DNA from: Hexactinellida sp. DTS-2022
Lineage: Eukaryota; Porifera; Hexactinellida
Length of the DNA stretch: 64,000 bases
Assembly: GCA_028753945.1 (NCBI GenBank)
Contig: JAPNXP010000001.1
Coordinates: 17,226,501 to 17,290,500, forward strand
Direction of reading: 5' to 3'
This document shows, piece by piece, positions 1 through 64,000 of this stretch. The notes beneath the pieces were generated by a model that saw only the letters and a list, made by a program, of their open reading frames with translations, was not told the origin of the DNA and ran no database searches. The position numbers and the translations under genes are program-made. Within the stretch, counting starts at the first letter, position 1; every line of letters starts with the position of its first letter.

Positions 1-122
1 CCCCTGACTCAATTTATTAATATTAAATTACTTAATTTTAACATAACGTTAATCATTTACATTGAAATTAATCATACGTACGTACCTTCCCCCATAATAA
101 ATTAATTCGTTGAATATTAATA

Positions 123-291
123 CAGTAAAACCTCCAAAAGTGAACACCCCAAGAAATGAACAACTCCAAAATATGAACACTTTTTCTCGGTCCCAAATTT
201 TCCCCATTGCTTTAAATACACATTATAATAAACCATGAAAAGTGAACGTTTTGGCTGGTCTCCAGGGTGTTCACTTTCTAAATATTTACTG
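123..291. mobile_element. pogo/Tc1-like MITE with TA target duplication
   Basis: A 169-bp non-coding element. Its ends are inverted copies that both begin CAGTAAA and share an inner AAAGTGAAC block, and both sides are flanked by TA. This fits a non-autonomous pogo/Tc1-mariner element. It lies just downstream of the last visible exon of the subtilisin-like gene, probably in its next intron. Confidence 0.7.
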
Positions 292-310
292 TACTACGTA
301 TTATAAATAC

Positions 311-2053
311 CTGTCCTTATTAGCAGTGTGTTGTTTTCTAACATATCTAACACCTCTTATAAACCAACTAGTATATCCCCATCCATCGCAACCCAATACT
401 CTTATGCTGTAGAGATTGGATTTTTTTGCTACTCCACTGTATATACCAACAGCAATGCCTGCACAGTGTGTACCGTGCCCTTCACAATCGCTTCCTTTTA
501 AATTAGTTTTGTATTTCTCATCAACAGGATCGAAACCGCCATACTTTGCTCTGGTAACGTTGCTACCATTAAGCCACCTAAATAAAACATTTACGGTCAG
601 TTTTCTCTTATTATCCACTTCTCTAATTGTATACTACATATATACGTATTTTCCTTTAATTTAAGGCTACATTCTTTGCATAATTTTTTGTTAATTCAGT
701 TAGTTTTAAAAACACATAAAACCAAAGTGATGTGATATTTGTAAATTCTACTAAAGTAGTGTGGTAGTATAGTGCTTATTATGAACTATTGCAATACACA
801 TAAGGCTCCATAAAATATTAATTCATGGCTTATATTTGTAGTAATCCGTATTTTGAATTAGTATATCTTGAGAACCAAGATTAATTGAATTTATTTTACA
901 TTTACCCAAAGTCTTTATGATTATAGTTGATTCCAGTGTCAAGTATGTAGATATCAGCTCCCTCTCCATAATTCGGAGGTTGATATGTGCCATCAGTGCA
1001 GTTTACATTATCGATAATGTCCAAATTGTAATTAGATGTCTTAGTAGATATGTCAGAAATCTCGAGATCATCAATGGAAATCTCATCTGAATGTCCAATG
1101 TTTTTTTCAAGGTAAATAATTCCATCTTTCTCAACTAATTCTACAGTGTTCAACTCAGAAATCTAAGATTGAATACATTATAATCTGAATAATTCGACCC
1201 TCTATATTCCGGAATTCAGCAGAACCGACACTTTTTCCTTCCCAATGAGCGTAGGACTATGCATTAGAGCCTGCATAATCCGACAACAAGGCTGGTTTCG
1301 GTTAACCGGTTAACCGTTGCTGACATCGGTTAACGGTTAGAGATTTTATTAACCAGTTATCCGGTCTGTTGAACAACGGTAGAGTTATTGGGAAATTAAT
1401 GTATAAAGTATAAAAATCTTTGAATTTTATCAGAGTATGTAGTCCTAAATCCATTTCTCATCACCACTTAATAAATTTTATTGGACAACATTGATTTAAA
1501 TTTGCCTAAGGCACGAAATGTATAGGTTAATATACTTATGCAGTTATACTTTATACACTTGAGTCTTATTCTGTAGTATAATCAAATTTGTATAAAGTAT
1601 TTATTGTATTGAGTAGGATGGGCGGTTAACCGGTTAACCGTGGCGAGTAATCGAATTGTAACCGTTGCCTCAGATAGGTTACCCAACCCCACTCTTGCCG
1701 ACAATTTGGCAATCCGACATTTTTCAACGGATGTCGGATTAACAGGTTCTACTGTAGTTACTTTAGATTTACAACGTTCAATATTAATGATTAAATTAAT
1801 TAACCTTATCAGCAGTTTCTTTACTGATTTCTCCAAAGATCATCGGTAGCAGAGTATTGTCTGACTCTATAAAGAGCTCTTCCCTTTGTAATCCCTCATG
1901 TCCCTCCAACAGTTGAATGACCTCTTCTATCTGCTCATCTGTAGCCTCTTCCTTTAACAGCACCATGTACTTTTCCCTCTCAACGAAAAGTTTTCCCGAA
2001 AATGTTACAGCCAAATTCGCCAATAGGAATGCACACACAATTTGAACCTTCAT
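311..2053 (-). CDS. Secreted subtilisin-like serine protease (S8, proteinase K type), 5' three exons; 3' part outside window
   Basis: Proposed exons on the minus strand are 2053-1805, 1162-906 and 577-311. They join in phase 0 and phase 2 through good GT/AG sites. Exon 1 starts at an ATG with a hydrophobic signal peptide followed by an inhibitor I9 propeptide, which continues into exon 2. Exon 2 ends with the catalytic Asp region (ILDTGINYNHKDFG). Exon 3 carries the catalytic His motif (GHGTHCAGIAVG) and the start of the core beta-sheet region. The Asn and Ser catalytic exons must lie beyond position 1. The family cleaves its own propeptide and acts outside the cell or in vesicles. Intron 1 is filled with nested transposons. 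The reading frame is open across all three exons, so the gene may be functional; the missing 3' half prevents proof. Confidence 0.85.
1180..1754. mobile_element. MITE in protease intron 1, split by a later insertion
   Basis: The two halves (about 1180-1286 and 1698-1754) match, in reverse orientation, the MITE at 3751-3938. The intact end reads CTACTG followed by TA. The halves are separated by the 411-bp element at 1287-1697. Confidence 0.65.
1287..1697. mobile_element. hAT-like non-autonomous element nested in a MITE
   Basis: The ends CAAGGCTGG and (reverse complement) CAAGAGTGG form imperfect TIRs, and CCGACAA is duplicated at 1280-1286 and 1698-1704. The 18-bp palindrome CGGTTAACCGGTTAACCG occurs near both ends (around 1310 and 1625). 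The duplication is 7 bp identical, with the eighth base differing, so assignment to hAT is likely but not certain. Confidence 0.6.
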
Positions 2054-2312
2054 TTATTGTCTAGTATAACTATTTGCAATTTTGAAATTGGAAATGCTTA
2101 TAGTATACGCATATCAAGGAATTGTTCAGGAGCGTGAGACGCTCCTTTGGAGCATGATTTTTGGAAAATTTGAATTTAGGAGCGCGAAAATTTTTAATTC
2201 TTTCTTATACAGTAACATTAATTTGTGATTTAGGCGTATGAAAATTGGATCAGACCAGGATTAGGAGCATATTTACAAATGCCTGAATAATACACTGACG
2301 CATATATTGTAC

Positions 2313-2392
2313 ACAGCCGTTAATTCGAACTCTCAAGGGAAAAATACATTTGCTCGAATTAGAGAATGTCCGAATTAATGGATGTTGGCTGT
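2313..2392. mobile_element. Short MITE with ACAGCC ends
   Basis: About 80 bp with imperfect inverted ends: ACAGCC at the left, GGCTGT at the right, then a shared TTAATTCG block. It lies upstream of the protease start codon (2053) and could affect its promoter. Confidence 0.5.
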
Positions 2393-2399
2393 ATTTTTA

Positions 2400-3570
2400 A
2401 AGCATTTACGTCGTTTTCCTAAGCTCTATTGTTGTGAATAACTTTCGAATTGTTTTATGTAGAGAATAGATGTTATTTATACTTGGGATGTTAGATTCAA
2501 ATAATACAAATACTTGTTAAGAGACCAACTCATGTTTTCACTGATATAAAGTATCAAACGATTCTATAATATATACTATATTGTTTCTTTAGCGTTTTTC
2601 ATGACTCGTGGTGTGGTCACGATTAATTTATCTTTCTTCTATTTTCTGTGATAAGAATAATAATATTACTAAAATATATTGGAGTGAAAAGTAATTACTT
2701 CACGTGATACAAATAGAAGTTTCTCAAAACTATTATAAAATTCACATGAAACCGAACTTGATTATAAAAAATTCTATAATTTACAAAGAAATAGTGACCT
2801 ATAGCATAACTCACCATACTTTTAGAAGTTTTCTTTATTACAAAACTAATATTTTCTTGCATTAAAATTGCTGCTCATATTTATAAAATAAGAGATCCAT
2901 ATTTTTTATTATTTTCCATCAACAATAAAGCAAATTTACTTAAGAATTACTTACATATCGGTCAACATATTTTCTAATGTAATTTTAGGCTCTGACAAGG
3001 AAATTTTGCTTAACAACAAATGTTCACCTTATAAAGGTGTTGTCTCTATAAAAGTAAGGCCATTTTATATACTATACACTAATATTTGATAAAATACTGC
3101 CCAATTCTACATTTAAGATTTTATCATACTTGTGATCTGCTCCTTCTCTTACTCGCTACATTACAGCTCTTTTATAATGGATACTTGATGTATTTTTGCT
3201 TGATTAATAACTCAATAACCACCAAATATACTACTAACTTGTTTTTCCACACTAATTTCATACCCTATTTATACGGGTATTGCCCGGAGCGTGTTGTTTT
3301 CGTTGATCAAATTTACAAAAAAAATCTGAAAAATCTGAAATAATATTTCGATGGATTGTAATTGCTATTGATCAGCGAATATCAAAAATCAATGTAATTA
3401 TATTTCACTTATCAATTTATTGGTATTAATTTTATTATACAAATGCCATTTTTATTGACCCGGGACTTATTCGAGGCAATACCATATTTTTCTGTAGACT
3501 AATGTAGTGTATGAAACTAGGTCACATTATAGTCGAGAACTAGCCGATTAATAAAATCTCACTTCTTAAT
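2400..3570. other. AT-rich intergenic stretch without recognised genes
   Basis: No convincing coding region, RNA or TIR pair was seen. The 85-codon open frame near 3086-3343 has low-complexity composition and no family resemblance. Confidence 0.5.
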
Positions 3571-3750
3571 AATGTTACGTTGGTGGTTTCATCCCATCAC
3601 ATGGACTCATCAGGAGGTTAACCCTCGACCACCATGCATACTGCCGTAAAACCATGTTACCTCTATCCAGGCTTTCATTCAGACAAATTTCTTCCCGCCT
3701 AGATCACTACACTGGCTTAAATTATCATCTTTGTATCTCATTTAGTATTA

Positions 3751-3938
3751 CAGTAGAACCTGCATATTCCGACATCAGTTGGGATAGGGAAAATGTCGGA
3801 TTGCTAAATTGTCGGATTATGCAGGCTGCCAGGCTCTAATGCATAGTCCGACGCTCATTGGGATAAGTAAATAGTGTCAGTTGACTCGGTTCTGCTGAAT
3901 TCCGAATTATAGAGGGTCGGAATATGCAGGATCTACTG
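3751..3938. mobile_element. pogo-like MITE, 188 bp
   Basis: The ends are 23-bp inverted copies with one mismatch; both start CAGTAGA and contain CCTGCATATTCCGAC. A TA precedes the left end; the right flank is TC, so the duplication is decayed. The same family is nested in the protease intron at 1180-1754. Confidence 0.75.
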
Positions 3939-4362
3939 TCATTCAATGGGAGAATTTATCGATTTTCGCGCGTAGAAATCTCTTAGGCCCCCCAATTTTG
4001 GCAGACTGAAATTTTTTCCACATTTTCACGACACTTAACATTTATTTGTAATTTGAAATACATGTAGTTAATAAACTCAAAATAGACCAAGCGATAGCCT
4101 AGTAGGTCTTATAAATACTATTAATTAAGGGTTGTATTTTGTTAGTTGATAGAGGTAACTGCCATGGAGTTTCACATACTGCAAAATTTGTCCTTAGTTA
4201 GAATAATTCTTTAAATCGATGCTGAATTTTCCTTCAGTCATACCCCTCCTGCGTTCGTTCACTTAGGAGTCCTGAATCTAAAATACTGGCTAGGCGGTTG
4301 CAGCAATGTCATTAACGTGTTACTGCCCTGTGCTTCCAACCTACGCAAGGCACTCTCTAGTG

Positions 4363-4498
4363 CAGTGGTTCCCAACCTGGGGTCCACGGATGTCTGTAGG
4401 GGTTCCACAAGATGTATTACGGTCAATGGGAGGGGGTCCACAGGATGCTAAATATATATTATAGGGGGTAAACGGTTGAAAAAGGTTGGGAATCGCTG
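4363..4498. mobile_element. hAT MITE, 136 bp, with 8-bp target duplication
   Basis: Starts CAGTGGTTCCCAACC and ends GGTTGGGAATCGCTG. It is flanked by the exact 8-bp duplication CTCTAGTG (4355-4362 and 4499-4506), the hallmark of hAT insertion. No coding capacity. Confidence 0.9.
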
Positions 4499-4808
4499 CT
4501 CTAGTGGGTCATAACATAGTGTATATTTCAGGCTAATCTGTATATAGCATTTTGTTTTTAAATTTGCACTAAAGTTAATTAATATATTAACTATACCGAC
4601 ATGCAAAACTCATTATCTAGAGTTGTATTCAACAATGTAGATATTCTTGATAATTTATTGGGCATGATTAATATCTAATAGAAATCTAATAGTGAGTAAG
4701 TTACACAATTAACAAGGAAGATATCACATTTCTACTGAACTATAAACACACAAATAGAAGCCAACTAGAATAGCTTAGGAGAGAAATATTAACATAATTT
4801 TGAGAGAA

Positions 4809-6080
4809 ATGGCATCAAAACTACTAAACCTACCTGACAACATAAATGATATACTATATGTAAAGACAACCGTTAAAGGAAAGCAAATGTATTGTGGGTA
4901 TAGGAGGGAGTACTTAGTTAGGAATCTGACACAAATGGAAGATAGTTTCGTGATTTGTAAGGTGTGTTCTGGAATAATGAGAGAAGCCTCTCTGAGTGAA
5001 GGAGAAACCACTTGCTTGTTTTGTAGCAAAACACCAGACAAGTTGAATGCTGTAAATATTGTACATAATTCGGTAGCAGAGTTTGAGATAAAATGTCCAA
5101 TTCTGAGAAACTGCGAATGGAAAGGGAAACTTTCAGAAGCAGAAAAGCATTTGAAAGTTTGTAATAACTTTCTAATCAAATGTGCTAAGTGTGAACAGAT
5201 ATTTCCTAGGAAAGAAGAACACCCCCATATAAATGAGAAATGCCAAATGCGAAAAATCATTTGCAATTACAGATGTGGGAAATTCGGTTATGCCAAAGAT
5301 TTAGAAAAACATGAAAAGTGTTGCATAAAAATCCCCATGTTATGTCCGAATGGTTGTGGAATGGTATTTCCTCCAGAAGATTCCTCTGAACACAGGAATG
5401 TATGTGAGTTAGAGGAAATCACGTGTCCTTATGCTAAATACGGCTGTAAAACTAATCAAATGCTTAGAAGAGACTTATTAGCTCACAAGCAAGCAAACCT
5501 AGTGGAACATACAGACTTCAGTTTAAAAATAATAGAAAAACATGAAAACGAAAAAAATATTAGTGAATGGACAATGAAACAGTTGGATGGAGTTGAGTGG
5601 GAATTCCATTATAAAGATTTTCGACATGAGCAGATAGAAGGTCCTACTTTCTATGTTAACAACTACAAACTAAGACTCTATATTATTCTTGGAATTTCCT
5701 GGCTTTCTATTTACAAAAGAATGAGCTACTTTATCAAGAGGATAGAAGGAGAGTTCGACAAACAATTGGGAAAACCTGTCATTACTCACTACAGAGTTAT
5801 TATTGTAGATAAACAGGATTATAACAAGTCTCACTATGACGCTGGACAAATGAATTATCAGCTTAAGATCGGTGAAAATAGCGAAGTATTCTATAGCATA
5901 GATAATGGCACCTGGGAAAGATACTTAAAAGCTGACGACTGTATATCAGTCAGAATCTATTTTGATATCAATACTCAACCACCTCTTCGAACAGTGCCTA
6001 AATATAATGCTACTAAGCTTGATACAGCTAAAATATCCTATATTGATCCATTTTCTTTTATCGTTCCTAGAAATAAATAA
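4809..6080 (+). CDS. TRAF-like zinc-finger/MATH protein, single exon, 423 aa
   Basis: The ATG at 4809 is the first in frame. A short Cys-rich N-terminal module (Cys50, Cys53, Cys69, Cys72) sits where TRAFs carry a RING but lacks the full set of RING ligands. It is followed by about three TRAF-type zinc fingers (residues about 96-225, repeated C-x-H-x-C patterns) and a short linker. The C-terminal part from about 258 resembles the MATH/TRAF-C fold, with the typical W-E-F opening and a GPTFYVNNYKLRLY strand pair. TRAFs are adaptors or E3 ligases in receptor and innate signalling. With a degenerate RING this one is more likely an adaptor. It is intronless and uninterrupted, which could mean an expanded, retro-derived or simply compact family member. 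Confidence 0.85.
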   Translation: MASKLLNLPDNINDILYVKTTVKGKQMYCGYRREYLVRNLTQMEDSFVICKVCSGIMREASLSEGETTCLFCSKTPDKLNAVNIVHNSVAEFEIKCPILRNCEWKGKLSEAEKHLKVCNNFLIKCAKCEQIFPRKEEHPHINEKCQMRKIICNYRCGKFGYAKDLEKHEKCCIKIPMLCPNGCGMVFPPEDSSEHRNVCELEEITCPYAKYGCKTNQMLRRDLLAHKQANLVEHTDFSLKIIEKHENEKNISEWTMKQLDGVEWEFHYKDFRHEQIEGPTFYVNNYKLRLYIILGISWLSIYKRMSYFIKRIEGEFDKQLGKPVITHYRVIIVDKQDYNKSHYDAGQMNYQLKIGENSEVFYSIDNGTWERYLKADDCISVRIYFDINTQPPLRTVPKYNATKLDTAKISYIDPFSFIVPRNK

Positions 6081-6379
6081 GATATATTTTTCAATGTCTT
6101 TGTAATTCCTATTAGTTAAGTATATTTTTGGATTCTTGTAGTGATTAACCATGGATAGTTAAATAAAGTACAATTTTGAGATTATCATGTTATTCTGAGA
6201 ATCAGTTTTGAATCCCCAAATTCACTTGTGGTTTGTTGTTATATATCGTTAATATTATTCAGTTAGAATTGCCTTGTTTTCACCGATATTATTCTTGCAC
6301 ATAGTTTGTAGTAGTTTGTTGCAAACATTATCTGACCTATTAGATAAATGTACAGTCAAACAATGAGGAAATTTGAATA

Positions 6380-6470
6380 CAGTAGACTCTCATTAAACGA
6401 ACACCAGGGGACTGTAGAAATTTGTTCGTGTTATGCAGAATTCGTATAAGCCGAGTCCGGAATACAATTC
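6380..6470. mobile_element. One end of a pogo-like MITE
   Basis: Begins CAGTAGACTCTCATTAAACG after TA, a typical pogo-like terminus. I could not find the matching inverted end, so it is probably a truncated copy. Confidence 0.4.
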
Positions 6471-6708
6471 AATTTTTTGGAAGATGAGTGAATCATTTAA
6501 AAAGATTTTTTTGAGCAGAATTGATTGAGGAACTGGTAAGAGCTACAGCTAGATATCTGGCAGTATATTGTAGCTAAAAACTAGTTCGAAGTTCGAATAT
6601 CTAAGAAAATATTCACTGATGACTAGCTATGTCTTGGACTAAAATCCAACAATTTATTGCAAAATATCAATCCATCTTTAATTCTCAAAATTATTTGTAG
6701 TAAAATAG

Positions 6709-7450
6709 CAGGGTTGCCAATCCAATCCAACCGAGAGAACTTATCGATTATCGATTGCTGAATTTTGCATCGATTGGATTATCGATTGGATTGCCCAAAG
6801 TTTTCATCGATTGGATAATTATCGACGGATTTTATCGATTATCGATTTTTTATCGATTTTTCGATATTTACGAGTAGGGCGAATAATATTGGTATATTTA
6901 TTTGTTTGGACGAATAAGCATGAAAAACATGACAAAATTATGGCTAATGAATTAAACACCTCCATAAAAATGTGAATTCAAAATTTTTGCTGTTTGTTTA
7001 CACTTTATATACGGTATTGTTTTATGTAAATATCCATATTGAACCATCTATAGATGTTATTATGCTGCTCTAAACTTAAATGTATAAATTCATAATATTG
7101 TTGTTCAAATACTTTTGCCTGGGTAGTGTCATATTTCTTACTCATGGAGACAAGATATACAACCCTATAAATTATAATAATTTACACACAATCGATGGAT
7201 AATCAATGCATAATCGATAGAAAATCGATAAATAATTGATACAAAATCGATAGAAAATCGACAAATAATCGACAAATAATCGATAGAAAATCGACAAATA
7301 ATCGATAGAAAATCGATAAATAATCGATGATTTTTATCGATAATCGATTGGATTGTATTGTCAGATCATATCATCGATTGGTTATCGATATCGATTGCCA
7401 AAATTTACATCGATTGGATTGGATTGGATTGGATTGGATTGGCAGCTCTG
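6709..7450. mobile_element. Non-autonomous hAT element rich in ATCGAT repeats, copy A
   Basis: 742 bp. It starts CAGGGTTGCCAATCCAATCC and ends with the decayed complement (GGATTGGCAGCTCTG). It is flanked by an exact 8-bp duplication TAAAATAG (6701-6708, 7451-7458). The subterminal zones are dense in ATCGATT and AATCGATA motifs on both sides, giving very long imperfect inverted ends. The middle is unique and non-coding. It is a sister of 16859-17662. Confidence 0.92.
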
Positions 7451-7975
7451 TAAAATAGGAGAGCTCTCCATTAATGCTCTGCTCATTACTATAGTATAGA
7501 AATAGCTCTTTCTATGGTACTCGAGAATTTTTAGATACTAAATAATTCGATGGTATTTCAGATACCAAGTTCGGTATGGTAGGTCAGCACATTGTTTTGA
7601 AAAACCTTTGCTTAGAATCATGTAAATAGATCACTTTCTCTCTCTACTATATATTTTAGTATTACAGAAAATACGTTAATTATGATATATAAATCGTGAC
7701 CACTTCACGAGTTATAAGCTCAATGGGAACAAAGAAATAGTAAATTACAGAACTATGTTGATACTGGGTATCAATAGAAAATGTGTTCGTTGATTTATCA
7801 TAAGATCCGAGCTCTCTGGTCTCTTACGCATACAGCAGATCGATAATATGCAATATACTCCCAAGTTGTTATGATCATGGCCTCGGGAGTATCCTTGGGA
7901 AATGCCATAGGTAGAAACTCTCTAGTGAGTATTCACATCACGATGTCGGAGTGTCAGCGGTCCCCCGGGAATGTG

Positions 7976-8470
7976 GCCCTAGGATCAGATTTATCCCTTA
8001 GGGTCAGATGTTCCACTTAGGATCAGATGTCTCCCTTAGGGTCAGATGTCTCCCTTAGGGTCAGATGTCTCCCTTAGGGTCAGATGTGCCCCTTAGGGTC
8101 AGATGTACCCCTTAGGGTCAGATGTCCCCCTTAGGGTCAGATGTCTCCCTTAGGGTCAGATGTCTCCCTTAGGATCAGATGTGCCCCTTAGGATCAGATG
8201 TCTCCCTTAGAGTCAGATGTGCCCCTTAGGGTCAGATGTCCCCCTTAGGGTCAGATGTCTCCCTTAGGGTCAGATGTGCCCCTTAGGGTCAGATGTGCCC
8301 CTTAGGGTCAGATGTCTCCCTTTGGGTCAGATGTGCCCCTTAGGATCAGATGTCTCCCTTAGGGTCAGATGTGCCCCTTAGGGTCAGATGTCTCCCTTAG
8401 GGTCAGATGTGCCCCTTAGGGTCAGATGTCTCCCTTAGGATCAGATGTGCCCCTTAGGGTCAGATGTCTT
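7976..8470. repeat. 19-bp minisatellite, about 26 copies
   Basis: Period 19 bp, consensus close to CTCCCTTAGGGTCAGATGT, with variants CCCCCTTAGG and GATCAGATG. Flanking sequence on its right (8470-8560) recurs in inverted orientation beside the related minisatellite at 34485-34990, so both belong to one mobile family. Confidence 0.9.
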
Positions 8471-8635
8471 CACCTCGGATTCTTCACACTAGGGTTCCAA
8501 AACACTTAAATTTCACAATGCACATCACTATAGTTTTATATTCTACATAAAAGAGTTCCATATCTTCTCAATATATAGGTATTTGTAATAACGTTGTTAT
8601 CAACTATGATCTGTAGCCTAGCCAACAAGGTTGAC

Positions 8636-8815
8636 TAGTGGGGTTTCGTTCCATTACAGGAACTCATCAGGAGGGTGACCCTCGATCCCATGACTCCATC
8701 ACATCTAGTGGGTAGTCACGCTTATCGCCATGGTGTCTCCATTACGACCACTCGTGCCTCCTGCCGGTATAGTAGTCCCTGACTACTACCGGCCCCGGTA
8801 CTACAGTATTTATAT
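8636..8815. repeat. Interspersed repeat with a short hairpin
   Basis: The block around 8640-8700 resembles 3585-3645 (shared core CTCATCAGGAGG then ACCCTCGA). It ends in an imperfect hairpin near 8762-8795 (GCCGGTA... with ...TACCGGC). A tRNA-derived SINE was considered, but no clear A and B boxes were seen. Confidence 0.4.
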
Positions 8816-8879
8816 CACTATAGTTTAGTAACAATATGCTAGTGAAATAAACTTGTAGTAATACATGTTGTAGCAATTC

Positions 8880-9010
8880 ATTAGTTTTCAACACGTTCTG
8901 TGTCAGGTTATGGGATAGTTTCCTTCGGAGGACATCTGGCCTAGGCTGAGTAGTCCGAGTGGGGACATCTGATCATGAGGGGGGTCAGCTGCACTAGGGC
9001 TAATTTAGCG
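8880..9010. repeat. Diverged member of the minisatellite family
   Basis: Contains GGGGACATCTGATC and TAGTCCGAGTGGGG blocks like those at 34680-34800. No clear period here. Confidence 0.4.
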
Positions 9011-9149
9011 ATTATGATTTAGCCTAGTATTTTAATATCTAATTCTAAATATCTAATAGTCAGTAAGTTAAACAACAAGGAAGATATCACATTTCTACTG
9101 AACTATAAATACACAAATAAATATTGTACAGAATTCAGTAGACAGTGTG

Positions 9150-11110
9150 ATATAAACAGAGGCGTAGCCAGGGCCGCAATTTAAGGGACTAGTAGGCCGG
9201 GAGCTGAATGATTTTGATGGGCCTACCTATGTGACGATTTCTACACGAGTTACCGAATAAATACGGATTAGATTTATTCGGTAACAAAAAAATTTTACAT
9301 TATAAAGCTGCTTTAAGTGCTTTTCTACTTGCGAAATCTTTAATCGTAGACCACATCATTTCTTGCAAAAGTTCATTTCTATGTACAGTGGAGAAATAAA
9401 GGAATGAAGTAAATTATAAATACAAATTATGCCGGTGGATCACATTGTTCTGTAATATTTAATAGGATATAAAACATTACTTACAGAAATCAATCTCACA
9501 ATGAAAACTTAACTATTGTTTAGTCAAAAATTAATTGGACACATAGAGTTAGAAGTACATCCACATAAATCATTGGCATTTACCAATGAAATAATAGTCA
9601 ATTTAGCGTGATAATATTTTCCTAGATCTACTAGAAGCCTGAATATAATATCCGGGTGCTTCTAGTGACCAACCAAAATCAACTCTTGGCTAAGCTTTCG
9701 GCGACTATAGTACAAAGTGTTGGGCCTATTTACAAGATGGGTTTGGGGCTGTAGCCCCATCCATAGGCGCCGAAAGTTGGGGGGTCAGGGGGGGTTACAC
9801 CCTCACTGGTTTTCGTCAGGGAGGGTTTCACCCCCCCTGGCTGAGGAAAGAGTCAGGAAGGGTATACCCCTCCTGGTTGGTCAGGCAGGGTATATTAGAC
9901 ATATTCTTTATTGTTAAAGTAGAAAACATACACGTAAACCCATTGAAAAATTATAATTCCATAAGGAGTCTTTCTAAATAACATTGGATTATTAATATAT
10001 GTATACAATTATGCCTGTCAACATAATGATTTTCAGCCACCATAGCAGTGGTGAAACAGGGGGATGCGCTAGGGGGGGGGCGTCCCCCCCCCCGTAAATT
10101 GAAGGGGGGCAACATTATTGGTGCGGGTGTTACCGTTCCCTCTGGATAAAAAATACAATATTCAATATAATTTAGTACAATAAAATATACGTATAATTAA
10201 TTCAAAACAAATTGATATCTGGGTATCTCGCAGTCCATTTTTTTCTGGGGGGCTTTCCCCCAGAACCCCCCAAGAATCGCTTGCAACACTCGCTCCGCGC
10301 ACCCCAACTTTAATCTTATACTTATAAACTTTGCGACAATGCGCCATAGGAATCGTTTTTTTGACCTTTCACATTTAAATGTATAGTTACACCCCCCCCC
10401 TGGCGCTGGAGAGTTTCGGCGCCTATGGCCCCATCAGCCCCCGCCTTAATCTGGCCCTAGGCGTAGCTATAGGCGGTTCAGGGGGTTCATTGAACAAGGG
10501 GCCCCGATGTCTCGGGGGCTCCCAAAGGCATACCTGCCAACATATTTGTGTCATATCCCTGTACAGGGCTCCAATTTTCCCCTGTATATTGGCCAAAATC
10601 CCTATGCACCTCCCAAAGTTTTTCTCGCTCGCTACGCTCGCTCGTCCAGGGATTACTATACACTTACATAGAAAAATAATACTTGGGAAAGTAAAAAGCA
10701 TTGAATTATATACTGTACAGGGAATCCCTGTACGCTTGACTAAATATACACGCATAAACCAACTTGTGCCTTTATGTGGTCAATGCAGAATGTTGGAAGA
10801 ATATACTATCATCACTGTAGACATTTTTAGGCATTATTTACTCATAATTAGTAAATTAAAAATCACTGTGCGCCTGTACTAAACATCCAAAATGGTTCAA
10901 ATCCATGTACGGTTGGCAGGTATGCAAATGTTCCAAAATTCTCCATATGCAGATATACTTCAATCTACTTCGTCAAAATGCGGGAAATGCCATTTCCGAA
11001 CCCAAATTTACCCAGATGCATGCCGCGAACCTCCTTAAAATATACTACTCCAATGGCGCCAGGGGCCCCGGCACATACTTTTGAACCGGGGCCCCCTAAA
11101 CCCTAGCTAC
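9150..11110. repeat. Repeat mosaic with G-rich and GC-rich blocks
   Basis: Scattered termini of the type GGCGTAGCCAGGG (9161), several runs of G/C (9770-9880, 10070-10110, 10240-10290, 10390-10520, 11050-11110) and many GGCGCC/GGGGCCCC palindromes. Open frames here read through these repeats and show no family signal. It is most likely a pile of degraded transposon ends. Confidence 0.5.
10528..10922. mobile_element. TIR element with CATACCTGCCAAC ends
   Basis: Inverted ends CATACCTGCCAAC and GTTGGCAGGTATG bound about 395 bp with internal CCTGTACAGGG palindromes. No convincing target duplication. A partial, reversed copy is present at about 52845-53020, where the P element has inserted. Confidence 0.55.
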
Positions 11111-11721
11111 GCCACTGGCCCGCCGCACAGCTGCAATTTTGGATTTTTTTCTCCATTTCATAATCACTATGAAGGTGTTAAATTAATTCAGAAATGTGTT
11201 TCGGAAGGCAACGACCCTTAGAATGGTGGAAGTTTCCATTTAGCTCGCTTCATTTTAGAGATATTCAAGTTTGAGTAGAATAGATAGGTAGCGAGTCAGC
11301 ATTTTTTATGTGCGTTTGTGTCATCACCAAGCACCAACGAACCCATTCGAATAATATAATTCACAAAATTGTGTACCAACACATTTTTTTACGATGTCAT
11401 CGTCACCTCAAGGTGTCAAAACCCATTTATAGAGGTGTTACGTAGCATAAGGACCAATTGATCCATTGGAAGTTTGTTTCGATCTTCTATAATCTCTGAG
11501 ATTAATGATATTTAATTAATTAGTACAAATGTTTAATTAATTTATTATAAATTTAACACCATTATTATGTACAGCAAAATAAATGAAGTTCAATTATTTG
11601 CAATTATTATTAATTTTAATTTAATTTCACTATCATATTTGAATTCAGCGCACTCGATAACCCCAATAATCTAATTGGAACCGTCTCTATGAGTTAAACA
11701 CAGAGCGAATTTATTAGAAAA

Positions 11722-12130
11722 AGCTGCTCGTCCGCGCTACGCGCGTTCTTACAACTTGCACTCGGGCCTGTGGCCCTCGCTTGTATTCATGGCAAATACC
11801 TTTTCAAATGTAATGCCAGTTGTATTTAAATACTGTGGAATGTAACGGAAATTTAACGAAAATTATACATCCCTTTCCTTACGTCAATTTTTTGCCATTT
11901 TGGAATAAAAACTACGATCTGTGACATGCGTAATCCTTCTCCCCTCGAAAGCGTTTCGTAACGTTCGAAAGCCTCATACGCAGGTTAATTATATTACGGG
12001 AAATCATTTAGGAATTATAATAGCTGGCCGCTAGCCTATGTACAAATGACCGTGTATAGAGTAACCTTTAGCAGATTCTACTATACAGTATGTAGGTAGC
12101 AGATCCCAACCTTATTGAGCTGTCCCCCCC
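11722..12130. mobile_element. Triloop-hairpin repeat family 2 (rolling-circle-like), copy 1
   Basis: Begins with GC-rich palindromes (CGCGCTACGCGCG, then GGGCCTGTGGCCC), followed by an AT-rich body ending near TGTAGGTAGCAGA. Related copies occur at 44090-44480, inverted at 35150-35505 and 39470-39662, and as fragments at 12144-12240 and 45890-46110. The short-loop GC-rich hairpins resemble 3' ends of DINE-1/Helentron-type elements; the class assignment is inference. Confidence 0.55.
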
Positions 12131-12580
12131 TAAGCAGTATATTTAAGCTGATCGACCTCGCTACGCACGTTCTCACAACTTATTCTCGAGCCTTCGGCCC
12201 TCGCGTGAATTTACAACAATTTGATTCATTAATTAGATTAGACAAATTTGTTACTTCAGAAAGATAGTAAACAGCTCAAACTTTTAGACTAAATCATAAT
12301 AATATATGCTCATGATTCTCGGTAAATTAATACGTTAATTCTTCCTAAAAAGTCATTGATACGAAAATTATTCTTAACTGACAAATATATCTTTTTCGGG
12401 TTTATGAGTAGCAAATCTTTCGATCAGTGTTCATTATTGTCATGCATATTTTAAATAGATTTAAGTAGCTTTCGAAAAGTAATAATATTGTAAAAATGCC
12501 AGAGAATTCCTGAATGCATGAATATTATCAGCTTTGTGGTACAGACCTAAGGATATAATTATGCGTTGGTTATAAAAATC

Positions 12581-12710
12581 AAAAAAATCCAAAATTGCAG
12601 CTGTGCCGACGCATGTTCCTTTGGTGGCACTATATTTTGTTGGTTGTTTATTTATAGTGCCTCCAAAAGAACATGCTGTCGGCGCAGGCTGCAATTTTGG
12701 ATTTTTTTTT
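12581..12710. repeat. Snap-back hairpin, array copy 1
   Basis: Two arms of about 50 bp, beginning AATCCAAAATTGCAGC and ending with its complement GCTGCAATTTTGGATT, enclose a loop of about 20 bp. Inner arm motifs are GTGCCGAC and ATGTTCC. Few mismatches. Confidence 0.85.
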
Positions 12711-14008
12711 CGCCATGTCATCATCACTATGAAGGTGTTAAATTAATTCAAAAAGGTGTTACAGAAGGCATCGACCCTTAGAGTGGTGGAAGTTTCCATT
12801 TAGTTCATAAAATTTTAGAGATATTCAAGTTTGAGTAGAATATAATAGCTGATGACTCAGCATTTTTTATGTGTGTGTTGGGTCATCACCCAACATCAAC
12901 TAACCCATTTTAAATATCGAATTAACAAAATTGTAAAAATACATTTTTTTGACGATGTCATAATCACCTCAAGGTGTCAAGACCCACTTGTATAGGTGGT
13001 ACCTGGCATAAGGACCAATTGATAAATTGAAAGTTTGTTTCTATCTTGTATCATCTCTGAGATTAATGAAATTTATCTAATTAGTATAAATATTTAATTT
13101 ATTTATTTATTATTTAACACCATTATTATATACAGCAAAATAAATTAAGTTCAATTATTTGCAATTATTATTAATTTAAATTGAATTTCACTATAATATT
13201 TGAATTCCACGCACTCGATAACCCCAATAATCTATTTGGAACCGTCTATAAGTTAAATACAAAATGAATTAATTATAATTAATTAAGTCAGTCATTAATT
13301 GTGCAAGAATATTCTCGCCGAAATAAATATAATCACTTAATCTGTCGTTGTTGTGGAATGTAAAATCTTAACGGTTCTATCATAAACCATCTTTAGTTTA
13401 ATGCCATTCATTCATTATGTATTGATAATAAATTATATTATTAGTTATTTATTTTAGCAATGTTATCCATGGTTGGTTGAGTTGAGTCAACAAATTCCTT
13501 ATATTAGATTATTTAATTTAATCAATTGTATAGTAATACTAAAATTAAATAGAAGCCAGCTGGAATTTATAAGTTAAATCAATATAATTATCGCAAGTTG
13601 AATCACTAGAGTAGTTTTAACAAGTTAAATCAATATAATTATTACAAGTTGAAACAATAGAATTAGATTTAACACTTTACTGAAATTGAAGTGTCAGTAA
13701 ACAAAGAAATTTCAACCCCCATTTATGGCAGAAATTGACCCCTTTATTGAAAAATTTCTTCTCCCATCAGACGCAGAATTTTATGGCGAATCCAAATGTG
13801 AAATAAAATTTTGGGGTTTAGTAAAACATTTTTTGAGTTATGGACCAGACAAATTTTGAAAGGTGTTAAAGATGTGTCAAAAATTTGTTAATACAAAATC
13901 GTAACCCCAGGTGCAAATTAGACGTCAACTCCGAATCTACATGCCAAGTTTCAGCCCTCTATGTATACAGGTGTGGCCAGGGCACCTGCTACGGAGAAAT
14001 AATAATAA

Positions 14009-14136
14009 TAAAATCCAAAATTGCAGCCTGTGCCGACGCATGTTCCTTTGGTGACACTATATTTTGGTGGTGGTTTATTGATAGTGCCTCCAAAGGAACA
14101 TGCTGTCGGCACTAGCTGCAATTTTGGATTTTTTTT
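14009..14136. repeat. Snap-back hairpin, array copy 2
   Basis: Same arms as copy 1, preceded by an AAT microsatellite tract. Confidence 0.85.
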
Positions 14137-15430
14137 CGCCTAGTCATCATCACTATGAAGGTGTTAAATTATTTCAGAAAGGTGCTTCAGTATGCAACGA
14201 CCCTTAGAGTGGTGGAAGTTTCTATTTAGCTCACTTCATTTGAGAGATATTCAAGTTTCAGTAGAATATAATCTGTGATGACTCAGCATTTTTAAAGTGC
14301 GTGTTGGGTATTCACCCAACTCCAACCAACCCATGCGAATTATTTAATTCACAAAATTGTAAAAATACATTTTTTGACGATGTCATCATCACCTCAAGGT
14401 GTCAAGACCCACTTGTATAGGTGGTACCTGGCATAAGGACCAATTGATAAATTGAAAGTTTGTTTCTATCTTGTATCATCTCTGAGATTAATGAAATTTA
14501 CCTAATTAGTATAAATATTTAATTATTAAATTAATAATTTAACACCATTATTATGTACAGCAAAATAAATAAAGTTCAATTATTTGCACTTATTATTAAT
14601 TTAAATCGAATTTCACTATCATATTTGAATTCAGCGCACTCGATAACCCCAATAATCCAATTGGAAAATTCTATAAGTTAAATACAAAAGGAATTAATTA
14701 TAATAAATTACGTCAGTACATTAATTGTGCAAAAAGAATATTCTCGCCGAAATAAATATAATCACTTAATCTGTCGTTGTTGTGGAATGTAAAATCTTAA
14801 CGGTTCTATCATAAACCATCTTTAGTTTAATGCCATTCATTCATTACTTATTGATAATATATTAAATTATTAGTTATTTATTTTAGCAATGTTATCCACG
14901 GTGAGTTGAGTAAAGTCAACAAATTCCTTATATAAATTAATTTAATTTAATCCATTGTATAGTAATGCTACAATTAAATAGAAGCCAGCTGGAATTTATA
15001 AGTTGAATCAATATAATTATCGCAAGTTGAATCACTAGAGTAGGATTTAACAAGTTAAATCAATATATAATTATTACAAGTTGAAACAATAGAATTAGAT
15101 TTAACACTTTACTGAAATTGAAGTGTGAGTAAACAAAGAAATTTCAACCCCCATTTATGGCAGAAATTGATCCCTTTATTGAAAGGTTTCTTCTCCCATC
15201 AGACGCAGAATTTTATGGTGAATCCAAATATAAAATAAAATGTGGGGGTTTAGTAAAACAATTTTTGAGTTATGGACCAGACAAATTTTGAAAGGTGTTA
15301 AAGATGTGTAAAATATTTGTTAATCAAAAATCGTAACCCCAGGTGCAAATTAAACGGTCCTATCGCACCTACATGCCAAGTTTTAGCCCATCAACTCTAA
15401 AGCTCTGGCCAGGGCACCGTCTACGGAGAA

Positions 15431-15563
15431 AAAAAAAAAAATCCCAAATTGCAGCTGTGCCGACGCATGTTCCTTCGGTGGCACTATATTTTGTTGGTGG
15501 TTTATTGATAGTGCCTCCAAAGGAACATGCTGTCGGGCGCAGGCTGCAATTTTGGATTTTTTT
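15431..15563. repeat. Snap-back hairpin, array copy 3
   Basis: Same arms, preceded by a run of A. The unit after it is shorter than in copies 1 and 2. Confidence 0.85.
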
Positions 15564-16305
15564 CGCCAAGTCATCAACGCCCAAGGTGTGAAGAACCATT
15601 TGTTAAGTGGTCGGAGTCACAAGGAACGATTGTTGAATTTGAAGTTTGTTTCTATCATAAACCATCTAGAGTTTAATGCCATTCATTCATTATGTATTGA
15701 TAATAAATTATATTATTAGTTATATATTTTAGCAATGTTATCCACGGTGATTTGAGTTTAGTCAACAATTTCCTTATATTATTATATTATATTTAATCCA
15801 TTGTATAGTAATACTAGAATTAAATAGAAGCCAGCTGGAATTTATAAGTTGAATCAATTTAATTATCGCAAGTTGAAACAATAGTGAAAGATTTAACAAG
15901 TTAAATCAATATAATTATTACAAGTTGAAACAATGGAATTAGATTTCACAGTTTTATTGAAATTGAAGTGTTGAGTAAACAAAGGAATTTCAACCCCCAT
16001 TTATGGCAGAAATTAAACCAATTTTAAAAAATTTTCTTCTCCCATCAGACGCAGAATTTTAGGGTGAATCCAAATATGAAATAAAATTTGGGGGTTTATT
16101 AAAACATATTTTGAGCTATGGGCCAGACAAATTTTGAAAGGTGTCAAAGATGTGTCAAAAATTGGGTAATCAAAAATCGTAACCCCAAGTGCAAATTAGA
16201 CGGTCCCTCCGCAACTACATGCCAAGTTTCTGCCCTAAATGTATACAGGTGTGGCCAGGGCACCTGCTACGGAGAAATAAAAATAAAAAAAATAAAAATA
16301 AAGGC

Positions 16306-16350
16306 AGTAAGATTAGAACTGGGCCACTATACTATAGTATAGTCGGCACA
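16306..16350. repeat. Palindromic mini-element with CTATACTATAGTATAG core
   Basis: The 16-bp perfect palindrome is flanked by GGGCCA on one side and GTCGGCACAGT on the other. Here it directly abuts hairpin copy 4. See the triple copy at 21845-22028. Confidence 0.75.
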
Positions 16351-16352
16351 GT

Positions 16353-16481
16353 AAAAAAATCCAAAATTGCAGCCTGTGCCGACGCATGTTCCTAGGTGGC
16401 ACTATATTTTGTTGGTGGTTTATTGATAGTGCCTCCAATGGAACATGCTGTCGGCACAGACTGCAATTTTGGATTTTTTTT
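16353..16481. repeat. Snap-back hairpin, array copy 4
   Basis: Same arms; immediately downstream of a palindromic mini-element. Confidence 0.85.
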
Positions 16482-16858
16482 CGCAAAGTCATCATCACTA
16501 TAAAGGTGTTAAATTATTTTTGAAAGGTGTTTCAGAAGGCCACGACCCTTAGAGTGGTGGAAGTTTCCATTTTGCTCACTTCGTTCCAAATATATTCAAG
16601 TTTCAGTAGAATATAATAAGTGATGAGTCAACATTTTTTATGTGCATGTTGGGTGATCACCCAACTCCAACCAACCCATGCGAATTATTTAATTCACAAA
16701 ATTGTAAAAATACATTTTTTTGACGATGTCATCATCAACTCAAGGTGTCAAGATTTACTTGTATAGGTGGTACGTGCCATAAGGACCAATTGATAAATTT
16801 AAAGTTTGTTTCTATCTTATATCATTTCTGAGATTAATGAAATTTAGATAATTAGTAT

Positions 16859-17662
16859 CAGGGTTGCCAATCCAATCCAATCGAGAGAACTTATCGATTA
16901 TCGATTGCTGAATTTTGTATCGATTGGATTATCGATTGGATTGCCCAAAGTTTTCATCGATTGGATAATTATCGACGGATTTTATCGATTATCGATTTTT
17001 TATCGATTTTTTCGATTTTACGAGTAGGGCGAATAATATTAGTATATTTATTTGTTTGGACGAATCAGCATGAAGAACATGACAAAATTATGGCGAATGA
17101 ATTAAACACCTCCATAAAAATGTGAATTCAAAATTTTTGCTGTTTGTTTATACTTCATATACGGTATTGTTTATGTAAATATCCATATTGAAGCATCTAT
17201 AGATGTTATTATGCTGCTCTAAACTTTAAATGTATAAATTCATAATATTGTTGTTCAAATTCTTTTGCCTGGGTTGGGTAGTGTCATATTTCTTACTCAT
17301 GGTGACAAGATAAACAACCCTAAATAAATATTCTATAAATTATAATAATTTATACACAATCGATGGATAATCAATGCATAATTGATGGGAAATCGATAAA
17401 TAATCGACAAATAATCGATAGAAAATCGACAAATAATCGATAGAAAATCGATAAATAATTGATAGAAGATCGACAAATAATCGATAGAAAATCGATAGAA
17501 AATCGATAAATAATCGATAAATAATCGATGATTTTATCGATTATCGATTGGATTGGATTGTCAGATCATATCATCGATTGGATTGGTTATCGATATCGAT
17601 TGCCAAAATTTACATCGATTGGATTGGATTATCGATTGGATTGGATTGGATTGGCAACCCTG
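16859..17662. mobile_element. Non-autonomous hAT element rich in ATCGAT repeats, copy B
   Basis: 804 bp, TIRs CAGGGTTGCCAATCCAATCC and its exact complement, flanked by an exact 8-bp duplication ATTAGTAT (16851-16858, 17663-17670). Most of its length aligns with copy A at 6709-7450, including the unique middle. It sits inside an array unit, so it inserted after that unit existed. Confidence 0.95.
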
Positions 17663-18373
17663 ATTAGTATATATATTTAATTAATCTATTTATAATTTAA
17701 CACCAATATTATGTACATCAAAATAAATTAAGTTCAATTATTTGCAATAATTATTAATCTAAATTGAATTTCACTATCATATTTGAATTCAGCGCACTCG
17801 ATAACCCCAATAATCTATTTGGAACCATCTCTATACGTTAAACACAGAGCGAATTAATTAGAATTAAATATGTCATGTATCCATTGTTCAAGAATATTCT
17901 AAGCAGAAATAAATATAATCACATAATCTGTCGTTGTTATGGAATGTAGAATCTTAGTTTTCAATTGGAAAATAGAAGCCTACTCGATCTCACAAGTTGA
18001 ATCAATATAATAATAACGATTGAAACAATAGAATTAGATTTAACACTTTCAATTGAACTGAAGTGTTAGTAAACAAAGGAAAGTTGCAACTCAATTGTGG
18101 CACAAACTAAGTACAATTTGAAAATTCGTGCACTGTGAAAAGGTGTAGAATTTAATTCTCTATCGAATGCATATAAATTTAATTTTCGGGTACTATTTAT
18201 TGTTCCTGTTTCAATATTAAACAGGTGCAAAAATGTGTCCAAAAAAATGTAATAAAAAATCGTGACCCCAGGTGCACATCTGTAACCCATGAGACACCCA
18301 TCCAAAAAATTAGGGCTCTTAGTTAATAAAACTCTGTTCTGTGGAGTGGCTACGGATAAATAATAATAATAAT

Positions 18374-18502
18374 AAAAAAATCCAAAATTGCAGCCTGTGC
18401 CGACGCATGTTCCTTTGGTGGCACTATATTTTGGTGTGGTTTATTGATAGTGCCTCCTATGGAACATGCTGTCGGCACAGGCTGCAATTTTGGATTTTTT
18501 TT
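18374..18502. repeat. Snap-back hairpin, array copy 5
   Basis: The best preserved copy: both arms carry the full GCAGCCTGTGCCGAC / GTCGGCACAGGCTGC pairing. Confidence 0.87.
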
Positions 18503-19599
18503 CCGCCATGTCATCATCACTACGAAGGTGTTAAATTATTTCAGAAAGGTGTTTCAAAAGGCAACGACCCTTAGTGAGTTGTAAATTTCTTTTATGCTCA
18601 CTTCATTTCAAAGATATTCAAGTTTCAGTAGAATATAATAGCTGATGACTCAGCATTTTTTATGTGAGCTCTGGGTCATCACCCAAAACGAACCGACCCA
18701 TTTGAATTATATAATTCACAAAATTGTGAAAACACATTTTTTTTACGATGTCATCATCACCTCAAGGTGTCAAGACCCACTTGTAGAGGTGTTACGTGGC
18801 ATAAGGATCAATTGATAAATTGGAAGTTTGTTTCTATCTTATTTGATTTCTGAGATTTATGATATTTAATTAATTAGTATAAATATTAATTAATATTATT
18901 TATAATTTAACACCAATTTCAATGTCAACTTACAATTAATAAATTAAATTATTTTGTCATGAATAATAAATTAATTATTTTGTTATCAAATTTCAATTAA
19001 GCACTCTCGATAACCCCTAATAAACAAATTATAAGCATCTATATAAGTAATATACTGACTGAATTAATTATAATTAATTACGTCAGTATATTAACAGTCC
19101 AATAATATTCTCGCAGAAGTAAATATAATCATAATCTGTCGTTGTTGTGAAATATATAATCTTTTTTTTCAATTGGAAAATAGAAGCCTACTCGATCTCA
19201 CAAGTTGAATCAATATAATAATAACGAGTTGAAACAATAGAATTAGATTTAACACTTTCAATTGAACTGAAGTGTTAGTAAACAAAGAAATTTCAACCCC
19301 AATTTATGGCATGAATCAAACCTATTAGTAAAAACATTCATCTCCCATCAGATGGAGAATTTTATAGTGAATCCAATGGTGAAATGAAAATTGGGGGTTT
19401 AGTATAACATTCTTTGAGTTATGGACCAGACAAAATTTGAAAGGTGTCAAAAAAAGTCCAAAATTTGTTAAAAAAAATCGTGACCCCAGGTGCACATCTG
19501 TAACCCATGAGACACCTGTCCTGCAAATTTGGGTTGTTAGTTAATTAAACTCTGTTCTGTGGATGAGCTACGGAAGAATAATAATAACTAACCAAAGCA

Positions 19600-19645
19600 C
19601 TAAGATTAGAACTGGGCCACTATACTATAGTATAGTCGGCACAGT
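19600..19645. repeat. Palindromic mini-element
   Basis: Intact CTATACTATAGTATAG core with GTCGGCACAGT on its right, as at 16306. Confidence 0.75.
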
Positions 19646-20252
19646 AATAACTTTAATACAACTATGTATTAGAAATCGATTTATATAGTAGCAGCTATTG
19701 AATCAAATTGAATTATTCATTTACAATACTTTATTGTAACTATGATATCAGAAATTGATTTGTATAGTAATAGCTATTGAATGTAAATTAGTTATTCATA
19801 TATACAAGAATTTTTTATTGTAATTATGATATCAACAATAACTTGAATCGAAATAACACTGAATCAATTGAATTATTCATAAATATAGTTATTCATCGAA
19901 ACCACGAAATAATTGCATAATTGAATATTAATGAATTTACGATTTTAGAAAGTTAAGGGTGAATTGTGGCAACTTTGAGCCTAATTCTCAGGAAAATGAG
20001 GGCGGATTAAAAAAATCGTGAAGAGCTATCAGTTGCAAAATACTTTTCTGATACTAATGATTCGAAATTTTTTCTTGTTATTGCTTTTATTTTCTTATGG
20101 GACAAAAAAAGCTAAAAGTCCCGTTAAAAATTTTCCCAAGTCGAAATTGAAAAATCAGGCCACGAAGTGCACATTAATCAACAACCAGACACCTATCCTG
20201 AAAATCTCAGAGCTCTAGCACTTATGGTTTAGCCTGGAGAGGCGACACGGAG

Positions 20253-20382
20253 AAAAAAAATCCAAAATTGCAGCCTGTGCCGACGCATGTTCCTTTGGTG
20301 GCACTATATTTTGGTCTTGGTCTATTGATAGTGCCTCAAATGGAACATGCTGTCGACACAGGCTGCAATTTTGGATTTTTTT
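20253..20382. repeat. Snap-back hairpin, array copy 6
   Basis: Same arms as the other copies, one inner mismatch (GTCGACAC). Confidence 0.85.
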
Positions 20383-20502
20383 CGCCATGTCATGAACATC
20401 ACATGGTGTTTAGACTCATTTAATAATTTGTACGGGACAAAGGAATTATTGTTGAATTTGAATTTTATTTTTATCTTAAACCATCTTGAGTTTAAGTTTA
20501 TA

Positions 20503-20836
20503 CAGTAGAACTCGGTTAAGACGTACCACCTTGGGAGACAAGAAAAAGTACGTACTAACCGAGTACGTCTTATCCGTATGCATAATCCATAAGTCGAAAT
20601 AATTACTTCTAGTGTACGTACTAACAGAATTAAAATACATACATTTTATTTAATTGGGAATAAAAATTGGTGCGTCTTATCCGAGGTACGTCTTATCCGA
20701 GTACGTATTAACCGAATCATTTATAATGGATCAGATAGGAGGAAAAATCGGTTATTAGAGAACAGTACGTAATTCCCGAGAGTACGTCTTAAGCCGAGTA
20801 CGTACTAAGCGAGTACGTACTAAGCGAGTTCCACTG
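20503..20836. mobile_element. pogo-like MITE with TA duplication and empty-site paralogue
   Basis: 334 bp; ends CAGTAGAACTCGGTTAAGAC and the complement of CAGTGGAACTCGCTTAGTAC, flanked by TA. Internal ACGTACT/AGTACGT motifs repeat many times. The neighbouring repeat near 21019-21045 shows the same flanks joined without the element, confirming the insertion point. Confidence 0.9.
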
Positions 20837-21844
20837 TATTTCCATTATAAATGCGTTTTAGAACCCCCTATCACTCTAATACAATTCGGGCACCAAACAA
20901 GCACACAAACGAATAGTCATAAACTAGAAATTCCATCTCTTTTATCCATTGTTTATATATCAGTTATCGTTTTGAAATTGAAATCAGCATACTTATTACT
21001 TAGAATGACATATGGGATTAAGTTTATATTTCCATTATTAATGCGTTATAAAAACCCCCCCTTATACTCTAATACATTTCGGGCACCAAGCACACACATA
21101 GACAAATATTTATACAAATAGATATTCCATCTCATTAATCCATTGTTTGAATATCAGAAATCGTTCTGAAATTGAATAACTGTTGAGTGAAATTGAATTT
21201 TCATATAGGAGAAAACTTTAATACAACTATGTATTAGAAATCGATTTATATAGTAGCAGCTATTGAATCAAATTGAATTATTCATTTACAATATAATAAC
21301 TTATTGTAACTATGATATCAGAAATAGATTTGTATAGTAATAGCTATTGAATGTAAATTAATTATTCATATATACTAGAATTCTTTATTGTGATTAGAAT
21401 ATCAACAATACCTTGAATCGAAATAACAGTGAATCTAATTGAATTATTCATAAATATAGTTATTCATCGAAACCACGAAATAATTGCATAATTGAATATT
21501 AATGAATTTACGATTTTAGAAAGTTAAGGGTGAATTGTGGCAACTTTGAGCCTAATTCTCAGGAAAATGAGGACGGATTAATAAAATCGTGAAGAGCTAT
21601 CAGTTGCAAAATACTTTTCTGATACTAATGATTCTAAAAATTTTCTTGTTATTGCATTTATTTTCTTGTGGGACAAAAAAAGCTAAAAGTCCCGTTAAAA
21701 ATTTTCCCAAGTCGAAATTGAAAAATCAGGCCACGAAGTGCACATTAATCAACAACCAGACACCTATTCTGAAAATCTCAGAGCTCTAGCACTTATGGTT
21801 TAGCCTGGGGAGGCGACACGGAGAAATATATTAAAAAAAAAAAA

Positions 21845-22028
21845 TCCAAGGCACTAAGACCAATACTGGGCCACTATACTATAGTATAGTCGGCACAGTA
21901 AAAACAAACCAAAGCACTAAGACCAATACTGGGCCACTATACTATAGTATAGTCGGCACAGTAATAACTAACCAAGGCAGTAAGATTAGAACTGGGCCAC
22001 TATACTATAGTATAGTCGGCACAGTAAA
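21845..22028. repeat. Three tandem palindromic mini-elements
   Basis: Three direct copies of about 60 bp, each AAGGCACTAAG/AAGATTAGAACTGGG, then the CTATACTATAGTATAG core, then GTCGGCACAGTAA. They sit just outside the left end of the Ginger element. Confidence 0.85.
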
Positions 22029-22324
22029 AAGAGGCATTGTGAGGTAACCAAAGTAGATTAGCTCTGTTTCGTACTATTATGATTCACTGTATGATCGTGA
22101 TTCATATACGATTATGATTTACTGTATGATCGTGATTCATATACGATTATGATTCACTGTACGATTATGATTCAACCTTTGCTATTATTATAGGTTGTTA
22201 AAACCATACAAAGTTAGACAAATCATGCTCACAATTACTTGTCAACAGGATTTTAGTTCCAGATTCACATATTTGGCTGTACCTTGGTAAGCATATGAGC
22301 TACAAGAATAATTTTGTTCACCAA

Positions 22325-22385
22325 CGTTTTTTACTGTGCCGACTATACTATAGTATAGTGGCCCAGTTCTAATCTTGCTGCCTTG
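22325..22385 (-). repeat. Palindromic mini-element, reverse orientation
   Basis: ACTGTGCCGAC, the CTATACTATAGTATAG core, then GGCCCAGTTCTAATC. Inserted at the inner edge of the left Ginger TIR. Confidence 0.8.
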
Positions 22386-22490
22386 GATTTTTTTTAAAGT
22401 TAGAATTTCATTTTTTAATAATGTGTATTTCCTATAAATTAGTACAGATGTCCCTCTAATAGTCCACCTTGAGGCTTTAGCAAACTGGTG

Positions 22491-22966
22491 GAATCTATAT
22501 AATTAAATCTCGATTGTTGTGAGTTTGTGTGTTTGTCCGGATTGTATAGAAGTGATGGGTGAATAGAAACCGAATTTATAATTGAGATAGTAACTAACTT
22601 CCAAATGTTATAATAGCTAAACAATTGTTATAATAGGTAAACAAGTAGTATGCTGATTACGAATTTCGAATTTATAAATTTATAACATGAATATTTTTGT
22701 TGTTGTTTACAAAAATACGTAAACAAATTAACGAAAATTCAAAATGAACCTCTAAGTTTGCTTTCAACGGGTATTATTGGTAAACAAGTTAAAACTATGG
22801 AAAATGGTAGAAAGGGTGTATAGAAAGGGTTGTATCCACTACCATTTTCCATGATAGCAACAGTGAGGAGTAAGGCCGCATAGCGGCCGTTAACCGTTAG
22901 CTTGAGCGGCGTTAACCGTTAACTTTTAACTTGACCGTCGCAAAGCGACCGAGACCGAAGGGCTCG
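22491..22966 (+). mobile_element. Non-autonomous rolling-circle element (DINE-1/pearl-like Helentron)
   Basis: Starts TCTATATAATTAAATCTCG followed by a TG-rich tract and GTTTGTCCGGAT. Ends with a cluster of short GC-rich hairpins (GGCCGCATAGCGGCC, GTCGCAAAGCGAC) and GACCGAAGGGCTCGT. No TIRs or clear target duplication. Same family as 39665-40165, 57692-59252 and the inverted copies at 56808, 60832, 61660 and 46612. Confidence 0.75.
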
Positions 22967-23278
22967 TATTAGATAAAACAGAGTGTATTGATATTATTTA
23001 ACTCTTTCTAATTAACTTGCATAGCCGCCCATGTTCGTACATTACAGTCCCTTTGTTAAAGGATATTTTATAATTTAGTGAAACATACAGTATTATTAGC
23101 CTTCTTGGAAGTGCTTTTAACTTAATAATTTTTAATACATATTAATTCCATATAATTTTAATAACAATGAATATTGTACTATAGTATTGTTTTGACAAAA
23201 AGTATAGCTGAAAAATATGCTAAAATATTTCTTACATTTAGTTATATAGTAAATAGTAAATACGTACAAAAAAAGAAA

Positions 23279-23872
23279 TTATTCTACTAATACTGCTTCT
23301 TGAAAACTGTCTACATTAGCAAAGTAGGTTTTCGTGGTGCTGTTGATCATTTTACACACTGGTGCATAATGAGAGTCAAAATTAGAGATGTATATAGAGT
23401 TGATCGCATTCGTTCTTGAATTATCTGATGATCTAATTCGCGACCATCTTACCTCAAAAGTATCACCTGTACCTGTTTGATTGTAGCGATTAGCTACATA
23501 GACATCGCATTCTAATATTGCTGAAATAGCCATTAATTCCACATCGCCTCCCCATTCGCCTTCCAATGACATGTTGCTCTTTCTTAGGTGTTGTGCTGGA
23601 GTTTTCGAATGAACTTGAACAACATACCAACCCATAGTTTTTCTCCCTTGAGTAATTATATAGCGGCAAATTTCCCCCCTCAACTTAACGTGGTATTCCT
23701 CACTTCCACTAATAACCTTAGAAATACATCTGAATAAGCAGTTCCCATCACCAACGATGTCATCGCACAGTCTTGGTTTAAAATCTTCTAGTTTTTCCCC
23801 ATTTAAGCTGAGTGCTGTTCAATATTCGCGATGAATGGAATTTCCAATATAACGCATTTGTTCTTCAGCCAT
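23279..23872 (-). pseudogene. OTU-type cysteine protease domain of the Ginger element
   Basis: From an ATG at 23872 the frame runs 17 codons to an in-frame TGA (23821-23819), then stays open to 23279. The catalytic Cys motif GDGNCLFRC and the C-terminal His motif (FDSHYAPV), with WGGDVELMAIS between, identify an OTU fold. OTU proteases cleave ubiquitin chains. In Ginger elements such domains occur beside the integrase. The TGA replaces a codon in an otherwise well kept domain, so decay is recent or the stop is a sequence error. Confidence 0.8.
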
Positions 23873-24656
23873 TCAATACTGGGGTAAGAAATAATCGCCT
23901 TTTCAAACTACGTATTTATAAAATTTAAATCACCTGACGTCTGAATTCCGGGCCTTGATCATGCTGTATAATTTTAGGCACTCCCAATATGAAATAAATG
24001 TCTTCTAGCTGACGTATTACTTCTTTTGAAGTTTTTGTTTGGAGTGGGCGAGCTGCAGTAAACTTCGTTAAGTAGCAGGTTGCAACTAGAACGTGTTTAT
24101 AGCCAAGGCTATTTACTGGCAGGTCACAAATTAAGTCGATGCCAATATGTGCCCACGGGCGATCTGGAGGAGGTATGGGGCGAAGCTTTTTCTGGGGTTG
24201 CGGAGGGAGAGTAGCTGTCATCTGGCAGACATGACATGATTTAATCTAGAAATAGATGTGTTAAAATAAATAAATGTTTATGATTTGATCAGCACTATTT
24301 TGAGATATATTCAGGTCACTAAACTATTGTTTATATATTTCAAAATTGTTGGAAATTGGAATCTATACAGTGCAGGTTCTTTTATTATGAACATTCAAGG
24401 GACCAAAAAATGTGTTAATAATAAACACATCTTCTTATTAAGCAGACGAAATATTGTTCATAATAAGCAGACTGACTTATTTACTCAATTATGTGTATAG
24501 GAGAGCACCAGAATATGCATGCGTTAATTAAAGCCGAAAAGTGGTTATGATTAGAATGTACACAAATCGGAACCAACTTACATAATCTTTTATGTCTTTG
24601 TTGAGTCCAAACCAGTAATAATTTTCCTTTATTGCAATAATTGTGGTATTCATACC

Positions 24657-25633
24657 GGTGTAAGCGCGTTTTGAGTATCCAGCGATTTAGGGATCCCTGT
24701 CCCTAAAACGCTAGCGTTTTGGGCCCTCTGGGTCCCTGAAACACTAGCGATATAGGGACGGGGATCCTAAATCGCTAGCGTTTTGTGATCGTGGGGTCCC
24801 TATATCGCTAGCGTTTTGTGGTCGTGGGGTCCCCAAATCGCTAGTGATACAGGGACGCCAGTGTTTTGGGTATCCTCGTTTCTGTGCCCTAAATTACTAG
24901 AGATTTTTGGAACTAAGTTTACATAAAGTGAGTATATCCTAAACTAAAGGTCTAAAGTACCTAATTATGTGACTACTTGATGATATATAGATAGGTAATT
25001 ATAATTCCTACGGTAGGCCTAACTAAAACACTACATTTCTTTGCAAATTTCACACGCCCCCTTATAGTTTGGGTCTGTCCACGCCAGTATCGGGATCCGG
25101 CGATCCGCATACTTTCTTCGTGAACAATCTGCACATTGTATCATTTTCCTCCTTCCTGAGTACGGCATTTACAAAATATATCGATCCTCTTTCTATTTCT
25201 AAAGATAGTGAAGGATTTGGCAATACAATGCAACCTCGATTATCCGGACTTTGATTATCCAGACTCTTCGATTATCCGGACACTCTATGTTGGTCCCAAC
25301 TGTTATGTAATTATTTTATCCGGACTCGATTATCCAGACTGTAAATTATCCGGACTCATTTGAGTGTTCCCAAAAAGTCCGGATAATCGAGGTTGCACCT
25401 GTTTATACGTAGAAGACTATGCCTTGAGCGTATAGGTTGTATATGGTTGGCCTAGGCCCTAGGGTATGCCTTGTGCCTCTAGGTTCTATATGGGTGGCCT
25501 TGGGTGGGGTCCCTATATCTCTGAATTGATCCCTATATCGCTAGCGTTTTTGGGATCCAAGGGGTCCCTAAAACGCTAGCGATATAGGGACGGGGATCCC
25601 TAAATCGCTGGATACCTAAAACGCGCTTACACC
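24657..25633. mobile_element. TIR element inserted in the integrase exon
   Basis: Ends GGTGTAAGCGCGTTTT and its complement, followed by a shared CCAGCGATTTAGGGATCC. Subterminal AACGCTAGCGTT palindromes recur several times on both sides. Flanks join as a coherent integrase reading frame once it is removed. Target duplication unclear (ACC at most). Confidence 0.8.
25226..25401. mobile_element. Tigger/pogo-like MITE nested in the TIR element
   Basis: Inverted ends AACCTCGATTATCCGGACT and complement; ATTATCCGGAC is repeated internally. TA at the left flank. It is the innermost layer of a three-level nest. Confidence 0.8.
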
Positions 25634-27030
25634 AGGATGACCTGCGGAGTCGTGAAAACGGCGTATCACTTGTGGTGCATTATTGGCCTGTACTACTTCA
25701 AATAGTTTATCTTCTATCATCTAGTAAAATATATTTTATAAATATATTTTATAATAAGTAGTCTATTGGAAAGAATAAAATCTCCTACATTTTGATAGAC
25801 AATACTTTTAAGAAAAAACAGTCCTTCATTAATATTTTGAGACTATATATCAATTGATAATTGTTAAAAATATTAACTGTATACTTCAAGATATGAAGAA
25901 GTAAATACATATTTAGTTGAAAAAGTTATTAAAACTTCCTACAAGGAACGGCGTGATTTTAGGTACGATTATACGAAAAATTGGGTATGGGAATACCCAT
26001 ACCCACGGCAACCCTACAAGTTATAACAAATTATACCGAATAACATTCAGTATGTAATCTAAAGAACCATACCTTGAACAGTTTGCCTTCACACACTTGA
26101 TACTGGTTTGCTAAGCGTCTAAAGTTACTTTTAGCGTGGCATTGTTTTTTTACCATTACCGTCTTGTAAAATGTGCAACGGATATTCTTGAAATGTTAAG
26201 AATCGTAAAATACAACTATACTCTTCAGTGTTCATCTCTTCCTCTCTCACAGGTCCAGTATGTAATGGATGGAATAAATATTCAATTGACGTTTATAATG
26301 AAAATCAAAATCGTTGATAAATATGAGAATTAACGCAGAATATCATATTAATTAAGCGATATACTGTGACTTTATAACTAAAACGTTGGTGAACAAAATT
26401 AATCTTGTTGTTTGACAAGTAATTGTGAGATGATTTGTCTAACTTTGTATGGTTTTAACAACCTATAATAATAGCAAAGGTTGAATTATAATCGTACAGT
26501 GAATCATAATCGTATATGAATCACGATCATACAGTGAATCATAATCGTACTCAACAGCTCTAACTCAAAAATCACCGAACAAATTGAGAAAATCTCTGGG
26601 CGCCTGGACAAAGGGCGAGAACCTTATATGATAGGAAGGTATTAAATCGTGACATCTGTCCAATATGCTTTTCGTATTAGCGAGAGTAAATTTACTGTCT
26701 GAAATATAATAAGCTCAAGAATCCTGAAAGTAAGAACCAATCATCACATTACATACTGAATAGTATCAACACACTAGCAAGACTGGTGTAAAATTAGACG
26801 AACGTATAGTCAAATTCAAGAACAAGTAATTATAGGGAAAAGCGACAAATTTAACAAATTAGTCTATAGCCAATAAATAAATATTAAACAAGTCCTGGAT
26901 TCTAATACTTACAGTGAAGATTCAGAAAAAAGGGTATAAGAATGAATTAAGGGCACAATTAATTATCAATTAAAAGTTTCTTCCAACTGTCCATTCAATT
27001 CCACAAAGGGAATACTTCTTTTCTTTCTAG

Positions 27031-28205
27031 CAGTATCTGTGCTAGGAAATTCTCTATTAGCTTTGATTCAGATGAAGTTATCTATTCCAAATGGGGAATA
27101 GAGAGGGCAGAGATTATCAAGAAAAAGCTGAAAACAAATAGGTTTGTTCCTATCGAGTCTAGGGAAGAAAGGGGCTTGTTCAGTTTGCAGCAGTACAAGG
27201 AAATAATGGCAGGCAAGTACCAGATGAACTACAGGTAATACAATTGATTGAAAGTTCCATTCATGTACTATGAATTCGAGTATACATATTGTCTCGAATA
27301 GTAGTATGGGAAATTATTATATTTAAATATTGCTGAGGATGTTTTCAAGGTAAGTAAATTAATGCACCAACTCTACTATTCAACACTCACCACCAATATT
27401 CGTTACTAAAATAAAAATGTATATTTTTTTAAGTTGACTAAAATAAGGAGCAATGTAATTATATACAAATTCCAGTTCTGTTTATTAGGATGGAACGGCA
27501 ATACCCGTACTATATTCCATAGGGGCCTAGAGATTATGAAAGGACCCCTTGACGTTATTGTATTCCAGCAGCTGTTCTGGCAACTGAAGCCTCGTACTGT
27601 TATAGAGCTGGGGACATACAATGGCACGTGTGCTCTTTGGGTTAGCGACACAATGAAACTGATATCTAGTGCCTGTCGAGTATATACCATTGATGTAGAC
27701 AGCTCTCTTGTACTACCGGAGGTGAGAGAGCTAGCAGGAGACTCTGTATCGTACAGGCAGGGAGATGCTAATCATATAGACAGGTATGCACTGAATTGGT
27801 ACTTTATTGATCTATTTATGTACTGTATTGTATGCCCTTAGGGAATTCCCGCCTGATTTTATGAAACACATAGAGCATCCCCTCGTGGTGCTAGAAGACT
27901 GCCATACCAATCTAGAAGGAGTCATAAAATACTTTGACCGATATATGGAGACTGGAGACTATTTTGTGATCGACGATACAAATCCCATTGCTAGCAAGTT
28001 CATGTATCTAGGCGATGAATATACGAATGAACAACCACAATCTCGTGAATATGAACCGTTTGGACCAGGCAAGCTAAACTGTTTGAAAGAAGTGATAAGT
28101 GGAATGGGAGGCAAGTATGCAGTGGACACCTATTTCACAGATATGTTCGGATATAATTCCACTAACAATTGGGACAGTTATCTAAGGAAGATGAAGGACA
28201 ACTAA
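27031..28205 (+). CDS. CmcI-like (cephalosporin hydroxylase family) SAM-binding protein, 5' exon(s) unresolved
   Basis: Proposed exons are 27031 to 27212 or 27234, 27489-27783 and 27842-28205 (stop). The second exon carries a Rossmann-type SAM-binding motif (VIELGTYNGTCALW) and an acidic strand-2 end (VYTIDVD). The third carries VVLEDCHTN, the metal-site-like DxH region of the family, and a conserved VIDDTN segment. Members (Pfam Cephalosporin hydroxylase, PF04989) are mostly bacterial O-methyltransferase-like enzymes with small-molecule or sugar substrates; the substrate here is unknown. Exon 2 to 3 joins cleanly through GT-AG in phase 2. For exon 1 the GT donor at 27235 gives the wrong phase, while a GC donor (CAG/GCAAGT at 27213) fits the frame. 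The exon begins after an acceptor at 27029-27030, so the start codon lies in an unseen upstream exon. Confidence 0.75.
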
Positions 28206-28884
28206 ATTAAATTAATTTATTTATTCAATACTCATATTATTTATTCTCCATAACCAGCCAATAAACATAGTGTGACAGTATTCTTCAACTTAATTACGAG
28301 ACACGTTTGGGTTACTTAATGTAGATTTGATTCATAGCAAATATTGCTACATAAATAAAGGGTATAAGCTATAAATAAAGGGGAAATAAACAACTGCTAT
28401 TGGTTGCAAAACTGCAGAAAGCATTCAGTTTGTTGGTTCAAATACTCAAGTTGTAACGATCATGTTAAATGATTTTTTCATAAAACTCAGTTCTTTTTAA
28501 TTAAACTTTCTATTCAAATTCAGTCAACATTGGATAGTAACTTACTACGAACATTAATATCAGTAGGTAATAAGTTCGAAAGTGTGTTGATAAGATAACA
28601 TTCACAAATTTGAAGCTATGGCTCAAATAAATAAAGCCAAAAATATGATACTTAGGTTAATATTATCAAGTGTAAATATGTAGAGAAATATATTTTAGTG
28701 AAAACAAGGGAGTATTGTTTGTAGGAATCATATTTCATTAGTAAACATAATATAATTTTTTCAATGGCAAGAACTAATAGAGTATTTCATGTAATTTATA
28801 TCAGAAGAAATGTACCTCAAAGAATATCATTGTTTACTTTCCAAAATACTATTTAGCCAATTAAGAAGTCATTAAATTACTAAT
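28206..28884. other. Intergenic, convergent 3' ends
   Basis: AT-rich sequence between the converging CmcI-like and E2 genes. AATAAA-type signals occur but no genes or repeats were recognised. Confidence 0.4.
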
Positions 28885-29718
28885 CTAATAATGATATTTT
28901 TTCAATGATACTCTAAATCTTCTTTTCTGTTTGATCATACGTATTAATTTAGCTCGAATTTTCATGCGTTGTCGCTTAAATCCAAATTTCCTATTAAACT
29001 TGCGAACAAAAGATTGATAGCTCATTATTCCACAACTTTTTCTATCCACAACTTTGTTGTATTTGGTCCGCTGATTAGTAGGCATAGTGACGTGAACTCT
29101 CGGTAGCAAACCAGATGATTTAAACTGTTTCTTTTTGATAACTTTCTTATCATATAGCGTACTATCACCTCCCGCATTAGTCAATGTGTTCAGTTTGCTA
29201 AGTGAACTAATTGTTTGCTCCTTGGAGTGTTTCTGTTCCTTAAATAAGCGACAAAATTCCAGATCGTACTTATTAAACTCAGCGCTTGCTTTGGCACATT
29301 TTCGAATGTCATATTCATCCCATGGTAGTATTCCTACAGTTTTAGTCTTCTTACACATCATGAAATAATACACACCCTCCAGCACTGCGGATACAGTGTA
29401 GCCAGGCTTCCAGTGTTCAGGATGAAAATTGCTTAGTATGAAACAGATATCCTCGTTTGTTTTGAATTTTCCATTTGGCGTGATAAACTGAATTGAAGGG
29501 GGAGAAAAAGGGAAGGTATAAGGGAACAACAGTTTCCCATAAAACTCTCCTTCGTAGAAAGGTGTCTCTTTAAGTCCGTAGAAAATAAAGTGCCATTCAA
29601 GAATTGACTCTTCTTTGAAGCTAACTTTAATCCTACTTGATGGAGAAGCTTGAATCTTCTTAAATTCTACTAACAGCCTCTTTCTTGCGCGATTTAGAAA
29701 ATGATTATACTGATTCAT
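28885..29718 (-). CDS. E2 ubiquitin-conjugating enzyme, UBE2J/Ubc6-like, 277 aa, with basic tail
   Basis: Single exon from an ATG at 29718. The UBC fold spans residues about 8-165: the FPFSPPSIQF strand, TPNGKF in place of the common HPN motif, and the active-site Cys92 in TNEDICFILSNFHPEHW, an arrangement typical of the J class. That class charges ubiquitin at the endoplasmic reticulum in protein quality control. The usual C-terminal membrane anchor is missing; residues about 185-277 are instead rich in Lys/Arg, suggesting a soluble, possibly nucleic-acid-associated or nuclear protein. It is co-oriented with the RBR ligase 1 kb upstream and the ubiquitin-like gene beyond it. No internal stops. 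Confidence 0.88.
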   Translation of the reverse strand: MNQYNHFLNRARKRLLVEFKKIQASPSSRIKVSFKEESILEWHFIFYGLKETPFYEGEFYGKLLFPYTFPFSPPSIQFITPNGKFKTNEDICFILSNFHPEHWKPGYTVSAVLEGVYYFMMCKKTKTVGILPWDEYDIRKCAKASAEFNKYDLEFCRLFKEQKHSKEQTISSLSKLNTLTNAGGDSTLYDKKVIKKKQFKSSGLLPRVHVTMPTNQRTKYNKVVDRKSCGIMSYQSFVRKFNRKFGFKRQRMKIRAKLIRMIKQKRRFRVSLKKYHY

Positions 29719-30708
29719 AACTTCACAATACTCGAGATTGTACTTATTGAGCTATAATTGAATATAGGTAGATATTATCGCTAACAATCCTGTTAATTCA
29801 GTTTTTCGAATGTTAGTATTAAAAGGCTGGGTTAATAAAGTTAATTTGGAGGTCCAAAATATCTACTAAAATATTTGTAGATACTTTCGAAATGTATCTT
29901 AGAACATTTTGTTTGTTAATTAAGTAATTAGTAGGGACATAAATTTGTTAAGTTGTGACAATTCTAAAGTCTAAGAAGAATATCAAATACCTAAAAAATT
30001 ACCCTTGTGTTTATTTCATCAAATAGTCATTTAGAGTTCAAATTAACCAGGGCTTTTGACGAGTCATCTGAATGACTCAATTACTCGCGAGTAACCACGA
30101 TTCATCGAATCAGACGCGGTGACTCGTGTTACCGATTTATCACGAGTCAGATGACTCGCTGACTTAATTTACAAAGATCGTTATTCATGAAATTCACGAA
30201 TACACGAAATTGGGTTGATTGACTCAATATTAGCATTAATAAATCAAAAGTTCTATAAATCGGGGTGATATTCTGTTAATTGTATCAATTAACGTGTGAA
30301 AAACTATTTATATCACTCGTGTAGTATAATATACTGTACATACTGCAATATGAACGCGTTTACACTGCAACGTCCATATGTATTTATTATAATACTCACA
30401 AAACTATACTATTACTATACTCACAAAATAATACAATTTAGGAAAATTGCGTTCGCCGCTTAATCGGGTAAAACTATCCTTGAATCAAACTGACCTGATA
30501 ATGCGGAGTTGATTTTACTAGACGTATACTATTTCATATTGGCTTTCTAATTTTTGTTACTTGCCTAAGGTTAGAATCAATTAGGGTTTAATATATACTT
30601 ACTGACACTGAATAGATAGTTATAAAAACAATAATGCAACATTTAATCCAAAAAGGTATCAATACACAATAGTCCATATAGGGGAAGTATAATTACTCTT
30701 AAGTATTT
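29719..30708. other. Intergenic, with GACTCG hairpin repeat
   Basis: Non-coding. Around 30050-30165 a cluster of GACTCG/CGAGTC motifs in both orientations forms a MITE-like block, but I could not define both ends. Confidence 0.4.
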
Positions 30709-31548
30709 TTAAAGCTTGAGGAAAGACTTAAATTTATCTTGTATCGGGGCTGGAGTACATAGTAATCTGTTATCCCATGATTCAGTTTTGCAAATAAGAA
30801 CATCGTTTTCTTGTGGCGATAAACAAATGAAGCAGAAAACGTGTTTGCAATTACTACAGGTCATTTCATTGCACAGATCAATATGCTCAACTAGGGAGTA
30901 GCATTTAGGGCATGCTCTCACGCTTGGTGTCTCTATAATTTTCCCTGATCCATTAAAAGTTATATTAGGAGATTCATTAAGTATTTTATCAATGATGTTT
31001 CCACAATTTTTATTGCCACATTGTTTATTATTTTCTTTATTACTCCACTTTCCAAGGCAACTCCAACAAAACAGGTAAGGCTTACGTAGTTTGTTAGTGC
31101 AATAAGCACAGTTTACTTTGGGGTCTTCTGAATCTATTCGCTCACAATAACTCGAGCAATTAGGACACTGCTGTATATCTTCCTTATTAATGAGGTTTAA
31201 TGACAAAGCTGAGGTTAGAAAGTGTTTCTCAGTTCCATCTGGAATTCCAAAATGTATGACATCATCTATATCAATTTTGGTCTTGCAATAGCCACAACAA
31301 ACAGCATAATTTTGGTTCTCAATTTCCGTCCATGCAAGATCCAGAAGGCAATTGGGACAAATGAAATGGTTACACTTCATTTCGTAACCTTCATCTACAC
31401 AGCAAATACAGCAAATTTCAGCTGGATCAGATAGATGTTTTGTTCTATCTGGGTCTCTATTACTTGCAAAATCCTTCTTTCCTTTTCCTCGGACATCAGA
31501 CAATCGAATATTCGATAAATCTAACCCTATTTCTTGAACTGATGCCAT
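30709..31548 (-). CDS. RBR-type (RING1-IBR-RING2) E3 ubiquitin ligase, 279 aa
   Basis: The start is taken at the ATG 31548 (MASVQEIGL); the in-frame extension upstream is hydrophobic, A/T-rich and probably 5' UTR. RING1 spans Cys47-Cys88, the IBR Cys128-Cys182, and RING2 Cys213-Cys242. RING2 reads ACPKC...EHIDLCNEMTC..C....CFIC, so the acceptor Cys of RBR ligases (Cys226, before Asn-Glu-Met) is present. RBR ligases receive ubiquitin from an E2 on this Cys before transfer to substrate. The C-terminal CTPAPIQ motif is shared with the RBR genes at 47635 and 62627, defining one family. It lies between the E2 and the ubiquitin-like gene, all on the minus strand. Single exon and intact. Confidence 0.88.
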   Translation of the reverse strand: MASVQEIGLDLSNIRLSDVRGKGKKDFASNRDPDRTKHLSDPAEICCICCVDEGYEMKCNHFICPNCLLDLAWTEIENQNYAVCCGYCKTKIDIDDVIHFGIPDGTEKHFLTSALSLNLINKEDIQQCPNCSSYCERIDSEDPKVNCAYCTNKLRKPYLFCWSCLGKWSNKENNKQCGNKNCGNIIDKILNESPNITFNGSGKIIETPSVRACPKCYSLVEHIDLCNEMTCSNCKHVFCFICLSPQENDVLICKTESWDNRLLCTPAPIQDKFKSFLKL

Positions 31549-32152
31549 GATAAGACTAATCAAATGATTCCAAAAGCATATAATTGTATCAATAATAAAA
31601 TAATTATTTATCTGGATAGTATAGAATATCATTGATTAATCGTTATTGTTTAGATACTAGTATGTTTTACGCTGTTAAATAAATTCAAATGATTTAACTA
31701 TTATTGATAAATACTAATTAGGAAAAAAGGTTGAGTATTACGGAAAGAAATACCGTACAAAATTACATGCAAGCCGAAGGCCCAAATTCAAGATAGGACG
31801 TTGGTTTGTTGGTTGTATTATTCATCGGTTCATTGGTTAGCAATTCGTTGGTTTATCAAAATATATGTTCAGGAAATCGATAAATTTGCTGCTAAATTTC
31901 TGTAAATGTAAACTGCCAAAGTGAGTTAGAAATTTAAGTAATGTCTGAAAATAGCGACTAATTCAGAAAATGCTAGGTTCTATACATTTTATATTGCATG
32001 TGCACAAATAATACCTTTAAATGTACATTAATACATTTTGAAGGATTTTGTTGAATCGGTCATAATATAAACATAGGGGAGAAATATATACGTAAATAGG
32101 GAGATATTACATTTAGGCGATTGATAGTCACAGTAAAATAAACATTTGCAAA

Positions 32153-32753
32153 TTATTCATTGACACCACCATATAACCTCAGTACCATGGTTATTATAGC
32201 TTTTCCATTGATATTATAATCCGACAATTTCCTAATTTCTCCATTTTTAAAACTTTCAAGATTCTTACCGGCATAAATCAATCGCTGGGTCTCAACTTCA
32301 ACTTCAGACTTGAGAAATATCATATTCTTTAATTCCAAAATAGTGAGATCCTATTTCAGGAAGAAATTAAACAAACAGTGAGAGAAACAACTTAATAATA
32401 AGAAATAAGAATACAGTAATTAATTTGTAAAGTTAAATACAGGTAAAGTAGACTCCGATAAATTGGGTTCTCCACTTAATTAGATCAATATTTTCACAGG
32501 ATGTATTTAACATAATTAAAGTTTGATTGACAATATTTTAGCTTAATTGGTTCAAACCACCCTTGGACAAAATTGGACAATTTAATTGGAGTCAATTGAT
32601 TAGAGAGTGAGAAAGTATAAATTTATCTGAATCGTAAAAATGATAGTATTTGTGACATGTCGTATGTTCTTACCTTTAATTTTCCTTTTTCAATGTTAAT
32701 TGTGTGTGTTTTATTTGCGTGTCCAATGACATATATATAGGTTCAAATTCCAT
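32153..32753 (-). CDS. Ubiquitin-like protein 1, two exons, C-terminal Gly-Gly
   Basis: Exon 2 is 32350-32153. It aligns with ubiquitin from about residue 20 onward: LTILELKNMIF, then TQRLIYAGKNL (compare QQRLIFAGKQL), LSDYNI, and the terminal LRLYGG followed by VNE, so maturation would expose Gly-Gly. Exon 1 ends at 32674 with a GT donor and encodes the first hairpin (IYVIGHANKTHTINI). The ATG at 32753 is in frame only if two bases of the TATATATA tract near 32732-32739 are ignored, so the gene is either frameshifted there, starts elsewhere, or the tract is misassembled. Joining exon 1 to exon 2 is phase 0. The surface insert ESFKNGEI separates it from true ubiquitin. It sits just upstream of an RBR ligase. 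Confidence is high for the fold, moderate for the gene being intact. Confidence 0.78.
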
Positions 32754-33047
32754 TGCTAATTGAAAAAATATTGGGAAAATTTAAATAGTTAGAATAGAGA
32801 AAATTCAAAATGTTCTCAAGATTTCGAAATTATTCTAAATATTAACAAAGCATCAAGTATTCAAGTGTTTGAAATCAGTACTTAGGGAGAATCACATTTA
32901 TATTACTACGAGCCCTTCCAACAAACATCATTGTGATTTAAATTTAAGACATAAGATTATACATTACCGAAAATGTGCTTCTTTTCAACTTACTTTATCA
33001 TTTTCTACTATAGTGGTACCTTACAAGTCTATTAATTGGACGATACG

Positions 33048-33255
33048 CAGTGATGTTTTTTGGGGGGGGGCTCGGGGGGGCGCGCCCCCCCACTTATTTC
33101 GCTAGGGGGGCGCTTATATCCCAGGGGGGGCGCTCCTTCCTATCAGTTATATATAAATTCATTATTGGGGGCCGTTTTCACCTATGTTTTCTAAGAAAAT
33201 GCTAAATTTGAAAAGGGAGCGCCCCCCCACTTCTTTTTTTGGCAAAACACCACTG
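33048..33255. mobile_element. hAT MITE with G-rich core
   Basis: Ends CAGTGATGTTTT and complement of CAGTGGTGTTTT, flanked by the exact 8-bp duplication ACGATACG (33040-33047, 33256-33263). The interior holds long G and C runs (GGGGGGGCGC repeated in both orientations). Confidence 0.92.
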
Positions 33256-33396
33256 ACGATACGTATAATATATACGTATTATCCAATTATTAGACTCTAT
33301 AGTCAAATGACTTAGTGTGTTGTAAGTGGAACTATTTTTGTTCTTGCCTCTAACGCTAGGATATATCTGACCATGAAGCAAATCCTCTTGTAAATA

Positions 33397-33584
33397 CAGT
33401 TGAAACCGTGGTTTTTCTAACCAATTCTTGCATGGAAATAAAGTAAGAAAAATCCGATAGTTAGAATAAATCGATTGATAATAGAACAAAATTCAATTTA
33501 TTACACATTTAGAATAAATAGTTAGTTCGATAAAACCGATTAGTAAGAGAAACCCGGTGATAGAATAAAAAACGGTTTCTACTG
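33397..33584. mobile_element. pogo-like MITE with TA duplication
   Basis: Ends CAGTTGAAACCGT and complement of CAGTAGAAACCGT; flanked by TA on both sides. Confidence 0.8.
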
Positions 33585-33664
33585 TATCCATTTGTGAATA
33601 CTGGTGAGTTAATACATCCAAGAGTTATTGAATTAGATCTGCTTGTTTCGAAAAACATATACAT

Positions 33665-33895
33665 ACGGTATTTCCCCTAATAAGCTCCGGGTCAATATAA
33701 ATGACATTGGTATGATAAAATTTAAACACATTAGTTGATGACTGGAGTGTAATTCCATTGATTTTGGCAACTTAAGTTGTATACTGTCGGTGAAAACCAT
33801 TAAAAGCGACCTAAATATTATTTTCTGGATTCAGGACAATTTTGGCCCACGAAAACAATAAGTGCCGGGCGCTTATGCGAAGCAACACGGTATAT
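33665..33895. mobile_element. MITE with CGGTATTTCCCC ends
   Basis: Left end ACGGTATTTCCCCTAATAAG and right end complement (CTTATGCGAAGCAACACGGT) form imperfect TIRs of about 28 bp with an inner CCGGG. Likely a Tc1/mariner-derived MITE. Confidence 0.6.
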
Positions 33896-34484
33896 CCCAG
33901 AATCTCATTTGAATGTTTTTGATCGAGAAATACTACTACCACTTCAAAATACATACATGAGTTTTAATTATTCAATTCTTACCGAAAAGCAATAATACGT
34001 ATCTACGTTAATAGATTAATACAATCAGATTAAATATTTAATCCTTCTTCAGTCAATTAGCTTAAATATACGTATGTAAAAAAGGGCATACAAATGATTG
34101 CAGACATATCATATAACACGTTATCTCAATTCCTAAAGTAGTCATGTTATATAGAAACGTTGTACTTTTGAACCAATAACCATTAAATAAATTAGGTGTT
34201 TAATATACTATGGCTTATAAATCTCTGCATGGAAGATTTATATGCGAAAGCAATACTAATGTCATTTCTTTTTCAGATACATGTCATCTATTTTGAATAT
34301 CCGTGAGAAATCTAATAAATTGTGGCAAACCTTAATTAATTTGAGAGAAATCAATACAATGGAAGAAATTACGCATATACAAGGATGAATTGCTGCAAAG
34401 AATTTGTAACAACAAATTCTATGGCGACCTGGATTTTTCGCCATTCACAAAGTAATATTTTACATACCGGCCAGCGGTACAGTG

Positions 34485-34990
34485 CCAGCGGTCCCCCAGT
34501 GTCAGATGTCCCCCCGGACCAGTGATCCTAGTCTCAGCTGTCCCCCCTCAGGATTAGATGTCCCCCAATCGGACTACTTTAAATGTAGAATATGAAACTA
34601 TAGTGATGTGCATTGTGAAATTTATTGTTCTGGAAAACCTAGTGTGAGATATCCGAGGGAAGATATCTTACCTTAAGGTGGACATCTGACCCTAGGGGCC
34701 AGGGCCATAGGTCCGGGGGACACAGCTGGCCCTAGGATGTGGAGTCCGAGTGGGAGACATCTGACCCTGATGGGGGACAGCTGACACTAGGGCTACTGTT
34801 CCGGGGGAACAGCTGGCCCTAGGGCCACAGGTCGGGGGGACATCTGACCCTAGGGCCACTGGTCCGGGGGAACAGCTGGCCCTAGGACCACAGGTCGGGG
34901 GGACATCTGATCCTAGGGCCACTGGTCCGGGGGGACAGCTGTCCTTAGGGACACAGGTCCGGGGGGACAGCCTGCCCTAGTGCAATAGGT
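34485..34990. repeat. Degenerate minisatellite related to 7976-8470, inverted
   Basis: GGGGGACATCTGACCCTAGGG / GGGGAACAGCTGGCCC modules repeat at about 18-19 bp with alternating variants. The left part (34560-34680) matches the inverse of 8470-8570. Open frames through it are repeats, not genes. Confidence 0.75.
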
Positions 34991-35149
34991 CCAGAGGACA
35001 TTATTTGGAGGGACCGATGGCACTATGATAACTGTACGTATTTACTGTTTAGAATGCAATTCCCTGTTATTCAGTGAAATCATACTGCTATGGGGGACAC
35101 AGCTGGAATAGGTCGGGATTCCATGCTATGTACCTACACCTACAGTACA

Positions 35150-35505
35150 GTATAATTTGCTAAATGTTACTCAATACAACGGTCATTTGTACATGTGCTA
35201 GCTAAAATAATTTCTTAATGAATCCAGCAATATAATCAACCTGTGTATGAGGCCTTCGAAAGTTACGTAACGCTTCCAAGGAGGAGAAGGATTACTAATG
35301 TGACACACCGCACTTATATTACAAAATGACTAAAAACGTGACGTAGAGAGAGGGGATGTATAATTTTCGTTAATTTTTCGTTAAATTCCACAATATTTAA
35401 ATGCAACCGGCATAACATTTGAAAAGGTTTGAATGCAAGCGAGGGCCACAGGCCCAAGTGCAAGTAGCAAGGACGCGCGTAAAGCGGGCGATCAGCTTGT
35501 ATGAA
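35150..35505 (-). mobile_element. Triloop-hairpin repeat family 2, inverted copy
   Basis: Reverse of the 11722 copy, ending in AAGCGAGGGCCACAGGCCC and GGACGCGCGTAAAGCGGGCG. Confidence 0.55.
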
Positions 35506-35575
35506 TAATATTTGACCTTAAATGAGGACAAAATATTTTGGACTATATAATTCAATGAAACTCATCGGTGAGATA

Positions 35576-37935
35576 GTAGGGCAGATTAGCTGATGGATGT
35601 GGACATCCCGGACCAAAGCACCAATTTTTTTCCACATATAGACCATTGCTTGCTTGGGTACTCGATTTTTGGTAGGATCCACTTCCGCCGGATACATCAT
35701 GACCTCCATCTGGCATTTTCAAAATGACCACATTAATATTATTCGGACAAAAGCCCGCATTCACGAACTCATATTAAATGACTTCGTATATGGTTATTAT
35801 ATGCATAGTTGTAATCAGAACAGTGTGCGCTGTCGAAAGATGGGTCACTTGGTAGAGTTGCTATGATTTCTGAGAATGGAATGTTCAACATTCCACCGTT
35901 GTCAAGGAAACTTTTTAATCTGAATATGGTCATGTGACCCCTCTAATTAACGGAAATTCCATGCTGATTACGAATATCTTATTTCTAGATTGGACTAAAT
36001 ATCACTTGAAAAGTTATATTACATTTAGTGGTTAATGATTAGCTAGTAAAAGTAATAAAGTGAGAATTGTGTGAATACTGTGATGGTATACTAAAAATTA
36101 TGGTTCGTACCATGTCACTAAAAATATTGCTTCTCACAGTTACAACTACAAAGTTCTGTGCATATCCAACGCGCTTTTCTGCACGCGCATCTACCGCCAA
36201 AGTCACTTCTACTCTTGAAACTAGATTTTACGAATTCACTGCATGCTTTTGAAGCCACAGGTAAACTGTTCCATACAGGAACCCATGATTGGGTTTTATC
36301 ATCAATAGTCCAGCCCCGACCTTCTGGAGTAGGTACACGTTGTCCAATTTGCTCACTTGTGCACAATATCCCATGCTGATGTGCAACTCGTTTTGAGTGT
36401 TGTAGTAGTGCATCCCGGGTAAGCGGTATTCTCTCCATTGTTTTCTCCTGACAAAATATTTATTTTCTTCCTTCATCCACATACTAAAAATTACTTGCTT
36501 TATCATTTAGAATATCTGTAAAGCGTTCCAGCAGCTAAAAATGCTGAGCATCGAATTCTACTTTTGTATAAGGGTTGAGTGCCATGTAGGTAAAGGCTAA
36601 TGTCACATCATGATAACAGTTTCAAACCTCCCATGCTGACCACTTGCCTCTCCCAAAAAATGCAGATGTAGTATCACATCCCGTGAAACAATGGGAAACA
36701 GGAAGGGCCAGAGATTTCTCTCTTCCTACTTCTTCGTAGATTGCTATGATACGATAGTATGTAAAAGTTCTTTCCTGTACCAAAAGGCTAACCCAAATGT
36801 TCACATTTTTGCATATGGTAATCAAGTGGTGTAACTTTCCATGTCAACTCCGCGCACTAGACATTTAGTATAGTTATTGAGAAGGCATCTTGTAAATGGA
36901 TCAGAAGTCTAGTGTCAGCTTCCCCATGATCACATAGTGCCATAGAACGATCACTTCCTCGAAGAATAGCTGTGACACCAGTCGTGATGATTATTGATAC
37001 TCCTGAGGATGTATATGTCCCATACTAATACTATATCAACTCTTTTTGGTGTTTGATAGTTGGTTAATGATGTATGGGACACGTAGGCGTCAAGTTTTGG
37101 AAATATAATCAAAGATGGGGGGCCACTTGGGGGGTCTGGGGGGGGCCACCGGGAGGTTTACTAAATATTCCAGATTTGTTTCTTCAGAAACTAAATCTGG
37201 ATATAATGAGTAAACAAACGTGATTCTCACCCTCTATCATCCCTTGGTCGATCAAAATGACCACTTTCATATAAAATATAAATCAACCGACAGGCCCGGG
37301 AGTCGCCCCCCCCCCGAAATCCCAAAATTGGCGCCTATGATGGGACAAATACTTGATTAGCATAAAGTCCGCTTTATTTTATTTTGGCTGCATAGAAAAT
37401 TGAAACGAAGGGACATGATAGATAAATTTATGGCATATCAACTTTTCATTCTTAAGCTAGCTAATCATTAACCCTAAATGTAATATAACTTTTCAAGTGA
37501 TATTTAGTCCAATCTAGAAATAAGATATTCGTAATCAGCATGGAATTCCGTTAATTAGAGGGGTCACATGACCATATTCAGATTAAAAAGTTTCCTTGAC
37601 AACGGTGGAATGTTGAACATTCCATTCTCAGAAATCATAGCAACTCTACCAAGTGACCCATCTTTCGACAGCGCACACTGTTCTGATTACAACTATGCAT
37701 ATAATAACCATATACGAAGTCATTTGATATGAGTTCGTGAATGCGGGCTTTTGTCCGAATAATATTAATGTGGTCATTTTGAAAATGCCAGATGGAGGTC
37801 ATGATGTATCCGGCGGAAGTGGATCCTACCAAAAATCGAGTACCCAAGCAAGCAATGGTCTATATGTGGAAAAAATTTGGTGCTTTGGTCCGGGATGTCC
37901 ACATCCTTTCAAAATATGGGCTTAAGCTGCCCTAC
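35576..37935 (-). mobile_element. Element with ~460-bp inverted arms around a TE-protein remnant
   Basis: 35576-36049 and about 37455-37935 are nearly identical in inverse orientation. The same open frame (containing PDGGHDVSGGSGSYQ) appears in both arms. The 1.4-kb centre holds remnants of a transposon protein (36118-36825). Outer borders and target duplication were not resolved. Confidence 0.7.
36118..36825 (-). pseudogene. Remnant of an uncharacterised metazoan transposon protein
   Basis: Minus-strand pieces 36825-36622 (HCFTGCDTTSAFFGRGKWSAW) and 36438-36118 (GWTIDDKTQSWVPVWNSLP, then a Cys-rich tail with CRKARWICTELCSC). These two motifs, I recall, occur in one repetitive metazoan protein of unknown function. 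Stops and frame changes between the pieces show decay. Confidence 0.55.
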
Positions 37936-37984
37936 TAATAGCGAAATTCGCTGTATAAATTCCTCTTCTTCCACTTCCAGACCT

Positions 37985-38447
37985 GGGGCTGATTACTAGT
38001 GAGTGATTACGATTACGATTACGATTACATCCTTCAGAAAAGCTTGATTATGATTACGATTACGATTACAGGAAAAGTTGTAATCGATTACAATTGATTA
38101 CAATTTCATTTTCTTTACGATCCAATTACGATCGTTCCGATTAAGCACCGGAGTTTCATTCGCTCGAAAAATAAGGCCCATGTGCATGGGGGTGGGCCGG
38201 ATATATCTTTGGGGGTGCAATGAGATCCGCGAACCCTCAAACTATATCCTTATTTAAAGTTATTGTGGAAAATTTGGGGGGGGGGGGGCCTGGTGCCATA
38301 CCTGGGGCTGATTACTAGTGGGTGATTACGATTACGATTACAATTACATCCTTCAAAAAAAGCTTGATTATGATTACGATTACGATTACCGGAAAAGTTG
38401 TAATCGATTACAATCGATTACGATTGTAATCGTAATCAGCCCCAAGC
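37985..38447. mobile_element. TTACGA-rich TIR element, two overlapping or tandem copies
   Basis: GGGGCTGATTACTAGTG begins at both 37986 and 38304. The right end at 38425-38447 is the complement (GTAATCAGCCCCAAG). The ends are packed with GATTACGATTACGATTAC. In style it parallels the ATCGAT-rich hAT elements. Confidence 0.6.
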
Positions 38448-38654
38448 CTGTGACCACTTCCACAGCTTTATCATTTGAATTATTGTCCACCGAATATATT
38501 TAGTCAAATGAATATTTGGTTGAACACTATCCGGTTATATTTAAGTATAACGAGCTCTTCGGTTACGGCTTCGCGAGGGATAACTCAGCCCCTACGCAGT
38601 GTCGCTTTTATTAGGTAATAAATATAATTATACCTATTAGAATTTTTGCTGTGC

Positions 38655-38690
38655 CGACTATACGGCCCAGTTCTAATCTCACTACTTTGG
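38655..38690 (-). repeat. Palindromic mini-element lacking its core
   Basis: Reads CTGTGCCGACTATACGGCCCAGTTC... i.e. the flanks of the mini-element with most of the palindrome deleted. Confidence 0.6.
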
Positions 38691-38737
38691 TATATCTTAT
38701 ATATTAAATCACAATGATTTTTGTTTTGTTTGTTTGT

Positions 38738-39300
38738 TCAGAATTGATTGAGGAACTGGTAAGAGCTACAGGCTTGAAATTTGGCAGGAGGGTGGGAAAT
38801 AGTGTATCTAGAAACAAGTTCTAATATCTAAGAAAAATATTTACATCTTCCCTCTCAAAAGGTGACAAAAAACTTTAGCCTATTTAGCCTATTAAATTCG
38901 AGGGTTTTCCAGTATGGATTAGCAGCTAGCATTCAATTCGTATAAAAGGATTTTAGTGTCTCTATCAATTGTTAAGTGTGCATTATAGAATGCCTATCTG
39001 AGACTTTGATTTAATTGGTCGAGAGGAAGTTCATTCATCCAATCAGTCAATGTGTTCCGTGTGTCTACCCATACATTTCTATCATTCCATTGTGTCTATT
39101 TGATTATTACCAATCAATTCAATAACTTCTCCACAGCCCAAAGTTAGGGGTCCACAGAGTTGTACAGTTCCTTAGTGTTTTTTCTATTTGGAGTTGGTAT
39201 ATTATTATACACGAACATGCGTTAATATCTAGAAAATTGTCAGTTCTAATTAGCATAAATATTCAACAATCAGGCGCTGATTAGTATTTCCCAATTTATT
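38738..39300. repeat. Interspersed repeat family 3, about 560 bp
   Basis: Shared with 59933-60800 (same strand), with 44560-45010 (inverted) and partly with 52600-52820 and 6520-6610. Common blocks include GAACTGGTAAGAGCTACA, TTTTCCAGTATGGATTAGC and TTGGTCGAGAGGAAGTT. Non-coding; class unknown. Confidence 0.65.
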
Positions 39301-39469
39301 TTTTAAGTCCTTATACGTATATACCTATGGCTAGGGCTCACGGATATATAGACGCTTAGGGGGGCACAGCCCTACTCTGAATCAATAGCATTACTGTTAT
39401 GTGGGTCACTAGCGGTAAACTAAATATTACCCATATGATTCCCCGTAATATAATCGACCTGTGTATAGG

Positions 39470-39662
39470 GCATTTGACATTTTTTTATAGGCGACTAAAT
39501 TCAGTTTGAGCTCAATCATACATTACTCAATTTGCATTAAGTCTATTGGAGTATGTATATAAATACAACCGGCATTGATTTGAAAAGGCATGTGTTAGAA
39601 TACAAGCGAGGGCCGCAGGCTCGAGTGCAAGTTGTAAGAACGCGCGTAGCGCGGACCAGCAG
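39470..39662 (-). mobile_element. Triloop-hairpin repeat family 2, partial inverted copy
   Basis: Ends with AAGCGAGGGCCGCAGGCTC and ACGCGCGTAGCGCGG, directly abutting the rolling-circle element that follows. Confidence 0.55.
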
Positions 39663-39664
39663 CT

Positions 39665-40165
39665 TGTCTATATTATTAAAACTCGATTGTTGTGTGTTTG
39701 TGGTTTTATGTGTGTTTGTTTGTTTGTCCGGATGTATCAAAATGATGGGGAATAGAAACTGCATCTATATATGAAATAAAAACTAACTTCCAATTGTTAT
39801 AATAGGTAACAAGTAAGCAGAACACGAATTTCTCATTTATAAATTTCCGAAATGAATAATAATTGTTGTTGTTGTTTACAAAAAAAATGTAACAAATGAA
39901 TGAAAATTCAAAATGAACATGGAAGTTAGCTTTCAACGATATTAGAGGTAAACAATATGCCACTAATTTCGCATTTATTAATATAGAAAATGAAAAACAA
40001 GTTATATCTATGGAAATCTTATAAAGGGATGTATATAACGTCCCTTTATACCATTTTTCCGTGGCAGAAAGGGTGAGGAGTAAGGCCGCATAGCGACCGT
40101 TAACTTGAGGTTTGTATCATCGACCCGTCGCAAAGCTATCGAGACCGAAGGGCTCGTTATTCTGA
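39665..40165 (+). mobile_element. Non-autonomous rolling-circle element (DINE-1/pearl-like)
   Basis: Starts TCTATATTATTAAAACTCG, TG-rich tract, TTTGTCCGGATG, one body unit, then GGCCGCATAGCGACC hairpins and GACCGAAGGGCTCGTTA. No coding capacity. Confidence 0.75.
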
Positions 40166-40284
40166 AACAAGGATATCTCTGAAATAAAGTGGGCTAAAAG
40201 TAAATTTCCAAACGACAAAGGATCGTTTCCATCCGAAACTCCTTTCTGAATGGTTTAATACCTTTTTAGTGACGATAACATTAC

Positions 40285-40410
40285 AAAAAATCTAAAATTA
40301 CAGCTTTGTCGATAGCATGTTCTTTTGGAGGCACTATTAAACGACCAACTACACCTAAAGATATTGCCTTCAAAGGAATATCCTGTCGGAACAGCTGTAA
40401 TTTTAGAATT
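40285..40410. repeat. Snap-back hairpin outside the array, diverged
   Basis: Arms AATCTAAAATTACAGCT and complement with inner GCATGTTC/GGAATATCC. Shows the hairpin moves independently of the array unit. Confidence 0.7.
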
Positions 40411-40661
40411 ATAAATTGAATTCGTATTTAGCATACTTGTTTATCAGTTCTAACTTTGGAAATTCGACAGATTATAATCTAGTTTAATAAAACACGCTAG
40501 ATATATAACTAAATGCCTAATATCCTTCTTAATTATTCCAGTCAGTGAACATTCGGCCTGCAACACACACTCCCTATATTTATCCAATCCTAACTAAATA
40601 CACATCTACAAAACCTAAAGAAATCGAGTCCAAGCTAGTTCTACCTTATTTAATTTACACT

Positions 40662-41030
40662 TTAACTTTTCTTTACATTACGAAACCAGGACTGGCTCAG
40701 AGATGGGTCTGCAGCAGACATCACTGTGACATAGAAAGTGTGATCATTGTAAACTGGAGGTGTTGAAAGAACGTTAATCAGTCCCTGAGAAGTGAGATTT
40801 GCTTGCCCCATTTTCTTCATTTCTTCATTGCCACATTGGAATCTTTCATAACTTGAATTTATGAGTGCATCATCCCCTTTTGAATGAGGTTCAATATTTG
40901 GTGGTTTAGTCCAATGATTATTATTGGTTTGGAGCAAATACCACCTCCCTACTAGGTTATCCAATTTCCAAACACCATTGCTGAATGGTTTAACAGCCTC
41001 CTTTCTATCGAGACTAATCACTACAGCTCG
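40662..41030 (-). pseudogene. Unrecognised coding fragment, about 119 codons
   Basis: An open minus-strand frame with ordinary protein-like composition (segments WKLDNLVGRWYLLQ, YERFQCGNEEMKKMG). It lacks an ATG; an acceptor-like TAG precedes it near 41030. I do not recognise the family. It may be one exon of a lost gene or part of an element next to the MULE. Confidence 0.35.
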
Positions 41031-41272
41031 AAGATATCATGGGTATGTACATGAATCGGTTCAAGACACCCTGATAGTCGATGTCAAGATCTGCGAGTGC
41101 ATCTCTAATGAGAAACAGGATTCCCGATCCAGGATGTTTGAGATCTCTATATATAAATAATCCCAAATGGAGCCTGTGCGTCGCTAGTTTAAGTTGATTG
41201 TGAATTAATTGGGTTTTTCACCAGTAGCTGTTCCAATTACGCCAGCATTAATAACGCACTTGTATGGAATTA

Positions 41273-43176
41273 TTCCCACTTCGTCAATTCCCATTTCGTC
41301 AATTCCCATTTCGCCAATTCGCACTTCGTCAATTCCCATTTCGCCAATTCTCACTTCGTCAATTCCCATTTTGTCAACTTGCTATTTCTTCAATTCCCAC
41401 TTCGTCAACGTTGACGAAATGGGACATAATTACTAGACTACAAGTAAACTCAAATAGGTTAAATAATTATTGAGAAAACACGTTAACACAACTCAACAAA
41501 ACACTCAAAATATCAATTATCTATTTGCTAAATTATTTGCTATGCTGAGCAAATATTCATCGATATCCAATTCACCGCGCGTATATTTCTGACGTAAATT
41601 TTCAATCCTACATTCTAGTGCAATGTACATCTTCTTCTTTGGTGGAGCTAGTGCACCAGCTTGTAGTTGGATAATATCAATATCAATTACAGCTTGTTCT
41701 TTTGTAATAAATTGCATCAATTGATAAATATTAGGATGCCGCCTTCCCAAAAAGCTGTTCAATCTATTGTGCCATCCCTCTAGATGGTTATTTGTGCGAG
41801 GTCCATTCGAGTCGAAAACGTTCCACAAATCAGGTTTGAACGTTCCATTTATCCACGTCCTGTCCATATAATCTATAAATTCGCCAACATTGAGGCCCTC
41901 AGGTGTATCTGCACAAAGTGACTGGAACGCAATGCTTACTTCCCACTCAGGAATGAAAGCAAGTGCCATCATCTCTCGTATAAATACCCTAAATTGATCA
42001 TTGTTCAAGTACTCGGTTTGATAACCTAGACTTTGAACTTTCCTCCAGATTGCTTGAGAAAAATGATAAAAACAACCTTTATGCTTGGATCCTGGAAATT
42101 GAATTGCAATTGATGGGATCAAAGAACTTTCAAAGTCTGACATTATTCTCCTTGGATTCATTTGAAAGTTGCTATTCCAACAAGCTTCTTTCAGCATATG
42201 AAACATTCGATCATATAAAATTCTTGTCTTTCCAGGTAGAAGAACACAAACAAACGGGAATTGTTTCCCCTCTACGAAAGCATGGAGAGTGAAGAGCTGA
42301 TAAAATAAATCTGGACATGATTTGAAAGTTCCATCGAGATAAATACAGTCCGAGTTACATAATATTTCCAAATTTTTCTTTGTTGCAAACATTATAATTC
42401 TTTCAGGATCATTCTCACCAGAGTCTGCAAGAAGCATGTCTTCCCCTTGAATAGTACGAGTCCAATCACCACCAAAAGTAATATCTTGAATAGTTTGTGG
42501 TAGTGAAGGATATTTTGTCATCCGGCCTCGATAAAGTGACGATTTTATAGCGGGAAACTGTGGTAAATTGATCGCTAATTCTGAATGTTCGACTCCTTCA
42601 TACCCTGAAACAGCCGCTATTTCTTCAGCATATATTTTAGAGATTGATGTAGTTTCTTCAATAGCTCTTTTTCTCATTTTTCTTATTACAGTCTGTGCAG
42701 TAATCTTCGCCATACTGGGAGGATGATGATGAATTCCTGACACGTTAATCACAATGTCATCATCCATACTTATCCTCCCATTACAGCTCCTATCTTGACA
42801 TCTCCACCATGACTTAGGACCATTAACTCGAATTTTCTGATACAAATATCCTTCATGGATACTGCACGTTTTCCCTTTGTCGTCTCGGCGAACATGCAAA
42901 CCAGGTAAATATATTTAATAACAATTAGCAAGATATACTTTCATTGCTTGTACACTGATTATATAAGAAAATAACCATCGGTGAAGCCCCAGTAGGTGAC
43001 AAAGGTAACTATTCACCATTGAACAATTGTTTTTGAGCGTTATACATAAACTATTATGTGTATACAAGTTCCCATTTAGTCAACGTTGACGAAATGGGAA
43101 TTGACGAAATATGAAATTGACGATATGGGAATTGACAAAATGGGAATTGACGAAATGAGAATTGACGAAGTGGGAA
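41273..43176 (-). mobile_element. MULE transposon with tandem-repeat TIRs
   Basis: 1.9 kb. The left arm (41273-41425) and right arm (43071-43176) are inverted arrays of a ~14-bp unit (TTCGTCAATTCCCA). Each ends inside with the palindrome GTCAACGTTGAC. Between them lies one intact transposase gene. No clear 9-bp target duplication was seen. Confidence 0.82.
41517..42899 (-). CDS. FLYWCH-MULE transposase, about 460 aa, apparently intact
   Basis: Open from about 42914; the first codon usable in frame near the 5' end is not ATG, so the true start may be in a short upstream exon or at an alternative codon. N-terminal FLYWCH-type zinc finger (WWRCQDRSCNGRI ... GIHHHPP). The MULE DDE core shows Asp189 (CIYLDGTFKSC), Asp255 (IMSDFESSL), the CxxH pair (CFYHF, 276-279) and Glu374 (TNNHLEGWHNRL). 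Such enzymes cut and paste DNA between their TIRs. No stop or frameshift across the domain, so it could be active or recently so, and could mobilise the non-autonomous elements with similar ends. Confidence 0.88.
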   Translation of the reverse strand: MHVRRDDKGKTCSIHEGYLYQKIRVNGPKSWWRCQDRSCNGRISMDDDIVINVSGIHHHPPSMAKITAQTVIRKMRKRAIEETTSISKIYAEEIAAVSGYEGVEHSELAINLPQFPAIKSSLYRGRMTKYPSLPQTIQDITFGGDWTRTIQGEDMLLADSGENDPERIIMFATKKNLEILCNSDCIYLDGTFKSCPDLFYQLFTLHAFVEGKQFPFVCVLLPGKTRILYDRMFHMLKEACWNSNFQMNPRRIMSDFESSLIPSIAIQFPGSKHKGCFYHFSQAIWRKVQSLGYQTEYLNNDQFRVFIREMMALAFIPEWEVSIAFQSLCADTPEGLNVGEFIDYMDRTWINGTFKPDLWNVFDSNGPRTNNHLEGWHNRLNSFLGRRHPNIYQLMQFITKEQAVIDIDIIQLQAGALAPPKKKMYIALECRIENLRQKYTRGELDIDEYLLSIANNLANR

Positions 43177-43189
43177 GATATCAGCATAG

Positions 43190-44085
43190 GCTATGATCAT
43201 ACATATTGTAATTTGTAACCAAAGAACCTGAAGAGCAGGGTGACCAGATGTCCTATTTTTAGAAGGACAGTCCTTTTCAGGATAACTGCCTTCTTATACT
43301 GTGTCCATATTTATCTGTTAAAATTATATTTTCAGTCTGTTCTCTCTAATAGTCCACTTATACTAGTCTACGCACTTATACTATAGCCCTTATTCTCAAA
43401 GTTCTACTTCTCTAATACTGGGTTCTTAACCTGTGGTATTTTTATTTGTATTTGAAACATGTCTTTCTTTTTGAAGTAATTATATCTTACTGTATTTATC
43501 ATTTTAAGCTTACTGTATTCTATGAATGATCAATACCCTCCGAAAATCAATTATCATCCTGGTCATTATTTAAAGAAAAACACTGAACCGTGACCTTCGT
43601 TATATAAGGCCTTACTACTACTCCGAACCATGGATTACTTAAAGGCCATTGATTTTAGGTTATTTATAATTATCTCCATAACTAGTAATGATAGACGTCA
43701 TAAATGTACTATACCTGTATAGGAATTTTGTATCAAGGTATACATAGCATCCTTCAGAATTGTGCTATTTCACCATATGATGACGTAATCGCTATTTTGG
43801 GTGCGAAATATCGTGTTTTAATAACCTGCTTTTACCATAGTTAAACGCGTTATAAATGTTCAAGATTGGAACATGATGATGCCCAGGACTAGTTAAAAGA
43901 AATATATTGAAATTATAAATGGAATGTTGAGACATTCCTCGGTTGCCAGTGAAATGTAAATTTCCTAAAATGAACCATAACTCAAAGACTATCAATTTTA
44001 TGTCAACTGGGTCAAACAAGTCACGGATCAGGCTTTACACGATCGCAAAAACTTCATCCGATCCAAAGGTGATTAAAATATAATT
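43190..44085. other. Intergenic, nothing recognised
   Basis: AT-rich, no coding or TIR signal that I can support. Confidence 0.4.
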
Positions 44086-44089
44086 GTAA

Positions 44090-44480
44090 CATGCTGCTCG
44101 TCCGCGCTACGCGCGTTCCTATAACTTTCATTCTGGCCTGCGAACCCTCGCTTGTATAAAAGCAAATACTTTTTCTAATTTTATTCCGGTATTTATAAAT
44201 ACACGTAATATGTCACGTATAGTGAATTGTAACGAAAAATTACGAAAATTATATATCTCCTCTCCCTACGTCATGAATTTTGCCATTTTAAATAAAAAGT
44301 ACGGTATGTCACATTCGCATTCCTTCTTAACCTTGGAAGCGTTATACACAAGTTGATTATATTGCTGGAATTCCCTGAGTAATTATTTTAGCTGGCCGCT
44401 AGCCTATGTATAATGACCGTTGTATATAGTGACATTTATCAGATTCTACTGTACAGGCAGTACAGCAAGCATGTAAGTAG
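44090..44480. mobile_element. Triloop-hairpin repeat family 2, copy
   Basis: GCTGCTCGTCCGCGCTACGC start as at 11722, GGCCTGCGAACC hairpin remnant, same body through CTGGCCGCTAGCCTATGTA and TGTAAGTAGCAGA. Confidence 0.6.
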
Positions 44481-44559
44481 CAGAGCATGGAATCCCAACC
44501 TTTTTCAGCCGTGGCCCCTAAAGCAGTATTATATCCGTGGATCCCAGCTTTAGGTTTTT

Positions 44560-45010
44560 ATTTAAAAAGTTTTTTATCTATAAATACTAACCCAGTAAGC
44601 GCCGAATATTGACGCTAATTTATACAGACAATTTTATATACTATAATAATCCGATTTCAAATATTGTAATTTACGATCGTTAAGGAACTGTACAATTCCT
44701 TGGACCCAAGTGGGAAATAGTTATCGTATTGATTTATAATAACTGGACATCAAATAGACAATGGAATGTTATAAATGTATGGCTAGACAGACGGAACACA
44801 AATAAGTCATTGGATAAATGAATTCCTCTCGACCAATTAAATGAAAGTCTCAGTTTAGCATTCTATAATGCACACTTAACGTTTGGTAGTTCCACTAAAA
44901 CCCTTAGAAAATCATTTTATATTAATATATAAGATAGGTATTTGTGAATTACTAGCAATGTGTTTAATTATAAACGTTAATATCTAGAAAGAGAAGAGCA
45001 TAAATGCAAC
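44560..45010 (-). repeat. Interspersed repeat family 3, inverted copy
   Basis: Inverse of the 38738 block: AAGGAACTGTACAATTCCTT, CCTCTCGACCAATTAAATG and GCACACTTAACG occur in reversed order. Confidence 0.6.
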
Positions 45011-46611
45011 AGTATCCGATAAGTAGCAAATATATTTACATGCAATTAAATAGCAAAAAATCTAATAATTAGGTTACTTCGCTGGTTAAACTCACTTTGT
45101 ATAGTGTTTCTTTACAGATCTCACTTCTGAGTTGTAGATTAATGATTACTATAATATTGTCTGGGTTTGTAGTTAATTTTGCGTTTAATAGTTTAAGAAT
45201 ACCATTAATATAAGTATTATTATACTATCGTAGGTATAATCCGAGCCATGAGTTGTATATACCTACTCATCAAGAGCTGGAAAATCAGAAATAAATATGT
45301 AGTATACATTGCAGTATATATAGAGATGGTCCAGATTGTACTAACATATACATACACGTATTTAAGCTAATCATAAATTTCCACATAACGTGAGTATAAT
45401 TCACAAAGGATATCATGACTACTTTAAGTGGTATAGGACATTTAATTAAAATAACTATATACACCAGTTATCAAGAGTCATTAGATATCCTCGCTAATTA
45501 GATGACTCGAAATCGCTTCTAAATTTATTGATTATACATTTAGAATTTCAGTTTCTATTTTATCAAGATATAAACTGCTAATGACATTGAATGACATCTC
45601 ACAAAACTTATATTTTTCAAAAATCTAATTATGAATTGTAATTTCTTAATGTTCCTTCCCTAGATACAATATATCCTAACATTAAATACAATCTAAAACT
45701 TTGCGGCAACGACCTCTGGAGGACTCCAGTAAAATGACAGAATATTCGGATATTCATACTTGAGTACCGTATAATCGGAACAATAGACACCGGAATTGCT
45801 TTCTAAATTAACAGTCTTATTAATAAAATTACTTAAAAGACGTAATGCAAATTGAGCAATTTAGGCGCATGACTGAGCTCACACTGAATCTAGGCGCGGT
45901 GAAAAGATTGTCGGTTATCTAACGAAAAATTATGCACAAAGTATATATCCCTCCTTATGTCACGCTATTTTAATACAAAGGGACAGACTGTCACATTATT
46001 AACACTTTCCCCTTGAGTATCACCTAATGTTCAAAGGCACAATACTACAGGTTGATTACAATAAGTGAAATCATATAAATATTTAGGTGGTTACTAATGA
46101 TGGTAGTGACCCACGTAACACTAATACCAGGGGCGTATACTCGTTTTGGAGATTGGTAAGGCCCTTATAGGCTGGATGTTAGGATTGGTAGGGCCATCTT
46201 TGGCATATTTGTGTTAGCTTCTATGGAGAAAATACAATTATTGATAGGGCCATGGCCCATGGACCTACCAGACCTACCGGAGCCTACGCCTATGAATACT
46301 ATTGTTTCAGAGTAGGACTGTGTCCCCTAAGCTGTCTATTTATATCCGTGGACCCCAGCAAATGTATATGTTGCAGTCCAAGTGCGTTTCAACGCCAAAC
46401 GCGTTTGCCGCATTTTAATACAGCCAAACGCGTTTGGCGTGTTTATATACGCCATTCGCGTTTCTAACATCATACCTGATTAATTGGAATATTACATGAT
46501 GAGTGAATCAATTTATATAATATTAAAATGTGCTCGGTTTCAAGCTATTAATTAAAATATATTTCAAATTGACAATAAAGGTTTGGAACCCATCAAAGAT
46601 TTGAGCATAAC
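45011..46611. other. Gene-free stretch with degraded repeats
   Basis: Contains a faded family-2 copy (45890-46110), a possible MITE beginning CAGGGGCGTA (46128-46300) and a cluster of AACGCG / CGCGTT palindromes (46380-46470: CCAAACGCGTTTGG, twice). No gene seen. Confidence 0.5.
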
Positions 46612-47285
46612 GAGCCATTCAATCTCGGTCGCTTTGCAACGAGTGTTTCAACTGATTCGAGGTCTCGCTAGTTTCTATATTATTACACAACAACACATGT
46701 CCATATTATAATTTTGAAAAAAATTAATTTATCATCAGCATATTTGTTTACCTTATCTAACATATATTTGGAATTTAGTCTCTAAGTTGATTTTGATTTT
46801 AATGAATTTGTTTACCTCTTTTTGTAAACAACAACAACAACAACAACAAATGTTCACATTTGTAGACTAATTTTGTAATCAGCAACAGTGTTTTTTTAAG
46901 GATTTGCTTAGAGGGCCCTACCAACAATTAGAGGCCCTCACCCCAACAATTAGGGCCCACTCTACATTTCATGATATTCAGTACTAGCAAGTTAAAAATT
47001 AGAGGCCCATTGTGAAAAATTAGAGGCCCATTTTGGGTCTCTAATTTGCCTTAAAAAAAACACTGATCAGCATACTTCTTTACCCATTCAATCTGATTTT
47101 AGCTAGTTTTGTAAACAACTCAACAAATATTGTTAATATAAATTGTAAATGCGAAATTTGAAATCAATATAATATACTTGTTTACAAATTACAATATACG
47201 GATTGGGGAGTTAGTCTCTACCACATATAAACATGCGGTATCTATCTCCTTATCATGTAAATATGATCTGGACAAACAAAGAATA
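46612..47285 (-). mobile_element. Rolling-circle element, inverted, with nested hAT insertion
   Basis: Reads in reverse from the GAGCC...CGGTCGCTTTGCAACG hairpin end, through CAA-repeat and body units, to ATCTGGACAAACAAA. Paired with 61655-62230. Confidence 0.7.
46886..47065. mobile_element. hAT MITE with CAGTGTTTTTTTAAGG ends
   Basis: 180 bp, near-perfect TIRs, flanked by ATCAGCAA / ATCAGCAT (7 of 8 identical). The duplicate at about 61970 lacks it. Confidence 0.85.
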
Positions 47286-47426
47286 AAGTTTTATATCGTC
47301 TATAAAATCTTCCTTGCTGTTGAATATTGTTAACAAATTGCGGCAATGTACTCATTAGAAAAAAAGTGTAAGTTTCTGATATGGATTAATTCAATTTATA
47401 CAACGTAAACCTAAAAGATAGTAGTA

Positions 47427-47526
47427 CAGTGGATGCCGGTTATAAGCACATCGTCGGGAACTGCAATTAAGGTGCTTATATTCGATATGTTCTTATAACC
47501 GGTGTGCTTATATCCGACATCTACTG
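47427..47526. mobile_element. pogo-like MITE, 100 bp, TA duplication
   Basis: Ends CAGTGGATGCCGG and complement of CAGTAGATGTCGG, then shared TATAAGCAC. Absent from the duplicate near 62503. It lies 110 bp downstream of the RBR2 stop. Confidence 0.85.
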
Positions 47527-47634
47527 TATATATGAAAATTAATAATACCGAAGTATAAATAGAAACAAAGTTCATTCAAGTCCATAGGTTAATATTATAT
47601 AAAACACAAACTTAGGTAATGTTTAGAGACAACG

Positions 47635-48462
47635 CTACAATTTAGTCTGTATTGGAGCAGGAACACACGTTACACCGATAATAACATTATAACTCACACT
47701 CTGGCAACCAAGACTCCCTCCACTTGCTACAGATAAGCAAATGAAACAAAACTTAGTACTGCATTTGCAACATGTCATTGTGTTGCATTCGGTAGTATGC
47801 TCGATAAGAGTAGTACATCTCTTGTTTGGACACGCTCTACATTTCGGAATGGATATAGTTTTTCCTTTAGCATCAGTAAAATCCTTCTTAGGACAACTCA
47901 TCAATGTTTCAATGCTCTCTCTCATACAATTTGCATTTCCACAAACTTGATGGTTTCCCATATTCCTCCATTTCTTCAAACAGTACCAACAAAACATGAA
48001 GGGATTTCCTACTATTTTCGAGCAAATTGTACAATGAACTTCTGCAGTGTCAGGATTTTGTCTTGAGCATAAAGTGCGACACTGTGGACATTCCTGAATA
48101 TCTTGACTCTCATAGAAGTTTGTGGTTATTGCAGTTGTAAGGAAAAGTTCTTCTTCCTTATTAGGAAGTCCAAATTGAATTATATCTTCAGGAGAGATTA
48201 TTTTAGAACATTTTGTACAAGTAATCTCATATTTCATCACTGCTACCTGAAGCCACGCGTGGTCGAGGAGATCGTTTGGACAAATGTAATGTCCACATTT
48301 CATTTTTAGCCCATCATCTTCAAAACAAACACTACATTCACCTTTAGGATGGATAAAAGATACTTTTCTATTTTGATCTCGTAAAGGAGCAAATAGCATA
48401 TGACATCTTCTAGCTTCGGTAAATATAATGTGTTTTTCATCAAATGGGTTAGCTAGAGCCAT
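47635..48462 (-). CDS. RBR-type E3 ubiquitin ligase 2, 275 aa
   Basis: Single exon from ATG 48462. RING1 (Cys43-Cys85), IBR (Cys125-Cys179), RING2 (Cys211-Cys242) with acceptor Cys226 in EHTTECNTMTC. C-terminal CVPAPIQ motif as in the 30709 gene. One RING1 zinc ligand is Asp64 (CPNDL) where the 30709 gene has Cys66 (CPNCL); Asp can bind zinc, so RING1 may still fold. Roughly 85% identical to the gene at 62627, with the catalytic and zinc residues kept and most changes in linkers, which suggests both copies are under constraint. The ubiquitin-like gene 2 lies 1.8 kb upstream on the same strand. Confidence 0.88.
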   Translation of the reverse strand: MALANPFDEKHIIFTEARRCHMLFAPLRDQNRKVSFIHPKGECSVCFEDDGLKMKCGHYICPNDLLDHAWLQVAVMKYEITCTKCSKIISPEDIIQFGLPNKEEELFLTTAITTNFYESQDIQECPQCRTLCSRQNPDTAEVHCTICSKIVGNPFMFCWYCLKKWRNMGNHQVCGNANCMRESIETLMSCPKKDFTDAKGKTISIPKCRACPNKRCTTLIEHTTECNTMTCCKCSTKFCFICLSVASGGSLGCQSVSYNVIIGVTCVPAPIQTKL

Positions 48463-49010
48463 ACTAAGTGCACAGTGTAATACAATAAATAATAATTAAT
48501 TAATGTTTCTAATAATGATAGAGAATCAATACAATCCAAAGTATAATATTATAGGCACTTTCTACAAACGAAATATTGTCATAAGTGATACCTCAGCTCA
48601 TTAGCTTATAAAGGATAATATTACTTAAGACCAGTACCAAACAGGGGCATAGGAAGGTGTTTTAGAGTGGCCTGGTACAAATCTGTAAATTAAAATTATA
48701 TTCCAAAGATATTAGATCCTTCCGCCTTACTTTAATCAAACGTCCAGCCCAGAGTTGGAATCGGGTCCACATCCAGCCCAAATCTATCAAGAATAATGTT
48801 ATATTAATTTGTCCCCCTATAAAATCGTTACGGGAAGTATTTTCTACTTTAGCATAAATGAACAGAGATATAGTAAATGTAAGTACATGTATACTAGATT
48901 AACTAGAAAGATCTAGAACAGTGGAACATTTGACACTGGAAGTCGACCTGAAATTGATTGGAAATTGGAATTAGTTAAGAGCCAAGATACTTGAAGTTAG
49001 ATTAGATTTA

Positions 49011-50300
49011 GATGCTGGATGTCTGGTAGACTTTTTGGCTCAGAAATTCCTGGATAACCCCCTGTTACTATTCCGTACAAATTTACGGTCACGATATATG
49101 TTATAAAATGTCTATTGATTCTAATTTTATTTTGTTTTGTTTGAATTCCAATTCAATTTTTATCCCTATGTTGTAATCAACATTTCAATCAAAACATTAT
49201 GGTCAATACGAATTCTATATACGAGAGTAAAATTTATCAGTACCCTATTTAGAGTAGCCAAAAAATTAGATTAATTGATTCAATTCAAGCACCTTTAAAA
49301 TGTATCCTTTAGGTGGTTAATCATGGCTGATACGTTGGATTTTGGAATTAGCACTGCACTATATCCAAAAATAGACTAATTGCTTTAAAAAAAGAATAAA
49401 CACAATTTTTTAAAATCTACCTGTAGATAAAAATGTACAATTAATGTTGCTAGTAAATGATAACTATAACTATTCATGATATAAATTTGTAAATCTGAAA
49501 TTCGAAAATCAGCATACTTATTTACCTTAACAACATTTGGGAAAAACGCTTTTATAATGGGATCCCTGGGAGGGACCCCATTAATATGCATTTGTATTTT
49601 CCAAGTACTTTACCACAGTACATACAAGAACACAAAAAGTCGAGAAATATTAACAATAAAGATTTAAATCATTATGCTAATTTATAATGAACTATTAATA
49701 TAAATAGGTTGGTTACACTAATTGAGTTAAGAAAACTACTGAAAAATATAAACCCTATAAACTCAGTGACCGACGAAGAGCGATATTATTCGGCGCTAGG
49801 GGAGTCTTAAAATGCAGATCCTGCACTTTGAACAGGCAATTAAGTAGACATTATGACCAATAGTTATATTGACCGTAAACGTTTGGAATACAATTAGTTA
49901 ATAAAAAATCAGAAAAATTAGAATTGTTAAAGTGATGTGAATTATTTTTTAACTAAATCAGCAACTCAATTATGGCACAAACTAAGCCCAATATTAAAAT
50001 TTGTGCACTACTAAAAGATGTAGTAGTATGATAATATCTATCGATTGCATTTAAATGAATAGTCGCCACTATTTATATTATTTATGTTATGAACTTAACG
50101 AGGAGTTAAAACGTCCCAAAATAAAACAGCTAAAAATATACAAATTTCAGCAACCATCAATTAAACTCTGTTCTCAGGAGAGGATACACATTAATGTATA
50201 ATTAATAACTAATAATTAAAATCGATCTTCAAGGGAAAATTACATTCATCAAATAATATTTGAAATGTCTACTGGATGTTCATTGCAATAAGAATAAAGT
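49011..50300. repeat. Intergenic with a stray array unit and rolling-circle fragment
   Basis: 49420-49600 resembles the inner body of the rolling-circle family. 49940-50200 matches array sequence around 18085-18360 (GCAACTCAATT...CACAAACTAAG, AAACTCTGTTCT). No gene seen. Confidence 0.55.
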
Positions 50301-50309
50301 ATTTCAGAA

Positions 50310-51320
50310 TTAACAACCTCCTGGTAATCTAACGACTAATACAATATTTGACCCTTCATGAATTCCATAATCTGAGAATATCATCACTTTACCACCTTGA
50401 TTGACTTCTAGTTCTTTAGAGCAGTGGAGCAGTCGTTGTTGTTCTACACTAATACCAGTTGATGTCTGCACTCTAACTTTCAGGTCCGAAATTGTAAAAT
50501 TCTAAACATAATAAGTTAATAATGACGGAACACACAATTTAATACCAATAGTAAAGCAATTTTTTGGGTGGGGATCGCCCGCCTATGCACTCCATACATA
50601 AGCTTTTTAAATAAAAATGATAGCTAACTACATTGGTATTTCTCATTAGAAGCACTACTCTAAAGTAATTAATTTGGAAATACTAATTTAGCAAGCCCCG
50701 GTATTGTGAATATATACATAGTATGTAAATTTAGCAAACAATTTCCTAGATAATAGTACTTGTCCGTAGCAATAATCTACTATAAAAAATTACTACTAAG
50801 AAATTGTACAACTCCGTGGGCCCCTAACTTTGGGCTGTGGAGAACAGCTATTGTATTAACTGGTATATAGCTAGTGACCCGTCGCCATTTAAATTCCACA
50901 AAGGGCTGTTAGAATAGGCGTGAGTTTATCTGATAATTATGCAAACATACATATAACACTATGTAAAGTATAAATGCGCAATATGGAACAGGCTCAATTT
51001 ATTCAAGATTTTGCAAACACAGCCTGATACAGCAAAGCCGCTTAATCGGGAGACGGATAAGTGGAATTACATTAACCAGTTCGAAGTTTGGGAAAGAAAT
51101 TCCTGCCTATTGCATAATTTACAGTTATTAATTGGAGAATTAGACAAGTGAAATAGAATTCCTCTCCAGATGCGTTCGATAAAGAGACTTAAACATTATT
51201 AGTTTAATTTTGATTGTAATAAATTATAATAAGGATTAAATATTAAACCTTCATCTTGGTCTTTTCAATAGGAATAGTTCGTGTCTTTCCTTCTAAGCCA
51301 GAAATATATATGTTGTTCAT
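50310..51320 (-). CDS. Ubiquitin-like protein 2, two exons, 87 aa, C-terminal Gly-Gly-Cys
   Basis: Exon 1 is 51320-51249 (24 codons from ATG, MNNIYISGLEGKTRTI...), exon 2 is 50501-50310 (63 codons). The junction is phase 0 with a GT donor and a TTTAG acceptor. The first residues mirror the ubiquitin hairpin (I-x-V...GKT.T). Exon 2 has SDLKVRV, then EQQRLLHCSKELEV (compare DQQRLIFAGKQLED), FSDYGIHEGSNIVLVVRL, and ends PGGC. Thus one residue follows Gly-Gly, as in ubiquitin precursors. Both exons are too short to stand out in an ORF scan. The reading frame is clean. It is a divergent ubiquitin-fold modifier rather than ubiquitin itself, most similar in build to the protein at 32153. It lies upstream of and co-oriented with RBR2. 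Confidence 0.85.
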
Positions 51321-51324
51321 GATT

Positions 51325-51925
51325 TCAGTTGTCAATCTTGAACTAAAGCAAATTAAATAACCTATGTGTAAGCAGGTTGCCGAAATCCAGGAGGGCGCCA
51401 GTAAGGTTCCAAATTTAAGTGGTACCTATGCTGGTGATTCTATGGTCTAAGATACGGTAAGATATGGATAATGGCACATAAAGCATCCTTCCCAGAAAAT
51501 TTTGAAGATTATCCTACAATTTGAGACCATATCGATTAAAAACTAAATTGCAATTGTTTACCCTCGTGACATCTTACTTGAAAGTTCAATTTTAACCTGG
51601 CTGATTGCATTGAAATGAAATAAAAATTTTAATTCTGTTCAAAATCGATTATAATTAACTATACAAAATAAACCAATTTTTTAATTCGCCAATTCATGGT
51701 TAATCTATATTAAATCAAATTCACTAGTTGAATAATGAAGTGCCTATGATTTCTTTATATATCACGGAGAAAGGATATTCAGTTACTGTTTACTTCTTCC
51801 AAGTTATATACAACCCTATTTGGACTATACTGCTAGTGGCATATGATTTCAAAAACATACAATTTTAACCAAGAGAATACATACTATAATTATGTAAATT
51901 TTGTGCACTTTAGTACTAATCTGTT
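51325..51925. other. Upstream region of ubiquitin-like gene 2, nothing recognised
   Basis: AT-rich; no repeat or coding signal that I can support. Confidence 0.35.
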
Positions 51926-51929
51926 TTCT

Positions 51930-52512
51930 ACCTCACGGTGGGTAAGGCCGCGAAGCGGCCGTTATTTACATTACGTAGTGTCTACCACGAACGAACAAAG
52001 GTCGCGAAGCGGCCTTTGTAACAGAGTGATCATAGACGTAGAGTATGACGGGGCGGCCGGGGCACGCCCCTTCAGCCCGTATGCATTACGGGGCGGAGGC
52101 CTCTTCGCCCCGTCAGTTTCTGTTAAAGATTCCGGAAAATATATAAATATATACAGAGTATGAAATCTTAACTATTTCAATCAAGAATAACTATACTTTC
52201 CGGATATTTTATCAATAATTTACTGTACGAGTCTACCAATTGGGGAATCCCGCTTAACGACTACCTCAGAATATCGATCATCCCGATATTGCTACTACTT
52301 TATACATTCTCGTTCAACGACTCATTAACATTAGTATTAATTGATTTTGTAATTACGACCACCCCGCTATTCAAAATTTTGGCCATTGTTTATGAACGAA
52401 AAATTATTTTCAAACACAGAATCACGCCCCGTCAGCTTTTGGTAAAATAATTAATAACTCTACGCCTATGAGAGTGATCCGTTGCGAAGCGACCGAGACC
52501 GAAGGGCTCATT
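51930..52512. mobile_element. Fragments of GC-hairpin rolling-circle elements
   Basis: Dense short-loop hairpins: GGCCGCGAAGCGGCC (51948), GGTCGCGAAGCGGCC (52002), GGGGCGGCCGGGGC and ACGGGGCGGAGGCC (52050-52110), then GCGAAGCGACCGAGACCGAA (52484). The open frame at 51843-52163 is produced by these repeats. Confidence 0.55.
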
Positions 52513-52599
52513 ACTTAAAAAAGCCAAGAGTAAAAGATCCCTTCGTATGCGGAAGTCAATATGAGAAGGATAATAGAATTGAAGCGAACCTGATTAAAA

Positions 52600-53020
52600 G
52601 TATGTAAGTTCAGGTCATGAATAAGATCCAGAAACAAGTATAAATGTCTAAGAAAAATATTCACATATTCCCTCTCAAAAGGCGACGAAACCTTTGGTTA
52701 GATAAATTATAGGTTTTCCAGTATGGATTAGCAGCTAGCATTCAATTAGTATGAAATGATTTTAGTGCTCTATCAATTGTCAAGTGTGAGTTATATAATT
52801 CCTAACTGATTATTATCAATCAATGCATATCAGCCAACCATACAGCGATTCCCTGTACAGTACAGGGATTTTAACCATTTTGGCTGTCCTGTACAGGCGT
52901 ACAAGGATTTATTCCATTTGTACAGGGATTTTAATTGCTAATTATGAGTCAAATAATGCCTAAAATGTCTACAGTGATGATAATATATTCTGCCATGCAT
53001 TCTGCATTGTCCATATAAAG
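52600..53020. repeat. Pieces of repeat family 3 and of the CATACCTGCC element
   Basis: 52660-52820 matches 38850-39000. 52850-53020 matches the reverse of 10720-10900, including CTGCATTG..CCA.ATAAAGG. The P element has inserted at its end. Confidence 0.6.
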
Positions 53021-53027
53021 GTACAAC

Positions 53028-56000
53028 CATAGCCTACTAAAGACAGGCCTCACAGTAGAATGGTGTTTTTGGACCAGGGATGCGGTCGAAGCCGAACAAT
53101 GAAGTATACTTTATATCATGTTTGGTGGCAAATTATAATACATAGTGGTAGAAAAAACACTTTCAACCCCCGAATGTATAGGGGTAGAAGGTATAAATAG
53201 AAAAATCCCATTTTCACTTTCAATTTTAATTGAAAGTGAATTAACTTCCGGTTTACTTTCACATTCCTGGGCATTGGTTAATTAATTAATTAACTTGTTA
53301 AATTGTCCAAAACTGATCTCTACATTTTAGAATAAACTGGCTAATATGATTTACATGTATAATACATTACAAACCTATCAGTAAAGCACTGATTACTAAT
53401 ACAATTCAAATTAAATCAAACTGTATATAATGTTTAATTCATAGTTATAAGTTAATAACTAACATCTCAATGATGATTAAACAAATAAAACCACAAACAA
53501 TTACATAGTAGTATACATATACTTCTAATCAATCAAACAACATATATTGAGGTTAGAGTTGGTGTAAGAATGGCCGCGCTTAACTTCAGAATTAAACAGA
53601 AATAGATTAAATAGAACATAAATAAGATATTAAAATATTAATACATGAATTAAGAGTTGAATTTCTTTAACTCTCGTTTTCATTTCCTTTACTTACAACA
53701 ATTGAATTATAATTTTTTACTTGATTTGCTAATAAGCAATTTCCAGCAACGAATAACAGCCTACGCAGAATTGGAACTCTAAAAACATCGCAAGAAGGAC
53801 ATGAATTGCTCCAAAGCTACAATCATGGTTATCCACTATAGAACTTAGAGCCAGATCAACTAGAATTTTCCTCGCTGGACCTTCGATGCAGACATCAGTT
53901 CGCCATTTTTTTGGATGATAGAGAATATCTTCCAGAGATTGACTATTGATTCCAAAACAACGACCGATGGATATTTAAGGTTCCCACGATCAGAGAGTTC
54001 TAAAAGCTTATACTGAGAGTCTAAGGATTCATCAACTAGTAAATCTTTATCGAAGGTTAATATATCAAGACATAAGCGACATGCTGGATTTCGTTTAAGG
54101 TACTGGTGAGTAGAGTATCCTGCAATGAAAGCTAACGATTGGAGAGTTGGTGTATCGCAATGAATAATTGAAAGGTTTGATATTTCATCAAAGAAAGGCT
54201 CAAGGTTAACACAACTTTCGGAAAAGGAACCCTCTTTCGATGAAAAGGACTGAATAAATTCATGTAGAGAATAATTATCAGAATCAGGCAGGTTGGAAAA
54301 TAGTTTTAATATGTTAGGAAGTTTCAGACGCCGCTCGCTTTCTAAGATTTGAAGATAGGTAACATGAAAATTAGAACCTGACATCATGCGATAAAGTCCA
54401 AAATGATGTTCTAAAGGGTCTGTTTGCAAGAAAGATGTTAAGAGGTAAGAATAGCCACACTTTTCTGTTAGATGATTTGTTACCTGAGGTAACACAAGGC
54501 AAGCGTGTCTAAGGCTAGTGAAGGTTTGTTTACTTAATTTCCCATCTTTCCCCGGGAGTGATTGACAAGCTTCTATCCAATAGACTATTCTAGTCAAAAA
54601 AGAGAAGCGCTCATCATTGAATGTAAATGGTCGAGATAATGGGTCATTTAAACGAACATGCTTATAAGGCACATTTACATTGAAAATTTTCCATAAAGAG
54701 AGTAGAATGTCAACAAATTCTGAAGTGTTACTATTAAATGCTGAACAACGTTGATCGTTTTGAATAGCTAGTGCAGCAACTGTAGACTCGTGAATGACTT
54801 TCAAAACTAACTTGACATTCTGTCGTTCTAAACTAGAAGGATAACAAGATTTCAAAGTCAAGCGTGGAGCTAGTTTCGCCAAACTTGCTTTCTCAGAATT
54901 ATAGAGTGTAAGAATATCATTAAAAGAAGTACAACACAACCTTAGAGGGTATGAACAAGAATAAATTTGGATGTCCATTAAATTAGGAAAAATGAAATTT
55001 TACTATGAGACTTCAGATTCAACCAATTGTTTCGAATTGTTTTTAATATGTGTACAAGATCAAAGGTAAGAAACAACACTCTATGAATATCACAAGGATG
55101 AGGAACTCGACATTCCAGTTCAACATTAGGAGAGAACAGCTTGAAAAGTTTCACGTTGAGAGGATAGTTGTCCGTCGAGATTATCTGAACGAACAAGCCA
55201 CAAGCCCCAACATCTCGAATACATGACTTAACTATGGCAAATATTTTCTCTGCAGATAAAGACGCACAAGGCAAGAGACGAACAACACAGGACCATTTTT
55301 TATAAAAAGACTAGAAACCATGATTGCGAATACTGTTTTTGTAGGATCATCCGGACAGATATTAGGACCAATTATTTTGCCACCTTTGTAGAATATATCG
55401 GGCTTTACATGTATTTCGTCCATTTGAAGAATAACATTCTTTTGCTCATTAGAAAAAGAATGCGTTGCTTGTTTCAGAAAGGGGAAAAAATCGCTTTCAA
55501 GTCCAAAAGAAGAATCAGCTTTTCCAAAGTATTGAAGTGAGGAAGGGATAAACAAGACATATGCTGTAGATACTTATAGCAAGCTGGAGAGATCAGGTGT
55601 GTTTTAAGAGACAGTATCTGTGTTAGGATGTTGTATCTACGCCTGTTTTTTGGAGCGAGGCTGTTTTCTAACTGGCATTGAATGAAATGAAGTCTACTAA
55701 GTTCTGGACACTCGTCTGATTCTAAGTCGGTAGAAGAAGTATTCAGACTGTCGATCGCTTTTTGGATGTGTATTTTTGCTAATAAAATATGGGACGCAGT
55801 AGTGGAATCATTTTTCTTCGAGGATTCACAGGGGAGTGACTTTATAGATATTTCATTCAGAATTGATTCAAGTTGTCGAATATCACTTAGAGAAATTATC
55901 GAAAGTGGAGAAATCTCACCCTTACAAAACGCTCGAACGGATAGATCAAATTTTACTAGCAAGTAAGAATCGATAATAACACAAGAATTATTTAAACTAG

Positions 56001-56787
56001 GACGCATTAAAATTAGACTATATTCATCAGGATACCATAATGACCAAGTTTTAGGTAGAGAAAGAAATGATAACTTATCTTGCATATCCTGGAAACTATT
56101 AATCTTGAACTTTTGTGCTTCCTCAGCGTCTGACTTCAGGCTAAGTAATAAGGCTTGAGAGAACAATTCATCTTCCTTTGAGTCGAATGACAAACGACTG
56201 CGCTTTGTGACAATTTGAGAATAGTAGCTGGGGCAGCCTGGTAGAAAAACTGGCACAGCATCATCTTTAAGCTTGGGGTTCACACGTGGAACTTCGCGAA
56301 ATGTACCGTCTCCATTGGGAACCCTATGTGAGTACTCGACATCTTCTTCTCTGAAATTGCTTCACGCAAATGTAAATTGCCTTCAGTTCATATATATCGT
56401 CTCTGCGAATTGCCCGAATCCAAGCTTGTCTGAGTGGTTCAGGTTTCTGGGGCATCTTAAAAAGAGTAAGGCGATCTCCTGATTTGTAATTGCTTTTGCA
56501 ACCTGGAGCCGAACAACTGGTTGGCATCTTTAGATTAATAGCTAGCTAAATACACAAGAAATTCAATACTTAATGGACAACTAAGTACGACTACAAGAAA
56601 TACACATAAACAGTGTAGATTGTTTTTGAATAAGCTTATAATATCATGATAAAATATAAACTATATGGGTGTATCTAAATAGTTTTTGGTCATAATAGAT
56701 TGTGGTTGAATACTATATCCCGGCTTCGACCGCATCCCTGGTCCAAAAACACCATTCTACTGTGAGGCCTGTCTTTAGTAGGCTATG
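53028..56787 (-). mobile_element. P-element-type transposon, 3.76 kb, perfect 67-bp TIRs
   Basis: 53028-53094 and 56721-56787 are exact inverted copies starting CATAGCCTACTAAAG. They are flanked by GTACAAC (53021-53027 and 56788-56794), a 7-bp duplication (8 bp is usual for P). It encodes a THAP-type transposase on the minus strand. Perfect TIRs argue for a recent insertion. Confidence 0.93.
53860..56527 (-). pseudogene. THAP domain P-element (THAP9-like) transposase, frameshifted
   Basis: From ATG 56527: a THAP zinc finger (MPTSCSAPGCKSNY..., AWIRAIRRDD, ICVK). It is broken by one extra A near 56362, at the His of the C2CH set. The open parts that follow are 56333-55520, 55555-55300, 55300-54990 and 54978-53860, each displaced by a single base (near 55520, 55298 and 54995), three of the four at short A or T runs. 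The core shows QMDEIHVKPD (first Asp), STDNYPLNVKLFKLF (second Asp region), VPHPCDIHR, the GTP-binding-like middle, and DPLEHHFGLYR (Glu). No stop occurs within the corrected segments, so either it died very recently or the single-base gaps are assembly errors. Confidence 0.85.
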
Positions 56788-56807
56788 GTACAACCTGTTT
56801 TATATAT

Positions 56808-57000
56808 TTACGAGCCCTTCGGTTTCGGTCGCTTTGCGACGGATCGGTGCTACGCACCTCAAGTTACGGCCGCTGTGCGGCCTTACTCCTCACACTTTCT
56901 ACCATGGAAAATGGTAGAAAGGCACGTTATATACATCCCTTTAGAAAATTTCCGTAGTTTTAACTTGTTTTTCATATTCTAAATTTATAAATGCGAAATT
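56808..57000 (-). mobile_element. 3' end of a rolling-circle element, inverted
   Basis: ACGAGCCCTTCGGTTTCGGTC, GTCGCTTTGCGAC, GGTGCTACGCACC and GGCCGCTGTGCGGCC hairpins, then ACCATGGAAAATGGT and part of a body unit. Confidence 0.7.
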
Positions 57001-57255
57001 CGTGTTCAGCACACTTCGACTTTTTTAGGTTTGCAATTCATCTACTTTCCTAGGTTTGCAATTCATCGACTTTTTAAGGTTTGCAATTCATCGAATTTTA
57101 ATTAAGTATTTATATAAGAATGGAATTTTCCCTTTTTTGTATTGACAGTAGTAGCATGAGGTTTTCATTTATGTATACAACTGTATAAATAACTTTTCAA
57201 TATCAAGTTAATATTCTTTCGAAATTGCTTTTATTGACTTAGTTCATATAATATC

Positions 57256-57366
57256 ATGGATTACAAGAGCGGACATTACAAACATAAAAGAGGAACGATC
57301 ATTACTACATCAGATGGTTTCAAATATAATCGCTATAATGTTGCGAGAATTGCAGCGTACACCTAG
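57256..57366 (+). pseudogene. FLYWCH-like N-terminal fragment, 36 codons
   Basis: ATG, then basic residues and ITTSDGFKYNRYNV, resembling the start of a FLYWCH zinc finger, then a stop. Probably the remains of a MULE transposase. Confidence 0.4.
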
Positions 57367-57691
57367 AACAATTCCCAATGTGCAGGTCTACCATCGAAGA
57401 ACGATTCCAAATATATACTACTTGAATAATTTTATATTACTTTATTGTTTTTCTCATTTGGTTACTTTTATTTATTGATTTATTAATAAACAACTCTGAT
57501 TGTTTACTCGGTATTAAAGTTCTTTGATTAAGAAATAACCATACTACAGGGGCGTAGCCAGGATTTGGGTTGAAGGGGGGGCTTCTGGAGTCATAGCCCC
57601 CAGCGAATTACTGTAACAAACGACAGATTTTGTATATGAGAAATCCTTTGCAGTACATAGCCTTTATCCACTAACAATGAAACACTTTTAA

Positions 57692-57716
57692 ATCTATATT
57701 ATTAAATCTCGATTGT

Positions 57717-57798
<82 letters not shown>

Positions 57799-59252
57799 TC
57801 CGGATTATATTAAAGTGATGGGGGAATAGAAACCGCAATTAATATTGGGATATAAACTAACTTTCAAATGTTATAATAGGTAAACAAGTATGCTGAACAC
57901 GAATTTCGCGTTTATAAATTTCTCATATTAATATTTGTTGTTGTTGTTTACAAAAAATAGGTAACAAATTAATGAAAATTCAAAATCAACCTAGAAGTTA
58001 GCTTTCAACGGGTATTATAGGTAAACAAGTATGCTGAACACGATTTTCGCGTGTATAAATTTCTCATATTAATATTTGTTGTTGTTGTTTACACAAAATA
58101 GGTAAACAAATTAATGAAAATTCAAAATCAACCTAGAAGTTAGCTTTCAACGGGTATTATAGGTAAACAAGTATGCTGAACACGATTTTCGCGTGTATAA
58201 ATTTCTCATATTAATATTTGTTGTTGTTGTTTACACAAAATAGGTAAACAAATTAATGAAAATTCAAAATCAACCTAGAAGTTAGCTTCCAACGGGTATT
58301 ATAGGTAAACAAGTATGCCGAACACGAATTTCGCGTTTATAAATTTCTCATATTAATATTTGTTGTTGTTGTTTACACAAAATAGGTAAACAAATTAATG
58401 AAAATTCAAAATCAACCTAGAAGTTAGCTTCCAACGGGTATTATAGGTAAACAAGTATGCCGAACACGAATTTCGCGTTTATAAATTTCTCATATTAATA
58501 TTTGTTGTTGTTGTTTACACAAAATAGGTAAACAAATTAATTAAAATTCAAAATCAACCTAGAAGTTAGCTTCCAACGGGTATTATAGGTAAACAAGTAT
58601 GCCGAACACGAATTTCGCGTTTATAAATTTCTCATATTAATATTTGTTGTTGTTGTTTACACAAAATAGGTAAACAAATTAATTAAAATTCAAAATCAAC
58701 CTAGAAGTTAGCTTCCAACGGGTATTATAGGTAAACAAGTATGCCGAACACGAATTTCGCGTTTATAAATTTCTCATATTAATATTTGTTGTTGTTGTTT
58801 ACACAAAATAGGTAACAAATTAATGAAAATTCAAAATCAACCTAGAAGTTAGCTTTCAACGGGTATTGTAGCTAAACAAGTATGCTGAACACGAATTTCG
58901 CGTTTAAATTTTATAATATGAATATTTGTTGTTGTTGTTGTTGTTGTTTACTCAAAATAGCTAAACAATATAATGAAAATTCAAAATCAACCTAGAAGTT
59001 AACTTTCAATAGGTATTATAAGTAAACAAGTGTGCTTAACACGAATTTCGCATTTATAAAATTATAATATGAGTCTTTGTTGTTGTTGTTGTTTACACAA
59101 ATAGGTAAACAAATTAATGAAAATCAAAATCATAACGTCCCTATCTACCATTTCCATGGTAGAAAATGTGAGGAGTAAGGCCGCATAGCGGCCGTTAACT
59201 TGAGGTGCGTAGCACCGATCTGTCGCAAAGCGACCGAGACCGAAGGGCTCGT
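57692..59252 (+). mobile_element. Rolling-circle element with ~142-bp VNTR (DINE-1/pearl-like)
   Basis: Start TCTATATTATTAAATCTCG, a (TG)n tract of about 80 bp (57718-57797), TTTGTCCGGATT, then eight to nine tandem units of about 142 bp (57860-59130). The end holds hairpins GGCCGCATAGCGGCC, GGTGCGTAGCACC, GTCGCAAAGCGAC and GACCGAAGGGCTCGT. Each unit carries GGTAAACAAGTATGC and TTTGTTGTTGTTGTTTAC. The layout (5' end, microsatellite, VNTR core, 3' hairpins, no TIR) is that of DINE-1/pearl elements. Confidence 0.85.
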
Positions 59253-59802
59253 ATAACTTAAAACATTTGCCGCTTCACTCGTGACTAGTATAATTATTGC
59301 TTTTGAAGCGCAAGTAGTCCTCCGTTCCTAATAAAATACTTCAGTCTGACAGGATTGGGGGATGGTAGGTCACCTAGGACCACCCTTCCTACGCCACTGT
59401 CACAGTAAAGTCGATAATTTTCTAAGCATGGGAAAGTCAATAAATTGCAAACCTTGGAAAGTCGATGAATTACAAAACTTTGGAAAGTTGATGAATTGCA
59501 AACCTTGGAAAGTCGATGAATTGCAAACACTATGAGTCGATCAATTGACGCTTCTCCCACATAATACAATGAAAAAAAAGTATGCCGATTTCTGAGATTA
59601 TGACGACACGTAGGAACTAATTTTGATTCTGCTCTTACAATTTTGATTCCGTCGTTGCTAATCTGTATCATATTATAAAATACAGTCGACTGCGCATAAT
59701 ATAGCGAAACAAACTTCAAATTTATCATTTGTTCCTTTGTCCGGTAACAACTTGATAAATGGGTCTAACGAAATACCTTGAGGCGTTCATTTCATGGCGA
59801 AT

Positions 59803-59926
59803 AAATCCCAAATTGCAGCTGTGCCGACAGTATGTTCCTTTGGAGGCACTATTAATAAACTAACCACCAAATATAGTGCCACCAAAGGAACATGTTTCGG
59901 CCCAGCTGAAATTTTGGATCTTTTTT
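59803..59926. repeat. Snap-back hairpin outside the array, inverted loop
   Basis: Arms AATCCCAAATTGCAGCTGTG and complement. The loop is in the opposite orientation relative to the array copies. Confidence 0.75.
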
Positions 59927-59932
59927 AGTTCG

Positions 59933-60800
59933 GAATCGATTTAAGAACTGGTAAGAGCTACATACTTGAAAATTGACAGAGGAATAGGAAATATTATTTC
60001 TAGCAAAAAGATCTAATATCTAAGAAAAATATCTACATCTTCCCCCTCCCTAAAGGTGCAAAAACCTTAGCCAATTAAATTCTTGGTTTTCCAGTATGGA
60101 TTATCAGCTAACATTCAATTAGGCCACTGTTAATGATAATATTGTTTCAGCTCCACACGAAGTCTATCTGAGGATGCGGGCGGGTGGCATCTCATTATCA
60201 TTATCTCTTTATTTGATGACGACATAGTTAATAATTATCTGAGCAAATATTCTAATTTGTAAGTGCTTATGGATAAAATATGCAATTGTTGTGTAATAAT
60301 GCTTGTTTTACGTTCTGATTTTATTACTAGCTAATTATGGCTATTTTAGAGTGAGTCCTACCATAAAATTGGCAACAAACAGTGGCCTTACATTGAAAAT
60401 GTTGGTGTAATAATGGAAATAATGACAATAATGACAATATTCGTGCGGGAGTGGAATCTAACGCGAACGGTGGACCTGAAACAAGATTCCAACTAACAGT
60501 GGCCTTAGTATAAAAGGATTTTAGTGTCTCTATCGATTGTTCAGTATCATGATAGAATGCCTATAAGAGACTGATTTAATTGGTCGAGAGGAAGTTGATT
60601 CATCCAATAGTTATTGTGTTCCCTCTGCCTAACCCTACATTTCTAACATTCCAATGTGTCTATTTGATATCCAATTTGTATCAATTAATACAATAACTGT
60701 TTCCCATCTCGGTTCAAGGAGTTGTATAGTTCCTTAACGTTCGTTAGTTTACAATATTTGGATTCTGTATTAAACACACGGACAAGTTCTCCAATCAATA
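59933..60800. repeat. Interspersed repeat family 3, long copy with internal insertion
   Basis: Matches 38738-39300; an extra segment (about 60123-60508) bounded by AGGCCACTGTTA and CAGTGGCCTTAG probably is a nested element. Confidence 0.6.
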
Positions 60801-60831
60801 AGATTGCATGTTGAAGTTGGGTTGGTATTTA

Positions 60832-61445
60832 TAAATAACGAGCCCTTCGGTATCGGTCGCTTTGCGACAAATCGGTGCTACACAACTCAAGTTAACGGCC
60901 GCTATGCGGCCTTACTCTCACCCTTTCTAAGATGGAAAACTAGAAAGGGACGTTATTTACATCCCTTTATAAGATTTCCATTTTTTAACTTGTTTTCCAT
61001 ATTCTGAATTTATAAATGCGAAAATCGCGTTCAGCATACTTGTTTACCTATAATACCCGTTGAAAGCTAACTTCTAGATTCATTTTGAATTTTCATTAAT
61101 TTGTTTTACCTATTTTGTGTAAACAACAACAACAAATATTAATATTATAAATTGTAAATGCAAAATTCGTGATCAGCATACTTGTTTACCTTTAATACCC
61201 GTTGAAAGCTAACTTCTAGGTTGATTTTGAATTTTGATTAATTTGTTTACCTATTTCGTGTATCAACACAAACAAATATTAATACGTATTAGAAATATCT
61301 AAACGCGAAATTCGTGTTCAGCATACTTGTTTACCTATTACAACATTTGAAAGTTAGATTCAATCTCATATATTTATTCGGTTTATATTCTCCATCACTT
61401 TAATACAATCCGGACAAACAAACAAACAATTGAGATTTAATAATA
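60832..61445 (-). mobile_element. Rolling-circle element, inverted
   Basis: Hairpin end at 60838-60915 (CGAGCCCTTCGG, GTCGCTTTGCGAC, GGCCGCTATGCGGCC), two body units, then CCGGACAAACAAACAAAC and ATTGAGATTTAATA at 61435. Confidence 0.75.
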
Positions 61446-61484
61446 ATCCGTCGCAAAGCGACCGAGACCGATTGACTTGGACAC

Positions 61485-61575
61485 TATACTATGGGACACT
61501 ATACTATAGTATAGTCGGTACAGTAATATAGGCAGTGATTTCAATACTGGCCCACAACATAGTAGTCGGTACCGT
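61485..61575. repeat. Palindromic mini-elements
   Basis: One intact CTATACTATAGTATAG core with GTCGGTACAGTAA, followed by a partial copy. Confidence 0.7.
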
Positions 61576-61654
61576 GAAAATTTGTTAATATTTATGCTCA
61601 TAATTTTAATAATTTAGAACATTATAGTTTTGCAACTTATCAAACTTTCAAGAT

Positions 61655-62239
61655 AACGAGCTCTTCAATCTCGGTCGCTTCGCGACGGACAATATAACTG
61701 ATTCCCGCTCTCGCTTGTTTCTACGTATATTATTCCATAGCAACACATGCCCATATTAGATTTTTGAAAATAATGAATTTGTAGTCAGCATATTAGTTTG
61801 CCTTATTTGACATTTGGAATTTAGTCTCTAGGTTATTTTTGAATTTTAATGAATTTGTTTACCTCTTATGGCAAACAACAACAACAACAACATAACAACA
61901 ACAACTCAACAACAACAACAACAACAACAACAACAAATGTTCATATCAGAAATGGTAGATTAATTTCATAATCAGGAAACTTGTTTGCCCATTATCCCTG
62001 TTGGATGCTAGCTTCTAGTTTCAATTTGATTTTTGCTATTTAAGAACAACTACATTAAATAATTATTGATATTATAAATTTGTAAATGCTAAATCAGTAA
62101 CCAAGATACTTGTTTACCTATTACAACATTTGGGAGTTAGTCTCTTTCTCAATTAGAGATTCGGTATCTAGCCCCCTATAACTTAACTACAATCTGGACA
62201 AACAAACAATCGAGTAATCGAGTTTTAATAGTGACGTTC
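61655..62239 (-). mobile_element. Rolling-circle element, inverted, beside RBR3
   Basis: CGAGCTCTTCAATCTCGGTC and GTCGCTTCGCGAC end, CAA-repeat tract (61870-61935), then TCTGGACAAACAAACAATCG and GAGTTTTAATAGTGACG. Counterpart of 46612-47285. Confidence 0.7.
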
Positions 62240-62379
62240 AGTGGCGGCGCTACTGATGGAGCACATTAACATTAATTTTAAGACTCTGCCCCACCTAGGT
62301 GGGGCTTTAGGTTGAGGCACACTGAAATTAAGGTTGGCACAAGCCCTACCTGGCCCCACCCTCCCTCCACCCCTGGTGT
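62240..62379. mobile_element. 140-bp insertion with CGTTC duplication
   Basis: Starts AGTGGCGGCGCTACTG, ends CACCCCTGGTGT, flanked by CGTTC (62235-62239, 62380-62384). Copy 1 of the duplication (about 47308) lacks it. Class unclear. Confidence 0.7.
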
Positions 62380-62626
62380 CGTTCTATAAATTCTTCCTTG
62401 TGTGTGAATATTGTTAACAAATTGCGGCAATGTATTCGTTGGAAGGAAAGTGTCAGTTTCTGATATCTATTATTAATTCAATTAATACAAACTTAAACCT
62501 AAAAGATAGTCCAATATGAATATAAATAATACCGAAAGTATACGTATATACAAACAAAGTTCATTCAAGTCCAATAGCAGAATAATATAAATACGCAAAA
62601 CCTTAGGTTAATGTTTAGAGACAATG

Positions 62627-63451
62627 CTACAATTTAGTCTGTATTGGAGCAGGGACACACTTTATACCGATAGAATTATAACTCTTACTCTTGCAATCAA
62701 GACTCCCTCCACTTGCTACAGATAAGCAGATAAAACAAAACTTAGTACTGCATTTGCAACATGTCATTGTGTTGCAGTCGACAGTATGCTCGATAAGAGT
62801 AGTACATCTCTTGTTTGGACACGCTCTCCATTTCGGAATGGATATTATTTTCCCATTATCATCAGAAAAATCCTTCTTAGGACAATTTCTCAATGTTTCA
62901 ATGCTCTCTCTCATACAATTTGCATTCCCACAAATTTTATGGTTTCCCATATTTTTCCATTCCTTCAGACAGTACCAGCAAAACATGAAAGGATTTCCTG
63001 CTTTTTTCGGGCAAATTGTACAATGAACTTCCGGAGTATCAGTCCTCTGTCTTGAGCATAAAGTACGACACTGTGGACATTCCTGAATATCTTGACTCTC
63101 ATAGAAGTTTGTGGTTATTGCAGTTGTAAGGAAAAGTTCTTCTTCTTTATTAGGAAGTCCAAATTGAATTATATCTTCAGGAGATATTATTTTAGTACAC
63201 ACTGTGCAGGTAATCTCATATTTCATTACTTCTACTTGATGCCACGCGTGGTCGAGGAGATCATTTGGACAAATGTAATGTCCACATTTCATTTTTATCC
63301 CATTAACTTCAAAACATACACTACATTTATCTTTAGGATGGATAGAAGATACTTTTCTATCTTGATCTCGCAAAGGAGCAAATAGCATATAACAGCTTCT
63401 AGCTTGGGTAAATATTTTATCTTTTTCATCAAATGGGTTAGCGAGGGCCAT
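62627..63451 (-). CDS. RBR-type E3 ubiquitin ligase 3, 274 aa
   Basis: Single exon, ATG 63451, same architecture as the gene at 47635: RING1 with CSVCF...KCGHYICPNDL (Asp at the same zinc position), IBR CPQCRTLC...CGNANC, RING2 ACPNKRC...EHTVDCNTMTC with the acceptor Cys kept, and CVPAPIQTKL at the end. Intact. If the duplication extends past the window, a third ubiquitin-like gene may lie about 2 kb further right. Confidence 0.88.
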   Translation of the reverse strand: MALANPFDEKDKIFTQARSCYMLFAPLRDQDRKVSSIHPKDKCSVCFEVNGIKMKCGHYICPNDLLDHAWHQVEVMKYEITCTVCTKIISPEDIIQFGLPNKEEELFLTTAITTNFYESQDIQECPQCRTLCSRQRTDTPEVHCTICPKKAGNPFMFCWYCLKEWKNMGNHKICGNANCMRESIETLRNCPKKDFSDDNGKIISIPKWRACPNKRCTTLIEHTVDCNTMTCCKCSTKFCFICLSVASGGSLDCKSKSYNSIGIKCVPAPIQTKL

Positions 63452-64000
63452 ACTAAGTATACAGTGTATTGCAATAAATAAGAATTAATTCTTGTTTCTA
63501 ATAATGGTAGACCCAGGTAGAGAATCAATACACAGTCCAATAAACAAATTATTATATGCACTTCCTACAAACGAAATATTATCGTAAGTGATTCCTCAGC
63601 TCATTAGTTTATAAAGGATAATTTACTTAAGACCAGTACAAACTGGGCCATAGGAAGGTGTTTAGAGTGGAAATTTGACCTTTTCCGCCCTACATTAACT
63701 GAATACCCTGCCCAGAGTTGGAATCGGGTCCACTTCTCAGCCCGAATTTATCAAGAATAATGTTATGAGTAATTAGTCCCTTTATAAAATCGTTACGGGA
63801 AGCATTTTCTACTTTTGCATAAATTAACTGAGATATTGTAAATATAATTATAGATTAACTAGAAAAATCAGAACACGGAACATTATATTTTACATTAGAA
63901 GTCGACCTGATTTGTGCCCCATTGAACCTTAACCAAACCGACCTAACCCCAATCCACCCAAAATTGGTTGGAATTGGTTAAAGAGCTAAGATACTTGCAG
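63452..64000. other. Duplicated upstream flank of RBR3
   Basis: Matches 48463-49010 with small differences; no coding signal. Confidence 0.6.

Follow-up and report, generated by a model that had tools for sequence, protein, structure and literature searches.

On a single contig of a glass sponge genome, genes for a ubiquitin-like protein (Ubl), an RBR-type E3 ligase and, in some units, an E2 conjugating enzyme lie side by side in a recurring order, a layout that is not a product of chance. Ubiquitin-pathway genes are normally scattered in animals, and linked sets of modifier and enzymes are known mainly from prokaryotes. Judging from sequence, we tentatively regard these units as copies of a lineage-specific glass-sponge cassette, duplicated many times and made up of a Ubl, a downstream RBR ligase, and, in some units, an E2 derived from UBE2J2, which together may conjugate the Ubl. 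The unit that gave rise to this analysis is itself impaired: its E2 and RBR genes are open, and its Ubl gene appears to have no start codon.

Genes of the family in the window

The window, that is, the whole stretch of 64,000 nucleotides analyzed, contains the following features, listed with the evidence for each.

28885..29718, minus strand: E2 gene with a UBE2J2/Ubc6-like catalytic domain (open reading frame, Pfam, solved-structure match)
30709..31548, minus strand: RBR (RING1-IBR-RING2) E3 ligase of 279 aa with RING2 Cys226 (open reading frame, Pfam, cysteine pattern)
32153..32350, minus strand: Ubl exon 2, ending LRLYGGVNE-stop (Pfam ubiquitin, 1.7e-7 on 61 aa)
32351..32673, minus strand: Ubl intron, donor GTAAGA, acceptor AAATAG (position and phase as in paralogues)
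32674..32745, minus strand: Ubl exon 1, 72 nt (homology to paralogues)
32751..32753, minus strand: ATG taken as the Ubl start in the original prediction (out of frame with exon 2)
47635..48462, minus strand: second RBR ligase of the family, open frame (open reading frame, homology)
50310..50501, minus strand: second Ubl exon 2, ending VVRLPGGC-stop (homology)
51249..51320, minus strand: second Ubl exon 1 with ATG, MNNIYISGLEGKTRTIPIEKTKMK (homology)
62627..63451, minus strand: third RBR ligase of the family, open frame (open reading frame, homology)

The original prediction of an E2 with active-site Cys92 and an RBR ligase with catalytic Cys226 was borne out for both enzymes. The E2 frame is recognized by Pfam as UQ_con (6e-15), and Cys92 is invariant in all 11 aligned E2s. 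UBE2J2 is its best solved match (3.4e-35, with residues about 11-168 aligned); entries for UBE2J2 and yeast Ubc6 range from 3e-35 to 6e-33, and the next solved E2 follows at 6e-15. The protein thus shares the catalytic domain and active-site cysteine of the UBE2J2/Ubc6 family but differs in its tail, which from residue 161 is very basic (pI 11.2, 33 K/R versus 5 D/E) and in which no membrane anchor was seen when the sequence was judged by eye. By the same criterion, hydrophobic C termini are present in an E2 homologue on contig C11 and in the E2 paralogue at 17.332 Mb. UBE2J2-type E2s are enzymes of the ER and of ERAD and are not known as classic partners of RBR ligases. Between the window E2 and its 90% identical duplicate, dN/dS is 0.78; two older E2 pairs give 0.50 and 0.29.

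The RBR frame is open from 30709 to 31632, and its start is better placed at 31548 because the first methionine common to the paralogues (MASV...) sits there. Pfam finds only IBR domains (8.4e-8); RING1 and RING2 were recognized from the zinc-ligand pattern of cysteines. Cys226 is invariant in all 24 aligned sequences, and a paralogue at 13.410 Mb, outside that alignment, lacks the RING2 catalytic cysteine. By this pattern the protein is an RBR E3 ligase, with a predicted E3-thioester activity. ARIH2 is its best sequence match (3.2e-7), and its structural model, of moderate quality (pLDDT 73.5), retrieves HHARI as the best Foldseek hit (1.6e-7) with low TM-scores. The sponge proteins share the RING1-IBR-RING2 cysteines and the catalytic residue with ARIH1/2, parkin, HOIL-1, and RNF216; unlike these, they measure about 270-280 aa and are tandemly expanded, and in the window frame Pfam detects nothing but IBR. 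Six of seven RBR pairs have dN/dS values of 0.28-0.66, the seventh being saturated. A search of NCBIfam, a prokaryote library, assigned no family to the window E2 or RBR.

The third gene had been described as a Ubl ending in Gly-Gly, and this holds for its ubiquitin-family exon 2 but not for an intact gene. The codon that aligns with the start methionine of the paralogues is TGA (32743-32745), whereas ATG occupies this position in 8 of 10 copies. The start formerly placed at 32753 had to be abandoned, as the frame from that ATG runs into TAA before the splice donor and exon 2 can be joined only by another frame. A mid-exon frameshift was also considered and dropped, because exon 1 aligns over its full length in the reading frame used by exon 2 and lacks the start codon alone. 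The closest duplicate of this Ubl (C1:17.202 Mb; C1 is the contig of the window) carries internal deletions, and no exon-1 match was found in the 1.5 kb searched there; the null for the exon-1 scan consisted of five shuffles of one locus. The Ubl copy of the window is probably dead, or misassembled. With the start codon of this Ubl missing, the window RBR and E2 would need the Ubl of a neighboring unit or ordinary ubiquitin.

The original prediction did not include the other family members of the window, namely, a second, intact Ubl-RBR pair (47635-51320) and the third RBR, whose Ubl (C1:17292021) lies 1.5 kb beyond the window end. An OTU peptidase at 23279-23818 was considered as a matching deubiquitinase and set aside; the integrase-like reading frame immediately upstream of it, in the same orientation, suggests that it probably belongs to a retroelement.

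Distribution of the units along the contig and in relatives

A search of the sponge's own genome returned 13 related RBR loci and 13 related Ubl loci, all on C1; these counts leave aside an RBR match on C6 (27-28% identity), Ubl matches on other contigs, and more distant E2s. For 10 of the 13 Ubl loci, the next 5 kb downstream contain an RBR gene in the same orientation. The pairing script covered this same-strand arrangement with the Ubl upstream, and no opposite-strand pair was seen in the coordinates of the C1 loci. The pairing count includes the Ubl loci at 17314363 and 17178496; the Ubl sequence readings cover 11 loci. E2s of the window type number four on C1, including that of the window, within 210 kb (17.20-17.39 Mb). 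Three of them sit 1.0-2.4 kb 3' of an RBR, and the fourth lies 3' of a Ubl from whose unit the RBR is absent.

An adjacent same-strand modifier, E3, and E2 thus occur in the window, where the Ubl start is lost, and again about 72 kb away. The latter unit (17.3316-17.3416 Mb) consists of three open frames that are 43-47% identical to those of the window: a Ubl (METIYILGLEGK...RLPGGISKE), an RBR of 273 aa, and an E2 of 481 aa, the paralogue noted above for its C terminus. The proposal that Ubl, RBR, and E2 form a dedicated set gains from this recurrence and from the pairing of 10 of 13 Ubls with an RBR, as well as from apparent linkage in other records and from standalone Ubls annotated in Oopsacas minuta. 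It loses from the startless Ubl of the window, from the presence of an E2 in three or four units only, most Ubl-RBR pairs having no linked E2, from the failure to find a linked E1, and from one fused gene model in O. minuta. The catalytic-cysteine domain of E1 (PF10585) was matched only on C13 and C15, a search that E1s without this domain would escape. Likewise, the 61 USP matches include none close to the 17.2-17.4 Mb region of C1; nine are found at 15.02-15.07 Mb.

The original prediction had proposed conserved linkage in related genomes as a check, and such linkage is probable in other records. In an RBR tree, the window RBR forms one clade with hits P0023, P0035, and P0038 (support 100/99). 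The tree comprised 11 of the 13 own RBRs, without the broken 17.302 and the IBR-less 17.388 copies, and 36 of 40 hits, without the partial P0039, P0042, P0043, and P0046; P0013 entered by its RBR part only. The contigs of these three RBR hits match in size those of E2 hits P0001, P0004, and P0002, respectively, so that, judged from identical contig sizes only, three contigs in other records probably carry a window-type RBR beside a window-type E2. No paper on this cluster appeared among the literature matches listed, and the word "ubiquitin" is absent from the main texts of the two glass-sponge genome papers.

A free modifier or part of a ligase gene

The Ubls may be free modifiers. Ten of the 11 Ubl loci read end in R-L-x-G-G followed by 1-8 residues and a stop codon. 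If the exon simply ran on into an intron, tails this short would be unlikely (P = 0.009 for six groups of own sequences; P = 1.2e-5 with ten from relatives added). For this statistic, P0054, P0056, P0057, and the sponge's near-copies were merged into groups; P0051 (tail of 21) and P0061-P0065, which are not clearly from sponges, were excluded, and the search itself restricted hits to about 45-150 aa. In three of four Ubl pairs, dN/dS is 0.42, 0.19, and 0.35, and the fourth pair has one difference. The model of P0047, from O. minuta, has a ubiquitin fold (pLDDT 89.4), its top Foldseek hits are ubiquitin (TM 0.77), and the protein, 33% identical to ubiquitin, has equivalents of Arg72 and Lys48. 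Together with the Pfam match of the window exon 2, this model assigns a ubiquitin fold to the Ubls of the family. Like ubiquitin, NEDD8, and ISG15, they start at beta-1, end in R-L-x-G-G plus a short tail, and have standalone gene models; the differences are RLPGG in P0047 rather than RLRGG, a longer loop after beta-2, and the many paralogues beside RBR genes.

Parkin and HOIL-1 carry a Ubl ahead of the RBR, and a somewhat unlikely alternative is that each pair is one gene of this kind, in which a splice donor within the Gly-Gly codons is joined to an acceptor close to where the RBR begins and the Ubl is a regulatory domain rather than a modifier; in a variant of this reading, alternative splicing yields both free Ubl and fusion. 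The order and strand of the ten close pairs fit it, and so do two fusions. O. minuta P0013 (LOD99_11374, 399 aa) is a model in which ...VVRLP is joined to ETMADVNP... with Gly-Gly removed, and P0045, a distant homologue, has Ubl, PGG, linker, and RBR in one frame. The second glycine codon is GGT in all 10 Ubl copies, GGT being 28% of glycine codons in these genes; this invariant codon could act as a G|GT splice donor, a hint of an isoform in which the two are fused. In 8 of 11 RBR copies, YAG acceptors that keep the phase and an open frame are present near the RBR start. We dropped the donor sequence as an argument against fusion: exon-1 donors over 10 Ubl loci are GTAAG or GTGAG in six, GTTTA in three, and GTAAC in one, so that 4 of 10 do not read GTRAG either and a weak donor at Gly-Gly is compatible by sequence. 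This withdrawal, along with P0051, a transcript-derived Ubl with a 21-residue tail, slightly shifted our assessment from the cassette toward fusion.

Yet the sponge Ubl exon, unlike the exons of HOIL-1, parkin, P0013, and P0045, runs into a stop shortly after Gly-Gly in all but one copy read. In three of the 11 RBR copies (17.180, 17.289, and 17.323 Mb), the stretch from -300 to +60 offers no phase-compatible YAG acceptor with an open frame, which contradicts fusion for one pair only, as 17.289 is the sole acceptor-less copy whose partner Ubl was read. Moreover, three standalone Ubl proteins of 89-92 aa ending in Gly-Gly are annotated in O. minuta, and 39 of 40 RBR hits have no precomputed ubiquitin Pfam domain; fusions to about 479 aa were eligible among these hits, 12 of the 40 were read, and single-exon predictions among them would hide a spliced fusion. 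In producing the O. minuta annotation, genes of <100 aa were discarded when transcript coverage was null (PMC10280926).

Possible function and remaining alternatives

If the cassette reading is correct, a protease would trim the 1-8 residues after the Gly-Gly of the Ubl, and the general ubiquitin E1 (UBA1) would charge an E2, the linked one where present, on its active-site cysteine (Cys92 here). R72 of ubiquitin is the residue that selects the E1; since its equivalent arginine is kept, UBA1 should accept the Ubl. RING1 of the RBR would then bind the charged E2, and the Ubl would pass to Cys226 of RING2 and from there to the substrate. Processing, charging, transfer, and co-expression are what we infer for the cassette. 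Such a repeated unit in early-branching animals would be a natural test case of coevolution between E3 and modifier, with each unit offering a matched modifier and ligase for assay, and it makes the use of operons by trans-splicing glass sponges testable. We consider it unlikely that the units go further and form a self-contained, fast-evolving second ubiquitin system, with linked duplicated units, their own modifier variants, possibly a trans-spliced operon, and plausibly a role in defense. As in the ubiquitin operon of Caldiarchaeum subterraneum and the bacterial Cap2/Cap3 CBASS (PMC5654768, PMC10097602), genes of a ubiquitin-like cascade lie side by side; those systems, however, belong to prokaryotes and contain an E1 or E1/E2 homologue, whereas the sponge genes sit on an animal chromosome, include an RBR ligase, and have no E1 found nearby.

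It is quite unlikely that the genes are neighbors simply because a rapidly evolving region underwent tandem duplication, with the RBR and E2 using ordinary ubiquitin and the Ubls acting as decoys, inhibitors, or noncovalent activators of the RBR. Broken copies (17.202, 17.302/17.308, and 13.400/13.410 Mb, plus the window Ubl) do point to local amplification with decay, and the many units without E2 and the location of the E1-domain matches agree with this view. Against it, linkage is kept between the diverged units of the window and 17.33 Mb and, judged from identical contig sizes, in other records, and the Gly-Gly conserved in all but one of the Ubl copies read would be superfluous in a decoy.

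Finally, it is improbable, though compatible with the other readings, that the genes of a unit are cotranscribed and separated by spliced-leader trans-splicing: this process is known in glass sponges (in Aphrocallistes vastus the leader has about 37 bases), and the genes share a strand with short gaps, but the same source places predicted leaders on 4% of A. vastus long reads only (PMC10282587), and according to another, operons have not been reported from hexactinellids (PMC7986045). Several copies of both Ubl and RBR have a YAG within 25 nt upstream of the methionine codon; we rejected this as proof of trans-splicing, its chance frequency being too high (about half of cases by a rough estimate). 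In one unit, the Ubl intron measures about 4 kb, which also speaks against this reading.

The Ubl-RBR(-E2) pattern on one contig

Our searches of the genome (112.4 Mb, 18 contigs) show that the larger Ubl-RBR(-E2) pattern is real; no description of it in the literature was found among the matches listed. Its members here are a ubiquitin-like protein (Ubl), a RING1-IBR-RING2 ligase (RBR) and an E2 carrier enzyme. The window spans 17226501-17290500 of contig C1. The features on which the analysis draws are the following.

28885-29718, minus strand: E2 of the UBE2J2/Ubc6 type, with Cys92
30709-31548, minus strand: RBR, with the RING1-IBR-RING2 cysteines and Cys226
32153-32350, minus strand: Ubl exon 2, ubiquitin family, ending LRLYGGVNE-stop
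47635-48462 (RBR) and 50310-51320 (Ubl): second pair in the window, frames open throughout
contig C1, 17388067-17388748, minus strand: RBR relative L049, which keeps RING1 and RING2, has lost most of its IBR and lies 2.4 kb upstream of an E2

The original prediction, that the E2, RBR and Ubl genes lie side by side, is partly right: the E2 and the RBR are intact, whereas the Ubl is homologous but lacks a start. The RBR ORF stays open to 31632, and the E2 tail, judged by eye, is basic where a membrane anchor would be. An AlphaFold model of the RBR is of moderate confidence (pLDDT 73.5), and Foldseek matches it best, at low TM-scores, to HHARI, ARIH2 and parkin. Among named organisms, the glass sponge Oopsacas minuta has the closest relatives of both the RBR and the Ubl, from which we take the genome to be hexactinellid. 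Adjoining the E2 is a plus-strand ORF (27434-28205) resembling CmcI / rhamnosyl O-methyltransferases, a family best known from bacteria; two frames overlap in it, and the Pfam match is to the first.

Searched with the window RBR, the genome gives matches at 13 loci of C1 (12.80, 13.38-13.41 and 17.18-17.39 Mb) and a single weak match on C6. Ubl exon 2 recovers 13 C1 loci, four on C12, polyubiquitin arrays and a few weak matches. For 10 of the 13 C1 Ubls, the same strand carries an RBR no more than 5 kb downstream; those outside this rule are at 13399613 (10.4 kb), 17314363 (11.4 kb, a further Ubl intervening) and 17202037. Window-type E2s number four on C1, including the window's own (17.20, 17.255, 17.332 and 17.385 Mb), and three of them follow an RBR on its 3' side, at distances of 1.0, 1.2 and 2.4 kb; a stop-riddled copy is on C16. 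All three frames are open in the unit at 17.3316-17.3416 Mb, which comprises a Ubl (METIYILGLEGK...RLPGGISKE, intron of ~4 kb), an RBR of 273 aa and an E2 (481 aa) whose C-terminus is hydrophobic. Since this unit and the window unit are only 43-47% identical, the Ubl-RBR-E2 arrangement is, on sequence divergence, old.

Three Ubl relatives on C12 (L034, L036 and L041, 5.93-5.94 Mb) have an internal GG followed by a cysteine-containing C-terminal domain of ~150 aa in one uninterrupted ORF. On C1 itself, nine USP-type deubiquitinase domains stand in tandem (15023836-15068355, minus strand).

In other records, the close E2 matches P0001-P0004 (four of the six E2 matches) each share with RBR matches the size given for the longest contig of a match (295295, 609915, 1158691 and 617270), and five Ubl exons also occur at size 609915. 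We infer that equal sizes denote the same contig and hence that E2 and RBR are linked there too. A phylogeny of 47 RBRs places the window RBR in one group with P0023, P0035 and P0038 (support 100/99), which on the same-contig reading are the RBRs accompanying E2s P0001, P0004 and P0002. Identity is 84% between the window RBR and P0023, and 77-78% between the window E2 and P0001.

Free Ubl or Ubl-RBR fusion

Two proteins suggest that Ubl and RBR may be joined in one product: P0013, an O. minuta model, fuses them across the Gly-Gly region, and in P0045 the fusion is direct. Moreover, 10/10 Ubl copies use GGT for the second Gly, a codon that makes up 44 of the 159 Gly codons counted in RBR and E2 genes (~4.5e-4 over six groups by hand arithmetic, for a pattern noticed post hoc). 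With this codon, Gly-Gly may contain a latent G|GT donor, and open, phase-compatible YAG acceptors lie close to the RBR start in 8/11 RBR copies. Such acceptors are, however, absent at 17.180, 17.289 and 17.323 Mb; fusion is contradicted for the 17.289 pair alone, because only that RBR of the three has a partner Ubl that was read (17.292). Exon-1 donors at ten Ubl loci vary (GTAAG/GTGAG in 6/10, GTTTA in three, GTAAC in one), so donor sequence does not help to decide.

Against fusion, 10 of the 11 Ubl copies read have R-L-x-G-G and a tail of 1-8 residues before the stop, and the remaining one (13.400 Mb) reads VPGW. Were Gly-Gly followed by intron sequence, stops so near would have a chance of p 0.009 over six own groups and 1.2e-5 with ten groups from relatives added, given a local stop frequency of 0.069, our own grouping and the exclusion of P0051 (a non-assigned EukProt transcript with a 21-residue tail). 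O. minuta also has three standalone Ubl models of 89-92 aa, kept by an annotation described as discarding genes <100 aa with null transcript coverage (PMC10280926). The main product is thus more likely a free Ubl, beside which a fused isoform may exist.

Decay and constraint

The Ubl start first proposed, ATG 32753, is unusable: a TAA interrupts its frame before the GTAAGA donor, and exon 2 continues from another frame only. A scan with exon-1 peptides located a 72-nt, phase 0 exon 1 in the window (score 68; best score 35 in five shuffles of one locus). Across ten loci its start position is ATG in eight, ACG in the 17.308-Mb copy and TGA in the window copy, whose exon 1 retains no in-frame ATG. 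In the closest duplicate (17.202 Mb), exon 2 carries deletions, the 1.5 kb searched holds no exon-1 match and the RBR is missing, although the E2 block is 93% identical. Because the start is lost and this duplicate has decayed, the window Ubl is most likely a recent relic, barring an assembly indel at the start.

By simple counting, dN/dS is 0.28-0.66 in six of the seven RBR pairs, the other being saturated. Of the four Ubl pairs, three give 0.42, 0.19 and 0.35, and one shows just one difference; the three E2 pairs give 0.78, 0.50 and 0.29. These values indicate loose constraint, which fits fast turnover.

Proposed conjugation route and other elements of the window

The Ubl retains the ubiquitin Arg72 and Lys48 positions and the Gly-Gly end. 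Because an R72 equivalent would suit UBA1, and a search for the E1 catalytic-Cys domain returned two loci (C13 and C15), we propose that UBA1 would charge the Ubl and pass it to the linked E2 or a general E2, from which the RBR would take it by transthiolation to Cys226. RBRs are described as acting by transthiolation for ubiquitin (PMC5758712). Spliced-leader trans-splicing is reported in glass sponges, though predicted leaders were on only 4% of A. vastus long reads (PMC10282587), and operons are, according to PMC7986045, unreported for hexactinellids. An operon for Ubl-RBR-E2 is possible but unsupported here.

Near the cluster, a plus-strand ORF of 433 residues, stop-to-stop (4779-6080), has, by Pfam, TRAF-type zinc fingers and a sub-threshold MATH match. 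An OTU-like peptidase ORF (23279-24245, minus) adjoins an ORF on the same strand that looks integrase-like by eye, and probably belongs to a retroelement carrying an OTU domain. A 465-residue ORF with MULE transposase and FLYWCH matches lies at 41517-42914 (minus). Long minus-strand ORFs at 53860-56361 are probably a transposon; the one tested (53863-54999) gave a weak, sub-threshold TNP-like match. Repeats include a 142-base tandem array with inverted relatives (57793-59090 and 61007-61860), a 19-base array (7882-8581) and an inverted repeat of 361 bases, 99% complementary, whose arms (35595-35955 and 37546-37906) are 1590 bases apart.
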